Part shown: in pieces, positions 1 through 40,172 of the stretch | How the letters are laid out: every line of letters starts with the position of its first letter | How positions within the stretch are numbered: the first letter of the stretch is position 1 | The notes under the pieces: model-generated | What the model was told of the DNA's origin: nothing | The model's database searches: none | Seen by the model: only the letters and a program-made list of their open reading frames with translations | IMG/VR virus record: IMGVR_UViG_3300010158_000148 | Coordinates: 1 to 40,172 of that record | DNA length: 40,172 nucleotides | Strand: one strand, 5' to 3' | From: a virus | Program-made: the position numbers and the translations under genes

Positions 1-870
1 CAATAATCGGCAACGATTTTCCATAAGATAGTTCATGATTTTCATCTTATCAGTGTTCGGAATAATATTTAGGTATGTGCCGATAACATCTGACTTGACT
101 CCATCTGGAATAAATTGGAAGTCGACCAAAGTCGCATTGCGTTGCCAGTTGCGTCGTTCCTCATCATTCTTACAAGCAATGAATCCATTCTCGAAAAATT
201 CTTGAAGTCGTTTGGCACTCATTGGTTTCTGTCTCTCGCCTTTCATGAATACATCGTCTTTGCTTAGGATGTTTGGAACTCCATCACCAGTATCACCCTT
301 AACGATATGTTCAATCTTATGTTCAATAATTTCTTTATGAGAAGCAGTAATATATTTCTTCTGCATCGGAGACCATTGTTTCACATTAGGATACAATTGT
401 AGTTGTTTAAAGTCTTTATCAGAAGAAAGGATAAGAATCTTTTGTGGTTCTTCAACTAATCCTTGTTGAACCATCTGATTATCTTGCGCCCACTCTGTCA
501 ATACAGCAATGATATCGTCTGCTTCTGCACGATCCACGTGAATAACACGATATGGAAAGTATGTGGCAAGATCAGTGCGCATTTCTGATAGTGTATCAAA
601 GATTAACTTCCAATCGAGATCTGACTTTTCACGATTGCTTTTACGCATACCCTTGTAATATTCGAAGAATTCCTTGCGCCAGTATTTACGACCATCGCAA
701 CAGATTACCATCTCTCCATATTCTTTACCATACTTTTTCTTGTATGATTTGAGTGTAGACAAAGTTACGTGACGAATCAGATTCTTAACTTCTGATTCAG
801 TTCCTTTCAACTCACGCTGGAAGGTAAGGATGGCTGCAAGTGCCACCTGACTATAATCAACTAATATCAT
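1..870 (-). CDS. rnh: T4-type RNase H (5'-3' FEN-like exonuclease), 3' end cut off by the window
   Basis: This removes RNA primers and displaced flaps from lagging-strand fragments in the replisome. I translated it directly: 290 codons read without a stop from the ATG at 868-870 to the window edge. It has an N-terminal ILVDYSQ metal-binding strand, a CDGRKYWRKEF segment, EADDIIAVL, SSDKDF followed by YPNVKQWSPM, and a KGDTGDGVPN helix-hairpin-helix region. These match the order and wording of T4 RNase H, which is about 305 residues, so only the last residues should be missing. The start lies one base after the stop of the upstream 371-residue gene. The identification is firm; the C-terminus cannot be seen. 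Confidence 0.93.
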   Translation of the reverse strand, partial: MILVDYSQVALAAILTFQRELKGTESEVKNLIRHVTLSTLKSYKKKYGKEYGEMVICCDGRKYWRKEFFEYYKGMRKSNREKSDLDWKLIFDTLSEMRTDLATYFPYRVIHVDRAEADDIIAVLTEWAQDNQMVQQGLVEEPQKILILSSDKDFKQLQLYPNVKQWSPMQKKYITASHKEIIEHKIEHIVKGDTGDGVPNILSKDDVFMKGERQKPMSAKRLQEFFENGFIACKNDEERRNWQRNATLVDFQFIPDGVKSDVIGTYLNIIPNTDKMKIMNYLMENRCRLL

Positions 871-871
871 A

Positions 872-1987
872 TTAAAATGCTCCCAGCAAAATACATTCTT
901 CATTGACACGACCATTTGGCACAGTTGGCTTCGTGGTCAATGTCTTCATTGCGTTATTCAATGGTCGCTTACCAAGTGTTAGTCCCTTAAAGAATACATC
1001 TGGTTTGCGCAACATCAGCGTCTTGGATTCTTTCACATCGAATCCGATAATTGTAGTACCCTTAACTGTCAGCACATCGTTGATGGCTTTGTAAACAGTT
1101 ACCTTACGATATTTGGTATTGTATACCCATACCTCAGACGATCCAACAATCGTCTCTGGCTTGATTGACTTGAGATTAAACTCTGCAAAGTCTTTCATGT
1201 ACTTCATCTTGGCAACCACTTTACTTGGTGGTTGTGGTTTGCGTTTACGTGGTGCACGATTCGCTTTAGCAGTCTGCACTTGTTGTTGGCAGTCTGCAAT
1301 GATAGTCTCTACGAACTCGACAAACTTCTTTAGTTCTCTACGTGTTAGGTATGAGTAACCCTCTGTGAGTTGTTCATCATCACCATCAAGTGCTTCACGC
1401 AATTCTTGTGCAGTGCCTACAAACAATTCACCGATTCGTTTAGCGATGGGTGCACCAACTTCATTGGCAAGCAGATAGTTCTTGGCAGAGAAATTACTCT
1501 TACCACGTGTAATGATCCACTCATCAATCGCACCCTCGAACTCACCAGCATGTTCTCTGGCTTTGTCTTCCATTCGTTCTTGAATGGAGATCACATTAGT
1601 TGGTGCTTTGACAATCTCAACTTCTTCGACATATTTGGTTGCATCAGCCAGCAATTGTTTCAACTTGTTCGTAAAGAATGGGCTGTATGAAGACAATTGT
1701 TTTAAGTCTGTCTGTTCATTAGTCATGAGACGACATAGTGATCCAAATGTTTGGAAATGAAAATCGGGGAGTTTCTTGAGTTGTTTAGCGATCTTGGGTT
1801 CTTTCTTTGAGAAGAACTCAATCGTAAACATTTTCTGTTCTTTTGACCCAGTGTGCACTGAGTAGTAACCCAACGCACGACTCAGACTGATTGTAAAATC
1901 AATCTGGTCGATTGTTGGTTCGAACTTCTTTTGTGACAACAGAATAGCATTATTCTTTGCACGTCGTTTTGCAGTATTCACAGCCAT
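872..1987 (-). CDS. Conserved phage protein of unknown function (371 aa)
   Basis: I do not recognise a function. The protein is soluble, with no signal peptide or membrane segment. A basic stretch near residues 245-265 (rich in R, K and P) separates an alpha-helical N-terminal part from a C-terminal half containing a VWVYNTKYRKVTVY segment that looks like beta strands. It is the first gene after the strong sigma70-type promoter at 2017-2045, with a GGAGG ribosome site eight bases before the ATG. Lying between dsbA and rnh, it probably belongs to DNA replication or gene expression, but that is inferred from position only. The basic linker could fit nucleic-acid contact. Confidence 0.8.
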   Translation of the reverse strand: MAVNTAKRRAKNNAILLSQKKFEPTIDQIDFTISLSRALGYYSVHTGSKEQKMFTIEFFSKKEPKIAKQLKKLPDFHFQTFGSLCRLMTNEQTDLKQLSSYSPFFTNKLKQLLADATKYVEEVEIVKAPTNVISIQERMEDKAREHAGEFEGAIDEWIITRGKSNFSAKNYLLANEVGAPIAKRIGELFVGTAQELREALDGDDEQLTEGYSYLTRRELKKFVEFVETIIADCQQQVQTAKANRAPRKRKPQPPSKVVAKMKYMKDFAEFNLKSIKPETIVGSSEVWVYNTKYRKVTVYKAINDVLTVKGTTIIGFDVKESKTLMLRKPDVFFKGLTLGKRPLNNAMKTLTTKPTVPNGRVNEECILLGAF

Positions 1988-2016
1988 AGGTTTGTAACCT
2001 CCATAATATAATATCT

Positions 2017-2045
2017 ATTATACCGCAATTCGCAATTAATGTCAA
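2017..2045 (-). promoter_or_regulatory. Sigma70-type promoter, perfect consensus
   Basis: On the minus strand the -35 box is TTGACA (2045-2040), the spacer is 17 nt and the -10 box is TATAAT (2022-2017). It lies in the only gap between dsbA and the 371-residue gene, so it re-initiates transcription toward rnh. The spacer resembles that of the promoter at 4774-4802: both contain TTAATTGC followed by ATTGC, and both are preceded by GTGC. Confidence 0.88.
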
Positions 2046-2048
2046 GCA

Positions 2049-2303
2049 CTATTTTGCAGTGATTTTCTCGTATAGTTCCACGAAGTCCTCATGGTCTGCA
2101 ACTTCCTGTGCGAGATTCTGTTTATGATACGTCTTTGCAATCTTTGAAATAACTTTCTTAGGAATTTGCAATGTATCAGATTGTTCCTTAACTATTTCTC
2201 GAATGAGATCTCGTTCTGCTTCAGTACGAATCATTGAGTTGCTAATCTCTTGAATAGCCCCTTGTAAATCTTTCTTCTGTTCGGGTGTCAATGCGTAGTT
2301 CAT
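2049..2303 (-). CDS. dsbA: DsbA-like double-stranded DNA binding protein
   Basis: In T4, DsbA is a small dsDNA-binding protein encoded next to rnh and implicated in late transcription. This 84-residue protein is close to the usual size of about 89. It is highly helical, has a basic KKVISKIAKTYHKQN segment and ends FVELYEKITAK, resembling the T4 ending with its LYHKDN and VVELYDTVFSK elements. The ATG follows AGAGG and overlaps the preceding membrane-protein gene by the ATGA quartet. Synteny with rnh supports the call; the sequence resemblance is modest but in the right places. Confidence 0.75.
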   Translation of the reverse strand: MNYALTPEQKKDLQGAIQEISNSMIRTEAERDLIREIVKEQSDTLQIPKKVISKIAKTYHKQNLAQEVADHEDFVELYEKITAK

Positions 2304-2491
2304 TTGTTACCTCTATATGTAAATCCAGAACTGCCACTAACGATTCCACTTAGAATCAATGTAGCCATCCATGTATCAAATGTCAATGGGATTGCCAATG
2401 CAGGGAATAATGCATTGAGTGACCAGATTGTTGCAATTGGCATAATAATTGCCACTGCAATAACGATTGCCAATAAAATTAAAATTTTCAT
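2300..2491 (-). CDS. Small two-helix membrane protein
   Basis: A 63-residue hydrophobic protein with two predicted membrane helices, roughly residues 3-24 and 36-54, joined by a WSLNALFPALAIPLTFDTW loop, and a short basic tail. Proteins with this layout (two helices and an IPLTF.TW-type loop) are common in large phage genomes and have no assigned role as far as I know. It is embedded in a chain of ATGA overlaps with its neighbours on both sides, so it is translated with them. A holin-like role is possible but nothing specific shows it. Confidence 0.75.
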   Translation of the reverse strand: MKILILLAIVIAVAIIMPIATIWSLNALFPALAIPLTFDTWMATLILSGIVSGSSGFTYRGNK

Positions 2492-2793
2492 AAATCAAAC
2501 TCCACTTTAGTTACTGAGTCCCAACGGAAACTTCTCCACTCTCCGACTTCTGTATCGAAGACACGAACTGCGGATCCAACAATGCTGGTATTCTCACTTT
2601 CGCTTGTACCCTTTGGACGCTTGTCTGTTGGGATTTTGCTTTCGATGAGGGTACACTGCATTTTGCGTTCACTTCCATCTTTCTTGGTAAAAGTAACACA
2701 CACACCTGACTTGAGATTTTCATCGTGTAATAGTCCTAAAGTCCAGTTTTTAAAATCTTCAAACTCTTTTTCATTGCTGAATACTGTCTGCAT
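2488..2793 (-). CDS. WYL_2/Sm-like SH3 beta-barrel protein (DUF2693-type)
   Basis: The middle of this 101-residue protein has VCVTFTKKDGSERKMQCTLIES, and the end has VFDTEVGEWRSFRWDSVTKVEF. This pattern is typical of the phage-encoded Sm-like/SH3 beta-barrel family, in which a barrel strand is followed by 'K.DG..R.M.CTL' and a terminal 'W RSFR.DSV'. The family is widespread in T4-like phages and its role is unknown; ligand or nucleic-acid binding has been proposed from the fold. It overlaps the next downstream gene by ATGA and shares 23 nt with the upstream one. Confidence 0.75.
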   Translation of the reverse strand: MQTVFSNEKEFEDFKNWTLGLLHDENLKSGVCVTFTKKDGSERKMQCTLIESKIPTDKRPKGTSESENTSIVGSAVRVFDTEVGEWRSFRWDSVTKVEFDL

Positions 2794-3019
2794 TATCTAA
2801 TCTCACTTTCATCTCATTAAAAATTGGACCAAAGAATTCCTTGAACTCTTTGTTGCTGAAGAAGGCTGTATGTCCACTATCAAGGATAACTTTACCTGTT
2901 TCTTCATCGGTAAGTTTACTGGTGATTGTAAATTCTACCAGATCGTACTTGTGCTCTTTTATCTTTACAGTCTTTAGTAGACCTGCACGATAAAATTCTG
3001 CTTCGTAATTAAGACTCAT
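2771..3019 (-). CDS. Conserved hypothetical protein (82 aa)
   Basis: Function not recognised. The start was placed at the ATG at 3017-3019 (MSLNYEAEF) because AGAAGGAC lies just upstream; a longer reading would have to start inside the upstream small gene. The protein alternates short beta-type segments (KYDLVEFTITSKL, GKVILDSGHTAFF) and ends in a helix. Its 3' end overlaps the SH3-barrel gene by 23 nt and its 5' end overlaps the 45-residue gene by 11 nt, which supports translational coupling in one early operon. Confidence 0.7.
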   Translation of the reverse strand: MSLNYEAEFYRAGLLKTVKIKEHKYDLVEFTITSKLTDEETGKVILDSGHTAFFSNKEFKEFFGPIFNEMKVRLDNADSIQQ

Positions 3020-3146
3020 ATATGTCCTTCTTGTGCTTAGGTTGACGAATGTACTGAACCTTACTCTCAACTACACGCATGCGGTATTTGGGAGTACGAA
3101 CATCCTTTGCAATAGGATTTCTAGGTTTCATTCGTTTATTATACAT
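3009..3146 (-). CDS. Small basic conserved phage protein (45 aa)
   Basis: Translated by hand: it begins MYNKRMKPRNPIAKDV, continues RTPKYRMRVVESKVQYIR and ends KHKKDIYES before TAA at 3009-3011. It is very basic (many K and R) and Pro-rich near the N-terminus. The 'KPRNPIAKD..TPKYR.RVV' wording recurs in small proteins of T4-like phages, which I recall only as a domain of unknown function. GAAAGAC precedes the ATG and the stop overlaps the next gene's start, so the reading frame is well supported despite its size. A role as a small nucleic-acid-binding protein is a guess from charge. Confidence 0.75.
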   Translation of the reverse strand: MYNKRMKPRNPIAKDVRTPKYRMRVVESKVQYIRQPKHKKDIYES

Positions 3147-3155
3147 GTCTTTCTC

Positions 3156-3377
3156 TTACAAGGCAAATTTCTTTAATAGTTCTTTCGCATCTTTGCAGTC
3201 GTCCATCAGATTATCCATCTCTGCGAGAATAATCATTTGTTGCAGACTATCTGCAAGTTGCTGGTCTTCGTCATCTAATAGATTATACCATTCCTCGTAT
3301 TCTTCCACTGAGTCCAAAGACCACATATGGTCTAACATCTCAACTTGATACTCGGTTAGGTTATTAATCTGAATCAT
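3156..3377 (-). CDS. Acidic conserved phage protein (73 aa)
   Basis: A small, strongly acidic, all-helical protein: NLTEYQVEMLDHMWSLDS, then EEYEEWYNLLDDEDQ, then a Met/Leu-rich helix. Proteins of this wording occur repeatedly in T4-like phages in small early operons; no function is known to me. Its start overlaps the stop of the MazG-like gene by the ATGA quartet, so the two are probably co-translated. The charge could suit mimicry of nucleic acid or an adaptor role, but that is speculation. Confidence 0.75.
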   Translation of the reverse strand: MIQINNLTEYQVEMLDHMWSLDSVEEYEEWYNLLDDEDQQLADSLQQMIILAEMDNLMDDCKDAKELLKKFAL

Positions 3378-3673
3378 GCAACTTCCTTAATGTTCGACCA
3401 CTTGGCTAACTTTGCTCGCTTGGCTTGTGCTGCTCTTGCAACTGCACTGGCATCGATGATTTCTTCTTCAGTCAGCATCTCGATCATGCAAAGCAAATCA
3501 CCAATTTCTTCTTCGAGTCGTTCACGATTCGTAGCACCCAAGTGCTCACCATCAACTCCGAATCGGAACACCTTACTTATTGCTTGCGCAACTTCAGCAC
3601 ACTCTTCTTGACAGATAAGCATGATTTCTTCCTGTCGTGCTGTTTTCATTCTATTCACTGCAAATTTATTCAT
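3374..3673 (-). CDS. MazG-like nucleotide pyrophosphohydrolase
   Basis: Predicted all-alpha NTP pyrophosphohydrolase that hydrolyses nucleoside triphosphates to monophosphates plus PPi; phage MazG-type enzymes are thought to adjust the host nucleotide or alarmone pool. Residues 15-35 hold QEECAEVAQAISK, the first metal-binding helix (E..E), and residues 52-66 hold RLEEEIGDLLCMI, the second (EE.GD). At 99 residues it is a minimal single-domain version. I chose ATG at 3673 over the GTG two codons earlier because AAAGG stands at good spacing. It overlaps the acidic protein gene downstream by 4 nt. The exact substrate cannot be told. Confidence 0.75.
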   Translation of the reverse strand: MNKFAVNRMKTARQEEIMLICQEECAEVAQAISKVFRFGVDGEHLGATNRERLEEEIGDLLCMIEMLTEEEIIDASAVARAAQAKRAKLAKWSNIKEVA

Positions 3674-3706
3674 AATCACCTTTCAAAAATTAGTGCTGGT
3701 TTTTCT

Positions 3707-3763
3707 TTATAGTCTGTAACCAGCAAAAATAGACTGCTGTTTTGGCTGTTTAAGGTCTGCCAC
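3707..3763 (-). CDS. Possible 18-residue peptide with a strong ribosome site
   Basis: The 120-bp gap between the MazG-like gene and the next upstream gene contains GTG at 3763-3761, preceded at six bases by GGAGGG, the strongest Shine-Dalgarno match in this region. The frame encodes VADLKQPKQQSIFAGYRL and then TAA. I do not recognise the peptide. The ribosome site argues that it is translated; the GTG start and short length argue for caution. It could be a leader peptide coupling to the MazG-like gene 34 nt downstream. Confidence 0.35.
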   Translation of the reverse strand: MADLKQPKQQSIFAGYRL

Positions 3764-3794
3764 GGATATCCCTCCAGTAAGACCGATGGGGTTT

Positions 3795-4049
3795 TTAATC
3801 CCAATTCTTTTTATCACCGAATCGTTCGTTGAATTCATAACCCATAGCATATGCACGCAATTGAATCCCATGCATATCTTTTGCTTCTACACGATCACCA
3901 TTGTAAGTGCCTTCTGGATACCAATGAGGATTTGGTGGACGATGATAGTAACTATCAGCAGCACCACGATCAAAAGGACTACCATGAGTGCGATCAAATA
4001 TCTCGCCTTTATACTCAACTGTATTCTTTTCTTCAATAATCATATTCAT
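3795..4049 (-). CDS. Conserved phage protein with a DRG.ADSYY motif (84 aa)
   Basis: A soluble 84-residue protein with a distinctive central segment: GSPFDRGAADSYYHRPPNPHWYP, then GTYNGDRVEA, and an ending AYAMGYEFNERFGDKKNWD. The combination 'PFDRG.ADSYY.R...PH.YP.GTYNG' is a recurring phage hypothetical that I recognise by wording but not by function. The many His, Tyr and Asp residues would allow metal or nucleotide binding. The ATG overlaps the preceding gene's stop as TAATG. Confidence 0.75.
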   Translation of the reverse strand: MNMIIEEKNTVEYKGEIFDRTHGSPFDRGAADSYYHRPPNPHWYPEGTYNGDRVEAKDMHGIQLRAYAMGYEFNERFGDKKNWD

Positions 4050-4264
4050 TATGCTTCTCCATAATATTGAGCATCATCGTTTGCCATTTCATCTGCATAA
4101 GACAAGAACTCGTACTGTTTTTCAATTTCTAAATTCTCACGCTGTTCAAATGCGTCTTGTACCATTTGAATTGGAATGTTAAGTTTAATTGCGATAAACT
4201 TAGCAGACATACCTTGTTCAATTAAGTCATCAATTTCCATTGCTAATTCTGCCATTTTACTCAT
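4049..4264 (-). CDS. Small helical protein with an HTH-like segment (71 aa)
   Basis: Residues 18-42 (GMSAKFIAIKLNIPIQMVQDAFEQ) have the spacing of a helix-turn-helix: a first helix with 'AKFIA', a 'LNIP' turn and a second helix 'MVQDAF'. The remainder is acidic and helical. This could be a small DNA-binding regulator or only a helical hairpin; the fold is inferred by eye. AAGG lies upstream of the chosen ATG, and the gene overlaps the downstream start by one base. Confidence 0.65.
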   Translation of the reverse strand: MSKMAELAMEIDDLIEQGMSAKFIAIKLNIPIQMVQDAFEQRENLEIEKQYEFLSYADEMANDDAQYYGEA

Positions 4265-4266
4265 AA

Positions 4267-4476
4267 TTATACCTTTGAAATTTGAACATCATAAGAAACA
4301 CGATTCATCTTGTGGTCATACACTGTCATCGTTGATGCAATACCGATTGCATTAAACATATTTTCAAACAACTGACGAACAACTGTATTCACACCAACTG
4401 AATCACCAACACCACGCTTGATAGCTGCACCTGATGTATAAAAAGATACACCATTCACAATTACACGATATTTCAT
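4267..4476 (-). CDS. Conserved phage hypothetical protein (69 aa)
   Basis: Begins MKYRVIVNGVSFYTSGAAIKRG and ends DHKMNRVSYDVQISKV, with beta strands at both ends and a helical centre. The same 'MKYRVIVNGVSFYT' opening occurs in small proteins of other T4-like phages; no role is known to me. It lies two bases from the next gene and nine from the one before, within the early operon started by the promoter at 4774-4802. Confidence 0.72.
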   Translation of the reverse strand: MKYRVIVNGVSFYTSGAAIKRGVGDSVGVNTVVRQLFENMFNAIGIASTMTVYDHKMNRVSYDVQISKV

Positions 4477-4485
4477 AATCTATCC

Positions 4486-4743
4486 TTACTCAAATTCATA
4501 AAATTTTACTGCTGGATCCAACTTCTTGAGTTGACTTGCAGCATAGACCAACTCTTTGTATTTTGCGTTAACCACACTTCGTGGAAGTTCACCATCGCAA
4601 GTCAAATTCTCAGGACTCAAATCAGAGTCAATACAATCTGCAACACGCTGACGATCAGCATGAGTGTCTAAACAATATCGAGTGCTTTTGAAGATAGCAT
4701 TCCATTGGTTTTTCTTAGCGATGTAGGCATTTAATTGCTTCAT
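4486..4743 (-). CDS. Conserved phage hypothetical protein, first gene of an early operon (85 aa)
   Basis: The start is placed at ATG 4743-4741 because AGGAA lies six bases upstream. The longer reading would begin inside the promoter, at or before the expected transcription start near 4767. The protein has STRYCLDTHADRQRVADCIDSDLSPENLTCDGEL in its middle, with three Cys, then a helix, and ends KFYEFE. The 'RVA.CIDSDLSPENLTCDGEL' string is a familiar phage hypothetical of unknown function. It heads the run of small genes down to dsbA. Confidence 0.75.
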   Translation of the reverse strand: MKQLNAYIAKKNQWNAIFKSTRYCLDTHADRQRVADCIDSDLSPENLTCDGELPRSVVNAKYKELVYAASQLKKLDPAVKFYEFE

Positions 4744-4773
4744 TTTCAGTTCCTTTTCAATTTTCATACAACT

Positions 4774-4802
4774 ATTATACAGCAATATGCAATTAAAGAC
4801 AA
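4774..4802 (-). promoter_or_regulatory. Sigma70-type promoter for the small-gene early operon
   Basis: -35 TTGTCT (4802-4797), 17-nt spacer, -10 TATAAT (4779-4774). It follows the terminator at 4818-4844 directly, so terminator and promoter form a clean operon boundary. Its spacer shares the TTAATTGC...ATTGC pattern with the promoter at 2017-2045. Confidence 0.82.
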
Positions 4803-4817
4803 GCACTTTTTGGCAAT

Positions 4818-4844
4818 AAAAAACCCCTGTATCTACAGGGGTTT
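4818..4844 (-). terminator. Intrinsic terminator
   Basis: The arms AAACCCCTGTA and TACAGGGGTTT are perfectly complementary around a two-base centre (4821-4844). On the minus strand the stem is followed by a run of six T, so it is a textbook rho-independent terminator for transcripts arriving from the glycosyltransferase operon. A second, looser ATAACCC/GGGTTAT inverted repeat lies between it and the glycosyltransferase stop (about 4852-4879). Confidence 0.88.
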
Positions 4845-4881
4845 AGGGGGGTTAATAACCCTACAGATCGTGGGGTTATCC

Positions 4882-5874
4882 CTAAGTTAGGTTATTTTTG
4901 AAGATTTTCCAAGCATTTTCCCAACTCCATCGCTGGCTACCCCTTAACACTCTATCCCTATTTAACTGTAAACAACCATCAATTGCATCGCTAAGATTGT
5001 CATTCATGAATCCAGTTTCTGCTTGATCAATAACATCTAATGGTCCATCGCATGGGAATGCTGCAACTGGAGTACCACAAGCCATCGCTTCGATCATTAC
5101 AATACCAAATGTTTCCCATTGACTAGGAAATACAAACACTTCAGCATTTGCATACCATTTGGCTAAATCAACACCAGTCTTAAATCCAGTAAAGATTACC
5201 TCAGGATACTGTTTCTTGTATGTTTCAAGCATTGGTCCATCACCAACCATAACTTTGTAGTATCCAGGATAATCTAATTTAAAAAATTCTTCAAGATTCT
5301 TTTCTTTGCTAACACGAGAAACACAGAGCAAATATTTACCATTGATATTGTCGTTTCTGTGCGATGGATTAAATATTTCTCTATCAACACCACGAGTCCA
5401 TGGAATAACTTCTCCACCAAACCCATGTGCTTTAAGATCTTTCACCATTGTCTCAGTGGTTGTTAATACCTTACCACTATGTTTATGAAACCAGCGAACA
5501 AATCTCCATGTTATCCACTCAGGAATGCCAAATAGGGTTTTAAGTCCCTCAGGAAACTTAGTATGATAAGCAGTATTGTGGCTAATACCACATTTTGAAA
5601 GATATGCTCTAGCCCACAAACCCAAAGTACCTTCGGTGGCGATGTGGATATAATCTGGATTGATCTCCTCAATCTTCTTGCCCACCTGCCACGGAATGGT
5701 AATCTTGACTTCGTTGTAGGGAGGGCAATCAAAATAGCGGAACCTGCTGGGATCAAGATAATCAACAGTATAACCATCCCGAATCGCACATGCTTCAATA
5801 TTTTTGTAAGTGGTAACGACACCATTGATTTGATCAGGTAGGTTGTCTGTTACTATCAGTATCTTCTTTGTCAT
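4882..5874 (-). CDS. GT4-family (GT-B) glycosyltransferase
   Basis: Predicted retaining nucleotide-sugar glycosyltransferase. The start at ATG 5874 (MTKKILIVTDN) begins at the first Rossmann strand; a longer reading adds 28 residues without family character. The N-terminal domain has 'NGVVTTYKN', 'EGTLG' (81-85) and 'AYHTKFPE'. The C-terminal domain has VGDGP (210-214) and the EX7E motif ETFGIVMIE (254-262) followed by AMACGTP. The wording is close to lipid-directed enzymes of the MgtA/SqdX type. It overlaps the metallophosphoesterase gene by 41 nt. A similar pairing with an LpxH-like gene occurs, as I recall, in proteobacterial chromosomes, so the pair may have been acquired from a host. The acceptor is unknown; a lipid is more likely than DNA. 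Confidence 0.85.
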   Translation of the reverse strand: MTKKILIVTDNLPDQINGVVTTYKNIEACAIRDGYTVDYLDPSRFRYFDCPPYNEVKITIPWQVGKKIEEINPDYIHIATEGTLGLWARAYLSKCGISHNTAYHTKFPEGLKTLFGIPEWITWRFVRWFHKHSGKVLTTTETMVKDLKAHGFGGEVIPWTRGVDREIFNPSHRNDNINGKYLLCVSRVSKEKNLEEFFKLDYPGYYKVMVGDGPMLETYKKQYPEVIFTGFKTGVDLAKWYANAEVFVFPSQWETFGIVMIEAMACGTPVAAFPCDGPLDVIDQAETGFMNDNLSDAIDGCLQLNRDRVLRGSQRWSWENAWKIFKNNLT

Positions 5875-6613
5875 TCTCTTTAGTCCATGTAATAATTTCC
5901 CACTTACCGTTATGATGCTCGACCAAAGCAGTGCAGGATTCAACCCAATCTCCATCATTCATGTAGATTATACCATCAATATCTTTTATTTCAGCGTGAT
6001 GAATATGCCCACAGATGACTCCATCGTAACCTCGTTTCTTGCAATAGCCTGCAAGATTACGTTCAAATTGAAACATAAAGTCAGATGCTTTCTTTACTTT
6101 ATGCTTTAGGTATTTAGACAGTGACCAGTATCCAAACCCTAGTTTGTGACGAATCCAGTTGAAACGAGAGTTCCAATCAAGAACTAAGTCATAGAGTTTA
6201 TCACCAAGAAATGCAAGCCATGGAGCCAGTCTTGTAATACCATCAAATAAATCACCATGAGTTATAAGATAGTGTTTACCATCTACACCGATATGTTCTG
6301 TTTGATTTTTTATTTCAATCAGACCGAAAGAGAATCCATATGGGATCATCGGTCTTAAGAATTCATCATGATTACCTGCAACATAAACAACTCTCGTTCC
6401 TCTCTTGGCATGACCAAGTATTCTGCGGACAACATTAGTGTGGCTTTGTTTCCATCGCCACTTGTTCTGTTGGATCTTCCAAGCATCAATTATATCACCC
6501 ACGAGATATAAAGTCTCGCAGGTGTTATGTTTCAAAAAGTTATTTAACTTATCTGCTTGACAATCACGAGTACCTAAGTGAACATCACTTATGAATATCG
6601 TGCGATAGTTCAT
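5834..6613 (-). CDS. UDP-2,3-diacylglucosamine diphosphatase-like metallophosphoesterase
   Basis: Calcineurin-like phosphoesterase of the LpxH-type group; LpxH releases lipid X from UDP-diacylglucosamine in lipid A synthesis. All metal-ligand motifs are present: SDVHLG (D10, H12), VGDIID (D40), AGNHDE (N81, H82), THGD (H119) and CGHIHH (H203, H205). The length (259) suits the family, and the segment between THGD and GHIHH is long and amphipathic, as in the lipid-binding cap. It overlaps the holin-like gene stop by one base and the glycosyltransferase by 41 nt, so it is co-expressed with the latter. The true substrate could be another pyrophosphate-linked lipid. Confidence 0.85.
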   Translation of the reverse strand: MNYRTIFISDVHLGTRDCQADKLNNFLKHNTCETLYLVGDIIDAWKIQQNKWRWKQSHTNVVRRILGHAKRGTRVVYVAGNHDEFLRPMIPYGFSFGLIEIKNQTEHIGVDGKHYLITHGDLFDGITRLAPWLAFLGDKLYDLVLDWNSRFNWIRHKLGFGYWSLSKYLKHKVKKASDFMFQFERNLAGYCKKRGYDGVICGHIHHAEIKDIDGIIYMNDGDWVESCTALVEHHNGKWEIITWTKENDKEDTDSNRQPT

Positions 6614-7038
6614 CAGTCGTTACGAGTGTTGCGTGTCGGTGGATCGTCTGGCAATAAGTCCATTGATGGTGCTGGAGGTGGTGCCATTGGTACTGGTCTT
6701 GGAGCCATTGGTACTGGTGCAGGCATGCTAGGTGCTGTTGGCACGCTTGCTGGTAAGGCTGGTGTTGGTGCATTTGTTGCGCTTCCTGCAATTTTCTCTT
6801 GAGTTCTACCAAATGCTGCGATACCTAATACTGCACCCATTGCTAAGTGAAATAAACCAGCACCTTGCAGTGTTAATGGATTCCACTGAGTGATTGGAGT
6901 ATGAGTAACTGCTTGTAGTATAGACCACAAAACTGGGAACACAACCATGTCCATCATACAGACTAACATGTACATCCAACCCATGGCTGGACGCCATTTC
7001 TTTTGCATCCAGTCTTCGTCTTTTTTAACTTCTGCCAT
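6613..7038 (-). CDS. Putative holin of the 3TM/GTA-holin type
   Basis: The N-terminus has KKWRPAMGWMYMLVCMMDM and then a second membrane helix around QWNPLTLQGAGLFHLAMGAVLGIAAFGR. This 'KWRP...W.PLTLQGAGLFHLAMGAILG' pattern matches the 3TM holin family described for gene-transfer-agent release. Membrane segments lie at about 18-42 and 58-76. After these comes a 60-residue Pro/Ala-rich tail with repeated APVPMAP units, which is unusual and probably cytoplasmic. AGGAG precedes the ATG. The neighbours are membrane proteins and a secreted nuclease, consistent with a lysis or envelope role. Holin function is inferred. Confidence 0.7.
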   Translation of the reverse strand: MAEVKKDEDWMQKKWRPAMGWMYMLVCMMDMVVFPVLWSILQAVTHTPITQWNPLTLQGAGLFHLAMGAVLGIAAFGRTQEKIAGSATNAPTPALPASVPTAPSMPAPVPMAPRPVPMAPPPAPSMDLLPDDPPTRNTRND

Positions 7039-7047
7039 CTTTTTCTC

Positions 7048-7632
7048 CTAGAACCAGAGCAATAAGCCCTGTGACATTAATACAATACCAATGGCGCATA
7101 CACCAAAACTACCCCAAAACAACGGCATGCTAACAGCAAGGATAGATGCTGATAGTAATACGATTGCTAACTGGTATGCAGTTGAAGCATAACTCATCCA
7201 TGGACTACGAAGTTTTGCAGCGTCTCTGTCTGCTTCTAACTTCTCAGCACGAGCACGAATATCCTTCATGCCGTCTTTTGGTTCGTTTTCATAACGATCA
7301 ATTTTCTTTTTCAATTCTTCTGCATACTTTGTATCACCAGATTTAACTGCATCATGTAATGCATACTCTGCTGCAGTTTTCTTGATGCTCTTCGCTTGAT
7401 AGAAACTCCACTCGCTACCTGCCTTGATAGTGTTACCAAGAATAGTGCTTGAGTATGTTCCACCGAAATATGCATTCACTGCCAATAGCAATGCAAACAC
7501 ATTGATGACCATACCTGCTTTGTCTTTGATCTTTGCTTCACGCTCTGAACGAGAACCAGCTGGTGGCTTTGGTGCGTCAGGATCTTTTGGTGTCCTGCTG
7601 ACCATGTTTAATACTGAATCTATGAGTGCCAT
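7048..7632 (-). CDS. Membrane protein of DUF4337 type
   Basis: A 194-residue protein with one membrane helix near residues 40-60, a central charged coiled coil (KKIDRYENEPKDGMKDIRARAEKLEADRDAAK) and two further helices at about 150-192. The segment SEWSFYQAKSIKKTAAEYAL closely resembles the 'WsfYQAKSIk' signature of the DUF4337 family. Its role is unknown. It begins one base after the stop of the nuclease gene and sits in the envelope/lysis-type block. Confidence 0.72.
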   Translation of the reverse strand: MALIDSVLNMVSRTPKDPDAPKPPAGSRSEREAKIKDKAGMVINVFALLLAVNAYFGGTYSSTILGNTIKAGSEWSFYQAKSIKKTAAEYALHDAVKSGDTKYAEELKKKIDRYENEPKDGMKDIRARAEKLEADRDAAKLRSPWMSYASTAYQLAIVLLSASILAVSMPLFWGSFGVCAIGIVLMSQGLLLWF

Positions 7633-7633
7633 C

Positions 7634-8395
7634 TTACCAATCCTTATAGTTACCTTTAGTTGTTTCTAATGATTTTAAGTTTGCTGGAATCATAGGAGAG
7701 AAGTTTATTCCAGTATATTTTTCTATGTCTGAAATAGGTACAACATAGTTTTCTATTTCTTTTGGATCTAACTTAGCATTCGGAAACACAAACGCAATTG
7801 CTGCATTGCGTCTTGGATCAATAACAATCTTATAAATGAATGATGGAACTTTTGTACCATTACCCATTGTTTGAGAATTGACATCAAAAATCGTACCTGT
7901 AATTACATTTAAGTGACCATACTTGGATGCCCAATAGCGAGTATTCTCTTCTAGATACTTCCAAATCCCACGATTGTTTCCTGGACTTTGTGGCATCATG
8001 TTTGAGAGCAAAAAACTCTCACTCATAACATTTGCATCATAAGTAAAGTTTGCTGCAGGTGCCATGTGACCACGATCCAGTCCTGAACCTACATACTCTT
8101 TTAATGTTACACGGAATTGTGCTGGTATCTCTTGATCTTCACGGAAGTCATCTTTACGAGAAACTGCCTTAGTCACTAGCAATTCTGGTTTGATAACTTC
8201 AGCTACGAAATACGCAACTTTGGTCTGGTAGTTGTAATTAACGGCATAACCAGTACGACATAGGTACTGGTTATTACCCTCAACTGCTACCTGTGGAGCA
8301 CCCCAAACTACGTGTTGAGGGCAAGATGCATCAATCGGATTCGCTAATAAACTAAAATTTAAAGAACATAGTAGTAATAGTAAGAGTTTTTTCAT
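7634..8395 (-). CDS. Secreted DNA/RNA non-specific endonuclease (NUC1 family)
   Basis: Beta-beta-alpha-Me nuclease that cuts DNA and RNA without sequence preference. The start at ATG 8395 (MKKLLLLLLC) has AAGG upstream and a four-base ATGA overlap with the preceding gene; it yields a signal peptide cleaved near LLANP, so the enzyme should act in the periplasm or outside the cell. The catalytic DRGH motif is D107-H110. The metal-binding N141 and E149 (NNRGIWKYLE) match the Serratia nuclease pattern. Two Cys (25 and 46) could form a disulfide, as expected for export. Length (253) suits the family. It may degrade host nucleic acid on lysis or protect against superinfecting DNA; both are inferences. 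Confidence 0.88.
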   Translation of the reverse strand: MKKLLLLLLCSLNFSLLANPIDASCPQHVVWGAPQVAVEGNNQYLCRTGYAVNYNYQTKVAYFVAEVIKPELLVTKAVSRKDDFREDQEIPAQFRVTLKEYVGSGLDRGHMAPAANFTYDANVMSESFLLSNMMPQSPGNNRGIWKYLEENTRYWASKYGHLNVITGTIFDVNSQTMGNGTKVPSFIYKIVIDPRRNAAIAFVFPNAKLDPKEIENYVVPISDIEKYTGINFSPMIPANLKSLETTKGNYKDW

Positions 8396-8667
8396 ATAAC
8401 CTTTGTTTTTGTGCCAGAACCTATGATACAAGCAATTTGTGAATTTTTCTTAAGTAGTGTCCAATTACCTTCTTTGTCTTCCCACAAAGAATATACTGAA
8501 CCATCTGATATATCTAAACCTGTCCATGTTAATTTTTCTTGTTGAGTCTCAGAAAGAAATTGTATTATTGGCATGACTGGACCACATGTGATTTCATAGT
8601 TATATTTAAATGCTTGAGCATTTGCGTACATTGAAAAACTAAGCAGTAATAATCCTATTGTTTTCAT
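8392..8667 (-). CDS. Small secreted protein (91 aa)
   Basis: A signal peptide (MKTIGLLLLSFSMYANA, cleavage near residue 17) is followed by a small domain with two Cys (ITCGP and IACIIGSGTK) that could pair in the periplasm, and a LWEDKEGNWTLLKK strand pair. Similar 'CGP..., W.G.., G.WT..., C..GSG' proteins occur in other phage genomes without assigned function. It overlaps the nuclease gene by ATGA, so an accessory, chaperone or inhibitor role for the nuclease is possible, inferred only from the pairing. Confidence 0.7.
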   Translation of the reverse strand: MKTIGLLLLSFSMYANAQAFKYNYEITCGPVMPIIQFLSETQQEKLTWTGLDISDGSVYSLWEDKEGNWTLLKKNSQIACIIGSGTKTKVI

Positions 8668-8675
8668 ATTATTCT

Positions 8676-8765
8676 TTAGTGTATCATCTTAACTTGGTGT
8701 TCTAACCATATTAAAAATGTAGTAACTACAAGAGTTATAATTAAAACGAATTGCGCTAGTCTCAT
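8676..8765 (-). CDS. Single-span membrane peptide (29 aa)
   Basis: This frame reads MRLAQFVLIITLVVTTFLIW followed by LEHQVKMIH and TAA at 8676-8678. One hydrophobic helix with a positively charged N-terminus predicts an N-in membrane peptide. Its ATG overlaps the stop of the upstream coiled-coil gene as ATGA, the same coupling used across this operon, which is the main reason to believe it is translated. It could be a mini-holin, antiholin or envelope-stress peptide; nothing distinguishes these. Confidence 0.6.
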   Translation of the reverse strand: MRLAQFVLIITLVVTTFLIWLEHQVKMIH

Positions 8766-9193
8766 ATTTTATACAATTTTAAAAAATAGGTTATTAATGC
8801 TGCTACAGTCATACACCAACAAAGAACATCAAGTTGTTTATGTCGATCAATATCCATAGCAGTTAATTCTGCTTGTCGCTCTTTTTCAATAAGAGCCTTT
8901 TCTGCTTCAACTTTAACCCAAGCATCTTTCCCGTACTTACGAATCGTGTCAGCTTTTAATTTAGCAAGTTCTTGTTCATGTTTATACTTAGATTCAAATT
9001 TCTCAACTGCTTTAACTTCTAGTGATGCTTTGCGAGCAGCTTCAGATAACTTTGCTGTAACACGAGCCTTGTGCTCTTTCTGTATTGTTGCTTCCATATC
9101 AGCTTGTTGATCGGAAACAACAGAACCAAGTTCTTTACCTATTTTCTGCGCTTCTTTTAGCGTAGTTGAAGCAGTCTTAACTCCATCGAGCAT
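8762..9193 (-). CDS. Coiled-coil protein with a C-terminal membrane anchor (143 aa)
   Basis: Residues 10-110 form a long, charged coiled coil (EKFESKYKHEQELAKLK; KYGKDAWVKVEAEKALIEKE), and residues 122-140 (LDVLCWCMTVAALITYFLK) form one membrane helix at the extreme C-terminus. The 'YGK.AW..VE..K' wording is shared with small proteins of other aquatic T4-like phages. A tail-anchored coiled coil might act as a membrane scaffold or envelope-spanning lysis factor, but function is unknown. It lies four bases from the preceding gene. Confidence 0.72.
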   Translation of the reverse strand: MLDGVKTASTTLKEAQKIGKELGSVVSDQQADMEATIQKEHKARVTAKLSEAARKASLEVKAVEKFESKYKHEQELAKLKADTIRKYGKDAWVKVEAEKALIEKERQAELTAMDIDRHKQLDVLCWCMTVAALITYFLKLYKI

Positions 9194-9197
9194 TTAC

Positions 9198-9575
9198 TTA
9201 CTTCTTCCCACCATTGTTACTTTGTTTCTCTTTGTACTTTTCCAACTCTTGCACACGCCATACTAATGTGTCCAGTACTGCTTTGTTGGCACCGCTTCTT
9301 GATAGTGCTTCTGTGTTGGCTTGCATAAAGTCTTGGCGCAGTTTTTCACGAGCCAGTTCAGCACCCATGTTTGGTGCTTGTTTGTTGTCCGATGTCACCA
9401 CCAACTGCATCTTGCTTTCAAGAATGGTCAACTGTGTATTAACATGACTCAGCGCATTCATCAAGTACACCACACAGGCAAACATGATGGGCAATACTGC
9501 AAATGTTACCTTTTCAATCAGCGCACCTTTGGCTTCGCCAGCACTTAACTTGTCTTTGATTTGTTCTAATTCCAT
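9198..9575 (-). CDS. Membrane-anchored coiled-coil protein (125 aa)
   Basis: A short N-terminal helix is followed by one membrane segment (about residues 24-43) and then a long amphipathic helix with heptad-like hydrophobics (NTQLTILESKMQLV; VWRVQELEKYKEKQ), ending in a Gly/Lys tail. This is the inverse topology of its neighbour at 8762-9193. The two could meet across or along the membrane; that is speculation. I do not recognise a family. Confidence 0.7.
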   Translation of the reverse strand: MELEQIKDKLSAGEAKGALIEKVTFAVLPIMFACVVYLMNALSHVNTQLTILESKMQLVVTSDNKQAPNMGAELAREKLRQDFMQANTEALSRSGANKAVLDTLVWRVQELEKYKEKQSNNGGKK

Positions 9576-9617
9576 TTCAGTCTTCCTTTTATTTTTATTA
9601 TTAGACTTACTGCTCTG

Positions 9618-10388
9618 CTATCTTCCTACGTAGTGTTTGGGCATGGCTTCTTGTCTTCTTTGTTTGTCCGTTTTAGGAACCCAATCAGTTCCTAGTTGTG
9701 GATATTTTTCTATTCTATCTTGCACTACGAACCATAAAATAATAAATGTAACACCAATAATTGCTATAAAACTACCAAACCATCTTAACGCAACATGAAC
9801 TTTGTTTATAAATTTAGCATGCTCAATATCATGTTTATGTTGTAGTTCAATCTGTTTCTTTAGCGCAACTGATTGTCTTGCATTTAATATTTTAGAAGTT
9901 TCTAATACTTCTGTCCAAAGTGCACCCAACTCAGGTGGACTTTGATATACCATTACTTCACGCAGTTCAACTTCCATCTGCTCAAGTTTCTTTTTCATCA
10001 ATATTCTTTGCAGGGCACGAGCACCTACAGAAGATTCACCACTGTATACTTGATAAGACCTACGTTCTTCTGCTTCAAATACTGCTATACATTTTGCTTG
10101 ATTATCAAAGAAAGCACCAAGATGTTGACCTAACTCAAAATAAACATCGCCTGAGTCTTTCTTGTTTAATTCTTTTATTCTGGCTTTTTCTTCATTAAGT
10201 TGTTTGACTGCTGCAGGTGGTGGTGTCTTTCCCTTTTCTTCATACATACCATGGAACTGTGCATCCAAATCTTTGAGCACATCCCTTACATCTCCAGCTG
10301 CACCTTTGATATCTTTGTATAATTTACATCCAGCTTTGATCGCAGAAACTGCTCCATTGGCTAATGCAAAGAGAGTTAGGGGATCCAC
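9618..10388 (-). CDS. Conserved phage membrane-associated protein (256 aa)
   Basis: The opening MDPLTLFALANGAVSAIKAGCKLYKDIK and the central segment LREVMVYQSPPELGALWTEV are familiar from conserved proteins of aquatic T4-like phages. Most of the chain is helical and charged; one membrane helix lies around residues 203-225 (SFIAIIGVTFIILWFVV), followed by a short basic tail. No function is assigned to my knowledge. It is the first gene after a late-type promoter box at 10440-10446, so expression late in infection is likely. Confidence 0.75.
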   Translation of the reverse strand: MDPLTLFALANGAVSAIKAGCKLYKDIKGAAGDVRDVLKDLDAQFHGMYEEKGKTPPPAAVKQLNEEKARIKELNKKDSGDVYFELGQHLGAFFDNQAKCIAVFEAEERRSYQVYSGESSVGARALQRILMKKKLEQMEVELREVMVYQSPPELGALWTEVLETSKILNARQSVALKKQIELQHKHDIEHAKFINKVHVALRWFGSFIAIIGVTFIILWFVVQDRIEKYPQLGTDWVPKTDKQRRQEAMPKHYVGR

Positions 10389-10438
10389 TATATTCTCCTA
10401 AAACCATGGAACTTGTAGTTCCTTATTAGTATTATCTA

Positions 10439-11683
10439 CTATTTAGGATTTTTGTCTTGCAACTTCTCAACATCTTTTTCAATGGCTGACTTTGTACTAG
10501 GTGAAGAAAACACACTCTGGACTTTATTCAAGAATGATTGTGTTTTCGTTGGAGGGTTTAATTCTTCTTCTACTGATGGTGTGATTCTTCTACCAGCTGA
10601 ATCATACTCAATTTTCTTCTCAACTCTTTTATATAATTCTGGTTCCCAATCTTTTGTTGGCTCATCAATTTCGATTTCTGGAATCTCAGATTCTAATAAC
10701 TCGTTTACTTCTTTTTTGATTTCTTCTGGAACAACAGTTGTTTCGTGTTCTTCAATAATTTCTGACTCATCCCATTTGTCAGGTGTTTCTTTTGACAAAT
10801 GTTGTGTCATATGATCAAAAACAGGAGTTGTAGTTGCTTCTTCGATAGGCATATCGGCTTCAACTTCTTTAGTCTTTTCTGGAAAGTCTACTGTAGGTGG
10901 TTTCTCAAAGAATTCATTCCATCTTCTTGTACCAGTATGTTTAAGATTCCAGTTTGCGGCAATTAGTAATAGTACTGCCAATGGATCAAATACAATAACA
11001 ATGAGTATGGTGACGATACGAACTGCTTTCTCAAGCATATTCGTATCATTTGAACTTTCGTCACCATATATCAATGCAGCAATGTACTTGATTGGTCCTA
11101 CTTCTGCTTCGACTTTACGGACTTCGCTGGCGATTGGCGCACGCTCTTCGTTGTACTTGGCGATCTTGGCTTGCGCTGTACCGATTTCGTTGAGGATTCT
11201 GGTTCTATCTTTTTGCTGACCTCTACGGATGGAGATGGCTCTGTCTGTTCCTTTGGCATCGTCTGTTCTTGCGATGGTTTGATCCACTTGAGCATCGAGT
11301 TGAGTAAGTTCTTTACGACTTGCATTGATATTTTCCTTTTCTGTTTTAATCTTCTCATCAAGTAATGACAACTTAGATTGAACATCTCCCGAAGGTATTG
11401 CTTGATCTAAATGTGCCTTTGATAAGAATCCGAAAATGCCCATAGATGTTAACATCATTAACACAATCAAGGCAACTACAAAGTATGACTTCATCAATTT
11501 TGGAATTTCTTTCCAATTTCGATAGAGCCAAGATGCAACTACAAGTTTCGATGCTTCAAGCAAAGAACCCATAAGAGCAATCGGTACAACAGCTGCAGCA
11601 AAAATTGCGATGAGCCCCATCACTGCGTAATATGCAGCGAGAGCCGACAACGATAGTGCAACTGTAAAGAGTAAGTATGTCAT
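10439..11683 (-). CDS. Conserved multi-span membrane protein with a coiled coil (414 aa)
   Basis: The N-terminus has three hydrophobic helices (residues 2-45 and 66-88, with LLEASKLVVASWLYRNW between them). Next comes a coiled-coil region (105-195, 'EKIKTEKENINASRKELTQLDAQ'), a fourth helix (about 225-245, VIVFDPLAVLLLIAANW) and an acidic, Pro-rich cytoplasmic tail. The 'EASKLV.ASWLYRNW' and 'FDPLAV.LLIAAN' segments mark a widespread phage family usually annotated only as membrane protein. Its stop codon TAG is part of the late promoter box for the next gene. Confidence 0.78.
   Translation of the reverse strand: MTYLLFTVALSLSALAAYYAVMGLIAIFAAAVVPIALMGSLLEASKLVVASWLYRNWKEIPKLMKSYFVVALIVLMMLTSMGIFGFLSKAHLDQAIPSGDVQSKLSLLDEKIKTEKENINASRKELTQLDAQVDQTIARTDDAKGTDRAISIRRGQQKDRTRILNEIGTAQAKIAKYNEERAPIASEVRKVEAEVGPIKYIAALIYGDESSNDTNMLEKAVRIVTILIVIVFDPLAVLLLIAANWNLKHTGTRRWNEFFEKPPTVDFPEKTKEVEADMPIEEATTTPVFDHMTQHLSKETPDKWDESEIIEEHETTVVPEEIKKEVNELLESEIPEIEIDEPTKDWEPELYKRVEKKIEYDSAGRRITPSVEEELNPPTKTQSFLNKVQSVFSSPSTKSAIEKDVEKLQDKNPK
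10440..10446 (-). promoter_or_regulatory. T4-late-type promoter box (CTAAATA)
   Basis: Minus-strand CTAAATA overlaps the TAG stop of the membrane-protein gene (CCT AAA TAG) and stands about 50 nt upstream of the gene starting at 10388. It is followed at once by the inverted repeat TAGTA-GATAA-TACTA (10441-10427). T4 late promoters use TATAAATA read by gp55; the match is close but not exact. Confidence 0.6.
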
Positions 11684-12105
11684 AGTTTGTTTTTAATATG
11701 AGAGCCATGGACTCGGACAGAAATCTGTCCATTGTAGTAGTCGTCTGACTCTAACACCTTTCGTGCAAACTGTTCTCGTGCTTCTATGTAAGAACATTCA
11801 GCTTTGGATTTACAAAAGAAAAGAATCTCACGAAGGAAGTTGTCCTTTCCGAGAGACTCTACATCTTTATTTAGTTCTATACTCGAACCATAGTACTCCA
11901 TCCAATCAGAGTCTATTTTGCTACGAATCTTCTTTCGTTTTTTAATTCCGTTTTTCTGCTTTACTATTTTGTATGTAGTTTTGGCAAATTTGGATAACTT
12001 CTTACCCACATACATACGACTACTGGCTTTGTTCGTAATTAAATAAACAAAGCCAACACAATCATCAGGTAGTTCCTCAATAATTTCGTTATTATAAAGC
12101 CACAT
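11680..12105 (-). CDS. SegE-like GIY-YIG family protein
   Basis: Predicted small nuclease of the GIY-YIG superfamily. The signature is degenerate, as in the SegE-like phage group: FVYLITN (residues 19-25) stands for GIY and MYVGKK (31-36) for YIG. A basic stretch follows (KKRKKIRSKID), then WMEYYGSS, and a Glu-containing helix near EAREQFARKV. The C-terminal 'DDYYNGQISVRVHG' is typical of this subgroup. T4 Seg proteins are free-standing homing endonucleases; here the conserved spread in aquatic phages suggests a housekeeping role instead. The gene overlaps the next by ATGA and follows a late promoter box. Confidence 0.75.
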   Translation of the reverse strand: MWLYNNEIIEELPDDCVGFVYLITNKASSRMYVGKKLSKFAKTTYKIVKQKNGIKKRKKIRSKIDSDWMEYYGSSIELNKDVESLGKDNFLREILFFCKSKAECSYIEAREQFARKVLESDDYYNGQISVRVHGSHIKNKL

Positions 12106-12130
12106 TAGAATAATCAGTAGTATAAACTAC

Positions 12131-12137
12131 TATTTAT
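12131..12137 (-). promoter_or_regulatory. T4-late-type promoter box (ATAAATA)
   Basis: Minus-strand GAATAAATAG overlaps the TAA stop of the zinc-ribbon gene and lies 25 nt before the SegE-like start at 12105. The inverted repeat AGTAGT-TTAT-ACTACT (12131-12116) begins on the last base of the box. It would switch on the membrane-protein block independently of the upstream nucleotide-metabolism genes. Confidence 0.65.
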
Positions 12138-12280
12138 TCTTCCTCTTCGTAGTCGTCTTCTTCGTAAATGTCAGCAGAGCAAATAGGGCAGTAAACGATG
12201 TCTTCCAATCGTTCTTCTGACTTGAGTATAATCTTACCTCTTGCCTGACATTCATTACATTCAAAAATCTTAGTTGTCAT
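12134..12280 (-). CDS. Small zinc-ribbon protein with an acidic tail (48 aa)
   Basis: This frame reads MTTKIFECNECQARGKIILK, then SEERLEDIVYCPICSADIYE and an acidic DD/EEEE tail. The two pairs C8-x2-C11 and C31-x2-C34 form a zinc ribbon. The same layout occurs in small proteins of many T4-like phages. Its ATG overlaps the stop of the desaturase gene as ATGA. It may bind nucleic acid or act as an adaptor; no function is known. Confidence 0.75.
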   Translation of the reverse strand: MTTKIFECNECQARGKIILKSEERLEDIVYCPICSADIYEEDDYEEEE

Positions 12281-12981
12281 TGTTTAGTCTCGGCTAGTTT
12301 TAGTTTTTGTAGTATCTTAAACCACATCCATCCAATATCAAATTCAAACCATTTTCTACTTAATTTAGGGTTTGCTGGTTCAGCGTGGTGATTATTGTGT
12401 AGTTCTTCACCACCAATAATGATTCCGAACATTGATATGTTCTTTGAACGATCTTTGGTGTCCGTGTTACGATAACCAAACCAATGACCAACACCATTGA
12501 CAATACCTGCTGCCCAGAATGGAATCCAAATCATCTGAATACCCCATAGAAGCAGACCAATCCAACCAAACAAAATAATATTGATGGCTAACATTAGCAT
12601 AATACCTGCTCTGCTATGTTTAGAGTAAATGTTATTTTCCATCCAATCATCTGGAGTTCCAACTCCGTATTGAGCAATCATCTCTTTATTTTTACTGGCA
12701 TCATGGTAAAGTAAAGCACCACCGAAGACCACTCTCCAAATACCATACACATGAGGTGTGTGCGGATCACCTTCTTTATCAGAATTCTGATGGTGTTTAC
12801 GATGAATAGCTACCCACTGTTTAGTTACCATACCAGTAGTAAGCCATAACCAGAAACGCATGAAGTGTGCAACAACTGGATGAAAAGTTATTCCTCTGTG
12901 TGTCTGTCCTCTATGAAGATATAAAGTGACGCACACAATGGTAATGTGAGTCATAGCCAACAGATAGATTAACTCTATCAC
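12277..12981 (-). CDS. Membrane fatty acid desaturase (acyl-lipid/acyl-CoA delta-9 type)
   Basis: Di-iron membrane desaturase that introduces a double bond in a fatty acyl chain. The three histidine boxes are complete: HRGQTH (H23, H28), HRKHH (H60-H64) and HNNHH (H195-H199), plus the conserved NGVGHWFGYRN (H166). Hydrophobic helices lie at about 3-21, 36-53 and 126-160. At 234 residues it is shorter than bacterial relatives (about 300), mainly at the N-terminus, but no catalytic residue is missing. The start is GTG, overlapping the nrdB stop as GTGA. As part of the reductase operon it is an auxiliary metabolic gene likely to change host membrane fluidity; it also needs reducing power, as NrdB does. 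Confidence 0.92.
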   Translation of the reverse strand: MIELIYLLAMTHITIVCVTLYLHRGQTHRGITFHPVVAHFMRFWLWLTTGMVTKQWVAIHRKHHQNSDKEGDPHTPHVYGIWRVVFGGALLYHDASKNKEMIAQYGVGTPDDWMENNIYSKHSRAGIMLMLAINIILFGWIGLLLWGIQMIWIPFWAAGIVNGVGHWFGYRNTDTKDRSKNISMFGIIIGGEELHNNHHAEPANPKLSRKWFEFDIGWMWFKILQKLKLAETKQ

Positions 12982-13970
12982 GCTGCTTTACCCCATACAT
13001 CACCCCATGTGCCAGACAATGCACCTTTAGCATAATCAGTAACACGATTCTCAAAGAAGTTTCCGTGTACTGGTGCATTGATCATTTCTTCGACCCATGG
13101 AAGTGGATTCTTTTTAACTTTAAAGATACCTTTCATGCCAAGAGAGATTAGACGACGATCTGCAATGTAACGAATATATTTCTTAACATCTTCTGCAGAT
13201 AGTTCACGCATGTCTGCACCTTGATAGCAAAGATCAATAAACTTGTCTTCTAACTCTACCATTTTCTCAGCGATTGTATATATCTTACCCTTTAATTCGT
13301 CATTCCAGATCTCAGGATTTTCTTTGATATACTCACGGAACAACTTAATCATAGACTCAGCATGGATTGTTTCATCGGCAATAGACCAAGTAACAATTTG
13401 ACCCATACCCTTCATCATGCCTTGGCGAGGAAAATTAAGCAACATGATAAAAGAACTAAACAACTGCATGCCTTCAGTAAAGGCACTGAAAACAGCAATG
13501 TGCTCAGCAGTACTAGCGATAGTACCATTGCGACTAGAAAGTTCAAGTACATAGTCATGCTTATCTTTCATCTCTTGATATTCAAGGAATTGGTTGTAAG
13601 TAGATTCTGGTAATCCCAGTGTTTCGATTAGGTGAGAGTATGCAGCAATGTGTAATGCTTCACGAGCAGCAAAACCCATTAACATCATTCTTACTTCAGG
13701 TTGAGGGAAATGAGGCAGATAATTATTAACATAACCACCAGCAACATCAATGTCTCCTTGAGTGAAGAATCGGAAGATGTTCGTAAGAAAGGTTTTTTCT
13801 TCATTTGTTAATTTCTTTTTCCAGTCTTTAACATCCTCAGCCATTGGTACTTCTGAGTGCAGCCAGTGTGCTTGTTCATGTTTCAACCAAGCATCATATG
13901 CCCATGGATAGTTAAAAGGTTTAAATGAATCTCTTGTATCCGTTAATCTTGTTTTTGTTTTTGTAATCAT
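12978..13970 (-). CDS. nrdB: Ribonucleotide reductase class Ia, beta subunit
   Basis: Provides the tyrosyl radical for deoxynucleotide synthesis. The di-iron ligands and radical site can be assigned: D73, E104 and H107 (REALH), the radical tyrosine Y111 (four residues after H107, as in E. coli Y122), E166 (FTEGMQ), E200 and H203 (DETIH). Length (330) is slightly below the E. coli 376. The ATG follows GAGGG, which is also the end of nrdA. It pairs with NrdA upstream and overlaps the desaturase gene downstream by GTGA. Confidence 0.96.
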   Translation of the reverse strand: MITKTKTRLTDTRDSFKPFNYPWAYDAWLKHEQAHWLHSEVPMAEDVKDWKKKLTNEEKTFLTNIFRFFTQGDIDVAGGYVNNYLPHFPQPEVRMMLMGFAAREALHIAAYSHLIETLGLPESTYNQFLEYQEMKDKHDYVLELSSRNGTIASTAEHIAVFSAFTEGMQLFSSFIMLLNFPRQGMMKGMGQIVTWSIADETIHAESMIKLFREYIKENPEIWNDELKGKIYTIAEKMVELEDKFIDLCYQGADMRELSAEDVKKYIRYIADRRLISLGMKGIFKVKKNPLPWVEEMINAPVHGNFFENRVTDYAKGALSGTWGDVWGKAA

Positions 13971-13971
13971 T

Positions 13972-15765
13972 TTATCCCTCGCAAGCCAAACATTCGTTAC
14001 CTTCGGCTAGATCGTGTAAGTTAATTTCTTTAATAATATCTCGTTCAATTCTCTTTGACACCTTATCTGCTTTTGCGATCTTATCACTACGGCAGTAGTA
14101 CATAGTCTTCAATCCAGACTTCCATGCTTGGAAATGCACAGCATGAATATACTTGATGTGACTGTCTGGTCTAAAGAATACATTTAACGATTGTGCTTGA
14201 TCAATATATTGTTGCCTGTCGGAAGCGTGTTGAATGACCCAACGCTGGTCAATTTCCATAGAAGTCTTGAAGACGTCTTTCTCCCAGTCTCCCAACCAAT
14301 CCAAGTGCTGAACTGAACCATCATTCGCAATAATCGAACTCCATATTTCTTGGGCATCTGCCTTAGGGTTTGAATTAACATAATCAGTAACGACCTTATC
14401 AAGATACTTATTTTTATTTAAGTGAGAACCCGATAAAGTATCTTGGCGATAAGCATTGGCACGCAAAGGTTCAATAGAAGGACTAGTATTGCCCATGAGA
14501 ATGGAAGAAGAAGCATTGGGAGCAATAGCCATAAGATGACTAAACCTATTCCCAGTACCCACTGCGTCAGGTGCTTCACCACGTTCCAATCCCAGTTCTT
14601 TATTAGCGACATCTAATTTCTCTCTTATAGTTTTAAAGATGTTTTTATTTCTACCAACTGCCAATGATGATTCCCATGGAAGATTATTCTTCTGTAGATA
14701 TGCATGCCAACCTAACGCACCAATGCCGATACTTCTTTCACGAGTTGCTGAGTACTTTGCACGCTTAATTGAGGAAGGAGCATGATCAATAAAATACTGC
14801 AGAACATTGTCAAGCATTTCAGCAACATCACGTAGGAACTGCGGTTCATCTTTCCAATCATCATAATACTCCAAGTTCAAAGATGACAAACAACATACTG
14901 CTGTGCGTTTCTCATTTGTTGGTAGAATAATCTCAGAGCAAAGATTAGATTGATTAATCTTTAACCCAAGATCTTTTAACCATTGTGGCATTTGTCGATT
15001 TGATTCGTCAATAAAATGTAGATATGGTTCACCTGTCATCATACGCATCTCAAGAATGCGTTGCCATAATTCTTTTGCTGATACAGTTTCACGAACTTCA
15101 TTGGAAGCAGGATCCACTAATTTCCAAGAGTCATCGAAGTCTGGATCAATCATACTCTGTTCAATGATTTCCATAAATGCATCTGGAATGTTAATCCCAT
15201 GATGCATGTTTAGAGTACGCATGTTTTGATCGCCTGTCGGCTTGCGCATCTCTAGAAAGTTGATGATATCTGGATGATCAATAGACAGATAAGCAGCATA
15301 ACTGCCCCTGCGAGTACGACCTTGCCTGTATGCCAAAGAACTTGCGTCATACATTTTGAGGTGAGGCATGACACCTGTAGATTTATCGTCTGCTGAACGA
15401 ATACCAAAACCGATGCCAACACCACCGCCAAGCATAGACAACCAATTAGTTTCTGATAGATTATCAACTAAACCCTCCGCAGTATCTTCGATATAATTAA
15501 GGAAACATGATATAGGCAAACCACGCTTACTACGACCAAAAGATAAAATGGGAGTAGAATAAGACAACCAATGTTTGCTGCTGTATTCGTATAACCTTTG
15601 CGCATGTTCTGGATTGCTCCCAAATTTATTTGAGACAAAAGCAAACCTCTCTTGTGGGCTTACCTCGTCATCCTTCATATAACTTTCTTTTAATCTAATT
15701 CTACCTAATTCGTCAAACAAACTATCTCGGTTGTAGTCAACCTTTATGCCATGCACAATTTCCAT
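13972..15765 (-). CDS. nrdA: Ribonucleotide reductase class Ia, alpha subunit, short form without ATP cone
   Basis: Catalytic subunit reducing ribonucleoside diphosphates. Active-site residues are present: C87 (PISCFLN, the C225 equivalent), N274, C276 and E278 (NLCSE, the radical cysteine site), C291 or C292 (AVCCLSSLNL, the C462 equivalent), the YYCRSDK tyrosines near residue 560 for radical transfer, and the C-terminal redox pair C592/C595 (ECLACEG). At 597 residues it lacks the roughly 90-residue N-terminal ATP cone of E. coli NrdA (761), so overall activity is probably not shut off by dATP, as suits a phage. Thioredoxin at 39279-39530 could recycle the C-terminal cysteines. Confidence 0.96.
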   Translation of the reverse strand: MEIVHGIKVDYNRDSLFDELGRIRLKESYMKDDEVSPQERFAFVSNKFGSNPEHAQRLYEYSSKHWLSYSTPILSFGRSKRGLPISCFLNYIEDTAEGLVDNLSETNWLSMLGGGVGIGFGIRSADDKSTGVMPHLKMYDASSLAYRQGRTRRGSYAAYLSIDHPDIINFLEMRKPTGDQNMRTLNMHHGINIPDAFMEIIEQSMIDPDFDDSWKLVDPASNEVRETVSAKELWQRILEMRMMTGEPYLHFIDESNRQMPQWLKDLGLKINQSNLCSEIILPTNEKRTAVCCLSSLNLEYYDDWKDEPQFLRDVAEMLDNVLQYFIDHAPSSIKRAKYSATRERSIGIGALGWHAYLQKNNLPWESSLAVGRNKNIFKTIREKLDVANKELGLERGEAPDAVGTGNRFSHLMAIAPNASSSILMGNTSPSIEPLRANAYRQDTLSGSHLNKNKYLDKVVTDYVNSNPKADAQEIWSSIIANDGSVQHLDWLGDWEKDVFKTSMEIDQRWVIQHASDRQQYIDQAQSLNVFFRPDSHIKYIHAVHFQAWKSGLKTMYYCRSDKIAKADKVSKRIERDIIKEINLHDLAEGNECLACEG

Positions 15766-15782
15766 TTATTGCCCCAATATTA

Positions 15783-16451
15783 TTATAGTTTTACTAATTC
15801 ATTTGCTAGAGGGAATACCTCAGCAATAACCTTTGCGCATTGTCGTGCGACTTCTTGGTGTTCCTTTTGTGTACCATTTGCCGATCGTAATTCAATGAAG
15901 TGGATCCACGATCTTAGTGTACCATTCATGTATAAACGAGAAACAGTTAGTCCTTCTGGGAGTACTGCTCTTGCTTGCTCTTTGGCAATACCATTTTCGA
16001 TTGCCCAAGCATACGCTTCTTCAGCTTCTCTTATCACTCGCTTTTGTCTTTCTTCCCACCATGTTGCCAATGCTAGATTTGTATTCTCAACACTATTTTG
16101 ACGATTCTTCGTATCTTGGAGTCGGGCTTCCCTTAGAACGAAAGATAAGTCTTTTGTTGGATCAGCATATCGCTGGCTAAATTCTTGGAACGAGAAAGAG
16201 CGGTGACGCAAGATTTGTCTTGCTATATCACGAGTAGTTTCAATTTCTAAACAAGCACTGACCATTTCTAGTGGTGACCAATGCTGATGTTTGATGAGAT
16301 ACTTAATTAACTTCTCTGATGTCTCTGTGTTGAGTTGGTTGTTGGGATTACTCACTCTTGCACAGAATGCAACTAACTCCTGTACATCTACTAAACCTTC
16401 TTGGAACATTTTCTCATCGGGTTTGCTATAACTAATCATCCTGACATTCAT
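15783..16451 (-). CDS. thyX: Flavin-dependent thymidylate synthase
   Basis: Methylates dUMP to dTMP using FAD and methylene-tetrahydrofolate. The signature RHRSFSFQEFSQRY (RHR-x2-S then S-x-RY) is intact around residues 82-95. Length (222) is typical. I chose the ATG at 16451 because it makes an ATGA overlap with the primase stop and has GGAAGA upstream; an in-frame ATG four codons earlier is possible. Presence of ThyX, with no thymidylate synthase of the ThyA type in the window, gives the phage its own dTMP supply next to NrdA/NrdB. Confidence 0.95.
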   Translation of the reverse strand: MNVRMISYSKPDEKMFQEGLVDVQELVAFCARVSNPNNQLNTETSEKLIKYLIKHQHWSPLEMVSACLEIETTRDIARQILRHRSFSFQEFSQRYADPTKDLSFVLREARLQDTKNRQNSVENTNLALATWWEERQKRVIREAEEAYAWAIENGIAKEQARAVLPEGLTVSRLYMNGTLRSWIHFIELRSANGTQKEHQEVARQCAKVIAEVFPLANELVKL

Positions 16452-17479
16452 ATTTTCTTCCATGTACCAAATTTCAATTTTGCTTCCATACCAAAGTAGG
16501 TGTTTGTATTTATGACATCGGTAATTTCATCGGCAGTCATTCCGCCATGTAAAATCATTTCATTCACATCTTTCTGTTCTATGTGTTCTGGAAACATACA
16601 GACAGAATAACCTAGATTGATATACTTCTCTAACTGTTTGACAATGTCTTTATTTCTTGGTTCATTGTCCATTACAATCGTTGCATTAGCAAGAATACTC
16701 CTAATAGTAGGGGTATCAAAACTTGCTCCTGAAACAGCCACTGCATTTGGTAGAAAAAGCGAGTCAATTGGTCCTTCGACCACAAGTATTCTTTTAGCAT
16801 AATCAATCCTTTCAAGTCCATAAATCTTTTCCTGAGTCTCATCCACCTTGATGGTATAATACTTAGGCTCTTCATTTCCATACGCTCTAGCCTGATAAGC
16901 AAAACACTTACCAGCATTAGTAAAAAATGGAATAATCATCCTTGGATGTTCGTCTTGTATTGGCTCTTGGAATTTGGCAGTCACTGAGTTAGTGTATGCC
17001 TTAAACTTTGGAGCAAAGTACAGGAGACTCCATTTGTCCTTCGGAATCTTTCTTTTAACTACATACTGAACAGCAGGATGTGTCAGTGGTAGTTTATCTA
17101 GTCTTGAGAGAGATGAGAGAATATCATCTTCAAGTAAATTTTCTGGTTCTGTCTCAAGAACTACTTGAGTTTCAGAGATATCTTTGTGGTCATTGTATCT
17201 TGTTGCACCAGACTTATATCGTTCAAGCACATACTCATCATACAACTTTGTATCAACATACTTAATTAGATTACCGATGTTCGTGCCGTAACCACAGTTG
17301 TGACACTTCACAAATAGATCTGCCTTTGCACGATAGATGTAACCACGTGCTTTTAATTTATTGGATGTGCTATCCCCACAAACTGGACATGAATAGTTCC
17401 AGAGATAATCTTTCTTTTGTTTGAAGTTTCGCAAGCGAGACCCAAGTATTTGGGCATACTTTGCATCAATGTATAACAT
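16448..17479 (-). CDS. 61: DNA primase, T4 gp61 type
   Basis: Synthesises RNA primers and works with the gp41 helicase as the primosome. The N-terminal zinc-binding domain has C31-x2-C34 (CPVCGDS) and C59-x2-C62 (CHNCGYG). The Toprim core has VVEGPIDSLFL (invariant Glu) and MDNEPRNKD (the Asp pair). Length 343 matches T4 gp61 (342). It is the first gene after the promoter at 17505-17533, with GGAGA before the ATG, and it overlaps thyX by four bases. Confidence 0.93.
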   Translation of the reverse strand: MLYIDAKYAQILGSRLRNFKQKKDYLWNYSCPVCGDSTSNKLKARGYIYRAKADLFVKCHNCGYGTNIGNLIKYVDTKLYDEYVLERYKSGATRYNDHKDISETQVVLETEPENLLEDDILSSLSRLDKLPLTHPAVQYVVKRKIPKDKWSLLYFAPKFKAYTNSVTAKFQEPIQDEHPRMIIPFFTNAGKCFAYQARAYGNEEPKYYTIKVDETQEKIYGLERIDYAKRILVVEGPIDSLFLPNAVAVSGASFDTPTIRSILANATIVMDNEPRNKDIVKQLEKYINLGYSVCMFPEHIEQKDVNEMILHGGMTADEITDVINTNTYFGMEAKLKFGTWKKI

Positions 17480-17504
17480 TACAAATCTCCACTAGTAGAG
17501 TACA

Positions 17505-17533
17505 ATTATACCCTACTTATCATTACAAAACAA
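17505..17533 (-). promoter_or_regulatory. Sigma70-type promoter for the primase/thyX/nrdAB operon
   Basis: -35 TTGTTT (17533-17528), 17-nt spacer, -10 TATAAT (17510-17505). The 5' leader before the primase ATG is about 20 nt and contains GGAGA. It separates this early operon from the coiled-coil/spanin-like genes upstream. Confidence 0.8.
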
Positions 17534-17536
17534 GTT

Positions 17537-17890
17537 TTATTTTATATACTTTACAATCTCGTTGATATGTCCGAGAATAAAACCTGCAACTGCAGCACCA
17601 CCGATTACATACCACTTCCACTGCTCAAGTGCTGCAACTCTAGTGTTCATCTTTTCTAAATCTTGCACAACATCCTTTTTAATTTCAGCATGTTGGTCTT
17701 GAGAGATTTGAGCATTAGCTTGCATCTTATGTTCAATGCGAGTTTGCATATCGTCAATCTTATCAACGATTTCTCTATTGGATGTAGTAATACGAGAGTG
17801 CACTTCTTTAAGATCAGATTTCAACTCTTTGACATCCTCTTTTATAGTTTCTACTTGTGCTTCCAATTTAGCTAGTCTTTCTGTATCCAT
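17537..17890 (-). CDS. XhlA-like membrane coiled-coil protein (117 aa)
   Basis: Residues 1-90 are a continuous heptad-rich coiled coil (LAKLEAQVETIKEDVKELK; KMNTRVAALEQWKW) and residues 92-110 form one C-terminal membrane helix (VIGGAAVAGFILGHI). This matches the layout of haemolysin XhlA-type proteins found beside phage holins. It follows the spanin-like pair with no gap (TAA then ATG), so a role in lysis or membrane timing is plausible. Sequence identity to XhlA itself cannot be judged by eye. Confidence 0.65.
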   Translation of the reverse strand: MDTERLAKLEAQVETIKEDVKELKSDLKEVHSRITTSNREIVDKIDDMQTRIEHKMQANAQISQDQHAEIKKDVVQDLEKMNTRVAALEQWKWYVIGGAAVAGFILGHINEIVKYIK

Positions 17891-18151
17891 TTATTTTACA
17901 CTCTCAAAAATGTCTCGTTGTGTTTTGTACCATTCAATCCAAGTATCAACTTTAATTTTACATTCATGATATTGTCCATAATTGTCCACTACGACTTTCA
18001 ATACTTCACTCAACTTCTCAGTAGGTTTAGTTTTCTTCAAGTCAGGACACGCTTCCATTAGTTCAGTTGGAACAGATGGAAAATTTCTTTTAACTGGTGT
18101 GCTACATCCAGTTAATATTAATATTGTTAGAGCAACTAGAAGGGTTTTCAT
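17891..18151 (-). CDS. Outer-membrane lipoprotein, candidate o-spanin
   Basis: A lipoprotein signal peptide ends in the lipobox LTGC (C16), giving a 71-residue mature lipoprotein. It begins STPVKRNFPSVP and contains two further Cys (CPDL and CKIKV) that could pair. It directly follows, with an ATGA overlap, a membrane protein with a long periplasmic-type coiled coil. That order (inner-membrane coiled coil, then small lipoprotein) is the classical Rz/Rz1 arrangement. O-spanins are often Pro-rich; this one is only mildly so, so the role is inferred from context. Confidence 0.65.
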   Translation of the reverse strand: MKTLLVALTILILTGCSTPVKRNFPSVPTELMEACPDLKKTKPTEKLSEVLKVVVDNYGQYHECKIKVDTWIEWYKTQRDIFESVK

Positions 18152-18588
18152 TTTTTCACTCCTGCTGCTTCATTTAGTATATCGACCGCTTCAGGTGCAA
18201 CTTTACACTCAGAATCAATTTTAATTTCTACTTCTTTAATCTTTTCTTGTATCACTATTTGAGTTTGTTTTACTACTTTAACTCTATCAACATATACTTT
18301 TTGTATTTGGATATTTATTTCTTTAGATTTTGCTTCAGAAATTTTAATTTGTTTTTCTAATTCTGTTACTTTTGCTCTCCATAACATCTCAGTGGAGTAA
18401 CTACCAAAAAAATAAATCCCTACAACAGTAAGGATAGTTCCAAATATTCTGGCGATTCCAGAATAAGGAATTAGTGGTGGGACAAATCTTGTAAGAAAAC
18501 TAAGAGCATAGATTGCTATACCAGCAATCATAATACCAATGACTACAATATGAAGTAACGCATCAGGTACAAATGACAACATCCACAT
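18148..18588 (-). CDS. Inner-membrane coiled-coil protein, candidate i-spanin
   Basis: Two membrane helices (about residues 8-32 and 45-63) precede a long coiled coil (66-125; VTELEKQIKISEAKSKE, KVVKQTQIVIQEKIKEV) and a short C-terminal ending with one Cys (IDSECKVAPEAVDIL). A typical i-spanin has a single N-terminal helix; with two helices the coiled coil is periplasmic only if the N-terminus is also outside. The adjacent lipoprotein gene and the overlap support the spanin reading. An alternative is a structural membrane protein. Confidence 0.6.
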   Translation of the reverse strand: MWMLSFVPDALLHIVVIGIMIAGIAIYALSFLTRFVPPLIPYSGIARIFGTILTVVGIYFFGSYSTEMLWRAKVTELEKQIKISEAKSKEINIQIQKVYVDRVKVVKQTQIVIQEKIKEVEIKIDSECKVAPEAVDILNEAAGVKK

Positions 18589-18589
18589 C

Positions 18590-19129
18590 TTAAACTCCTA
18601 CAGGTTTCGGACGACGAATCATTCCTGCAATGGTGGATGCTTGACCAGCTTTGTATTTCTTAATTTCCTTTGGACCAATCTTTGGTTCATTGGTAGAAAC
18701 TGCAGCACCAGTAACATTCGCTACTGCGCCATCTTCATCAAGAAACTTTTTAACAAGAATCTCTTCTTCAACAAGAGACACTCTATTATCCAACAGTTTC
18801 ATGATATTGTCAAACTTTTCTTGGAGCATTGCAGTTGAACGACTGCCTGATTGGTATTGTTCTTTTACTAACCATAGTGCTGCAACCAATGATTTCATTT
18901 TACTTTCACCACCTGGAAGTCTATTGATAATCTTCTTAACATTGAAGACTAAACGATTGAGGTAAGTATAAGCGTCACGTTCTTTTGATGTCTGTAAAGT
19001 ATTTGCTTTACGGATGTTCTTACCCTTAGCATCAATAATACCTAGTTTGAATGCGTCTGTGTTCTCAAAGTTAGTGACTAACATTTTGAGAATTCGATAT
19101 GCAATTAAGTTGTCTACTATGCGACTCAT
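18590..19129 (-). CDS. Conserved T4-like phage protein of unknown function (179 aa)
   Basis: Opens MSRIVDNLIAYRILKMLVTNFENTDAFKLGIID, a strongly worded helix shared with proteins of other aquatic T4-like phages, then a helical core with RLPGGESKMKSLVAALWLVKEQY and a basic C-terminus. It has no signal peptide or membrane segment. I recall homologs annotated as virion-associated, but I cannot support that from the sequence. Its ATG overlaps the preceding stop by one base, so it is coupled to the 125-residue gene. Confidence 0.75.
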   Translation of the reverse strand: MSRIVDNLIAYRILKMLVTNFENTDAFKLGIIDAKGKNIRKANTLQTSKERDAYTYLNRLVFNVKKIINRLPGGESKMKSLVAALWLVKEQYQSGSRSTAMLQEKFDNIMKLLDNRVSLVEEEILVKKFLDEDGAVANVTGAAVSTNEPKIGPKEIKKYKAGQASTIAGMIRRPKPVGV

Positions 19130-19506
19130 TAAATTTTCCTAAGTGTTGATATAATGTTTTCATCTAAAACTATATCAGATAAAACAATATTCAATTCTGG
19201 TATCGTTTCTGGCATCCTATCGAGATACACTAAAAATGTAATTAGTGAATCCCAACAGGACTCGTCTATCTTATAAAACAACATTTGAGTTGCGTTTTCA
19301 CCGAAAATATTATACAAAACTATAATATGATTTAGTATCAATCGCTCTCTTAACTCTCTATTGTTTTTATACCTTGAGAGTAATTTCTTAAGATATAAGA
19401 ACTTCTTCAAATCCTCTTCAAATTCTTGCAGGCTATGACACTGAGGGTTATCATAATGATGCATTGCAAAAACTAAGAAGTTTGATTCATTTAACTTTTC
19501 TTTCAC
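19129..19506 (-). CDS. Conserved phage helical protein (125 aa), GTG start
   Basis: The reading starts at GTG (19506-19504) with KEKLNESNFLVFAMHHYDNPQC. An all-helical core follows (FEEDLKKFLYLKKLLSRYK; LRERLILNHIIVLYNIFGENATQMLFYK) and the protein ends in DENIISTLRKI. The 'AM.HYDNPQC' and 'RLILNHIIVLYN.FGE.AT.MLFYK' segments are characteristic of a family seen widely in aquatic T4-like phages; no function is known to me. It probably works with the 179-residue protein, given the one-base overlap. Confidence 0.75.
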   Translation of the reverse strand: MKEKLNESNFLVFAMHHYDNPQCHSLQEFEEDLKKFLYLKKLLSRYKNNRELRERLILNHIIVLYNIFGENATQMLFYKIDESCWDSLITFLVYLDRMPETIPELNIVLSDIVLDENIISTLRKI

Positions 19507-19545
19507 CTAACTTTTCACTTTCTAATAATAATTCAAAACGAAATG

Positions 19546-20142
19546 TTAAGCGACTGTTGCTCCGTAATTGCTTAAGATGCGCCACTTAGTATTCAAGAAA
19601 ATCAAACGAACAGTATTACTAACACCAGTAAAAGTAATAGTTGTAAAACCAACAGGTGAAGATGGTGTTAAAACAGCACTTCCAGCATAGCCAATCATTG
19701 CTATTGTTTTCTCTTGTCCTTGAACACCATCACCTAATGATAGAGTTGCAGAACCAGTAGTTGTTACATACGTAACGGCTGCAGTTGTATTCACAACCAA
19801 CGAACCAGAACCAGTTAATGCTTGTGGAGTAGATGATAAACGTAGATAACCATTAGTAATTGCTAGATTACCATAAACATCTAATTTTTCTGTTGGAGTT
19901 GAAGTACCTACACCAACTTTATCTGTACCTGCATCAGTATACAATAAATTGGCATCATTGTCACCAGCGATACGAGTATCTTGGTCAGCACCATTCGCAT
20001 TGATTACAACTGGGGAGTTTAAGTTTGCTAAGAAATTAGCAACTGTCAGTTTCTTGTTTGAACCACCTTGTACGATGTTCAGTAAGTCTGCTGATGCAGC
20101 AGAGGTTGCTGCGGTTAATTCTGATATCTTTTGATCTGCCAT
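19546..20142 (-). CDS. Fibre-like virion protein (198 aa)
   Basis: N-terminal MADQKISELTAATSAASADLL is the common virion-attachment opening of phage fibre and decoration proteins. Residues 58-92 carry a fibre repeat of the 'RIAGDNDANLLYTDAGTDKVGVG' type followed by TPTEKLDVYGN, a motif used in trimeric tail fibres. The C-terminal half is Gly/Thr/Val-rich beta structure, ending in WRILSNYGATVA. AGGAG precedes the ATG, and a late promoter box and a hairpin lie upstream. Whether it is a tail fibre or a head decoration cannot be decided. Confidence 0.72.
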   Translation of the reverse strand: MADQKISELTAATSAASADLLNIVQGGSNKKLTVANFLANLNSPVVINANGADQDTRIAGDNDANLLYTDAGTDKVGVGTSTPTEKLDVYGNLAITNGYLRLSSTPQALTGSGSLVVNTTAAVTYVTTTGSATLSLGDGVQGQEKTIAMIGYAGSAVLTPSSPVGFTTITFTGVSNTVRLIFLNTKWRILSNYGATVA

Positions 20143-20168
20143 TTGGCACTCCTATTAAAATGTAGATT

Positions 20169-20192
20169 GATGGGGTTTGTTACAACCCCATC
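20169..20192 (-). promoter_or_regulatory. Perfect 9-bp hairpin in the leader of the fibre-like gene
   Basis: GATGGGGTT and AACCCCATC (20169-20177, 20184-20192) are exactly complementary around a six-base loop. On the minus strand it comes about 17 nt after the late promoter box at 20209-20215 and 27 nt before the fibre start. No T-run follows it, so it does not look like an intrinsic terminator; it may protect the 5' end of the late mRNA or attenuate read-through from the upstream gene. Confidence 0.6.
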
Positions 20193-20208
20193 TCGTTCTA
20201 GGTATTAT

Positions 20209-20215
20209 TATTTAT
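20209..20215 (-). promoter_or_regulatory. T4-late-type promoter box (ATAAATA)
   Basis: Minus-strand TAATAAATAATA begins on the last base of the TAA stop of the 424-residue virion protein and precedes the fibre-like gene at 20142 by about 67 nt. It contains the same core as the boxes at 12131 and 21520. Confidence 0.6.
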
Positions 20216-21489
20216 TATGCGTCTGGATATTGGATATCGTCAGCTTGGTCACCAGTGATTGAACCCATGGCAACTAAAACTTCAGTTTGAACACGACCAG
20301 CACGACCGCCAGTACCAACAATACGACGAGTCCAACCAGCATGTGCAGCACCACCAGATGTACCTTCACCTAGTGAAGCAGTAGCTGTTGCTTGATCTGC
20401 AGCGTTTTGGATTTCAAAGTACTGAGCATTATTACCAGTACCAGAAATATCGATAACTGTTTCAGTTGTATAAGTCAAACCAACCAAAGTACCAGCAGTA
20501 GTAACAATAGCAACACCAGCTTCAGTAGTTAGTGTGAAACCAGTTACGCTTGGAGAAGTACCAGTAACGGCAGAAACTTTATAAGTTGTGCCAGTTGCGT
20601 AGCCAGTAATAGTGCCAGTACCAGTATTTGTACCAGTGATAGTAACACGATCATTAGCAGCAAGAGTAGAAGCACCGCAAGTGAATTGACCACCAGTACC
20701 AGAAGTAGCAACAGTTGCTGCAAGAGTACCAGTAGTTGCTGCTGCCTTAACTTCGAACGCATTGGCAGTACGACCAGCAGTAGCAACATAATAAGATGTA
20801 GTAGAAGTTAAACCAGTGGCAGAAGCACCACCACCATTGTTATACTTAACTTCTTCATTGGCAACTAAGCCATGTGCAGTATAAGCAACAGTATCAGTAG
20901 CAATAGTAATTCCAGAAGTAGGAATAATACGAGCAGGTTTAGCAATGGCAACTGTCGGTACAGAAGTATAAGAAGAACCTACGTTAGTGACAGTGATTGC
21001 TGTAACTACACCACCAGCGATAGTTGCAGTAGCTGCAGCAGAAGAACCACCACCGCCAGAGAATGTTACTGCTGGAGCAGTACCAATGTAACGAGTTTTA
21101 CCAGAAACAACTGCCACGTTAGTTACGTTGTCGCCACCTGCTTTAACTTCAGTAGTGTCAACACCGAATACTTTGTTAGAGTCGCCTAGATTAGGAACGC
21201 TATCTGTAGATCCGTGTGAAACGAATACTGGCTTCTCAGATAATGTGTAAGAAGTACCACCAGAAACAGTAGTAACTGTGCCGTTACCATTGTTTGCTCC
21301 CATGATTACTTTAGCCACAGTATCAGATGTGATTGAAACGATTTGGAAATCTACACCGCTTGCACGGATAGTATTACCAGTTTTTGCTTGTGTAGTGAAA
21401 GCAGTAGAAGTACCAGTTACCACACCTGTTGATGCGATAGCGATAGTTCCACTTGCTGTTTTAGAGTCTTTGTTGCCCCATAGTGCCAT
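20215..21489 (-). CDS. Virion structural protein with beta-repeat modules (424 aa)
   Basis: Opens MALWGNKDSKTASGTIAIA and ends near 'AGWTRRIVGTGGRAGRVQTEVLVAMGSI', a pair of end-signatures I associate with an abundant virion protein of aquatic T4-like phages. The middle is Gly/Ala/Thr-rich beta structure with modules such as YTAHGLVANEEVKYNNGG followed by GLTSTTSYYVATA, seen in tail-fibre proteins. A second, shorter copy of the module occurs near residues 280-320. It stands alone between two late promoter boxes, so it is probably expressed strongly and late. Head decoration or fibre are both possible. Confidence 0.75.
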   Translation of the reverse strand: MALWGNKDSKTASGTIAIASTGVVTGTSTAFTTQAKTGNTIRASGVDFQIVSITSDTVAKVIMGANNGNGTVTTVSGGTSYTLSEKPVFVSHGSTDSVPNLGDSNKVFGVDTTEVKAGGDNVTNVAVVSGKTRYIGTAPAVTFSGGGGSSAAATATIAGGVVTAITVTNVGSSYTSVPTVAIAKPARIIPTSGITIATDTVAYTAHGLVANEEVKYNNGGGASATGLTSTTSYYVATAGRTANAFEVKAAATTGTLAATVATSGTGGQFTCGASTLAANDRVTITGTNTGTGTITGYATGTTYKVSAVTGTSPSVTGFTLTTEAGVAIVTTAGTLVGLTYTTETVIDISGTGNNAQYFEIQNAADQATATASLGEGTSGGAAHAGWTRRIVGTGGRAGRVQTEVLVAMGSITGDQADDIQYPDA

Positions 21490-21518
21490 TTTGTGTCTCC
21501 TTAGATTTGGACTTTACT

Positions 21519-23477
21519 TTATTTATTCATTAGTTTTGAAGTGCCTGTAATCTTACGAGCACCAGATTTTGCCCCAGCTGGGCGACCACGACCACGCTTT
21601 TCAGCTGCTGGCTTCATTGGTTTATTATCATCAGCATCATCTGCTCCTTCTGGATCAGAGTAATTTGCTCCATAAGAATGCCCCTGAATTCTACGAACTG
21701 GTAGATCAGCCAATTTAATTTCCGTAATAAAATCTTTGTATGAAATCTTATTAGAGATTAAGTTACCTTCGTTATCGAAAGAATCTGTCAAACGATTTTT
21801 CTTTAGATTTTCTGGATCAGAAATAGTATCTTTACGCTTTAGGTCAGACATCTTTAATGGTGTATCACCTTTTGCTTTGCGTAGGTAAGCAGGAATGTCT
21901 ACCTTTTGAACTGCTTCTGCTACTGGTTTCTTTGCATCTTTCCAGCCTTCAACAGTTTCAGAGCCAACACCCTTTGGATGTAGTTTAACAACTGCAGTTT
22001 TAATTTTTCCAGGTTTATCTTCTTTTTCTAAACCAGCATATTGTGCACCCTCATTCATCTCAGAGTACATATAGTCAGCTGCAGTTTGAATATAGTCAGT
22101 GGCAAGAGTAATCTTAGATTGAACCCATTCTGGCATATCAGTATCTGGTTTGAGCATATCTTTGATCATTTCAGCACATCGTGTTAGAGTTGCCAATTGA
22201 TTTAGAGCCATGTCACCTTCGTAACCATACTCTTGTTCGTCTTTTGCTTCTTCTAAGTGACCAGCTTTTTTGGCTGCAGCCAAAACATCAGTACGATCTT
22301 TATATGAACCATTGAAAGTACCTTTTGCTAAATGCGGTTTATAGAGATTGTGATGTTGTGGTTTAATATGCTTTAATAAAGCAGCACCTGCTGGATGTAA
22401 ATTGTCATTAAGTTCATCAATTTGTTCTACTTCTTCTGAATTCATGTTGTTGGCACGTGCTCTTGCAAGATTCTGTACCCCTGACATTTTCTGCATTGCT
22501 TGACCAGCGAGGTTTGCTGCTTTACCAGAACCTTGTTTTTTCTCAGTAGATTTTTTCCAATCACCTTCGTATTTGAAAGAGACCAGTTTACCTGATTTAT
22601 CTTTTGTTGTTGTCATTTTATCTTCTTCAACCTGTTCAAATTCTTCAGCAAAGTTGACTTTGTATCGTTGTTGCAACAATGTTTGCAATGCCTTTACATT
22701 TTTGTTAGTATGAACTTGCACTGCACCATTTTCGTGCTTAACTTTTACAGTACGACTACCATCAGGATGCTTGTGACTAGAATCAAGTTTCCAACCCTCA
22801 ACTTCTTCATTTGTCGGATGACCATTGATTGGTTTGTTTGCAGCTTTGTGCGCTTTGTTCTCAGGAGTACCTCTGATATACTTACGATCAGGTACTGGTG
22901 CTATTGGAGTTGGATCTGGAACATGATACTCGTCATCTTCTCGTTCTCTTTTACCAAAACCACCACCGCCATATGGATTACCATGGCTTCTACCAGAGTA
23001 ACTTTGGTATCCTTCAGAGACACCATCTTTCTTCTTGTTAGTATCGTAGTAGGCACCAAGAGCCATTTTGATACGTTCTTTTTTAGACTTACCATCAAAC
23101 TTTGGATTATCGCTATGAACAAAATCAGAGATGTAATCACCAGCCTTAGCATCTTTTGATAAAACTTCGTGGAGTGCATCTAGATCTTCTTGATCTAAAT
23201 CGTCACCCATGTTTAGAGTTCTCATCTTATTGGCAATCAAAGCACCTCTGGCTTTACCAGACTTCATTAGATTGCTCAATTTTTGGCGAGCAACTGAACG
23301 ATTGCTGAACGGATCTAACTTATTAAGTTTAGTCTTCATACGATGAATTTCGTCTAACTCTTCAGTTTCTTCTTTACGAAGAATCTTAAAATCTTGAGAG
23401 TCAAGTTCACCATTGTGGTTCTTGTCCAATTTCTTTTGTTTACCCTTCAACGCTTCCATGAATTGATTGTATTCCAT
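21519..23477 (-). CDS. Large modular protein with an EF-hand and an AT-hook-like tail (652 aa)
   Basis: Residues 18-29 (DKNHNGELDSQD) form a canonical EF-hand calcium loop (D18, N20, N22, G23, E24, D26, D29). A module near 108-145 (AGDYISDFVHSDNPKF, then KSKKERIKMALGAYY) is a phage motif found in large late proteins. Two polar low-complexity stretches, a 'GWKLDSSHKHPDGSRTVKVKH' module and a C-terminal KRGRGRPAGAKSG AT-hook-like segment follow. It has no membrane segment. The mosaic of short modules suggests an internal virion or scaffold protein that contacts DNA; this is inference. Its final codons contain the late promoter box of the next gene. Confidence 0.7.
   Translation of the reverse strand: MEYNQFMEALKGKQKKLDKNHNGELDSQDFKILRKEETEELDEIHRMKTKLNKLDPFSNRSVARQKLSNLMKSGKARGALIANKMRTLNMGDDLDQEDLDALHEVLSKDAKAGDYISDFVHSDNPKFDGKSKKERIKMALGAYYDTNKKKDGVSEGYQSYSGRSHGNPYGGGGFGKREREDDEYHVPDPTPIAPVPDRKYIRGTPENKAHKAANKPINGHPTNEEVEGWKLDSSHKHPDGSRTVKVKHENGAVQVHTNKNVKALQTLLQQRYKVNFAEEFEQVEEDKMTTTKDKSGKLVSFKYEGDWKKSTEKKQGSGKAANLAGQAMQKMSGVQNLARARANNMNSEEVEQIDELNDNLHPAGAALLKHIKPQHHNLYKPHLAKGTFNGSYKDRTDVLAAAKKAGHLEEAKDEQEYGYEGDMALNQLATLTRCAEMIKDMLKPDTDMPEWVQSKITLATDYIQTAADYMYSEMNEGAQYAGLEKEDKPGKIKTAVVKLHPKGVGSETVEGWKDAKKPVAEAVQKVDIPAYLRKAKGDTPLKMSDLKRKDTISDPENLKKNRLTDSFDNEGNLISNKISYKDFITEIKLADLPVRRIQGHSYGANYSDPEGADDADDNKPMKPAAEKRGRGRPAGAKSGARKITGTSKLMNK
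21520..21526 (-). promoter_or_regulatory. T4-late-type promoter box (ATAAATA)
   Basis: The minus-strand sequence ATGAATAAATAAAG encodes the last residues M-N-K and stop of the upstream gene and at the same time carries the box. It lies about 31 nt before the ATG of the abundant virion protein at 21489, whose ribosome site is AAGGAG. Confidence 0.65.
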
Positions 23478-23481
23478 TTTA

Positions 23482-23928
23482 TTATCCTATTTTCTTCATA
23501 CTAGCACGTAACATCCAACCGTGTTTTGCATGTGTATCTAGTCGATCTGCAATAAAGTTACATAAACCTTGTTTGTTTTCTCTTGTACCAAGAGCGAATA
23601 CTCTATTTAGGCTTGCAATTACTTTATCGTTATCTGTAATTAGTGTTGAGAGCATATCGCTAATTAACTCTACACGAGTTTCGTTTTCGTCAATAGTTTT
23701 ATAACGATATAATTCACCAAGACTGATTGGAGTATAATGATCTAACGCACGAATTTGTTCTGCAGTTGGATCTACTGAATTATAAATGTCGATATAAAGA
23801 TCCCCAAAAAAATCATGATACTGAGAGAATTCAATACCCTCAATATTCCAGTGATAAGTATGGGTTTTAAAGTACATGAAGGTTTGATTTGCCATCAAGA
23901 CTTTTAATGCTATTATTAATTCTTCCAT
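23482..23928 (-). CDS. dps: Dps-like ferritin
   Basis: Iron-binding mini-ferritin of the Dps family, which oxidises Fe(II) with peroxide and can protect DNA. The four ferroxidase ligands can be placed: H26 (YHWNIEG), H38 (YHDFF), D53 and E57 (SVDPTAEQIRAL), matching the H-H-D-E set of the family. Length (148) suits the fold. I chose ATG 23928 because GGAAC lies upstream and the extra N-terminal residues of the longer frame do not look like Dps. It sits four bases from the EF-hand protein and next to a DUF6321-type gene, in a late-type block. Confidence 0.88.
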   Translation of the reverse strand: MEELIIALKVLMANQTFMYFKTHTYHWNIEGIEFSQYHDFFGDLYIDIYNSVDPTAEQIRALDHYTPISLGELYRYKTIDENETRVELISDMLSTLITDNDKVIASLNRVFALGTRENKQGLCNFIADRLDTHAKHGWMLRASMKKIG

Positions 23929-23929
23929 T

Positions 23930-24625
23930 TTAACAGTTCCACTTTCTAAGTGCGAGTGCCTTACGACTTGGCTCGCCATTTGGTTTCTTCATTGGACCTT
24001 CCATACCACCCATTCGTGCACAGAAAGACTTACGACGATTTGATGCTTTACTTCCAGCTTTTAATTTAGATGGAGGAGTTGTCACTGGTGCTTGTAAATG
24101 TGCACCCTTAGCATTGTATGCATCACGACCCTTTTGGGTTAGTCCACCAGTAGATGACTTATGTCCTTTAGCATCAACTGCATACTCTAATAATTGTTCG
24201 TCAGTAAACTCTTCAAACTTTTCCCAAAGAACTTCTGGATCAATATTGTGTAACAATGCTAATTCTTCAACAACAGATTCAATTAGATCAAACTGTGCTT
24301 CAACTTCTTCATTCTTTGGTTTCTTACCAGCTTTTTTCATGGCAATGGCAATTGCTGCTTGTTGAGCCATGTTAGCAGCCTCATTTGTTTGAGATGCCTT
24401 CAATGCTGCATCAGTTGGAGCACCTTCGCTTCCAGGTGTGCGCATCTTTTCACCAGAACCAGCTTTGATTCGTTTTTGTTTGGCATGGATATTATCCCAC
24501 AACCCACGCTTACCTTCTTTAATGCATGAACCTTCAGCACATGGTGTAGTTCCAGGTTTGCGCTTGTAACCTTTCCAACAGTTACAAGTTTCAGACAAAT
24601 GGTCTGAGAAAGATTTAAAATACAC
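23930..24625 (-). CDS. DUF6321-type protein (about 231 aa)
   Basis: N-terminal Cys-rich motif CNCWKGYKRKPGTTPCAEGSC and a C-terminal basic block with GLTQKGRDAYNAKGAHLQAP, then TTPPSKLKAGSKASNRRKSFCARM and ending RKALALRKWNC. These match a phage-encoded domain of unknown function, DUF6321 as I recall; the Cys spacing could bind zinc. Between them lies an acidic helix that looks like an insert shared with the neighbouring multidomain proteins. I place the start at GTG 24625, with AAAGGGAG upstream; an in-frame ATG at 24655 without a good ribosome site is the alternative. Confidence 0.72.
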   Translation of the reverse strand: MYFKSFSDHLSETCNCWKGYKRKPGTTPCAEGSCIKEGKRGLWDNIHAKQKRIKAGSGEKMRTPGSEGAPTDAALKASQTNEAANMAQQAAIAIAMKKAGKKPKNEEVEAQFDLIESVVEELALLHNIDPEVLWEKFEEFTDEQLLEYAVDAKGHKSSTGGLTQKGRDAYNAKGAHLQAPVTTPPSKLKAGSKASNRRKSFCARMGGMEGPMKKPNGEPSRKALALRKWNC

Positions 24626-26537
24626 TTGGCATACTCCCTTTAGTAACTTTACCATGAGACATTCTCGACTTCTCTACTTTACGAACACGAGAAACTAATT
24701 TTTGAGCAATGCGCCCAATAACATCTTTGCGTTTTGACATTACTTTTTCCATACGTTCTTTTTCACCAACGGAAATCTTAGAGTAATCACGACCACGTAG
24801 CATACGTTTCTTCATTAATTTAATGGCAAGACGACGTGCACGTTTATTAATAGTTGTTGGATTTGAGAAACGCTGTAATGCAATCCTAGTGGAGCGACCA
24901 CGTTTTGCAGAAGTCTTGCGTAGACGAATCTTACCTCTCATACGTTCTGTACGAGAAAGAACTTCCATCAAATCATACTTTGATTCTTCTTGTAGTGGTG
25001 GAATCTCTTCACCAGTATCATCATAGACTAAAACAATTTCGTCTTCTTCATAGAGATCTTCAATGTCTTCGTCAGTAACAGAGTTTACCATCTCATCAAT
25101 TTCTTGTTCAGTAAAATCTTCTTTGAAGAATGGATCGAATGGTTGATTGTAAGAAGTTTTATCTGTACCAACATCACATTCGCATTTAGGTTCACCACAC
25201 TCTGGACAAACTTCTTTCTTTTTAGTTTCTTCATGTAGATCTGCACCAACAGTTTTATGCGGGGATCTTTTAACATGATCTACAAAGTTCTTAGCATCAC
25301 TGTGCGATTTGAATTTGAAGAAAGCACCTTTATCTGAATGTCCATCGAATTCACCGCCATGTGTGTTAACACCAGACATTACATGCTCAACATCTTTATC
25401 ATGAGGTTGTTCGCCATACTTGCTACCATCATCCACATGAACGATATGATTCTCTTCTAATTCTTCTTTGTATTGACCATGTTTCTTTAGATCATTATCG
25501 AATTGTTTGGTAGTTGCTTTGTTGATACCTTTGAAACGCTTGTCACCTTTAGCATAGTTACCAGAAGCATCCGCTGCTTTTGCAGATGCATGTGATGCTG
25601 TTTTATATCTTGCCAATAGATCAGTAGACAATTCATCAATTTGAATTTCTTCTTTAACAGTATCTTTTGTATTGTAATTATAGAATGTCATGAACCCTTT
25701 AGTTTTACCCTTTGGTTCTTTGTCATCTTTTTTAGCACCAGTATCTGATGTACTTACATCAAGTTTATCAGTACCATTTGGTTGGATAACACCTTCGTTC
25801 ATTACTTTGTCTTCCATTGGTTGGACATCTTGAATCCATTTTGATACAAGTTTGCCAGATTCTTCTTTTAACAACAAATGATTTGAACCACGTTTTACAA
25901 TAGTAAATTGCTCGCCATTTGATTCTACAATATCACCTTCGTTAAAAATCTCTCCACGAAAATATTGTTCACGTAGTTTATCTTTAACTAGAACAAGTTG
26001 CTCTTTAACTGGATCTAAACCTAAACCCATGCGCACATCGTTCATTAAACGACGACCATCAAGTTCACGAATAGTGCTTGGCAACTTCTTCTTAAATTCT
26101 TCGTACAATCCTTTAACTGCCAACTGCTTCATTTTAGCATAATTAGCGTCAGGATTCTTCTCGTTGATTGCAATAATTTCGGTGTTTTCTTTAACAAGTT
26201 TCTTGAGTCCAGCAACTTGTTCGCTTCCAGCAACAATTACAATCTTTTTGTATTTCTTTGATAGTTCTTCAAGGAGATTGCTAATCTTGGACTCGTTCAC
26301 GGACTTGAACTTAGTCTTTGGGAACATTAACTTTAAGTAGTGTTCCTTTTTGTCTTCTTGAATAAGACTATCTTTAGTGGATGCGTAGATGACGTGGTCG
26401 GTATTCTTCTGTTCCGCCAGTCTATTGACAGTTTTAACCAACAACTCATGTGCGGTAGTTGGAGGATCAAAATCTCCAAGTGCACATACCAATGTAGTTG
26501 AGGGTAATTCTTTTATTAGTTGTCTATAATCTTTCAT
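24615..26537 (-). CDS. Multidomain protein: nucleotidylyltransferase-like domain, zinc motif and basic C-terminus
   Basis: Residues 1-150 look like an NMNAT/cytidylyltransferase fold: VCALGDFDPPTTAH (21-30, the HxGH-type motif in degenerate form), later IVIVAGSEQVAGL. A KOW/SH3-like module follows ('EGDIVESNGEQFTIVKRGSNHLLL'), then low-complexity linkers, CPECGEPKCEC (a four-Cys zinc motif), an acidic stretch, and a very basic C-terminus (RIALQRFSNPTTINKRARR; KLMKKRMLRGRDYSKIS) of a type also found in other aquatic-phage proteins. The start at 26537 (MKDYRQ) is preferred over the ATG three codons earlier, which has no ribosome site. Role unknown; the mosaic suggests a late, DNA-associated protein. 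Confidence 0.7.
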   Translation of the reverse strand: MKDYRQLIKELPSTTLVCALGDFDPPTTAHELLVKTVNRLAEQKNTDHVIYASTKDSLIQEDKKEHYLKLMFPKTKFKSVNESKISNLLEELSKKYKKIVIVAGSEQVAGLKKLVKENTEIIAINEKNPDANYAKMKQLAVKGLYEEFKKKLPSTIRELDGRRLMNDVRMGLGLDPVKEQLVLVKDKLREQYFRGEIFNEGDIVESNGEQFTIVKRGSNHLLLKEESGKLVSKWIQDVQPMEDKVMNEGVIQPNGTDKLDVSTSDTGAKKDDKEPKGKTKGFMTFYNYNTKDTVKEEIQIDELSTDLLARYKTASHASAKAADASGNYAKGDKRFKGINKATTKQFDNDLKKHGQYKEELEENHIVHVDDGSKYGEQPHDKDVEHVMSGVNTHGGEFDGHSDKGAFFKFKSHSDAKNFVDHVKRSPHKTVGADLHEETKKKEVCPECGEPKCECDVGTDKTSYNQPFDPFFKEDFTEQEIDEMVNSVTDEDIEDLYEEDEIVLVYDDTGEEIPPLQEESKYDLMEVLSRTERMRGKIRLRKTSAKRGRSTRIALQRFSNPTTINKRARRLAIKLMKKRMLRGRDYSKISVGEKERMEKVMSKRKDVIGRIAQKLVSRVRKVEKSRMSHGKVTKGSMPSVF

Positions 26538-26565
26538 ACGATCCATCTATAAAGTAGTACATACT

Positions 26566-26572
26566 TATTTAG
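26566..26572 (-). promoter_or_regulatory. T4-late-type promoter box (CTAAATA)
   Basis: Minus-strand CTCCTAAATAAG lies 12 nt after the stop of the 78-residue gene and about 28 nt before the multidomain gene start at 26537. It is followed at once by the inverted repeat AAGTA-TGTAC-TACTT (26566-26552). Confidence 0.6.
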
Positions 26573-26584
26573 GAGTTTGTATCC

Positions 26585-26821
26585 TTACATAGTGGATATT
26601 AGAGCCTGTGCTGCAGCAACGATCCAACGACAGGCGATTTCGTCTGAGGCTAGTTCCTGCTGAGCACGAATATCAGCGATTTCTTGTAGTAGGAATCCGT
26701 ATTCTTCGGAGGTTAGTTCTCCATTAGAGTAGTTTTCATGGATTACTAGAAGTTCGTTTGCCAATGCTGCTGCTGGACCACCAAGTCCAGCCTGTTCTCT
26801 TAATTCATTGAGGATACTCAT
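26585..26821 (-). CDS. Small conserved phage protein (78 aa)
   Basis: An all-helical protein opening MSILNELREQAGLGGPAAALANELL, with a Glu-rich centre (GELTSEEYGFLLQEIADI) and an Ala-rich last helix. The wording resembles small helical proteins found beside late genes in other T4-like phages; no function known. The ATG overlaps the lipoprotein gene stop as ATGA and the gene ends just before a late promoter box. Confidence 0.7.
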   Translation of the reverse strand: MSILNELREQAGLGGPAAALANELLVIHENYSNGELTSEEYGFLLQEIADIRAQQELASDEIACRWIVAAAQALISTM

Positions 26822-27165
26822 TTTCTACCTTTCCAAGCATCGATGGTAACATCGACTCTTGTTCTATTAAGTTTAACAATGCTTTCGCAGAATGTATTGC
26901 TCTTACTATCTTTTGCTTTCTTTAATGCTTCTTCCATTTTTCCAAATGAATCGGATTGTGGATCACCACGTTCTGTAGAGTAAACCTTAAGAGTTTCTAC
27001 TTTATCTAATACTGGTTGCCAGTTAGATTTGTCTTCACAACTAATTTTACTTAGTCCTACCTTAACATCGATTGCCTGACCAAACATAACTGGATCATGT
27101 GGCTTAGGAAAGATTACTGCACAACCAGATAATGCTACTGCTAAAACTAAAATTAGTTTCTTCAT
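26818..27165 (-). CDS. Phage lipoprotein (115 aa)
   Basis: The signal peptide MKKLILVLAVALSGC ends in a lipobox with C15. The mature part begins AVIFPKPHDPVMFGQAIDVKVG and has two more Cys (SCEDKSNW and FCESIVKL) that could form a disulfide. The 'PKPHDPVMF' and terminal 'AWKGRK' segments recur in phage lipoproteins of this size. It is coupled by ATGA overlaps to genes on both sides. It could act in superinfection exclusion or as an envelope factor; not determined. Confidence 0.75.
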   Translation of the reverse strand: MKKLILVLAVALSGCAVIFPKPHDPVMFGQAIDVKVGLSKISCEDKSNWQPVLDKVETLKVYSTERGDPQSDSFGKMEEALKKAKDSKSNTFCESIVKLNRTRVDVTIDAWKGRK

Positions 27166-28943
27166 TTCATAGCCTTTCTAAGATCGTTGTATAATTCATC
27201 TTTGTGTTCTGGTTTCATCTGTGAAGATAGATGTTTGTGGAATTCTTCTTTCTTACCAGATGATGCTAGTTCTCTTAACTTAGTTCCAGATACACCTTCA
27301 ACACCTTTGGCATTTTCGTCTCGTTTACCAGCGTTCTCAAAAGAAATATCTTTAAAGTTGTAGTAACCATGAGCACCCTTAACTCCATTATACTTCTTGA
27401 GTAACTCTGCCATTGGAGCACGATCTGAGCCACCAGCAAAGTGTAAATGCGTCACACCTTGTTTATGTAACTCAGACGCTTGATGCAATAGAGTTGGTTT
27501 ATCTTTATCTGCAACTACAACATTAGTTCCAGGGAATGCATTCTTAGCATGCTTTAGTTTTTGTTCTGGACTTAGAGGATTCTTACCATCTTTTGTATCA
27601 TGTGACCCAGATAAAACTAGAGTATGATCACCACCAAATTTCTTGGCAGTATCGTGCATATGTTGAACAAGTTTTTCATGACCAGCAGTTGGAGGATTCA
27701 TACGACCAAATGCCATTGTGTGATGAACTTCTTCTGTTTTTGGTTCACCACGATTCTTTAATAGATTTTGTTTTGCAAAGACTTTACGATTAACTAACTT
27801 GGTTGGCTCTGTCACACCATTGTGAGTGTGATTGTATACGAAACCCTCTGGCTTCGAAGCAACACCACCGATGGCATGAGCATAACCACCTTCATTTGAT
27901 TCTAAACTATTAACTAATTCATTCTTAGCATTCTGTAGATGACCATGCATCTTTAACAGATTATCATAGTGTTCTTTGTTCTTTTCAATATGTTTTAACT
28001 GTTTGTCAGCATCAGCAATAATCTCTTGCTTTTTAGCAGGTGTTTTAATCTTGTCGAACTTTTTCTTTAATTGACTAGAAACATGATTAGAGAAACCTTC
28101 AGTGGAAGGTGTTTCACCAGTACGAACTGTTTGATTGATGTAGGTTGCTAGGTGTCCTGCTTCACCACTATGTTCTGGATGAATCGCTTTATACATCTTA
28201 TCGCCATGTTCAGTATGAATGGCTTTGGCTTTACCCATCTCATCCAAGAATCTATCTTGTGCTTCTTTTGGATGGTGAACTAAACTTGTATCATAACTAG
28301 CAGTGTGATGGAAAACATCTGGATCATTACCGAAATCGCTTTCAGAAACATTACCAGTAGCATGCATATTTGCAAGGTTAGTTCCTTCATATTTTGTATG
28401 AGTAACTACACCAACTTTAGCCTTGCTAATCGCTTCTGCTTTTTTACCACGAGCACTATATGTAATAGTATTTGGTGTAAAGGATACAGTTCCGTCTTTG
28501 TTATTTTTAACATCAGGTTTAGTGAACATCATGTCACCTTGGAAAACTCCCTTCTTTGGAGCAATCTTTGGTAAATGTTGTAAACCTGCTTTTAGTTTTT
28601 CTACAAGACCTGGAGCATGTCCATGATTCTTTTCAACATCTTCAGGTGTATAATTTAACTTTGGATTTTTATTAAAGGCAGACTTTGAAGCAACAAAGAA
28701 TTTACCATTTTCTGGATTAGTTCCATAAACAATAGATGGTGAACCATCATACTTCATTGTCAATTTGTTTGATTGAGTTCTTTGGTTGATCTGATGATTA
28801 ACACCATGAAGTGCATTGTAAGCATGATTGAATCCATCGGCTCCATGGAACAATGGGCGATCTTCAGCGTGAGTAATATGTTTGAGTTTTGCACCTTCTT
28901 CTGGTGCAGCCTCAATTAAAAAGTTCTTGAATCCTAGTATCAT
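27162..28943 (-). CDS. RNA-ligase-like nucleotidyltransferase fused to an NMNAT-like domain (593 aa)
   Basis: The N-terminal half carries the nucleotidyltransferase motifs of the RNA ligase/capping superfamily: motif I K64-Y-D-G (MKYDGSPSIV, predicted adenylated lysine), a motif III-like GVFQGDMMF (132-140), motif IV EGFVY (366-370) and motif V K382...K387 (TKLVNRKVF). The spacing from III to IV is long, with a helical insert (about 235-345). The C-terminal part (from 410) is an NMNAT/cytidylyltransferase-like domain with GRMNPPTAGH (413-422) and GVSGTKLREL, the SxTxxR-type motif. I recall the N-terminal domain as DUF6267. The start is ATG 28943, whose MILGFKNFLIE opening is typical. Substrate unknown; two AMP-transfer domains in one chain suggest nucleic-acid end or cofactor chemistry. 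Confidence 0.75.
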   Translation of the reverse strand: MILGFKNFLIEAAPEEGAKLKHITHAEDRPLFHGADGFNHAYNALHGVNHQINQRTQSNKLTMKYDGSPSIVYGTNPENGKFFVASKSAFNKNPKLNYTPEDVEKNHGHAPGLVEKLKAGLQHLPKIAPKKGVFQGDMMFTKPDVKNNKDGTVSFTPNTITYSARGKKAEAISKAKVGVVTHTKYEGTNLANMHATGNVSESDFGNDPDVFHHTASYDTSLVHHPKEAQDRFLDEMGKAKAIHTEHGDKMYKAIHPEHSGEAGHLATYINQTVRTGETPSTEGFSNHVSSQLKKKFDKIKTPAKKQEIIADADKQLKHIEKNKEHYDNLLKMHGHLQNAKNELVNSLESNEGGYAHAIGGVASKPEGFVYNHTHNGVTEPTKLVNRKVFAKQNLLKNRGEPKTEEVHHTMAFGRMNPPTAGHEKLVQHMHDTAKKFGGDHTLVLSGSHDTKDGKNPLSPEQKLKHAKNAFPGTNVVVADKDKPTLLHQASELHKQGVTHLHFAGGSDRAPMAELLKKYNGVKGAHGYYNFKDISFENAGKRDENAKGVEGVSGTKLRELASSGKKEEFHKHLSSQMKPEHKDELYNDLRKAMK

Positions 28944-28949
28944 ATTACT

Positions 28950-28978
28950 ATTATACCTTAATTTGCAATATTTGTCAA
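28950..28978 (-). promoter_or_regulatory. Sigma70-type promoter, perfect consensus, placed at a start codon
   Basis: -35 TTGACA (28978-28973), 17-nt spacer, -10 TATAAT (28955-28950). The expected start of transcription (about seven bases on) coincides with the ATG at 28943-28941, leaving no room for a ribosome site. Just upstream, before the stop of the 450-residue gene, lies the 14-mer AATAACCCTACAGA (plus strand 28981-28994), also found at 4854-4867. Confidence 0.75.
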
Positions 28979-29004
28979 ACAATAACCCTACAGACTTGAG
29001 GGGA

Positions 29005-30357
29005 TTAGTGCTGTTTGTTTACGAGACTTAGAGAGCCAACTGTGTTCTGCATTGGACCAGAGTTGGACTTAGTCGTTAGTTGAGCCACATTAAATGTTTT
29101 ACCATGGTTTTTATGTCCAGGTTTATTTAATTTACCCTTGATATAAGTCGTCTGTCCATCTCCACCCTCAACACTTAAATTAGTAAAATTGTTCAAGTGT
29201 TTCTGGGCATATGTATGCTGGTCATTAACTTCTGGAACATGACTTCCATCTGACATTTCTCTTGCATGAACGATTGAATGTTCAAAAGTTGTTTGTGGTG
29301 AAATTAATCCATTAAGAGTATTTCTCAATTCGGAATCATCATGAGTTCCATCAGGATTAACTTTAACCTTTTTCTTAAGCCCTTCAGCAATAGAAGCAGC
29401 AACTCGTTTTCTTGCTTCTTGTCCAGAAGAAACAGCTGCTTGTGTTCTATGGGCAACTGTATCCATGAATTCTTTTCTATCTTTATCAGATTTTAAACTA
29501 TCATGTGCTTGTAAGAATGTAGTTGAGTGCTCATGCATTTTCTTTTCGTCAGCATTAAGTTTCTCACCACTTTTAAGTTTCGCTTCTAACTCTGCGTGTT
29601 GAGCACGAACTCCAGGAATTCCCTTTCCAGGTTCATTGCTGGTTGCCATCTGTTCAATCTTCCATTGTGCATGGCGATCATCACGACTCTTTGGGCTATA
29701 CCCAATTGCTTGCATATGGTCATCATGAGGTTTCATTAATGAAGCAAAGTGACCAGATTCATTTCCAGTAATCTTTTCTAGTGAGTCAAGTCCTGGATTA
29801 TTTAAGTTTGGATCGTGCTTACCGATCTTAGCAGAGATGCCATGCCAACGAACATGGTTACCATCTTTATCTACAATCTGGACCATCACATCAGCGTTTG
29901 ATTTTGGATCGTGAACACCAGTTGTTTTGAAATGATCTCCGTTTACCTTTTCACCTTTTTTGTTTATTTTGTCTGCGTTTGAAGTCCAATAAACTTTACC
30001 AACTTTCTCACCTTCAGCAAGATATTTCTTTCTCCAAGCATCGGCAGAATCAGATGCAGCCTTGTCAACTCGTGCTGCTTTATCTTTATCCATTCTACCA
30101 AGAATGTTTTTCTGAACATCTTCTGGGGATCCGTTGTGTGCTGCATCTTCTTTACCGTATGAACGATGGTGTTCTGGAAGATGTTTTTCTTCTTCCTTCT
30201 CACTTGATAAGTGATGAGCAAGTCTCAACTCATTGAGTTTACCCATATCATCGTTCTCAGAAACTTTCTTAACTTCTATAAGAAATTCTTCGTAAATTGA
30301 TTGTAGGAGTGAAGTTGGTTTAACAACTTCAGTTAAGAATGATTTAAAATTTAACAT
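29005..30357 (-). CDS. Large hydrophilic phage protein, possible nuclease-like centre (450 aa)
   Basis: Opens MLNFKSFLTEV, the same type of N-terminal peptide as its neighbours. The chain is rich in His, Lys, Asp and Asn with no membrane segments. Around residues 150-190 the sequence NADVMVQIVDK, then HVRWHGISAKIGKHDPN and NNPGLDSLE, has the rhythm of a PD-(D/E)XK nuclease core (D, then hydrophobic-SAK), but the acidic residue before the Lys is replaced by Ser, so this is tentative. The C-terminus (TYIKGKLNKPGHKNHGK) is basic. It lies two bases from the nuclease-like gene upstream. Function not established. Confidence 0.65.
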   Translation of the reverse strand: MLNFKSFLTEVVKPTSLLQSIYEEFLIEVKKVSENDDMGKLNELRLAHHLSSEKEEEKHLPEHHRSYGKEDAAHNGSPEDVQKNILGRMDKDKAARVDKAASDSADAWRKKYLAEGEKVGKVYWTSNADKINKKGEKVNGDHFKTTGVHDPKSNADVMVQIVDKDGNHVRWHGISAKIGKHDPNLNNPGLDSLEKITGNESGHFASLMKPHDDHMQAIGYSPKSRDDRHAQWKIEQMATSNEPGKGIPGVRAQHAELEAKLKSGEKLNADEKKMHEHSTTFLQAHDSLKSDKDRKEFMDTVAHRTQAAVSSGQEARKRVAASIAEGLKKKVKVNPDGTHDDSELRNTLNGLISPQTTFEHSIVHAREMSDGSHVPEVNDQHTYAQKHLNNFTNLSVEGGDGQTTYIKGKLNKPGHKNHGKTFNVAQLTTKSNSGPMQNTVGSLSLVNKQH

Positions 30358-30358
30358 A

Positions 30359-31135
30359 TTAGTTTACCGTACCAAATAATTTTTCGAAATGTCCAGGTAT
30401 ATCTAGCGACCATGGTGAAGCGACTAACATTTTACCGTCCAGTCTTCCCTGCGCACGAATATTTCCTGTGGCTACTTGCTCTCTTGTTTTACCGTCCATT
30501 TTAGAACCACCTCTACCGAGTCTTAGTTCTACTTGCATTGATACACGCAATTGTGGCACTGGTAAATTTAATGGATTGGTATACAAGTAATATAAACCTG
30601 CACCACCAATCTGAATATAATAACAGTTCTTCTTTTTATAATGTGCATGAAGAAATGAACTATCAACTGCTACTTTACCATTGAGAGGGACTAATAATCT
30701 TTCTCTTGTTAGTTCTTCCCAAACATGTTTTGTGGACTTTAATGGAAGTCCTCGAATACCTGCTGCAATTGCTGGAGGATTCTTTTCTTTTGAATATTCC
30801 AATAACGCATCCAGATGTTTCTTCTTTGTATCCAGAATACTTACAATCTTTTTATCTAACTCTGGATCAATCTCAGTCTTTGCTGAGACTTCAAACTTTC
30901 CAGAAGCCATATCGTAATTGTAAGATCCACCACCCATCTGGGCAGTTCTGTCTTGTTTGATTTCTATATTGATTATCGCATTGTTGGATTTGCGAATAAG
31001 GACGAGGTCTGGTTCTGCAGCAGAAAATGCAGCAGTACCTCCTGGTTTGATTTTCAAGTCGGTGTTGAGGATCTGTTCGGAAATGACTCCCAGAACTTTG
31101 TTCTCATACTCTACACCACCTGTGCCAACTGACAT
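30359..31135 (-). CDS. PD-(D/E)XK nuclease-like protein (258 aa)
   Basis: Residues 41-60 read EPDLVLIRK, a short spacer and INIEIK, giving the catalytic set P42-D43...E58-x-K60 at typical spacing, with an upstream helix Glu (E11) as in many members. Directly after comes QDRTAQMGGGSYNY, a Gly-rich element conserved in the phage versions I recall. The rest is mixed alpha/beta with RVSMQVELRLGRGG near the end. It may be a DNA-cutting enzyme for recombination, packaging or host DNA degradation. AGGGAG precedes the ATG; a late promoter box lies 35 nt before the start. Confidence 0.72.
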   Translation of the reverse strand: MSVGTGGVEYENKVLGVISEQILNTDLKIKPGGTAAFSAAEPDLVLIRKSNNAIINIEIKQDRTAQMGGGSYNYDMASGKFEVSAKTEIDPELDKKIVSILDTKKKHLDALLEYSKEKNPPAIAAGIRGLPLKSTKHVWEELTRERLLVPLNGKVAVDSSFLHAHYKKKNCYYIQIGGAGLYYLYTNPLNLPVPQLRVSMQVELRLGRGGSKMDGKTREQVATGNIRAQGRLDGKMLVASPWSLDIPGHFEKLFGTVN

Positions 31136-31168
31136 TCAAACTCCCTATTAATATAGAAACTATCTATA

Positions 31169-31897
31169 TTATTTAGGACGACGAGATGCTCGGATAGTTC
31201 TTTGGTATTTACGATCCCACTTGGCGATCTGCTGCATCAACTTAGGAATTGCAGCGTTATTACGGTAATCGTAATTGAATGCTTTGAGGATGTAGTTAAG
31301 AGTGGAAGAATCTTTAGAGTACTTTGCTCTAGTGATTAGTTCTTCTGTGGAGATGGTTGGTTTGTAGATTTTGAAATCAAGTAACACACAGTGGGCATAT
31401 GCCTGAATTTCATCGAACTCGGAAAGATATCTTCTCTCAATGTTCTTTTTTTCATGGTTTACTTTCTTGTAAGGAACGATGTAGTTTGACCACTCGTCTC
31501 CTCTTCTGTCGAACTGCATGAAGTGTATTAACTCATGCATGTGTGTCTGTAGTATGCGGTACTTAAACTTATTCCATGTAGTTTCAGTGAATGGAAACCT
31601 ATCGAAATTAGTTGTATATATCTGGATGCAACACTGTCTTTCATCTGGTCCATATTCACCACCGACAGCTACATAACTATCGTAGAGTTTTGCTTTGGAT
31701 TTTTGTGGAAGGAACTCGACTTTAGTTCTCCACTTTTTGAAGTAGTTTGAAAGACCCTTACTATCATTGCGATAGTTGTCTAGGTCTTTCCACACTTTTG
31801 ATGGTATATATTTCGCTCTGAATGGTCGCTCGTAAAAGTTGAGCAAGTCCATCCAATCGTAATTAGCGTTTTCTAGGAATTCAAAATTGCATGACAT
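31169..31897 (-). CDS. Putative zinc metallopeptidase (HExxH)
   Basis: Zincin signature H121-E-L-I-H125 (THMHELIHFMQF), followed by a candidate third ligand E163 in FDEIQAYAH (H169 is another option). Upstream strands (CIQIYTTNFDRFPF) and downstream helices fit a minimal metalloprotease fold; the protein is 242 residues with no signal peptide, so it is cytoplasmic. GGGATG precedes the ATG. Phage versions with 'HELIH..Q' and 'DEIQAYAH' recur in aquatic T4-like genomes without a known substrate; processing of a virion protein is one idea. Its stop codon overlaps a late promoter box. Confidence 0.72.
   Translation of the reverse strand: MSCNFEFLENANYDWMDLLNFYERPFRAKYIPSKVWKDLDNYRNDSKGLSNYFKKWRTKVEFLPQKSKAKLYDSYVAVGGEYGPDERQCCIQIYTTNFDRFPFTETTWNKFKYRILQTHMHELIHFMQFDRRGDEWSNYIVPYKKVNHEKKNIERRYLSEFDEIQAYAHCVLLDFKIYKPTISTEELITRAKYSKDSSTLNYILKAFNYDYRNNAAIPKLMQQIAKWDRKYQRTIRASRRPK
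31170..31176 (-). promoter_or_regulatory. T4-late-type promoter box (CTAAATA) with 9-bp inverted repeat
   Basis: Minus-strand CCTAAATAA overlaps the last codons and TAA of the metallopeptidase gene. It runs straight into the inverted repeat TAATATAGA-TAGTT-TCTATATTA (31171-31149). The nuclease-like gene begins at 31135. Confidence 0.65.
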
Positions 31898-31918
31898 TTT
31901 ACATCCCAGAAAGGCATT

Positions 31919-32461
31919 TTACATCTTGAAATTACCTTCCAAGAATGCGAGTACCTTTCCCTGCTCCTCCAAGTTAGTGTTACTAAACTCAGTAATATAA
32001 GGCATCAGTTCAAAGTTTGATAGTAGATTACTATATTTAGTCGCACGACCTTTTAGGAAAGTCTCAGACTGGTCGGATCCTCGCTCGATGTAGCGTTCTT
32101 TTAGCGTGGAATCAGGTACTTTAAGATAAACCACTTGTAAATCAATACCTTGCATATTCATAGAAAACTCTAGGAAAGACTGGTTGAAAATTCGATCTCC
32201 TTCAAAGAGAATATTGGAGGTAGTTTCCTTAACGAACTCTTGTGCCACTGGCTGGACTGCCATTGATAGGCGATCTGTTCCAGCGAAGGTTTCACCATCC
32301 TCGTACTTACCTAGAATGTATAAGTCTAGGTCTTTACAATAGAGTGCAGGAAGCATTTTCTTTGGTTCGACTCTTTCCCAAGTCTTACCTTCCATGAACT
32401 TACGGAATAGAGTAGTCTTACCAGTTCCAGGTTGTCCACCAACAGCGATAATCTTACGCAT
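31919..32461 (-). CDS. P-loop kinase, candidate DNA-base or nucleotide kinase
   Basis: The Walker A motif GQPGTGKTT starts at residue 9 (K15), after MRKIIAVG. A central LFEGDRIFNQSF stands where small-molecule kinases hold the acceptor, and an Arg-rich lid follows (LKERYIERG; FLKGRATKY). At 180 residues it is a compact nucleoside/adenylylsulfate-kinase-like protein. The start at ATG 32461 has GAGG six bases upstream and overlaps the preceding stop by eight bases. Located in one operon with a TET/JBP-like oxygenase, it could be a 5-hydroxymethylpyrimidine DNA kinase of the type described for hypermodified phages; a deoxynucleotide kinase is the alternative. Confidence 0.72.
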   Translation of the reverse strand: MRKIIAVGGQPGTGKTTLFRKFMEGKTWERVEPKKMLPALYCKDLDLYILGKYEDGETFAGTDRLSMAVQPVAQEFVKETTSNILFEGDRIFNQSFLEFSMNMQGIDLQVVYLKVPDSTLKERYIERGSDQSETFLKGRATKYSNLLSNFELMPYITEFSNTNLEEQGKVLAFLEGNFKM

Positions 32462-32855
32462 TGCGAGCCTCATTAATTAGATCCTTTAATTCGCCTTCAG
32501 TGAACACCCATACTCTTCCAAGAAAGTGATGAGTGTCGCTATCAACATTATGTTTCTTTGTGAATGTTGCTTTCTTAATTATATCTCTTGCAAGATTCTT
32601 AGACAAGTTTTCTTTAATCTCATCTGCATAAGTTGGAACAGTTTCTCTTAATTTGGCTAACTCGAACTCTGCAACCTTATGCTCAACTGTAATCTTATTA
32701 AACGAATGTGTATCAAGAAAGTCTTCCATATCGAATCCACCAAATGCAAGTGCACTAGATCCAACTGCGGTATTATACATACCAGTAGTATTAGAAGAAA
32801 CTGTAATAGTTCCAACTCCAAGATTTCCATTACTGTCAAGTGTCATCGTACTCAT
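32454..32855 (-). CDS. Small phage protein with a fibre-like N-terminus and a helical core (133 aa)
   Basis: The first 36 residues (LDSNGNLGVGTITVSS, then NTAVGSSALAFGG) read like the Gly-rich repeats of fibre proteins. From residue 40 on the chain is helical (HKVAEFELAKLRETVP; KENLSKNLARDIIKKATFTKKH) and ends VWVFTEGELKDLINEA. The helical part belongs to a phage family I recognise by wording but not function. The joining looks like a fusion of two unrelated pieces. ATGA overlaps link it to the aGPT-Pplase-like gene, and the P-loop kinase starts inside its end. Confidence 0.7.
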   Translation of the reverse strand: MSTMTLDSNGNLGVGTITVSSNTTGMYNTAVGSSALAFGGFDMEDFLDTHSFNKITVEHKVAEFELAKLRETVPTYADEIKENLSKNLARDIIKKATFTKKHNVDSDTHHFLGRVWVFTEGELKDLINEARNA

Positions 32856-33871
32856 GTAAACATCTCCAATCCATTTAATATAGGTTCTTCATCATCAAAC
32901 ATCCAATCCATATTCTGCATTCCACCAGTGCTAAGGAAAGATGTAAATTTCTCTTTATCAATACCATGTCTATGGTCTAATCTAAAATCAATTGTTTCTT
33001 CTCTTGATTGCCATAGAACATTCCAATCAATACCATACCAACCATCTTTCTCGCACTGCATAATTTCTTCTGCTTGTCTATCAAGATAGTAACCAAGATA
33101 CCTTCCATGACTCTTTCTGAAAATCTTTTTGAAAGAACATAGGCAGGTTTCCATGGTAAAGTAATCTATTTGTGAGTCCAGTTCTGGGAATCTTTCTTTC
33201 GTCTCAACGAGAATGTCCCTCGCTTGTGCTTCCAGATTTGAATAATCGACTCCAGTGAGTTTTCTGTCCATATCGTCATCTTTCCCAATGGCGAGAAGTA
33301 ATCCATTACGATGAGAGCGAGACCCATCATAATCATCAAGCATGAGGCTAGTAGGAGTGATATGGACACCAGCAGTATGCTTAAGATGCTGAAGATAAAA
33401 CCAAGTGGAATAACGACCAAACTTATGCAACCCAGACTTAATGCCTGTCCACAGATTATTAAAGTTCTCTTCCTCAGATTGTCCATAGTATTCTTTCAGT
33501 TTTTCTCGTTGTGTTTTATTACCAATGAATTGCTGATAAGAAGCAAACATCGCAGGGAGATGTCCTTTGTTCCACTTTGTATCAGTCTGATATCTTAATC
33601 GTTTATAGTTGGCAGTGTTCCATTGAGTAATACGATCAACTGTTGCCAACTCAAAGTCAGGAAACTCATTCATGAGAATCCAAGCAGTTGGAAGATAGTA
33701 TGTATTACCATACAACCAACACAACCATAACTTCTGCTCATCATTATGCTCATATCGTTTGTTAAGATAGTTCGTTGCCCATACTGCTGGATCACAATCA
33801 TCATACTTCAATGACCATGCATACCAACGAATGAACGCTTCCCTACGATTTTGTTCTAGTCTATAATCCAT
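32852..33871 (-). CDS. aGPT-Pplase / amino-acid:DNA-transferase-like protein
   Basis: I assign this by overall wording to the alpha-glutamyl/putrescinyl-thymine pyrophosphorylase or amino-acid:DNA-transferase group of hypermodification enzymes, which act on phosphorylated hydroxymethyl-pyrimidine in DNA and attach an amine or amino acid. Typical segments are RREAFIRWYAWSLKYDDCDPAVW (residues 9-31), LWLCWLYGNTYYLPTAW, KFGRYSTWFYLQHL, SRSHRNGLLLAIG and a C-terminal DGWYGIDWNVLWQSREETIDF. It is 339 residues, helical, cytoplasmic. It overlaps its neighbours by 1 and 4 nt, downstream of the oxygenase, amidotransferase and GNAT genes. It ends in GLEMFT, a weak match to the clamp-binding tails of other proteins here. 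The family call rests on memory and needs an HMM search. Confidence 0.6.
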   Translation of the reverse strand: MDYRLEQNRREAFIRWYAWSLKYDDCDPAVWATNYLNKRYEHNDEQKLWLCWLYGNTYYLPTAWILMNEFPDFELATVDRITQWNTANYKRLRYQTDTKWNKGHLPAMFASYQQFIGNKTQREKLKEYYGQSEEENFNNLWTGIKSGLHKFGRYSTWFYLQHLKHTAGVHITPTSLMLDDYDGSRSHRNGLLLAIGKDDDMDRKLTGVDYSNLEAQARDILVETKERFPELDSQIDYFTMETCLCSFKKIFRKSHGRYLGYYLDRQAEEIMQCEKDGWYGIDWNVLWQSREETIDFRLDHRHGIDKEKFTSFLSTGGMQNMDWMFDDEEPILNGLEMFT

Positions 33872-34512
33872 TATAATAAAAACTCTTCAAGTGAAGGTTG
33901 TTCCATTAGTGCTTCTCTCAACCATGCCTTACCAACTGCATCAATTGCTGCTTGACTTTTTGCTCTTTTCTTTTCACCCCATTTATAGGATTCTAATCCT
34001 TCAGCACGAAATTGATCTCTTGCTTTGTATGGTGGCAGTGCTTGAAGTGGGCTGACAATAGCATTATTACGATAGTCTATTTGTTCCACTCTCGTAGGAA
34101 ATAATGGTTGGTCAGATCTAAGAGAGCCAGTTGGATCGACTGCCCAGAAGATGAGACCATTTTTATTGTGCCATGTAACGGAAGATGGAGTGCATGACAT
34201 TTTAAGTCGTTGGGTTTTGCGTTCTCCGACTGCATATTTGATCCATTCATCCCAGCATTTACTTGCATAACCATTTCCTTCTTGTCCTTCAAGTGTAACT
34301 ATCTCATATAGATTCGCATAACCATCACGATTGAATGTCGCAAAGATTAGCGAAACAACATCACCATTTACTTCAAGAGCCAGTGGTGGTGCTTTATCAT
34401 AATTGTGGAAACGATACCACAATGAATGTGCAGCCGATAAGAATTTGGTATTCTTACCAGCTGGACTATTTTTAATTAACTCTTCAACTCTTGTTGAATT
34501 AACAAAGTTCAT
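33871..34512 (-). CDS. GNAT-like acyltransferase with a clamp-motif-like C-terminus
   Basis: The central region has strands ending in YEIVTLEGQEGNGYASKCWDEW, the order of a GNAT motif A (Q/R-x-x-G-x-G/A, here QEGNGYA) that binds acyl-CoA. N-terminal strands (LALEVNGDVVSLIFATFN) agree. The start at ATG 34512 has GGTGGA upstream and overlaps the amidotransferase end by 14 nt; a longer in-frame reading exists. The last residues are QPSLEEFLL, similar to the SLEDFFG end of the polymerase fragment. Within the cassette it could acylate an amino group placed on a modified base; GNAT-like proteins are known in such phage clusters. Confidence 0.65.
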   Translation of the reverse strand: MNFVNSTRVEELIKNSPAGKNTKFLSAAHSLWYRFHNYDKAPPLALEVNGDVVSLIFATFNRDGYANLYEIVTLEGQEGNGYASKCWDEWIKYAVGERKTQRLKMSCTPSSVTWHNKNGLIFWAVDPTGSLRSDQPLFPTRVEQIDYRNNAIVSPLQALPPYKARDQFRAEGLESYKWGEKKRAKSQAAIDAVGKAWLREALMEQPSLEEFLL

Positions 34513-35191
34513 ATTGTAAGTCCACCGCATCTTCAATGACTTCTTTTTCAATTGTCATTGCGAGTTGGTCATCAAATGTAATGTAATGATTCATCAAAGT
34601 GTTAATCGGAAATCCTGGAACTTCTGCTCGTTTTGGAACATCAGCAGTAGAAGTAATTATACATCCATTTGAGATATTTGTCAAGTATAATGGACGCTTA
34701 CCATTGCGATAGAATCTAATAACTTTATCAACATGTAATTCAATAACTGCAAGACTTGAATCTTTCCAGCGAATCAATGGACTGATGCAATCCTCTGCTG
34801 TATGTAAAATCAATTCAGTATCGTTTTTAGTTTCACAATCATAACCATAGAGTTCTTTCCACTTCTCAGGTAACTCTTGAGTGATAACTCCATTGTGAAC
34901 TACTGAAAGATTCTCGTTGGCAATTGGTTGATTGAATTCTAAATCGCTAGTGCTATAACGACAGTGACCAATTAAATAAAGACTACCATCTTCATTCACA
35001 TAACTTGGAAAGTTGAATGGGAATTCATCGGCAGGAACTGGTCGCTTCTCAGTGATAATCTTTCCATGCTTAACATAGGAGATTCCAGTAGCGTGCATCC
35101 CTCGAATCTTAGATTCAAGGAACACACGATGAAGCATTAAGAAATCCTCTGCACGAGGTTCTTTAATAATCGCACCAATCACTGAACACAT
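34499..35191 (-). CDS. Class II glutamine amidotransferase (Ntn-hydrolase)
   Basis: Releases ammonia from glutamine through the N-terminal Cys2 (MCSVIGAI). The usual class II motifs are in order: RGMHATGISY (R, G), GHCRYSTS, VVHNGVIT and KNDTELIL (the D-T-E element). It is a stand-alone 230-residue glutaminase domain without a synthetase domain, so it must pass ammonia to a partner. The partner may be another protein of the cassette (an amine for the base modification), which is inference. It overlaps the oxygenase stop by one base. A perfect sigma70-type promoter lies inside its coding sequence. Confidence 0.87.
   Translation of the reverse strand: MCSVIGAIIKEPRAEDFLMLHRVFLESKIRGMHATGISYVKHGKIITEKRPVPADEFPFNFPSYVNEDGSLYLIGHCRYSTSDLEFNQPIANENLSVVHNGVITQELPEKWKELYGYDCETKNDTELILHTAEDCISPLIRWKDSSLAVIELHVDKVIRFYRNGKRPLYLTNISNGCIITSTADVPKRAEVPGFPINTLMNHYITFDDQLAMTIEKEVIEDAVDLQYELC
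34656..34684 (-). promoter_or_regulatory. Intragenic sigma70-type promoter, perfect consensus
   Basis: -35 TTGACA (34684-34679), 17-nt spacer, -10 TATAAT (34661-34656), entirely inside the amidotransferase gene. Transcription would begin near 34649 and give an independent mRNA for the GNAT-like, aGPT-Pplase-like, linker and kinase genes. Confidence 0.75.
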
Positions 35192-36516
35192 TAGAAGAAT
35201 CCTTCAAGTGAATTTGCCTTTTGTGATTCTGGGTGATACTTCATTAGTATATCATTACCAAGTTTACTCTCAAGGTATTCATACCATTCTTCTGATTCCC
35301 ACATAGAAGAACTAACACCATTCCAAAGATGTCGTTGAGAACCATCTTCATATTTTTGGTCTGGATGTTCTTTGTTAAGTCTGCGGTGTTCAACAAAGTC
35401 ATAACGACAATCTTCGTATTGTTTTGAACCCAACTCAAGCATCTTCTCACGGAAGTAAACAACTAATGAGATTCGCTCTGCTTCTTCATCGAGCAATTGA
35501 ATCTGAGTATTGCCATGCATCACTTCATGATTGTTAATGAGTAGCAAATCTCCAGGTCTTGGATTAACAGCAACACGATACTCTGGTGCAACCAAATAAC
35601 AACCTGTATAGTTACCATTGTTTGTTAGAGTCAATAGATTGGATAGACCAGCAGTAAAGTCACCTGCATCGTAGTGACAAGCAGTTCTGAAAGACTTATT
35701 AACAGTAACAGTAGTGAATGGAGTTTCTGGAACTAAGAATGCAGGATCCAGTTTCTTTGCTGCTTCCATTTGATTGTTGTATCTCCATGGCAACAAGTCT
35801 TTGAAACCCTGCGCAAGTTGTTGCAAGAATGGATATGCCATGGCAAACTTTGCTGGTTCACGAGCAGTATAAGATGTTGCACGACCATAAGGAATGCGAG
35901 GATAACGATCGAACCAACCAGCAATACCAGACATAACACCATTGGCATAGGTAGTTGCGCAGACATATGCTTTTTCTACTCGTCTTGCTTCGATAACCAT
36001 ATCAGATGCATCTAATTTACGAACTTTCTCAACCCACTCATTGAAAACAAATTTATCTTTCTTAACTGCTTGGATACCCCAAACATTATTTCTGGTAGAT
36101 GGTTTATCAGTCTTACCTTCATGCTTGGCTTTAATAACATCAATTGGATCTCCGTCCAGTGATGCCTTTGGATTCAAGAAGTAATCAATAATTTCTGATT
36201 CATATTCAGTGACCCACTCACGATTACCCAACTTCTCTGCTCTTGGACCTGCAGCCATACCTCTATTCTGAGTTTCGGTTGCTGCTTCACGAAGTCCAAT
36301 GTATGCTTGATCTTGTTGTTCTTTTGTAAAGTAATTCTTACGGAACTTCAAAACGATTCTCTCTTCAGAGTATGTCATCTCTGGATGTCCAGGAATTTCT
36401 GGCATATAAACATCACAGTCCTCTTCAATGAGGAAATCATAATGTGACTCATCTGGAAATTGTCCCATCATGTGAGACATATCATGTTTTTGTTTTGCTA
36501 CGATTACCTTAGTCAT
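35191..36516 (-). CDS. TET/JBP-like 2-oxoglutarate/Fe(II) dioxygenase (DNA pyrimidine hydroxylase)
   Basis: Predicted to hydroxylate the methyl group of thymine or 5-methylcytosine in DNA, the first step of base hypermodification. The catalytic core is H281-Y-D283 (CHYDAGDF), H334 (HEVMHGN) and the 2OG-binding R348 (ERISLVVYF). Before it, YGRATSYTAREPAKF (210-224) and LPWRYNNQM fit the TET/JBP pattern of a conserved Arg/Thr element, then 'lP..y..Q'. The N-terminal 200 residues are family-specific and hold no recognised domain. The last six residues, SLEGFF, resemble the polymerase clamp-binding tail. It is the first gene of the cassette, starting nine bases after the helicase gene. Thymine or cytosine substrate cannot be told; no C5-methyltransferase lies in the window. 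Confidence 0.8.
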   Translation of the reverse strand: MTKVIVAKQKHDMSHMMGQFPDESHYDFLIEEDCDVYMPEIPGHPEMTYSEERIVLKFRKNYFTKEQQDQAYIGLREAATETQNRGMAAGPRAEKLGNREWVTEYESEIIDYFLNPKASLDGDPIDVIKAKHEGKTDKPSTRNNVWGIQAVKKDKFVFNEWVEKVRKLDASDMVIEARRVEKAYVCATTYANGVMSGIAGWFDRYPRIPYGRATSYTAREPAKFAMAYPFLQQLAQGFKDLLPWRYNNQMEAAKKLDPAFLVPETPFTTVTVNKSFRTACHYDAGDFTAGLSNLLTLTNNGNYTGCYLVAPEYRVAVNPRPGDLLLINNHEVMHGNTQIQLLDEEAERISLVVYFREKMLELGSKQYEDCRYDFVEHRRLNKEHPDQKYEDGSQRHLWNGVSSSMWESEEWYEYLESKLGNDILMKYHPESQKANSLEGFF

Positions 36517-36524
36517 ATTCTCTC

Positions 36525-37916
36525 CTAAAACTTAAATCCGTCAAACGATTCTGCTTTTTGTCTGCGACCAAAATTACTTTTATCAAACATTGGTTCATCG
36601 TCATCGTGCTTTCCTGAATCACTTAGCGTTTGTGCCGATGCTTCTACATCATACAGTTTCATCTTTGCTCTATCAACCCCAATAACAAATCTCTTATAGA
36701 ATCCTGGATCGTTATAGCGATTCTTCAACTGTTTAACAATAATCTGATTCAATCCTTCCAACTCTTCATTGCTGACCAAAGCAAACATAAAGTCAGCTGT
36801 CGCTGGCAAACCAAAAGATTCAGAGGTATCTTCAAGTCCTGGATCCGAGTTTGTGAATCCAGAACGAGTCGTTTGAGTGGCTGATACAATGGGAACATTA
36901 TACTCAACTGCCAATCCTCTTAACTCTTCTGCAATGCTCTTAATATATGTATAAGAGTTAATACTTCCACCTTGTTTCATTCGTTGACTCGCACAAATAT
37001 TGAGATAGTCAATGAAGATAATATCAGGTTTGAATTCTCGTTTCAACTTTAGTTCTTCCAGCAAAGCACGGAAGTGACCAGAGTGGGCACCAGCAGTTGG
37101 GTATTCTTTGACAATTAGTTTACCTTTAGTTTTAGCCGTAATCTTAGCAATACGACTTTCATAGATATCCCTGTCAATAACTTTTAGTTCATCCATGGTT
37201 AGGTTAAGAAGATTCGCATCAATCCTTTCAGCGATACGCTCTTCTGCCATTTCCATAGTTATGTATAAGACATTTTTACCTTGAGTTAGGCAACCTGCAC
37301 CCACGTGACACATAAACAAAGACTTACCAACACCAGTGCCAGCAAGACAAATATTAAGTGTTTTCTTTGATAGTCCACCCTTAGTGATTTTATTGAACAT
37401 GTCAAGGTCGAATGCAACCTTCTCTTCCACCCTATGATAAAAATCATACCTCTCATTGTGGTCATCAAGATAGTCATGCCCAATATGATTATCAAATGAA
37501 ACGGCAAGAGCATCAGAAAGAATAGAAGGGATCGCATCTTGCGTATGTTGCTTGTCGTTGCCGTCAATGATTCTGATTGCCGAGAGAACTCCATTATAAA
37601 TTGCCCTATCTTTACAAAACTTTTCAGTATGTTCTAACATCCAGTCTTCATTGACTGGTTCCTGACTCAATGTGCCGATAAAGTCGCCAAGTTCAGATAA
37701 CTCTTTATCGTTGAGATCTTTCCTGTTGCTAATTTCAATCTGTAGGATTTCTTTGGATGCTGGTTTGTTATACTTCGTGAAGAAAGAAACAATCTCGTCT
37801 GCCAAGATTACTTCTTTGCGCTCTGCAAAATATTCTTTCTTGATAAATGGGATTACTTTACGACAATAGTTCTCATCAAATATCAGATTGCTCAGAATCT
37901 TTTGTTCTATTCGCAT
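36525..37916 (-). CDS. 41: Replicative DNA helicase, T4 gp41 / DnaB family
   Basis: Hexameric 5'-3' helicase that unwinds the fork and associates with the gp61 primase. The Walker A motif is AGTGVGKS (just before the middle of the protein), Walker B is DIIFIDYLNIC, followed by the DnaB-type QMT-like element SATQTTRSGF and an arginine-finger region near LKNRYNDPGF. Length (463) is close to T4 gp41 (475). ATG 37916 is the likely start, preceded by GGCGGAAC. It ends AESFDGFKF. A perfect promoter about 210 nt upstream, inside the preceding gene, could drive it. Confidence 0.94.
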   Translation of the reverse strand: MRIEQKILSNLIFDENYCRKVIPFIKKEYFAERKEVILADEIVSFFTKYNKPASKEILQIEISNRKDLNDKELSELGDFIGTLSQEPVNEDWMLEHTEKFCKDRAIYNGVLSAIRIIDGNDKQHTQDAIPSILSDALAVSFDNHIGHDYLDDHNERYDFYHRVEEKVAFDLDMFNKITKGGLSKKTLNICLAGTGVGKSLFMCHVGAGCLTQGKNVLYITMEMAEERIAERIDANLLNLTMDELKVIDRDIYESRIAKITAKTKGKLIVKEYPTAGAHSGHFRALLEELKLKREFKPDIIFIDYLNICASQRMKQGGSINSYTYIKSIAEELRGLAVEYNVPIVSATQTTRSGFTNSDPGLEDTSESFGLPATADFMFALVSNEELEGLNQIIVKQLKNRYNDPGFYKRFVIGVDRAKMKLYDVEASAQTLSDSGKHDDDEPMFDKSNFGRRQKAESFDGFKF

Positions 37917-38208
37917 CAATTTCTGTTCCGCCTGTATATGTTAAATTGTTTTCTTGGATGCCTTCATGAAGCAATTCTTCCAAGATTTTACCAATGTATT
38001 CTTCAAATGGTTTCTTATTGGTGAAACCCTTTCCACCATCATCAAGAATTTCATAATCAAATTTTAGATGAATGGTTGAGTCGATTTCATCTTCTTCAAA
38101 CTCAACCTTACCATAAGCATATATTATACCCTGCCATGGCTCTTCTGTCAACTTTATCGCATCAAGTCCACTATATTTGGACTCCACTACAACATAAGGT
38201 TTACTCAT
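37876..38208 (-). CDS. Conserved small protein between uvsX and gene 41 (110 aa)
   Basis: Opens MSKPYVVVESKYSGLDAIKLTEEPWQGI, with a beta-rich N-terminal half (YGKVEFEEDEID; IHLKFDYEIL) and an acidic helical C-terminal part. It is in the position often filled by a small protein of unknown function in aquatic T4-like phages. It overlaps uvsX by 8 nt and gene 41 by 41 nt. A recombination accessory role (UvsX or helicase partner) follows only from its place. Confidence 0.72.
   Translation of the reverse strand: MSKPYVVVESKYSGLDAIKLTEEPWQGIIYAYGKVEFEEDEIDSTIHLKFDYEILDDGGKGFTNKKPFEEYIGKILEELLHEGIQENNLTYTGGTEIDANRTKDSEQSDI
38123..38151 (-). promoter_or_regulatory. Intragenic sigma70-type promoter, perfect consensus
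   Basis: -35 TTGACA (38151-38146), 17-nt spacer, -10 TATAAT (38128-38123), lying inside the 110-residue gene. It would start transcription near 38116 and supply helicase and modification-cassette mRNA without uvsX. Confidence 0.72.
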
Positions 38209-39277
38209 CGAACTCTAATTCCTCTAATGCTTTATCAAGATCATCTTCTTGCATCATTTGTCCACCTTGACCAATTGAATATTTGTTCTTTACAAAATCA
38301 TAGAATGATTTGCTTGTAAGAATTGACAACCAAAAGTCTTTATCATCAGTTTCTTTGACACGATATTTCTTGGTTTCTACTTCTCCAGTATCTGGATCAC
38401 ATTTGGAATACCAACCATTGGTGGGTTTAACCACATGCTTGGATTCAAGAGCAAGATCCAACAAACCGCTCCACTTACTAAGACCACCATCAAAAGATAC
38501 GCTAACAGGTATCTTAGATTTTTCTTTAACATAACGACTCTTCTCTACGTTAATAATAAAATTGTATCCTACGATTTCAGTACCTTCTTTTTCTTGCTGG
38601 CGACCAAGAATGTAAACATTATCTGCTGAATACATTGCACCAGTACCACCACCAACGATTGCTTTCGGGAACATACCAATTTCCATGTAGGTATGGTTCA
38701 CTACAACCAGTGGAATGTCTTTAAGGTTCAAGTGTGGGGTTACCATACGGAACAATGACTTCATCTGTTTTGCTCTTGACATATCTGCAACAGACTTACC
38801 TTCCATGGCATCTTCTACTTCTTTCTTAGAAGCAAGATTACCAATAGAGTCAATAACAATAATTAGGTGGTCACCACGATCTACATTGGACAACTGTTGC
38901 ATAATATCGAACTTCAATTGCTCAACATCAGTGAGTGGAGTATGAACAACACGCTTTGTATCAATACCAAATGTATCGAAGTAAGACTGCGGAGTACCGA
39001 ACTCTGAGTCATAGAATAATAATGCTGCATCTTCATACTTGTCCATATAGGACTTAGCCATTAACAATGAGAACGCAGTCTTAAAGTGTTTGCTTGGACC
39101 AGCCCACATTGTAATACCTGGAGTTAATCCACCATCAAGACGACCAGATAAAGCCACATTGATGATTGGAACAGAAGTAGGAATCATATCCTTCTTCTTA
39201 AAGAACTTTGATTCAGATAGAATCGCAGAGTCTTTGATAGTTGTGTTCTTTTTAATTTTGTCTAGTATGCTTGCCAT
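38201..39277 (-). CDS. uvsX: UvsX RecA-like recombinase
   Basis: ATP-dependent strand-exchange protein for recombination-dependent replication. The P-loop is GPSKHFKT (60-67), matching the T4 form GPSKSFKS rather than the bacterial one; YDSEFG and IIVIDSIGNLA (Walker B) follow, and the ssDNA-loop region MEIGMFPKAIVGGGTGAMYSAD is typical. Length (358) is close to T4 UvsX (391). The C-terminus is acidic (LEELEFDE), as in RecA proteins. AAAGG precedes the ATG. It is followed by its usual neighbour, gene 41, after one small gene. Confidence 0.95.
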   Translation of the reverse strand: MASILDKIKKNTTIKDSAILSESKFFKKKDMIPTSVPIINVALSGRLDGGLTPGITMWAGPSKHFKTAFSLLMAKSYMDKYEDAALLFYDSEFGTPQSYFDTFGIDTKRVVHTPLTDVEQLKFDIMQQLSNVDRGDHLIIVIDSIGNLASKKEVEDAMEGKSVADMSRAKQMKSLFRMVTPHLNLKDIPLVVVNHTYMEIGMFPKAIVGGGTGAMYSADNVYILGRQQEKEGTEIVGYNFIINVEKSRYVKEKSKIPVSVSFDGGLSKWSGLLDLALESKHVVKPTNGWYSKCDPDTGEVETKKYRVKETDDKDFWLSILTSKSFYDFVKNKYSIGQGGQMMQEDDLDKALEELEFDE

Positions 39278-39278
39278 A

Positions 39279-39530
39279 TTAACCTTTCAGGAATTCTAAC
39301 AGTTTCTCTTCAGTAAGTAAACCAACATTTCGTTTAATTTCTTGATCTTTATCATCGACTAAAACAATAGTTGGAACAGATCGAATTTTATATTCTTGTG
39401 TCATCATCATTTCATTATCAATGTCGTATTCTTCGATTGGAATTTCAATCTTGTCTTTAGCACCATTGATAACCATTGTAAGTCCTTTGCAGGGACCACA
39501 CCACTCAGCATAAAATTTTAGTAACTTCAT
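39279..39530 (-). CDS. Thioredoxin/glutaredoxin-like protein
   Basis: Small dithiol reductant. WCGPC (C11, C14) is the thioredoxin active site, and RSVPTIVLVDD holds the cis-proline (P53). At 83 residues it is shorter than E. coli thioredoxin (108) and close to the minimal phage versions such as T4 NrdC (87). A natural partner is the phage NrdA, whose C-terminal cysteines need reduction. It has its own promoter just upstream, AGGAG before the ATG, and ends beside uvsX. Confidence 0.9.
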   Translation of the reverse strand: MKLLKFYAEWCGPCKGLTMVINGAKDKIEIPIEEYDIDNEMMMTQEYKIRSVPTIVLVDDKDQEIKRNVGLLTEEKLLEFLKG

Positions 39531-39541
39531 TTATATCTCCT

Positions 39542-39570
39542 ATTATACATTAACTTTTGTTGCAAGGCAA
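39542..39570 (-). promoter_or_regulatory. Sigma70-type promoter for thioredoxin/uvsX
   Basis: -35 TTGCCT (39570-39565), 17-nt spacer, -10 TATAAT (39547-39542), filling the whole gap between the oxygenase gene and thioredoxin. The ribosome site AGGAG follows the -10 box directly, so the leader is very short, about 5 nt if transcription starts at the usual distance. Confidence 0.75.
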
Positions 39571-40119
39571 CTATGGATTGTTCTTGGAATGTGGGACATC
39601 AAAGACGAATGTAATCCTTACAATATCTCCAACATTCTTAGTTCCATGCTCTAACTTATTGTTAAACCAAAGTAAAGTTCCAGGTTCAACTCTTACAGTT
39701 TCATCTCCAACTGTATAGTCGTATGTTCCTTGTATTGAAAGATGATACCTGTCTCTTGTTTGATAATAACTACCGATGTCAATATGTTTTCCAACTCCAC
39801 CACTTACTGGTAGCGATAAGAATCCACATCGACTAAACTTTTTAAAATTGCGTTTAAGAAAACCTACAATTTCTGTGTGATGATTTATGGCAGGAGTTGC
39901 GATACAAATCTCTGTATCTCCAACATATTGAGATTCATCCTCAACACCACCCATTACAATCTGTAAAACTCCTGCTTCAACTTCAGGAAATCCACGATCC
40001 AACATAGACTGTGCACCATCAATTGTAGTTTGAACTCCCCAATCTTGAGGATACTGTTGCAGTTGTTTTAGAATCTTTGATACATTGATTCCAGTTTTGA
40101 TGATACGTATATTATCCAA
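39571..40119 (-). CDS. Aspartyl/asparaginyl beta-hydroxylase-like 2OG oxygenase
   Basis: Double-stranded beta-helix oxygenase with H112-I-D114 (GKHIDIGSY), RDRYHLSIQG, EPGTLLWFNNKLEHGTKN (H158) and VRITFVFDV (R168), the order found in the Asp/Asn beta-hydroxylase family, including the 'PG..WFNN...H...N.G' segment. Length is 182. The start is TTG at 40119, with GGAAG at good spacing, overlapping the polymerase stop by eight bases; there is no nearby in-frame ATG. The substrate is unknown: a protein side chain, a free amino acid, or a step in the modification pathway downstream. Confidence 0.78.
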   Translation of the reverse strand: MDNIRIIKTGINVSKILKQLQQYPQDWGVQTTIDGAQSMLDRGFPEVEAGVLQIVMGGVEDESQYVGDTEICIATPAINHHTEIVGFLKRNFKKFSRCGFLSLPVSGGVGKHIDIGSYYQTRDRYHLSIQGTYDYTVGDETVRVEPGTLLWFNNKLEHGTKNVGDIVRITFVFDVPHSKNNP

Positions 40120-40172
40120 AGAAATCTTCCAGTGAACTTTCTTCTTGAGTCTTCCAACCTAGTGGTTCAATA
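40112..40172 (-). CDS. 43: C-terminal end of a gene, probably gp43 DNA polymerase
   Basis: Only the last 19 complete codons are inside the window. They encode IEPLGWKTQEESSLEDFFG and then TAA (40114-40112). The SLEDFFG ending is the type of peptide by which T4-family DNA polymerases bind the gp45 sliding clamp, and location just upstream of uvsX and gene 41 fits gene 43. With so little sequence, other clamp-binding proteins cannot be excluded. Confidence 0.6.
   Translation of the reverse strand, partial: IEPLGWKTQEESSLEDFFG

Follow-up and report, generated by a model that had tools for sequence, protein, structure and literature searches.

Six tightly joined genes on the minus strand of IMG/VR record IMGVR_UViG_3300010158_000148 (positions 31,919-36,516 of the 40,172 nt analysed, hereafter the window, a fragment of ~40 kb of its phage genome) form a cassette that almost certainly modifies pyrimidines in DNA by hypermodification, and by which the phage's own thymines are very probably oxidised, activated and then given a nitrogen-containing group. 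Post-replicative thymine hypermodification with a glutamine-dependent amination step is the best explanation of the cassette, and one to which we give about an even chance of being right. The genetic linkage, the protein families and the active-site residues are established, and the enzymatic steps are predicted from sequence. The core of TET/JBP oxygenase, ADDT transferase and P-loop kinase already has precedents as a predicted thymine-hypermodification pathway (phages Hydro and Tonitrus); what appears to be new is a virus-specific glutamine amidotransferase (GAT) tied to the ADDT, a single GAT change on the ADDT tree, a lysine (K99) in the transferase, and a slot in which GNAT and amidoligase enzymes are swapped.

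A conserved six-gene cassette beside replication genes

The cassette runs TET/JBP, GAT, GNAT, ADDT, small protein and P-loop kinase, an order that recurs in dozens of IMG/VR contigs and is therefore not due to chance. With the start of the GNAT gene corrected (see below), the TET/GAT and GNAT/ADDT genes each overlap by 1 nt, GAT/GNAT by 14 nt, ADDT/small protein by 4 nt and small protein/kinase by 20 nt, or by 8 nt if the kinase begins at its second Met, as its start may be at 32,461. An initial annotation of this DNA had listed five proteins, mostly joined by overlaps of 1-14 nt; all five families were recovered on the minus strand by Pfam matches, and the small protein (133 aa, 32,454-32,855, minus strand) had been left out of the list. 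This protein, whose position between ADDT and kinase is conserved in relatives, has a variable Ser/Thr/Gly-rich N-terminus and a conserved C-terminal half, and gave no Pfam match.

The first gene (35,191-36,516, minus strand) encodes a TET/JBP-family 2OG-Fe(II) oxygenase of 441 aa (Tet_JBP, PF12851, 4.4e-27; PHROG 24024), whose predicted reaction is hydroxylation of the thymine 5-methyl group in DNA. It also matches, weakly, PHROG 6059, to which Hydro gene 2 belongs. The HxD...H and R of the oxygenase are intact: the residues named in the initial annotation (H281, D283, H334 and R348) did not vary among 17 aligned sequences, Cr30, DLP_6 and C48C1 included. The last gene (31,919-32,473, minus strand) encodes a P-loop kinase of 184 aa, a predicted 5-hydroxymethyl-pyrimidine DNA kinase (Ploopntkinase3, PF18751, 1.1e-10; PHROG 800, 6.5e-15). 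The PHROG names of these two proteins, 'queuine tRNA-ribosyltransferase' and 'terminase small subunit' respectively, were set aside as misleading, as the same proteins match the Tet_JBP and kinase Pfam models. HMM matches place both the oxygenase and the ADDT inside modification families.

Upstream on the same strand lies a DnaB/gp41-like replicative helicase (36,525-37,919; PHROG 19, 8.5e-125), followed by a UvsX recombinase (38,201-39,277, minus strand; PF21134, 8.8e-15; PHROG 97) that supports the assignment of this uncultured phage as T4-like. On the other side is a metallopeptidase-like protein of 242 aa with an HELIH motif (31,169-31,897, minus strand), a syntenic neighbour kept downstream of the kinase in relatives; it had no convincing family match in Pfam or PHROG, and nothing was found that ties it to the pathway.

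A glutamine amidotransferase genetically tied to the DNA transferase

The second gene (34,499-35,191, minus strand) encodes a virus-specific, stand-alone class II glutamine amidotransferase (Ntn glutaminase) of 230 aa (GATase_6, PF13522, 4.5e-10), with the N-terminal Cys nucleophile, the oxyanion Asn-Gly and the glutamine-binding Arg and Asp. It has no synthase domain, fusion to which is usual in class II but not universal. Conservation of C2, R78, T81, N100, G101 and D124 was 97% or higher across 71 non-redundant relatives, and the best PDB matches to its AlphaFold model (pLDDT 82) were GlmS, PurF and EgtC, with GlmS and PurF scoring above EgtC; the glutaminase call of the initial annotation is borne out by both the residues and the fold. 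Searches of PDB sequences with GAT, ADDT and kinase profiles returned nothing useful, and no isolate phage carrying the GAT branch was found. Nor did we find an earlier report of a glutaminase in such pathways in the literature covered, which was without Lee 2018, Lee 2022, Iyer 2013 and Burke 2021.

An ADDT was present at 41/41 non-redundant GAT-anchored loci, as was a GNAT or an amidoligase, and a GAT without an ADDT was never seen among TET loci with long flanks. Such a genetic tie is expected if the GAT feeds the transferase. The ADDT of the window (aGPT-Pplase2, an amino-acid (or amine):DNA transferase by family; 339 aa; 32,852-33,871, minus strand; PF18724, 8.9e-22; PHROG 3271, 6e-55) keeps the family-invariant D97, R153, E241, C245 and K248 and belongs to a GAT-linked subtype marked by K99 and Y154. 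K99 replaces an active-motif arginine otherwise invariant in ADDTs and was found in 62/62 GAT-linked members, with R in 8/8 GAT-less members plus two further. These two positions (K99/R and Y154/L,M) were retained as diagnostic; T242/S was rejected as alignment-dependent, ViI-like rows reading T. On the ADDT tree the GAT-linked members form a single clade, for which one GAT gain suffices, and K99 could be a mere clade trait.

Between GAT and ADDT, one gene slot is occupied by a GNAT at some loci and by an Amidoligase_2 enzyme at others. In the window it holds a probable GNAT-family acyltransferase of 213 aa (33,871-34,512, minus strand), whose Pfam match is barely over cut-off (Acetyltransf_1, PF00583, 3.8e-4) and whose model has a pLDDT of only 58, with GNAT-superfamily enzymes making up the top 50 PDB matches listed. 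Its start, listed at 34,551, was moved to M14 of that ORF, at 34,512, since stop codons precede this position in many relatives. No relative of it was found among 50,697 isolate phage records. The initial annotation had recognised the GNAT-like protein, and its exchange with amidoligase is an addition to that account: on the ADDT tree the two were swapped ~11 times, with 3 order changes. No column of the GAT or ADDT alignments separated GNAT-type from amidoligase-type loci, as would be expected if the GAT acts with the ADDT before capping.

Comparison with known systems

The core of Rhodococcus phage Tonitrus has been described as thymidine hypermodification (PMC11955845). The actinophage cassettes (Hydro genes 1-4, Tonitrus) consist of ParB-TET/JBP-aGPT-Pplase2-5hmU kinase, and genes 2-4 of Mycobacterium phage Hydro encode homologous TET, ADDT and kinase in the same order as in the window, sharing PHROGs 3271 (ADDT) and 800 (kinase, Hydro gene 4), with TETs that cross-match between 24024 and 6059. 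However, the Hydro ADDT is only ~27% identical to that of the window and has R at the K99 position, and GAT, GNAT and amidoligase were not seen in Hydro or Tonitrus, whereas the window has both GAT and GNAT. These cassettes also begin with a ParB-like protein, whereas no ParB-like nuclease-domain protein was found by Pfam at the head of the window cassette. By eye, a ParB-like DGNHT motif could be recognised in c3, a protein of ~440 aa encoded at some of the sister loci.

As is predicted for the window, phages ViI, M6 and phiW-14 pair kinase activation of hydroxymethyl-U with an ADDT-family transferase, and gp204 of the ViI-like Shigella phage Ag3 matches the window ADDT family. GNAT-type acetyltransferase tailoring is known in thymidine hypermodification by these three phages. 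Their 5hmdU probably arises at the nucleotide level, with a thymidylate-synthase (TS) homologue making 5hmdUMP, whereas in the window a TET stands in that step's place, no such homologue was found in the large relatives searched, and the GAT is extra. A 5hmdU DNA kinase followed by an amine transferase has been proposed for M6/ViI-type phages (PMC6449724).

Caulobacter phage Cr30 has the same three families, TET (gp129, 45% identical to the window's), ADDT (gp123) and kinase (gp114, 39% identical), but its genes are scattered, no GAT or GNAT of the window families was found in that region, and it has a TAGT-like glycosyltransferase beside the ADDT and a thymidylate-synthase family gene of its own. 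In LUZ24-like Pseudomonas phages (PaP3) a class II GATase adjoins Amidoligase_2, as in amidoligase-type sister loci; this GAT is ~24% identical to the window's and lies within a longer protein, and no TET, ADDT or 5hmU kinase is annotated in its neighbourhood. The T4-like Methylophilales phage Melnitz has a TET/JBP gene and a related kinase (38% identity to that of the window), but it also has a C5-methyltransferase, with no ADDT or GAT found near its TET, and it is probably a cytosine-based counterpart. A 427-aa neighbour in Melnitz was considered as an ADDT and rejected; it matches the c3 profile.

Predicted pathway and possible role of the glutaminase

In the predicted pathway, the TET/JBP enzyme would act on thymines within DNA and oxidise their 5-methyl group, yielding 5-hydroxymethyluracil, as suggested by its family and the absence of other routes, and the P-loop kinase, judged by its family, would phosphorylate or pyrophosphorylate the hydroxymethyl group. 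The ADDT would then displace the phosphate with a nitrogen nucleophile, which in the GAT-linked clade may be ammonia (or an amide-derived amine) that the GAT frees from glutamine; 5-aminomethyl-dU would be the product. The GNAT could acylate this amine, for example to 5-acetamidomethyl-dU, and in sister phages the ATP-dependent Amidoligase_2 enzyme could cap it equivalently. The modified product most likely protects virion DNA against host nucleases. The HMM families support the outline given in the initial annotation, of oxidation, activation and addition of an amine or amino acid.

That the GAT is the nitrogen donor to the ADDT is an evenly balanced proposition. Tentatively, and at somewhat under an even chance, we propose that the two form a two-component glutamine-dependent amidotransferase aminating the activated base in DNA to 5-aminomethyl-dU, which interchangeable enzymes would then cap, either a GNAT using acyl-CoA or an amidoligase using ATP; the amidoligase may add amino acids or peptides to the DNA. 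The ammonia model is weakened by the fact that class II GATases usually act fused to, or complexed with, their synthase, yet no GAT-ADDT or other fusion was seen among the relatives examined. The GAT-amidoligase pairing is also compatible with other roles of the GAT.

ADDTs are known to use amino acids, and the ADDT here might likewise join a free amino acid to DNA, following the known ADDT pathways, with the GAT and slot enzyme acting in tailoring: once the amino acid is in place, GAT and amidoligase would amidate its carboxylate, while in the window type the GNAT would acetylate the amino acid and the GAT do some amide chemistry. Hypermodification from 5hmdU, where its chemistry is known, relies on amine or amino-acid transferases (PMC6449724), and Amidoligase_2 with GATase II is a recurrent pair, for example in LUZ24-like phages (PMC3890496), but the GAT is equally kept in GNAT-type loci, which are without an ATP-dependent ligase (101/144 redundant loci), none of its residues distinguishes the two types, and the ADDT motif change tracks the GAT and not the slot enzyme. 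We consider attachment of a free amino acid unlikely, if credible enough to be weighed. It is improbable that the GAT is an EgtC-like gamma-glutamyl amidohydrolase, trimming a gamma-glutamyl group attached to DNA or a precursor, and not an ammonia donor; the structural matches do include EgtC, which likewise stands alone and has ~230 aa, and the amidoligases of sister phages share a broad superfamily with gamma-glutamyl ligases, but EgtC ranks below GlmS and PurF, and the window type keeps the GAT with no obvious gamma-glutamyl-attaching enzyme.

Thymine as the likely substrate

Several absences and one presence make thymine the likely substrate base of the pathway. The C5-methyltransferase that the initial annotation had suggested looking for was found in none of about 90 to 94 records with this TET family, by a search that recovered that of Melnitz as a positive control, and this favours thymine over cytosine, although relatives' records may be incomplete and the absence is not proof. 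No thymidylate-synthase-type hydroxymethylase (PF00303) was found in a 163.6-kb relative and 25 further large records, Cr30 being the sole exception with a TS-type gene, and ThyX was present in 12/16 large relatives. Some phage TETs act on 5mC, and the related Melnitz phages have a C5-methyltransferase gene next to those for TET and kinase. Oxidation of 5mC to 5hmC, then hypermodified, is nevertheless very unlikely here, given the missing C5-methyltransferases, the lack of an ADDT or GAT near the Melnitz TET by profile search, and the assignment of the Hydro and Tonitrus precedents to thymine. Elsewhere among phages, GATase and amidoligase genes do co-occur where peptide or amide chemistry is predicted, but a target other than DNA (small molecule, protein or RNA) is hardly to be expected here, as TET/JBP, ADDT and kinase are DNA-modification families, fixed in the cassette beside replication genes.

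Implications for phage DNA modification

With a cap enzyme that has been repeatedly exchanged around a fixed core, the cassette resembles a modular kit for chemistry, the exchange being plausibly driven by host defences. A glutamine-splitting enzyme may make phage DNA modification depend on glutamine. If the amination model is true, DNA would be a further molecule known to accept nitrogen from glutamine directly, and 5-aminomethyl-type bases with swappable caps would be made across a large group of uncultured phages. The cassette is also a possible source of new enzymes for DNA labelling.

Cassette layout and neighbouring genes

The cassette lies on the minus strand of the IMG/VR virus record (40,172 bases), downstream of genes for UvsX and a DnaB-type helicase, neighbours that indicate a T4-like phage. 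It comprises a TET/JBP oxygenase (TET; 35191-36516), a class II glutamine amidotransferase (GAT; 34499-35191), a GNAT (33871-34512, start corrected), an amino-acid:DNA transferase (ADDT; 32852-33871), a 133-aa small protein (32454-32855) and a P-loop kinase (31919-32473). Scanning with the TET protein gave 326 relatives, 80 of which were kept, and the order uvsX, 110-aa protein, DnaB, TET, GAT, GNAT, ADDT, small protein, kinase, 242-aa protein was retained in all contigs among these that spanned the region.

Extra genes in relatives' cassettes enter at fixed junctions. Between TET and GAT, the loci L027 (8029-8640; PHROG 81), L031, L053, L071 and L081 carry an additional 2OG-Fe(II) oxygenase (PF13759) that is not a TET; between GNAT and ADDT, many relatives, including L011 (5332-6060), have a 242-aa protein without a recognised family, which appeared restriction-endonuclease-like, by eye only, and could be a nuclease tied to the modification. 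A radical SAM protein (PF04055) precedes the kinase in L078 (6777-8201), where it also has a weak B12-binding match, and one lies near the kinase end in L247 (8002-8172). In L242, a flavin-dependent (tryptophan-type) halogenase gene (2724-4295; PF04820, 1e-104) separates the small protein from the kinase in a cassette with GAT, GNAT and ADDT, which makes a halogenated base or precursor possible. The window's small protein has a hypervariable, Ser/Thr/Gly-rich and weakly tail-spike-like N-terminus of about 37 aa and a conserved C-terminal half. Elsewhere in the window (24615-28982), two long proteins of 606 and 643 aa each match phage cytidyltransferase PHROGs along part of the protein.

The TET-ADDT-kinase core is of a known kind, since mycobacteriophage Hydro carries the three in the window's order with the same or cross-matching PHROGs, such a set in Rhodococcus phage Tonitrus was termed thymidine hypermodification (PMC11955845), and the proposal for M6/ViI-type phages is that a 5hmdU DNA kinase phosphorylates 5hmdU within DNA before transferases modify it (PMC6449724). 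Public records of such genes mislead (Caulobacter phage Cr30 gp114/gp129, Hydro genes 2-4), naming the kinase a terminase small subunit or adenylate kinase and TET an SNF2 DNA repair protein or oxidoreductase.

GAT accompanies ADDT

The structure model of GAT (pLDDT 82) resembles GlmS, PurF and EgtC, and residues C2, R78, T81, N100, G101 and D124 were at least 97% conserved across 71 non-redundant relatives. The family appears to be viral, with at least 578 matches in IMG/VR versus one in 84,980 prokaryote genomes (one per species). That sole relative comes from an Actinomycetota MAG (RGSB01000076.1, a contig of 3.6 kb); it is probably phage and possibly a hint to the host. Among 50,697 phage records the GAT branch was not found in isolates, the nearest GATs being below 30% identity.

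ADDT was present in 41/41 non-redundant GAT-anchored loci with enough context, ADDT-less loci being excluded only where flanks were short. When TET was the anchor and each non-redundant locus had to extend 4.5 kb or more to either side of it, the corrected split was 23 with GAT and ADDT, 0 with GAT alone, 3 with ADDT alone and 14 with neither (Fisher 3e-9, computed on 23/0/2/15, where Cr30 was wrongly scored as ADDT-less owing to the minus-strand placement of its genes within its locus; the conclusion is the same at 23/0/3/14). The occurrence of GAT thus tracks that of ADDT rather than that of TET.

The ADDT motif TD.R has lysine (K99) in all 62 GAT-linked ADDTs and keeps arginine in every GAT-less ADDT tested (Cr30, Ag3, Cygsa01, Montesquieu, Hydro, L125, L129, L179, VPALA and phiEa2809); in parallel, GR(L/M) becomes GRY (Y154) in GAT-linked ADDTs. 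As GAT-linked ADDTs form one clade, this pattern is suggestive, rather than proof, of changes tied to GAT.

A swappable position between GAT and ADDT

The gap between GAT and ADDT is filled by GNAT or by a protein of about 291 aa (group c0). Amidoligase_2 was matched by all 27 scanned c0 members at E ≤1, some weakly (best 6e-9), and the c0 profile aligns with orf46 of the LUZ24-like Pseudomonas phage PaP3 (E 1.4e-5). Across 144 GAT+ADDT loci, a tally counting some contigs twice, 101 had GNAT alone, 37 had c0 alone, 4 had both (their GNAT matches being weak, E 7e-6 to 3e-9) and 2 had neither; non-redundant GAT-anchored loci gave 19, 19, 3 and 0, respectively. Some c0 loci also carry a second, different GNAT-family protein (c4). 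A 75-row ADDT tree, a quick one with long outgroup branches, needs 11 changes in this position, 3 in gene order and a single one in GAT presence. No column of the ADDT or GAT alignments separated GNAT-type from amidoligase-type loci, which suggests that the enzyme in this position works downstream of a common GAT/ADDT product.

Which base is probably modified

The 4 + 34 + 46 + 10 records carrying this TET family, some of which may be fragments, yielded no C5-methyltransferase in a search that detected the enzyme of Methylophilales phage Melnitz as positive control. No thymidylate-synthase-family gene was found in relatives outside Cr30, though some records may be fragments; ThyX was present in a 163.6-kb relative and 11 of 15 further large relatives. 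We lean strongly towards thymine as the 5-methylpyrimidine available to this TET, short of proof because of those possible fragments, and cytosine as the modified base is the less favoured alternative.

TET loci of other types were also seen. Melnitz (MZ577098.1, 3457-7537) has consecutive genes for a C5-methyltransferase, an unannotated TET/JBP (PF12851, 3.6e-11), a protein of the c3 type and a kinase of the 5hmPyr type, with no ADDT or GAT nearby; this is probably a cytosine-based hypermodification cassette, of which we found no mention in the Melnitz paper (PMC9004378). TET genes of T4-like phages that have no ADDT or GAT beside them often lie near glycosyltransferase-like or NDP-sugar genes (C48C1, 8923-12385; DLP_6; L120, L134 and L162), with no C5-methyltransferase in the tested records of this group; these perhaps make base-J-like glycosylated hydroxymethyl-U.

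Proposed pathway

A single gain of GAT coincides with the altered ADDT, and GAT is retained beside either GNAT or amidoligase and has an intact glutaminase site; for these reasons it is a putative nitrogen supplier. Alternatively, ADDT may add an amino acid that is amidated later, or GAT may carry out EgtC-like trimming. Families, synteny, co-occurrence and residue patterns are what was observed, and every chemical step is our inference. On the nitrogen-supply reading, TET would oxidise T to 5hmU, the P-loop kinase would activate it, and ADDT would let an amine displace the activated group, with nitrogen from GAT, yielding 5-aminomethyl-dU. GNAT or the amidoligase would then acylate this product, which would account for their mutual exclusion.
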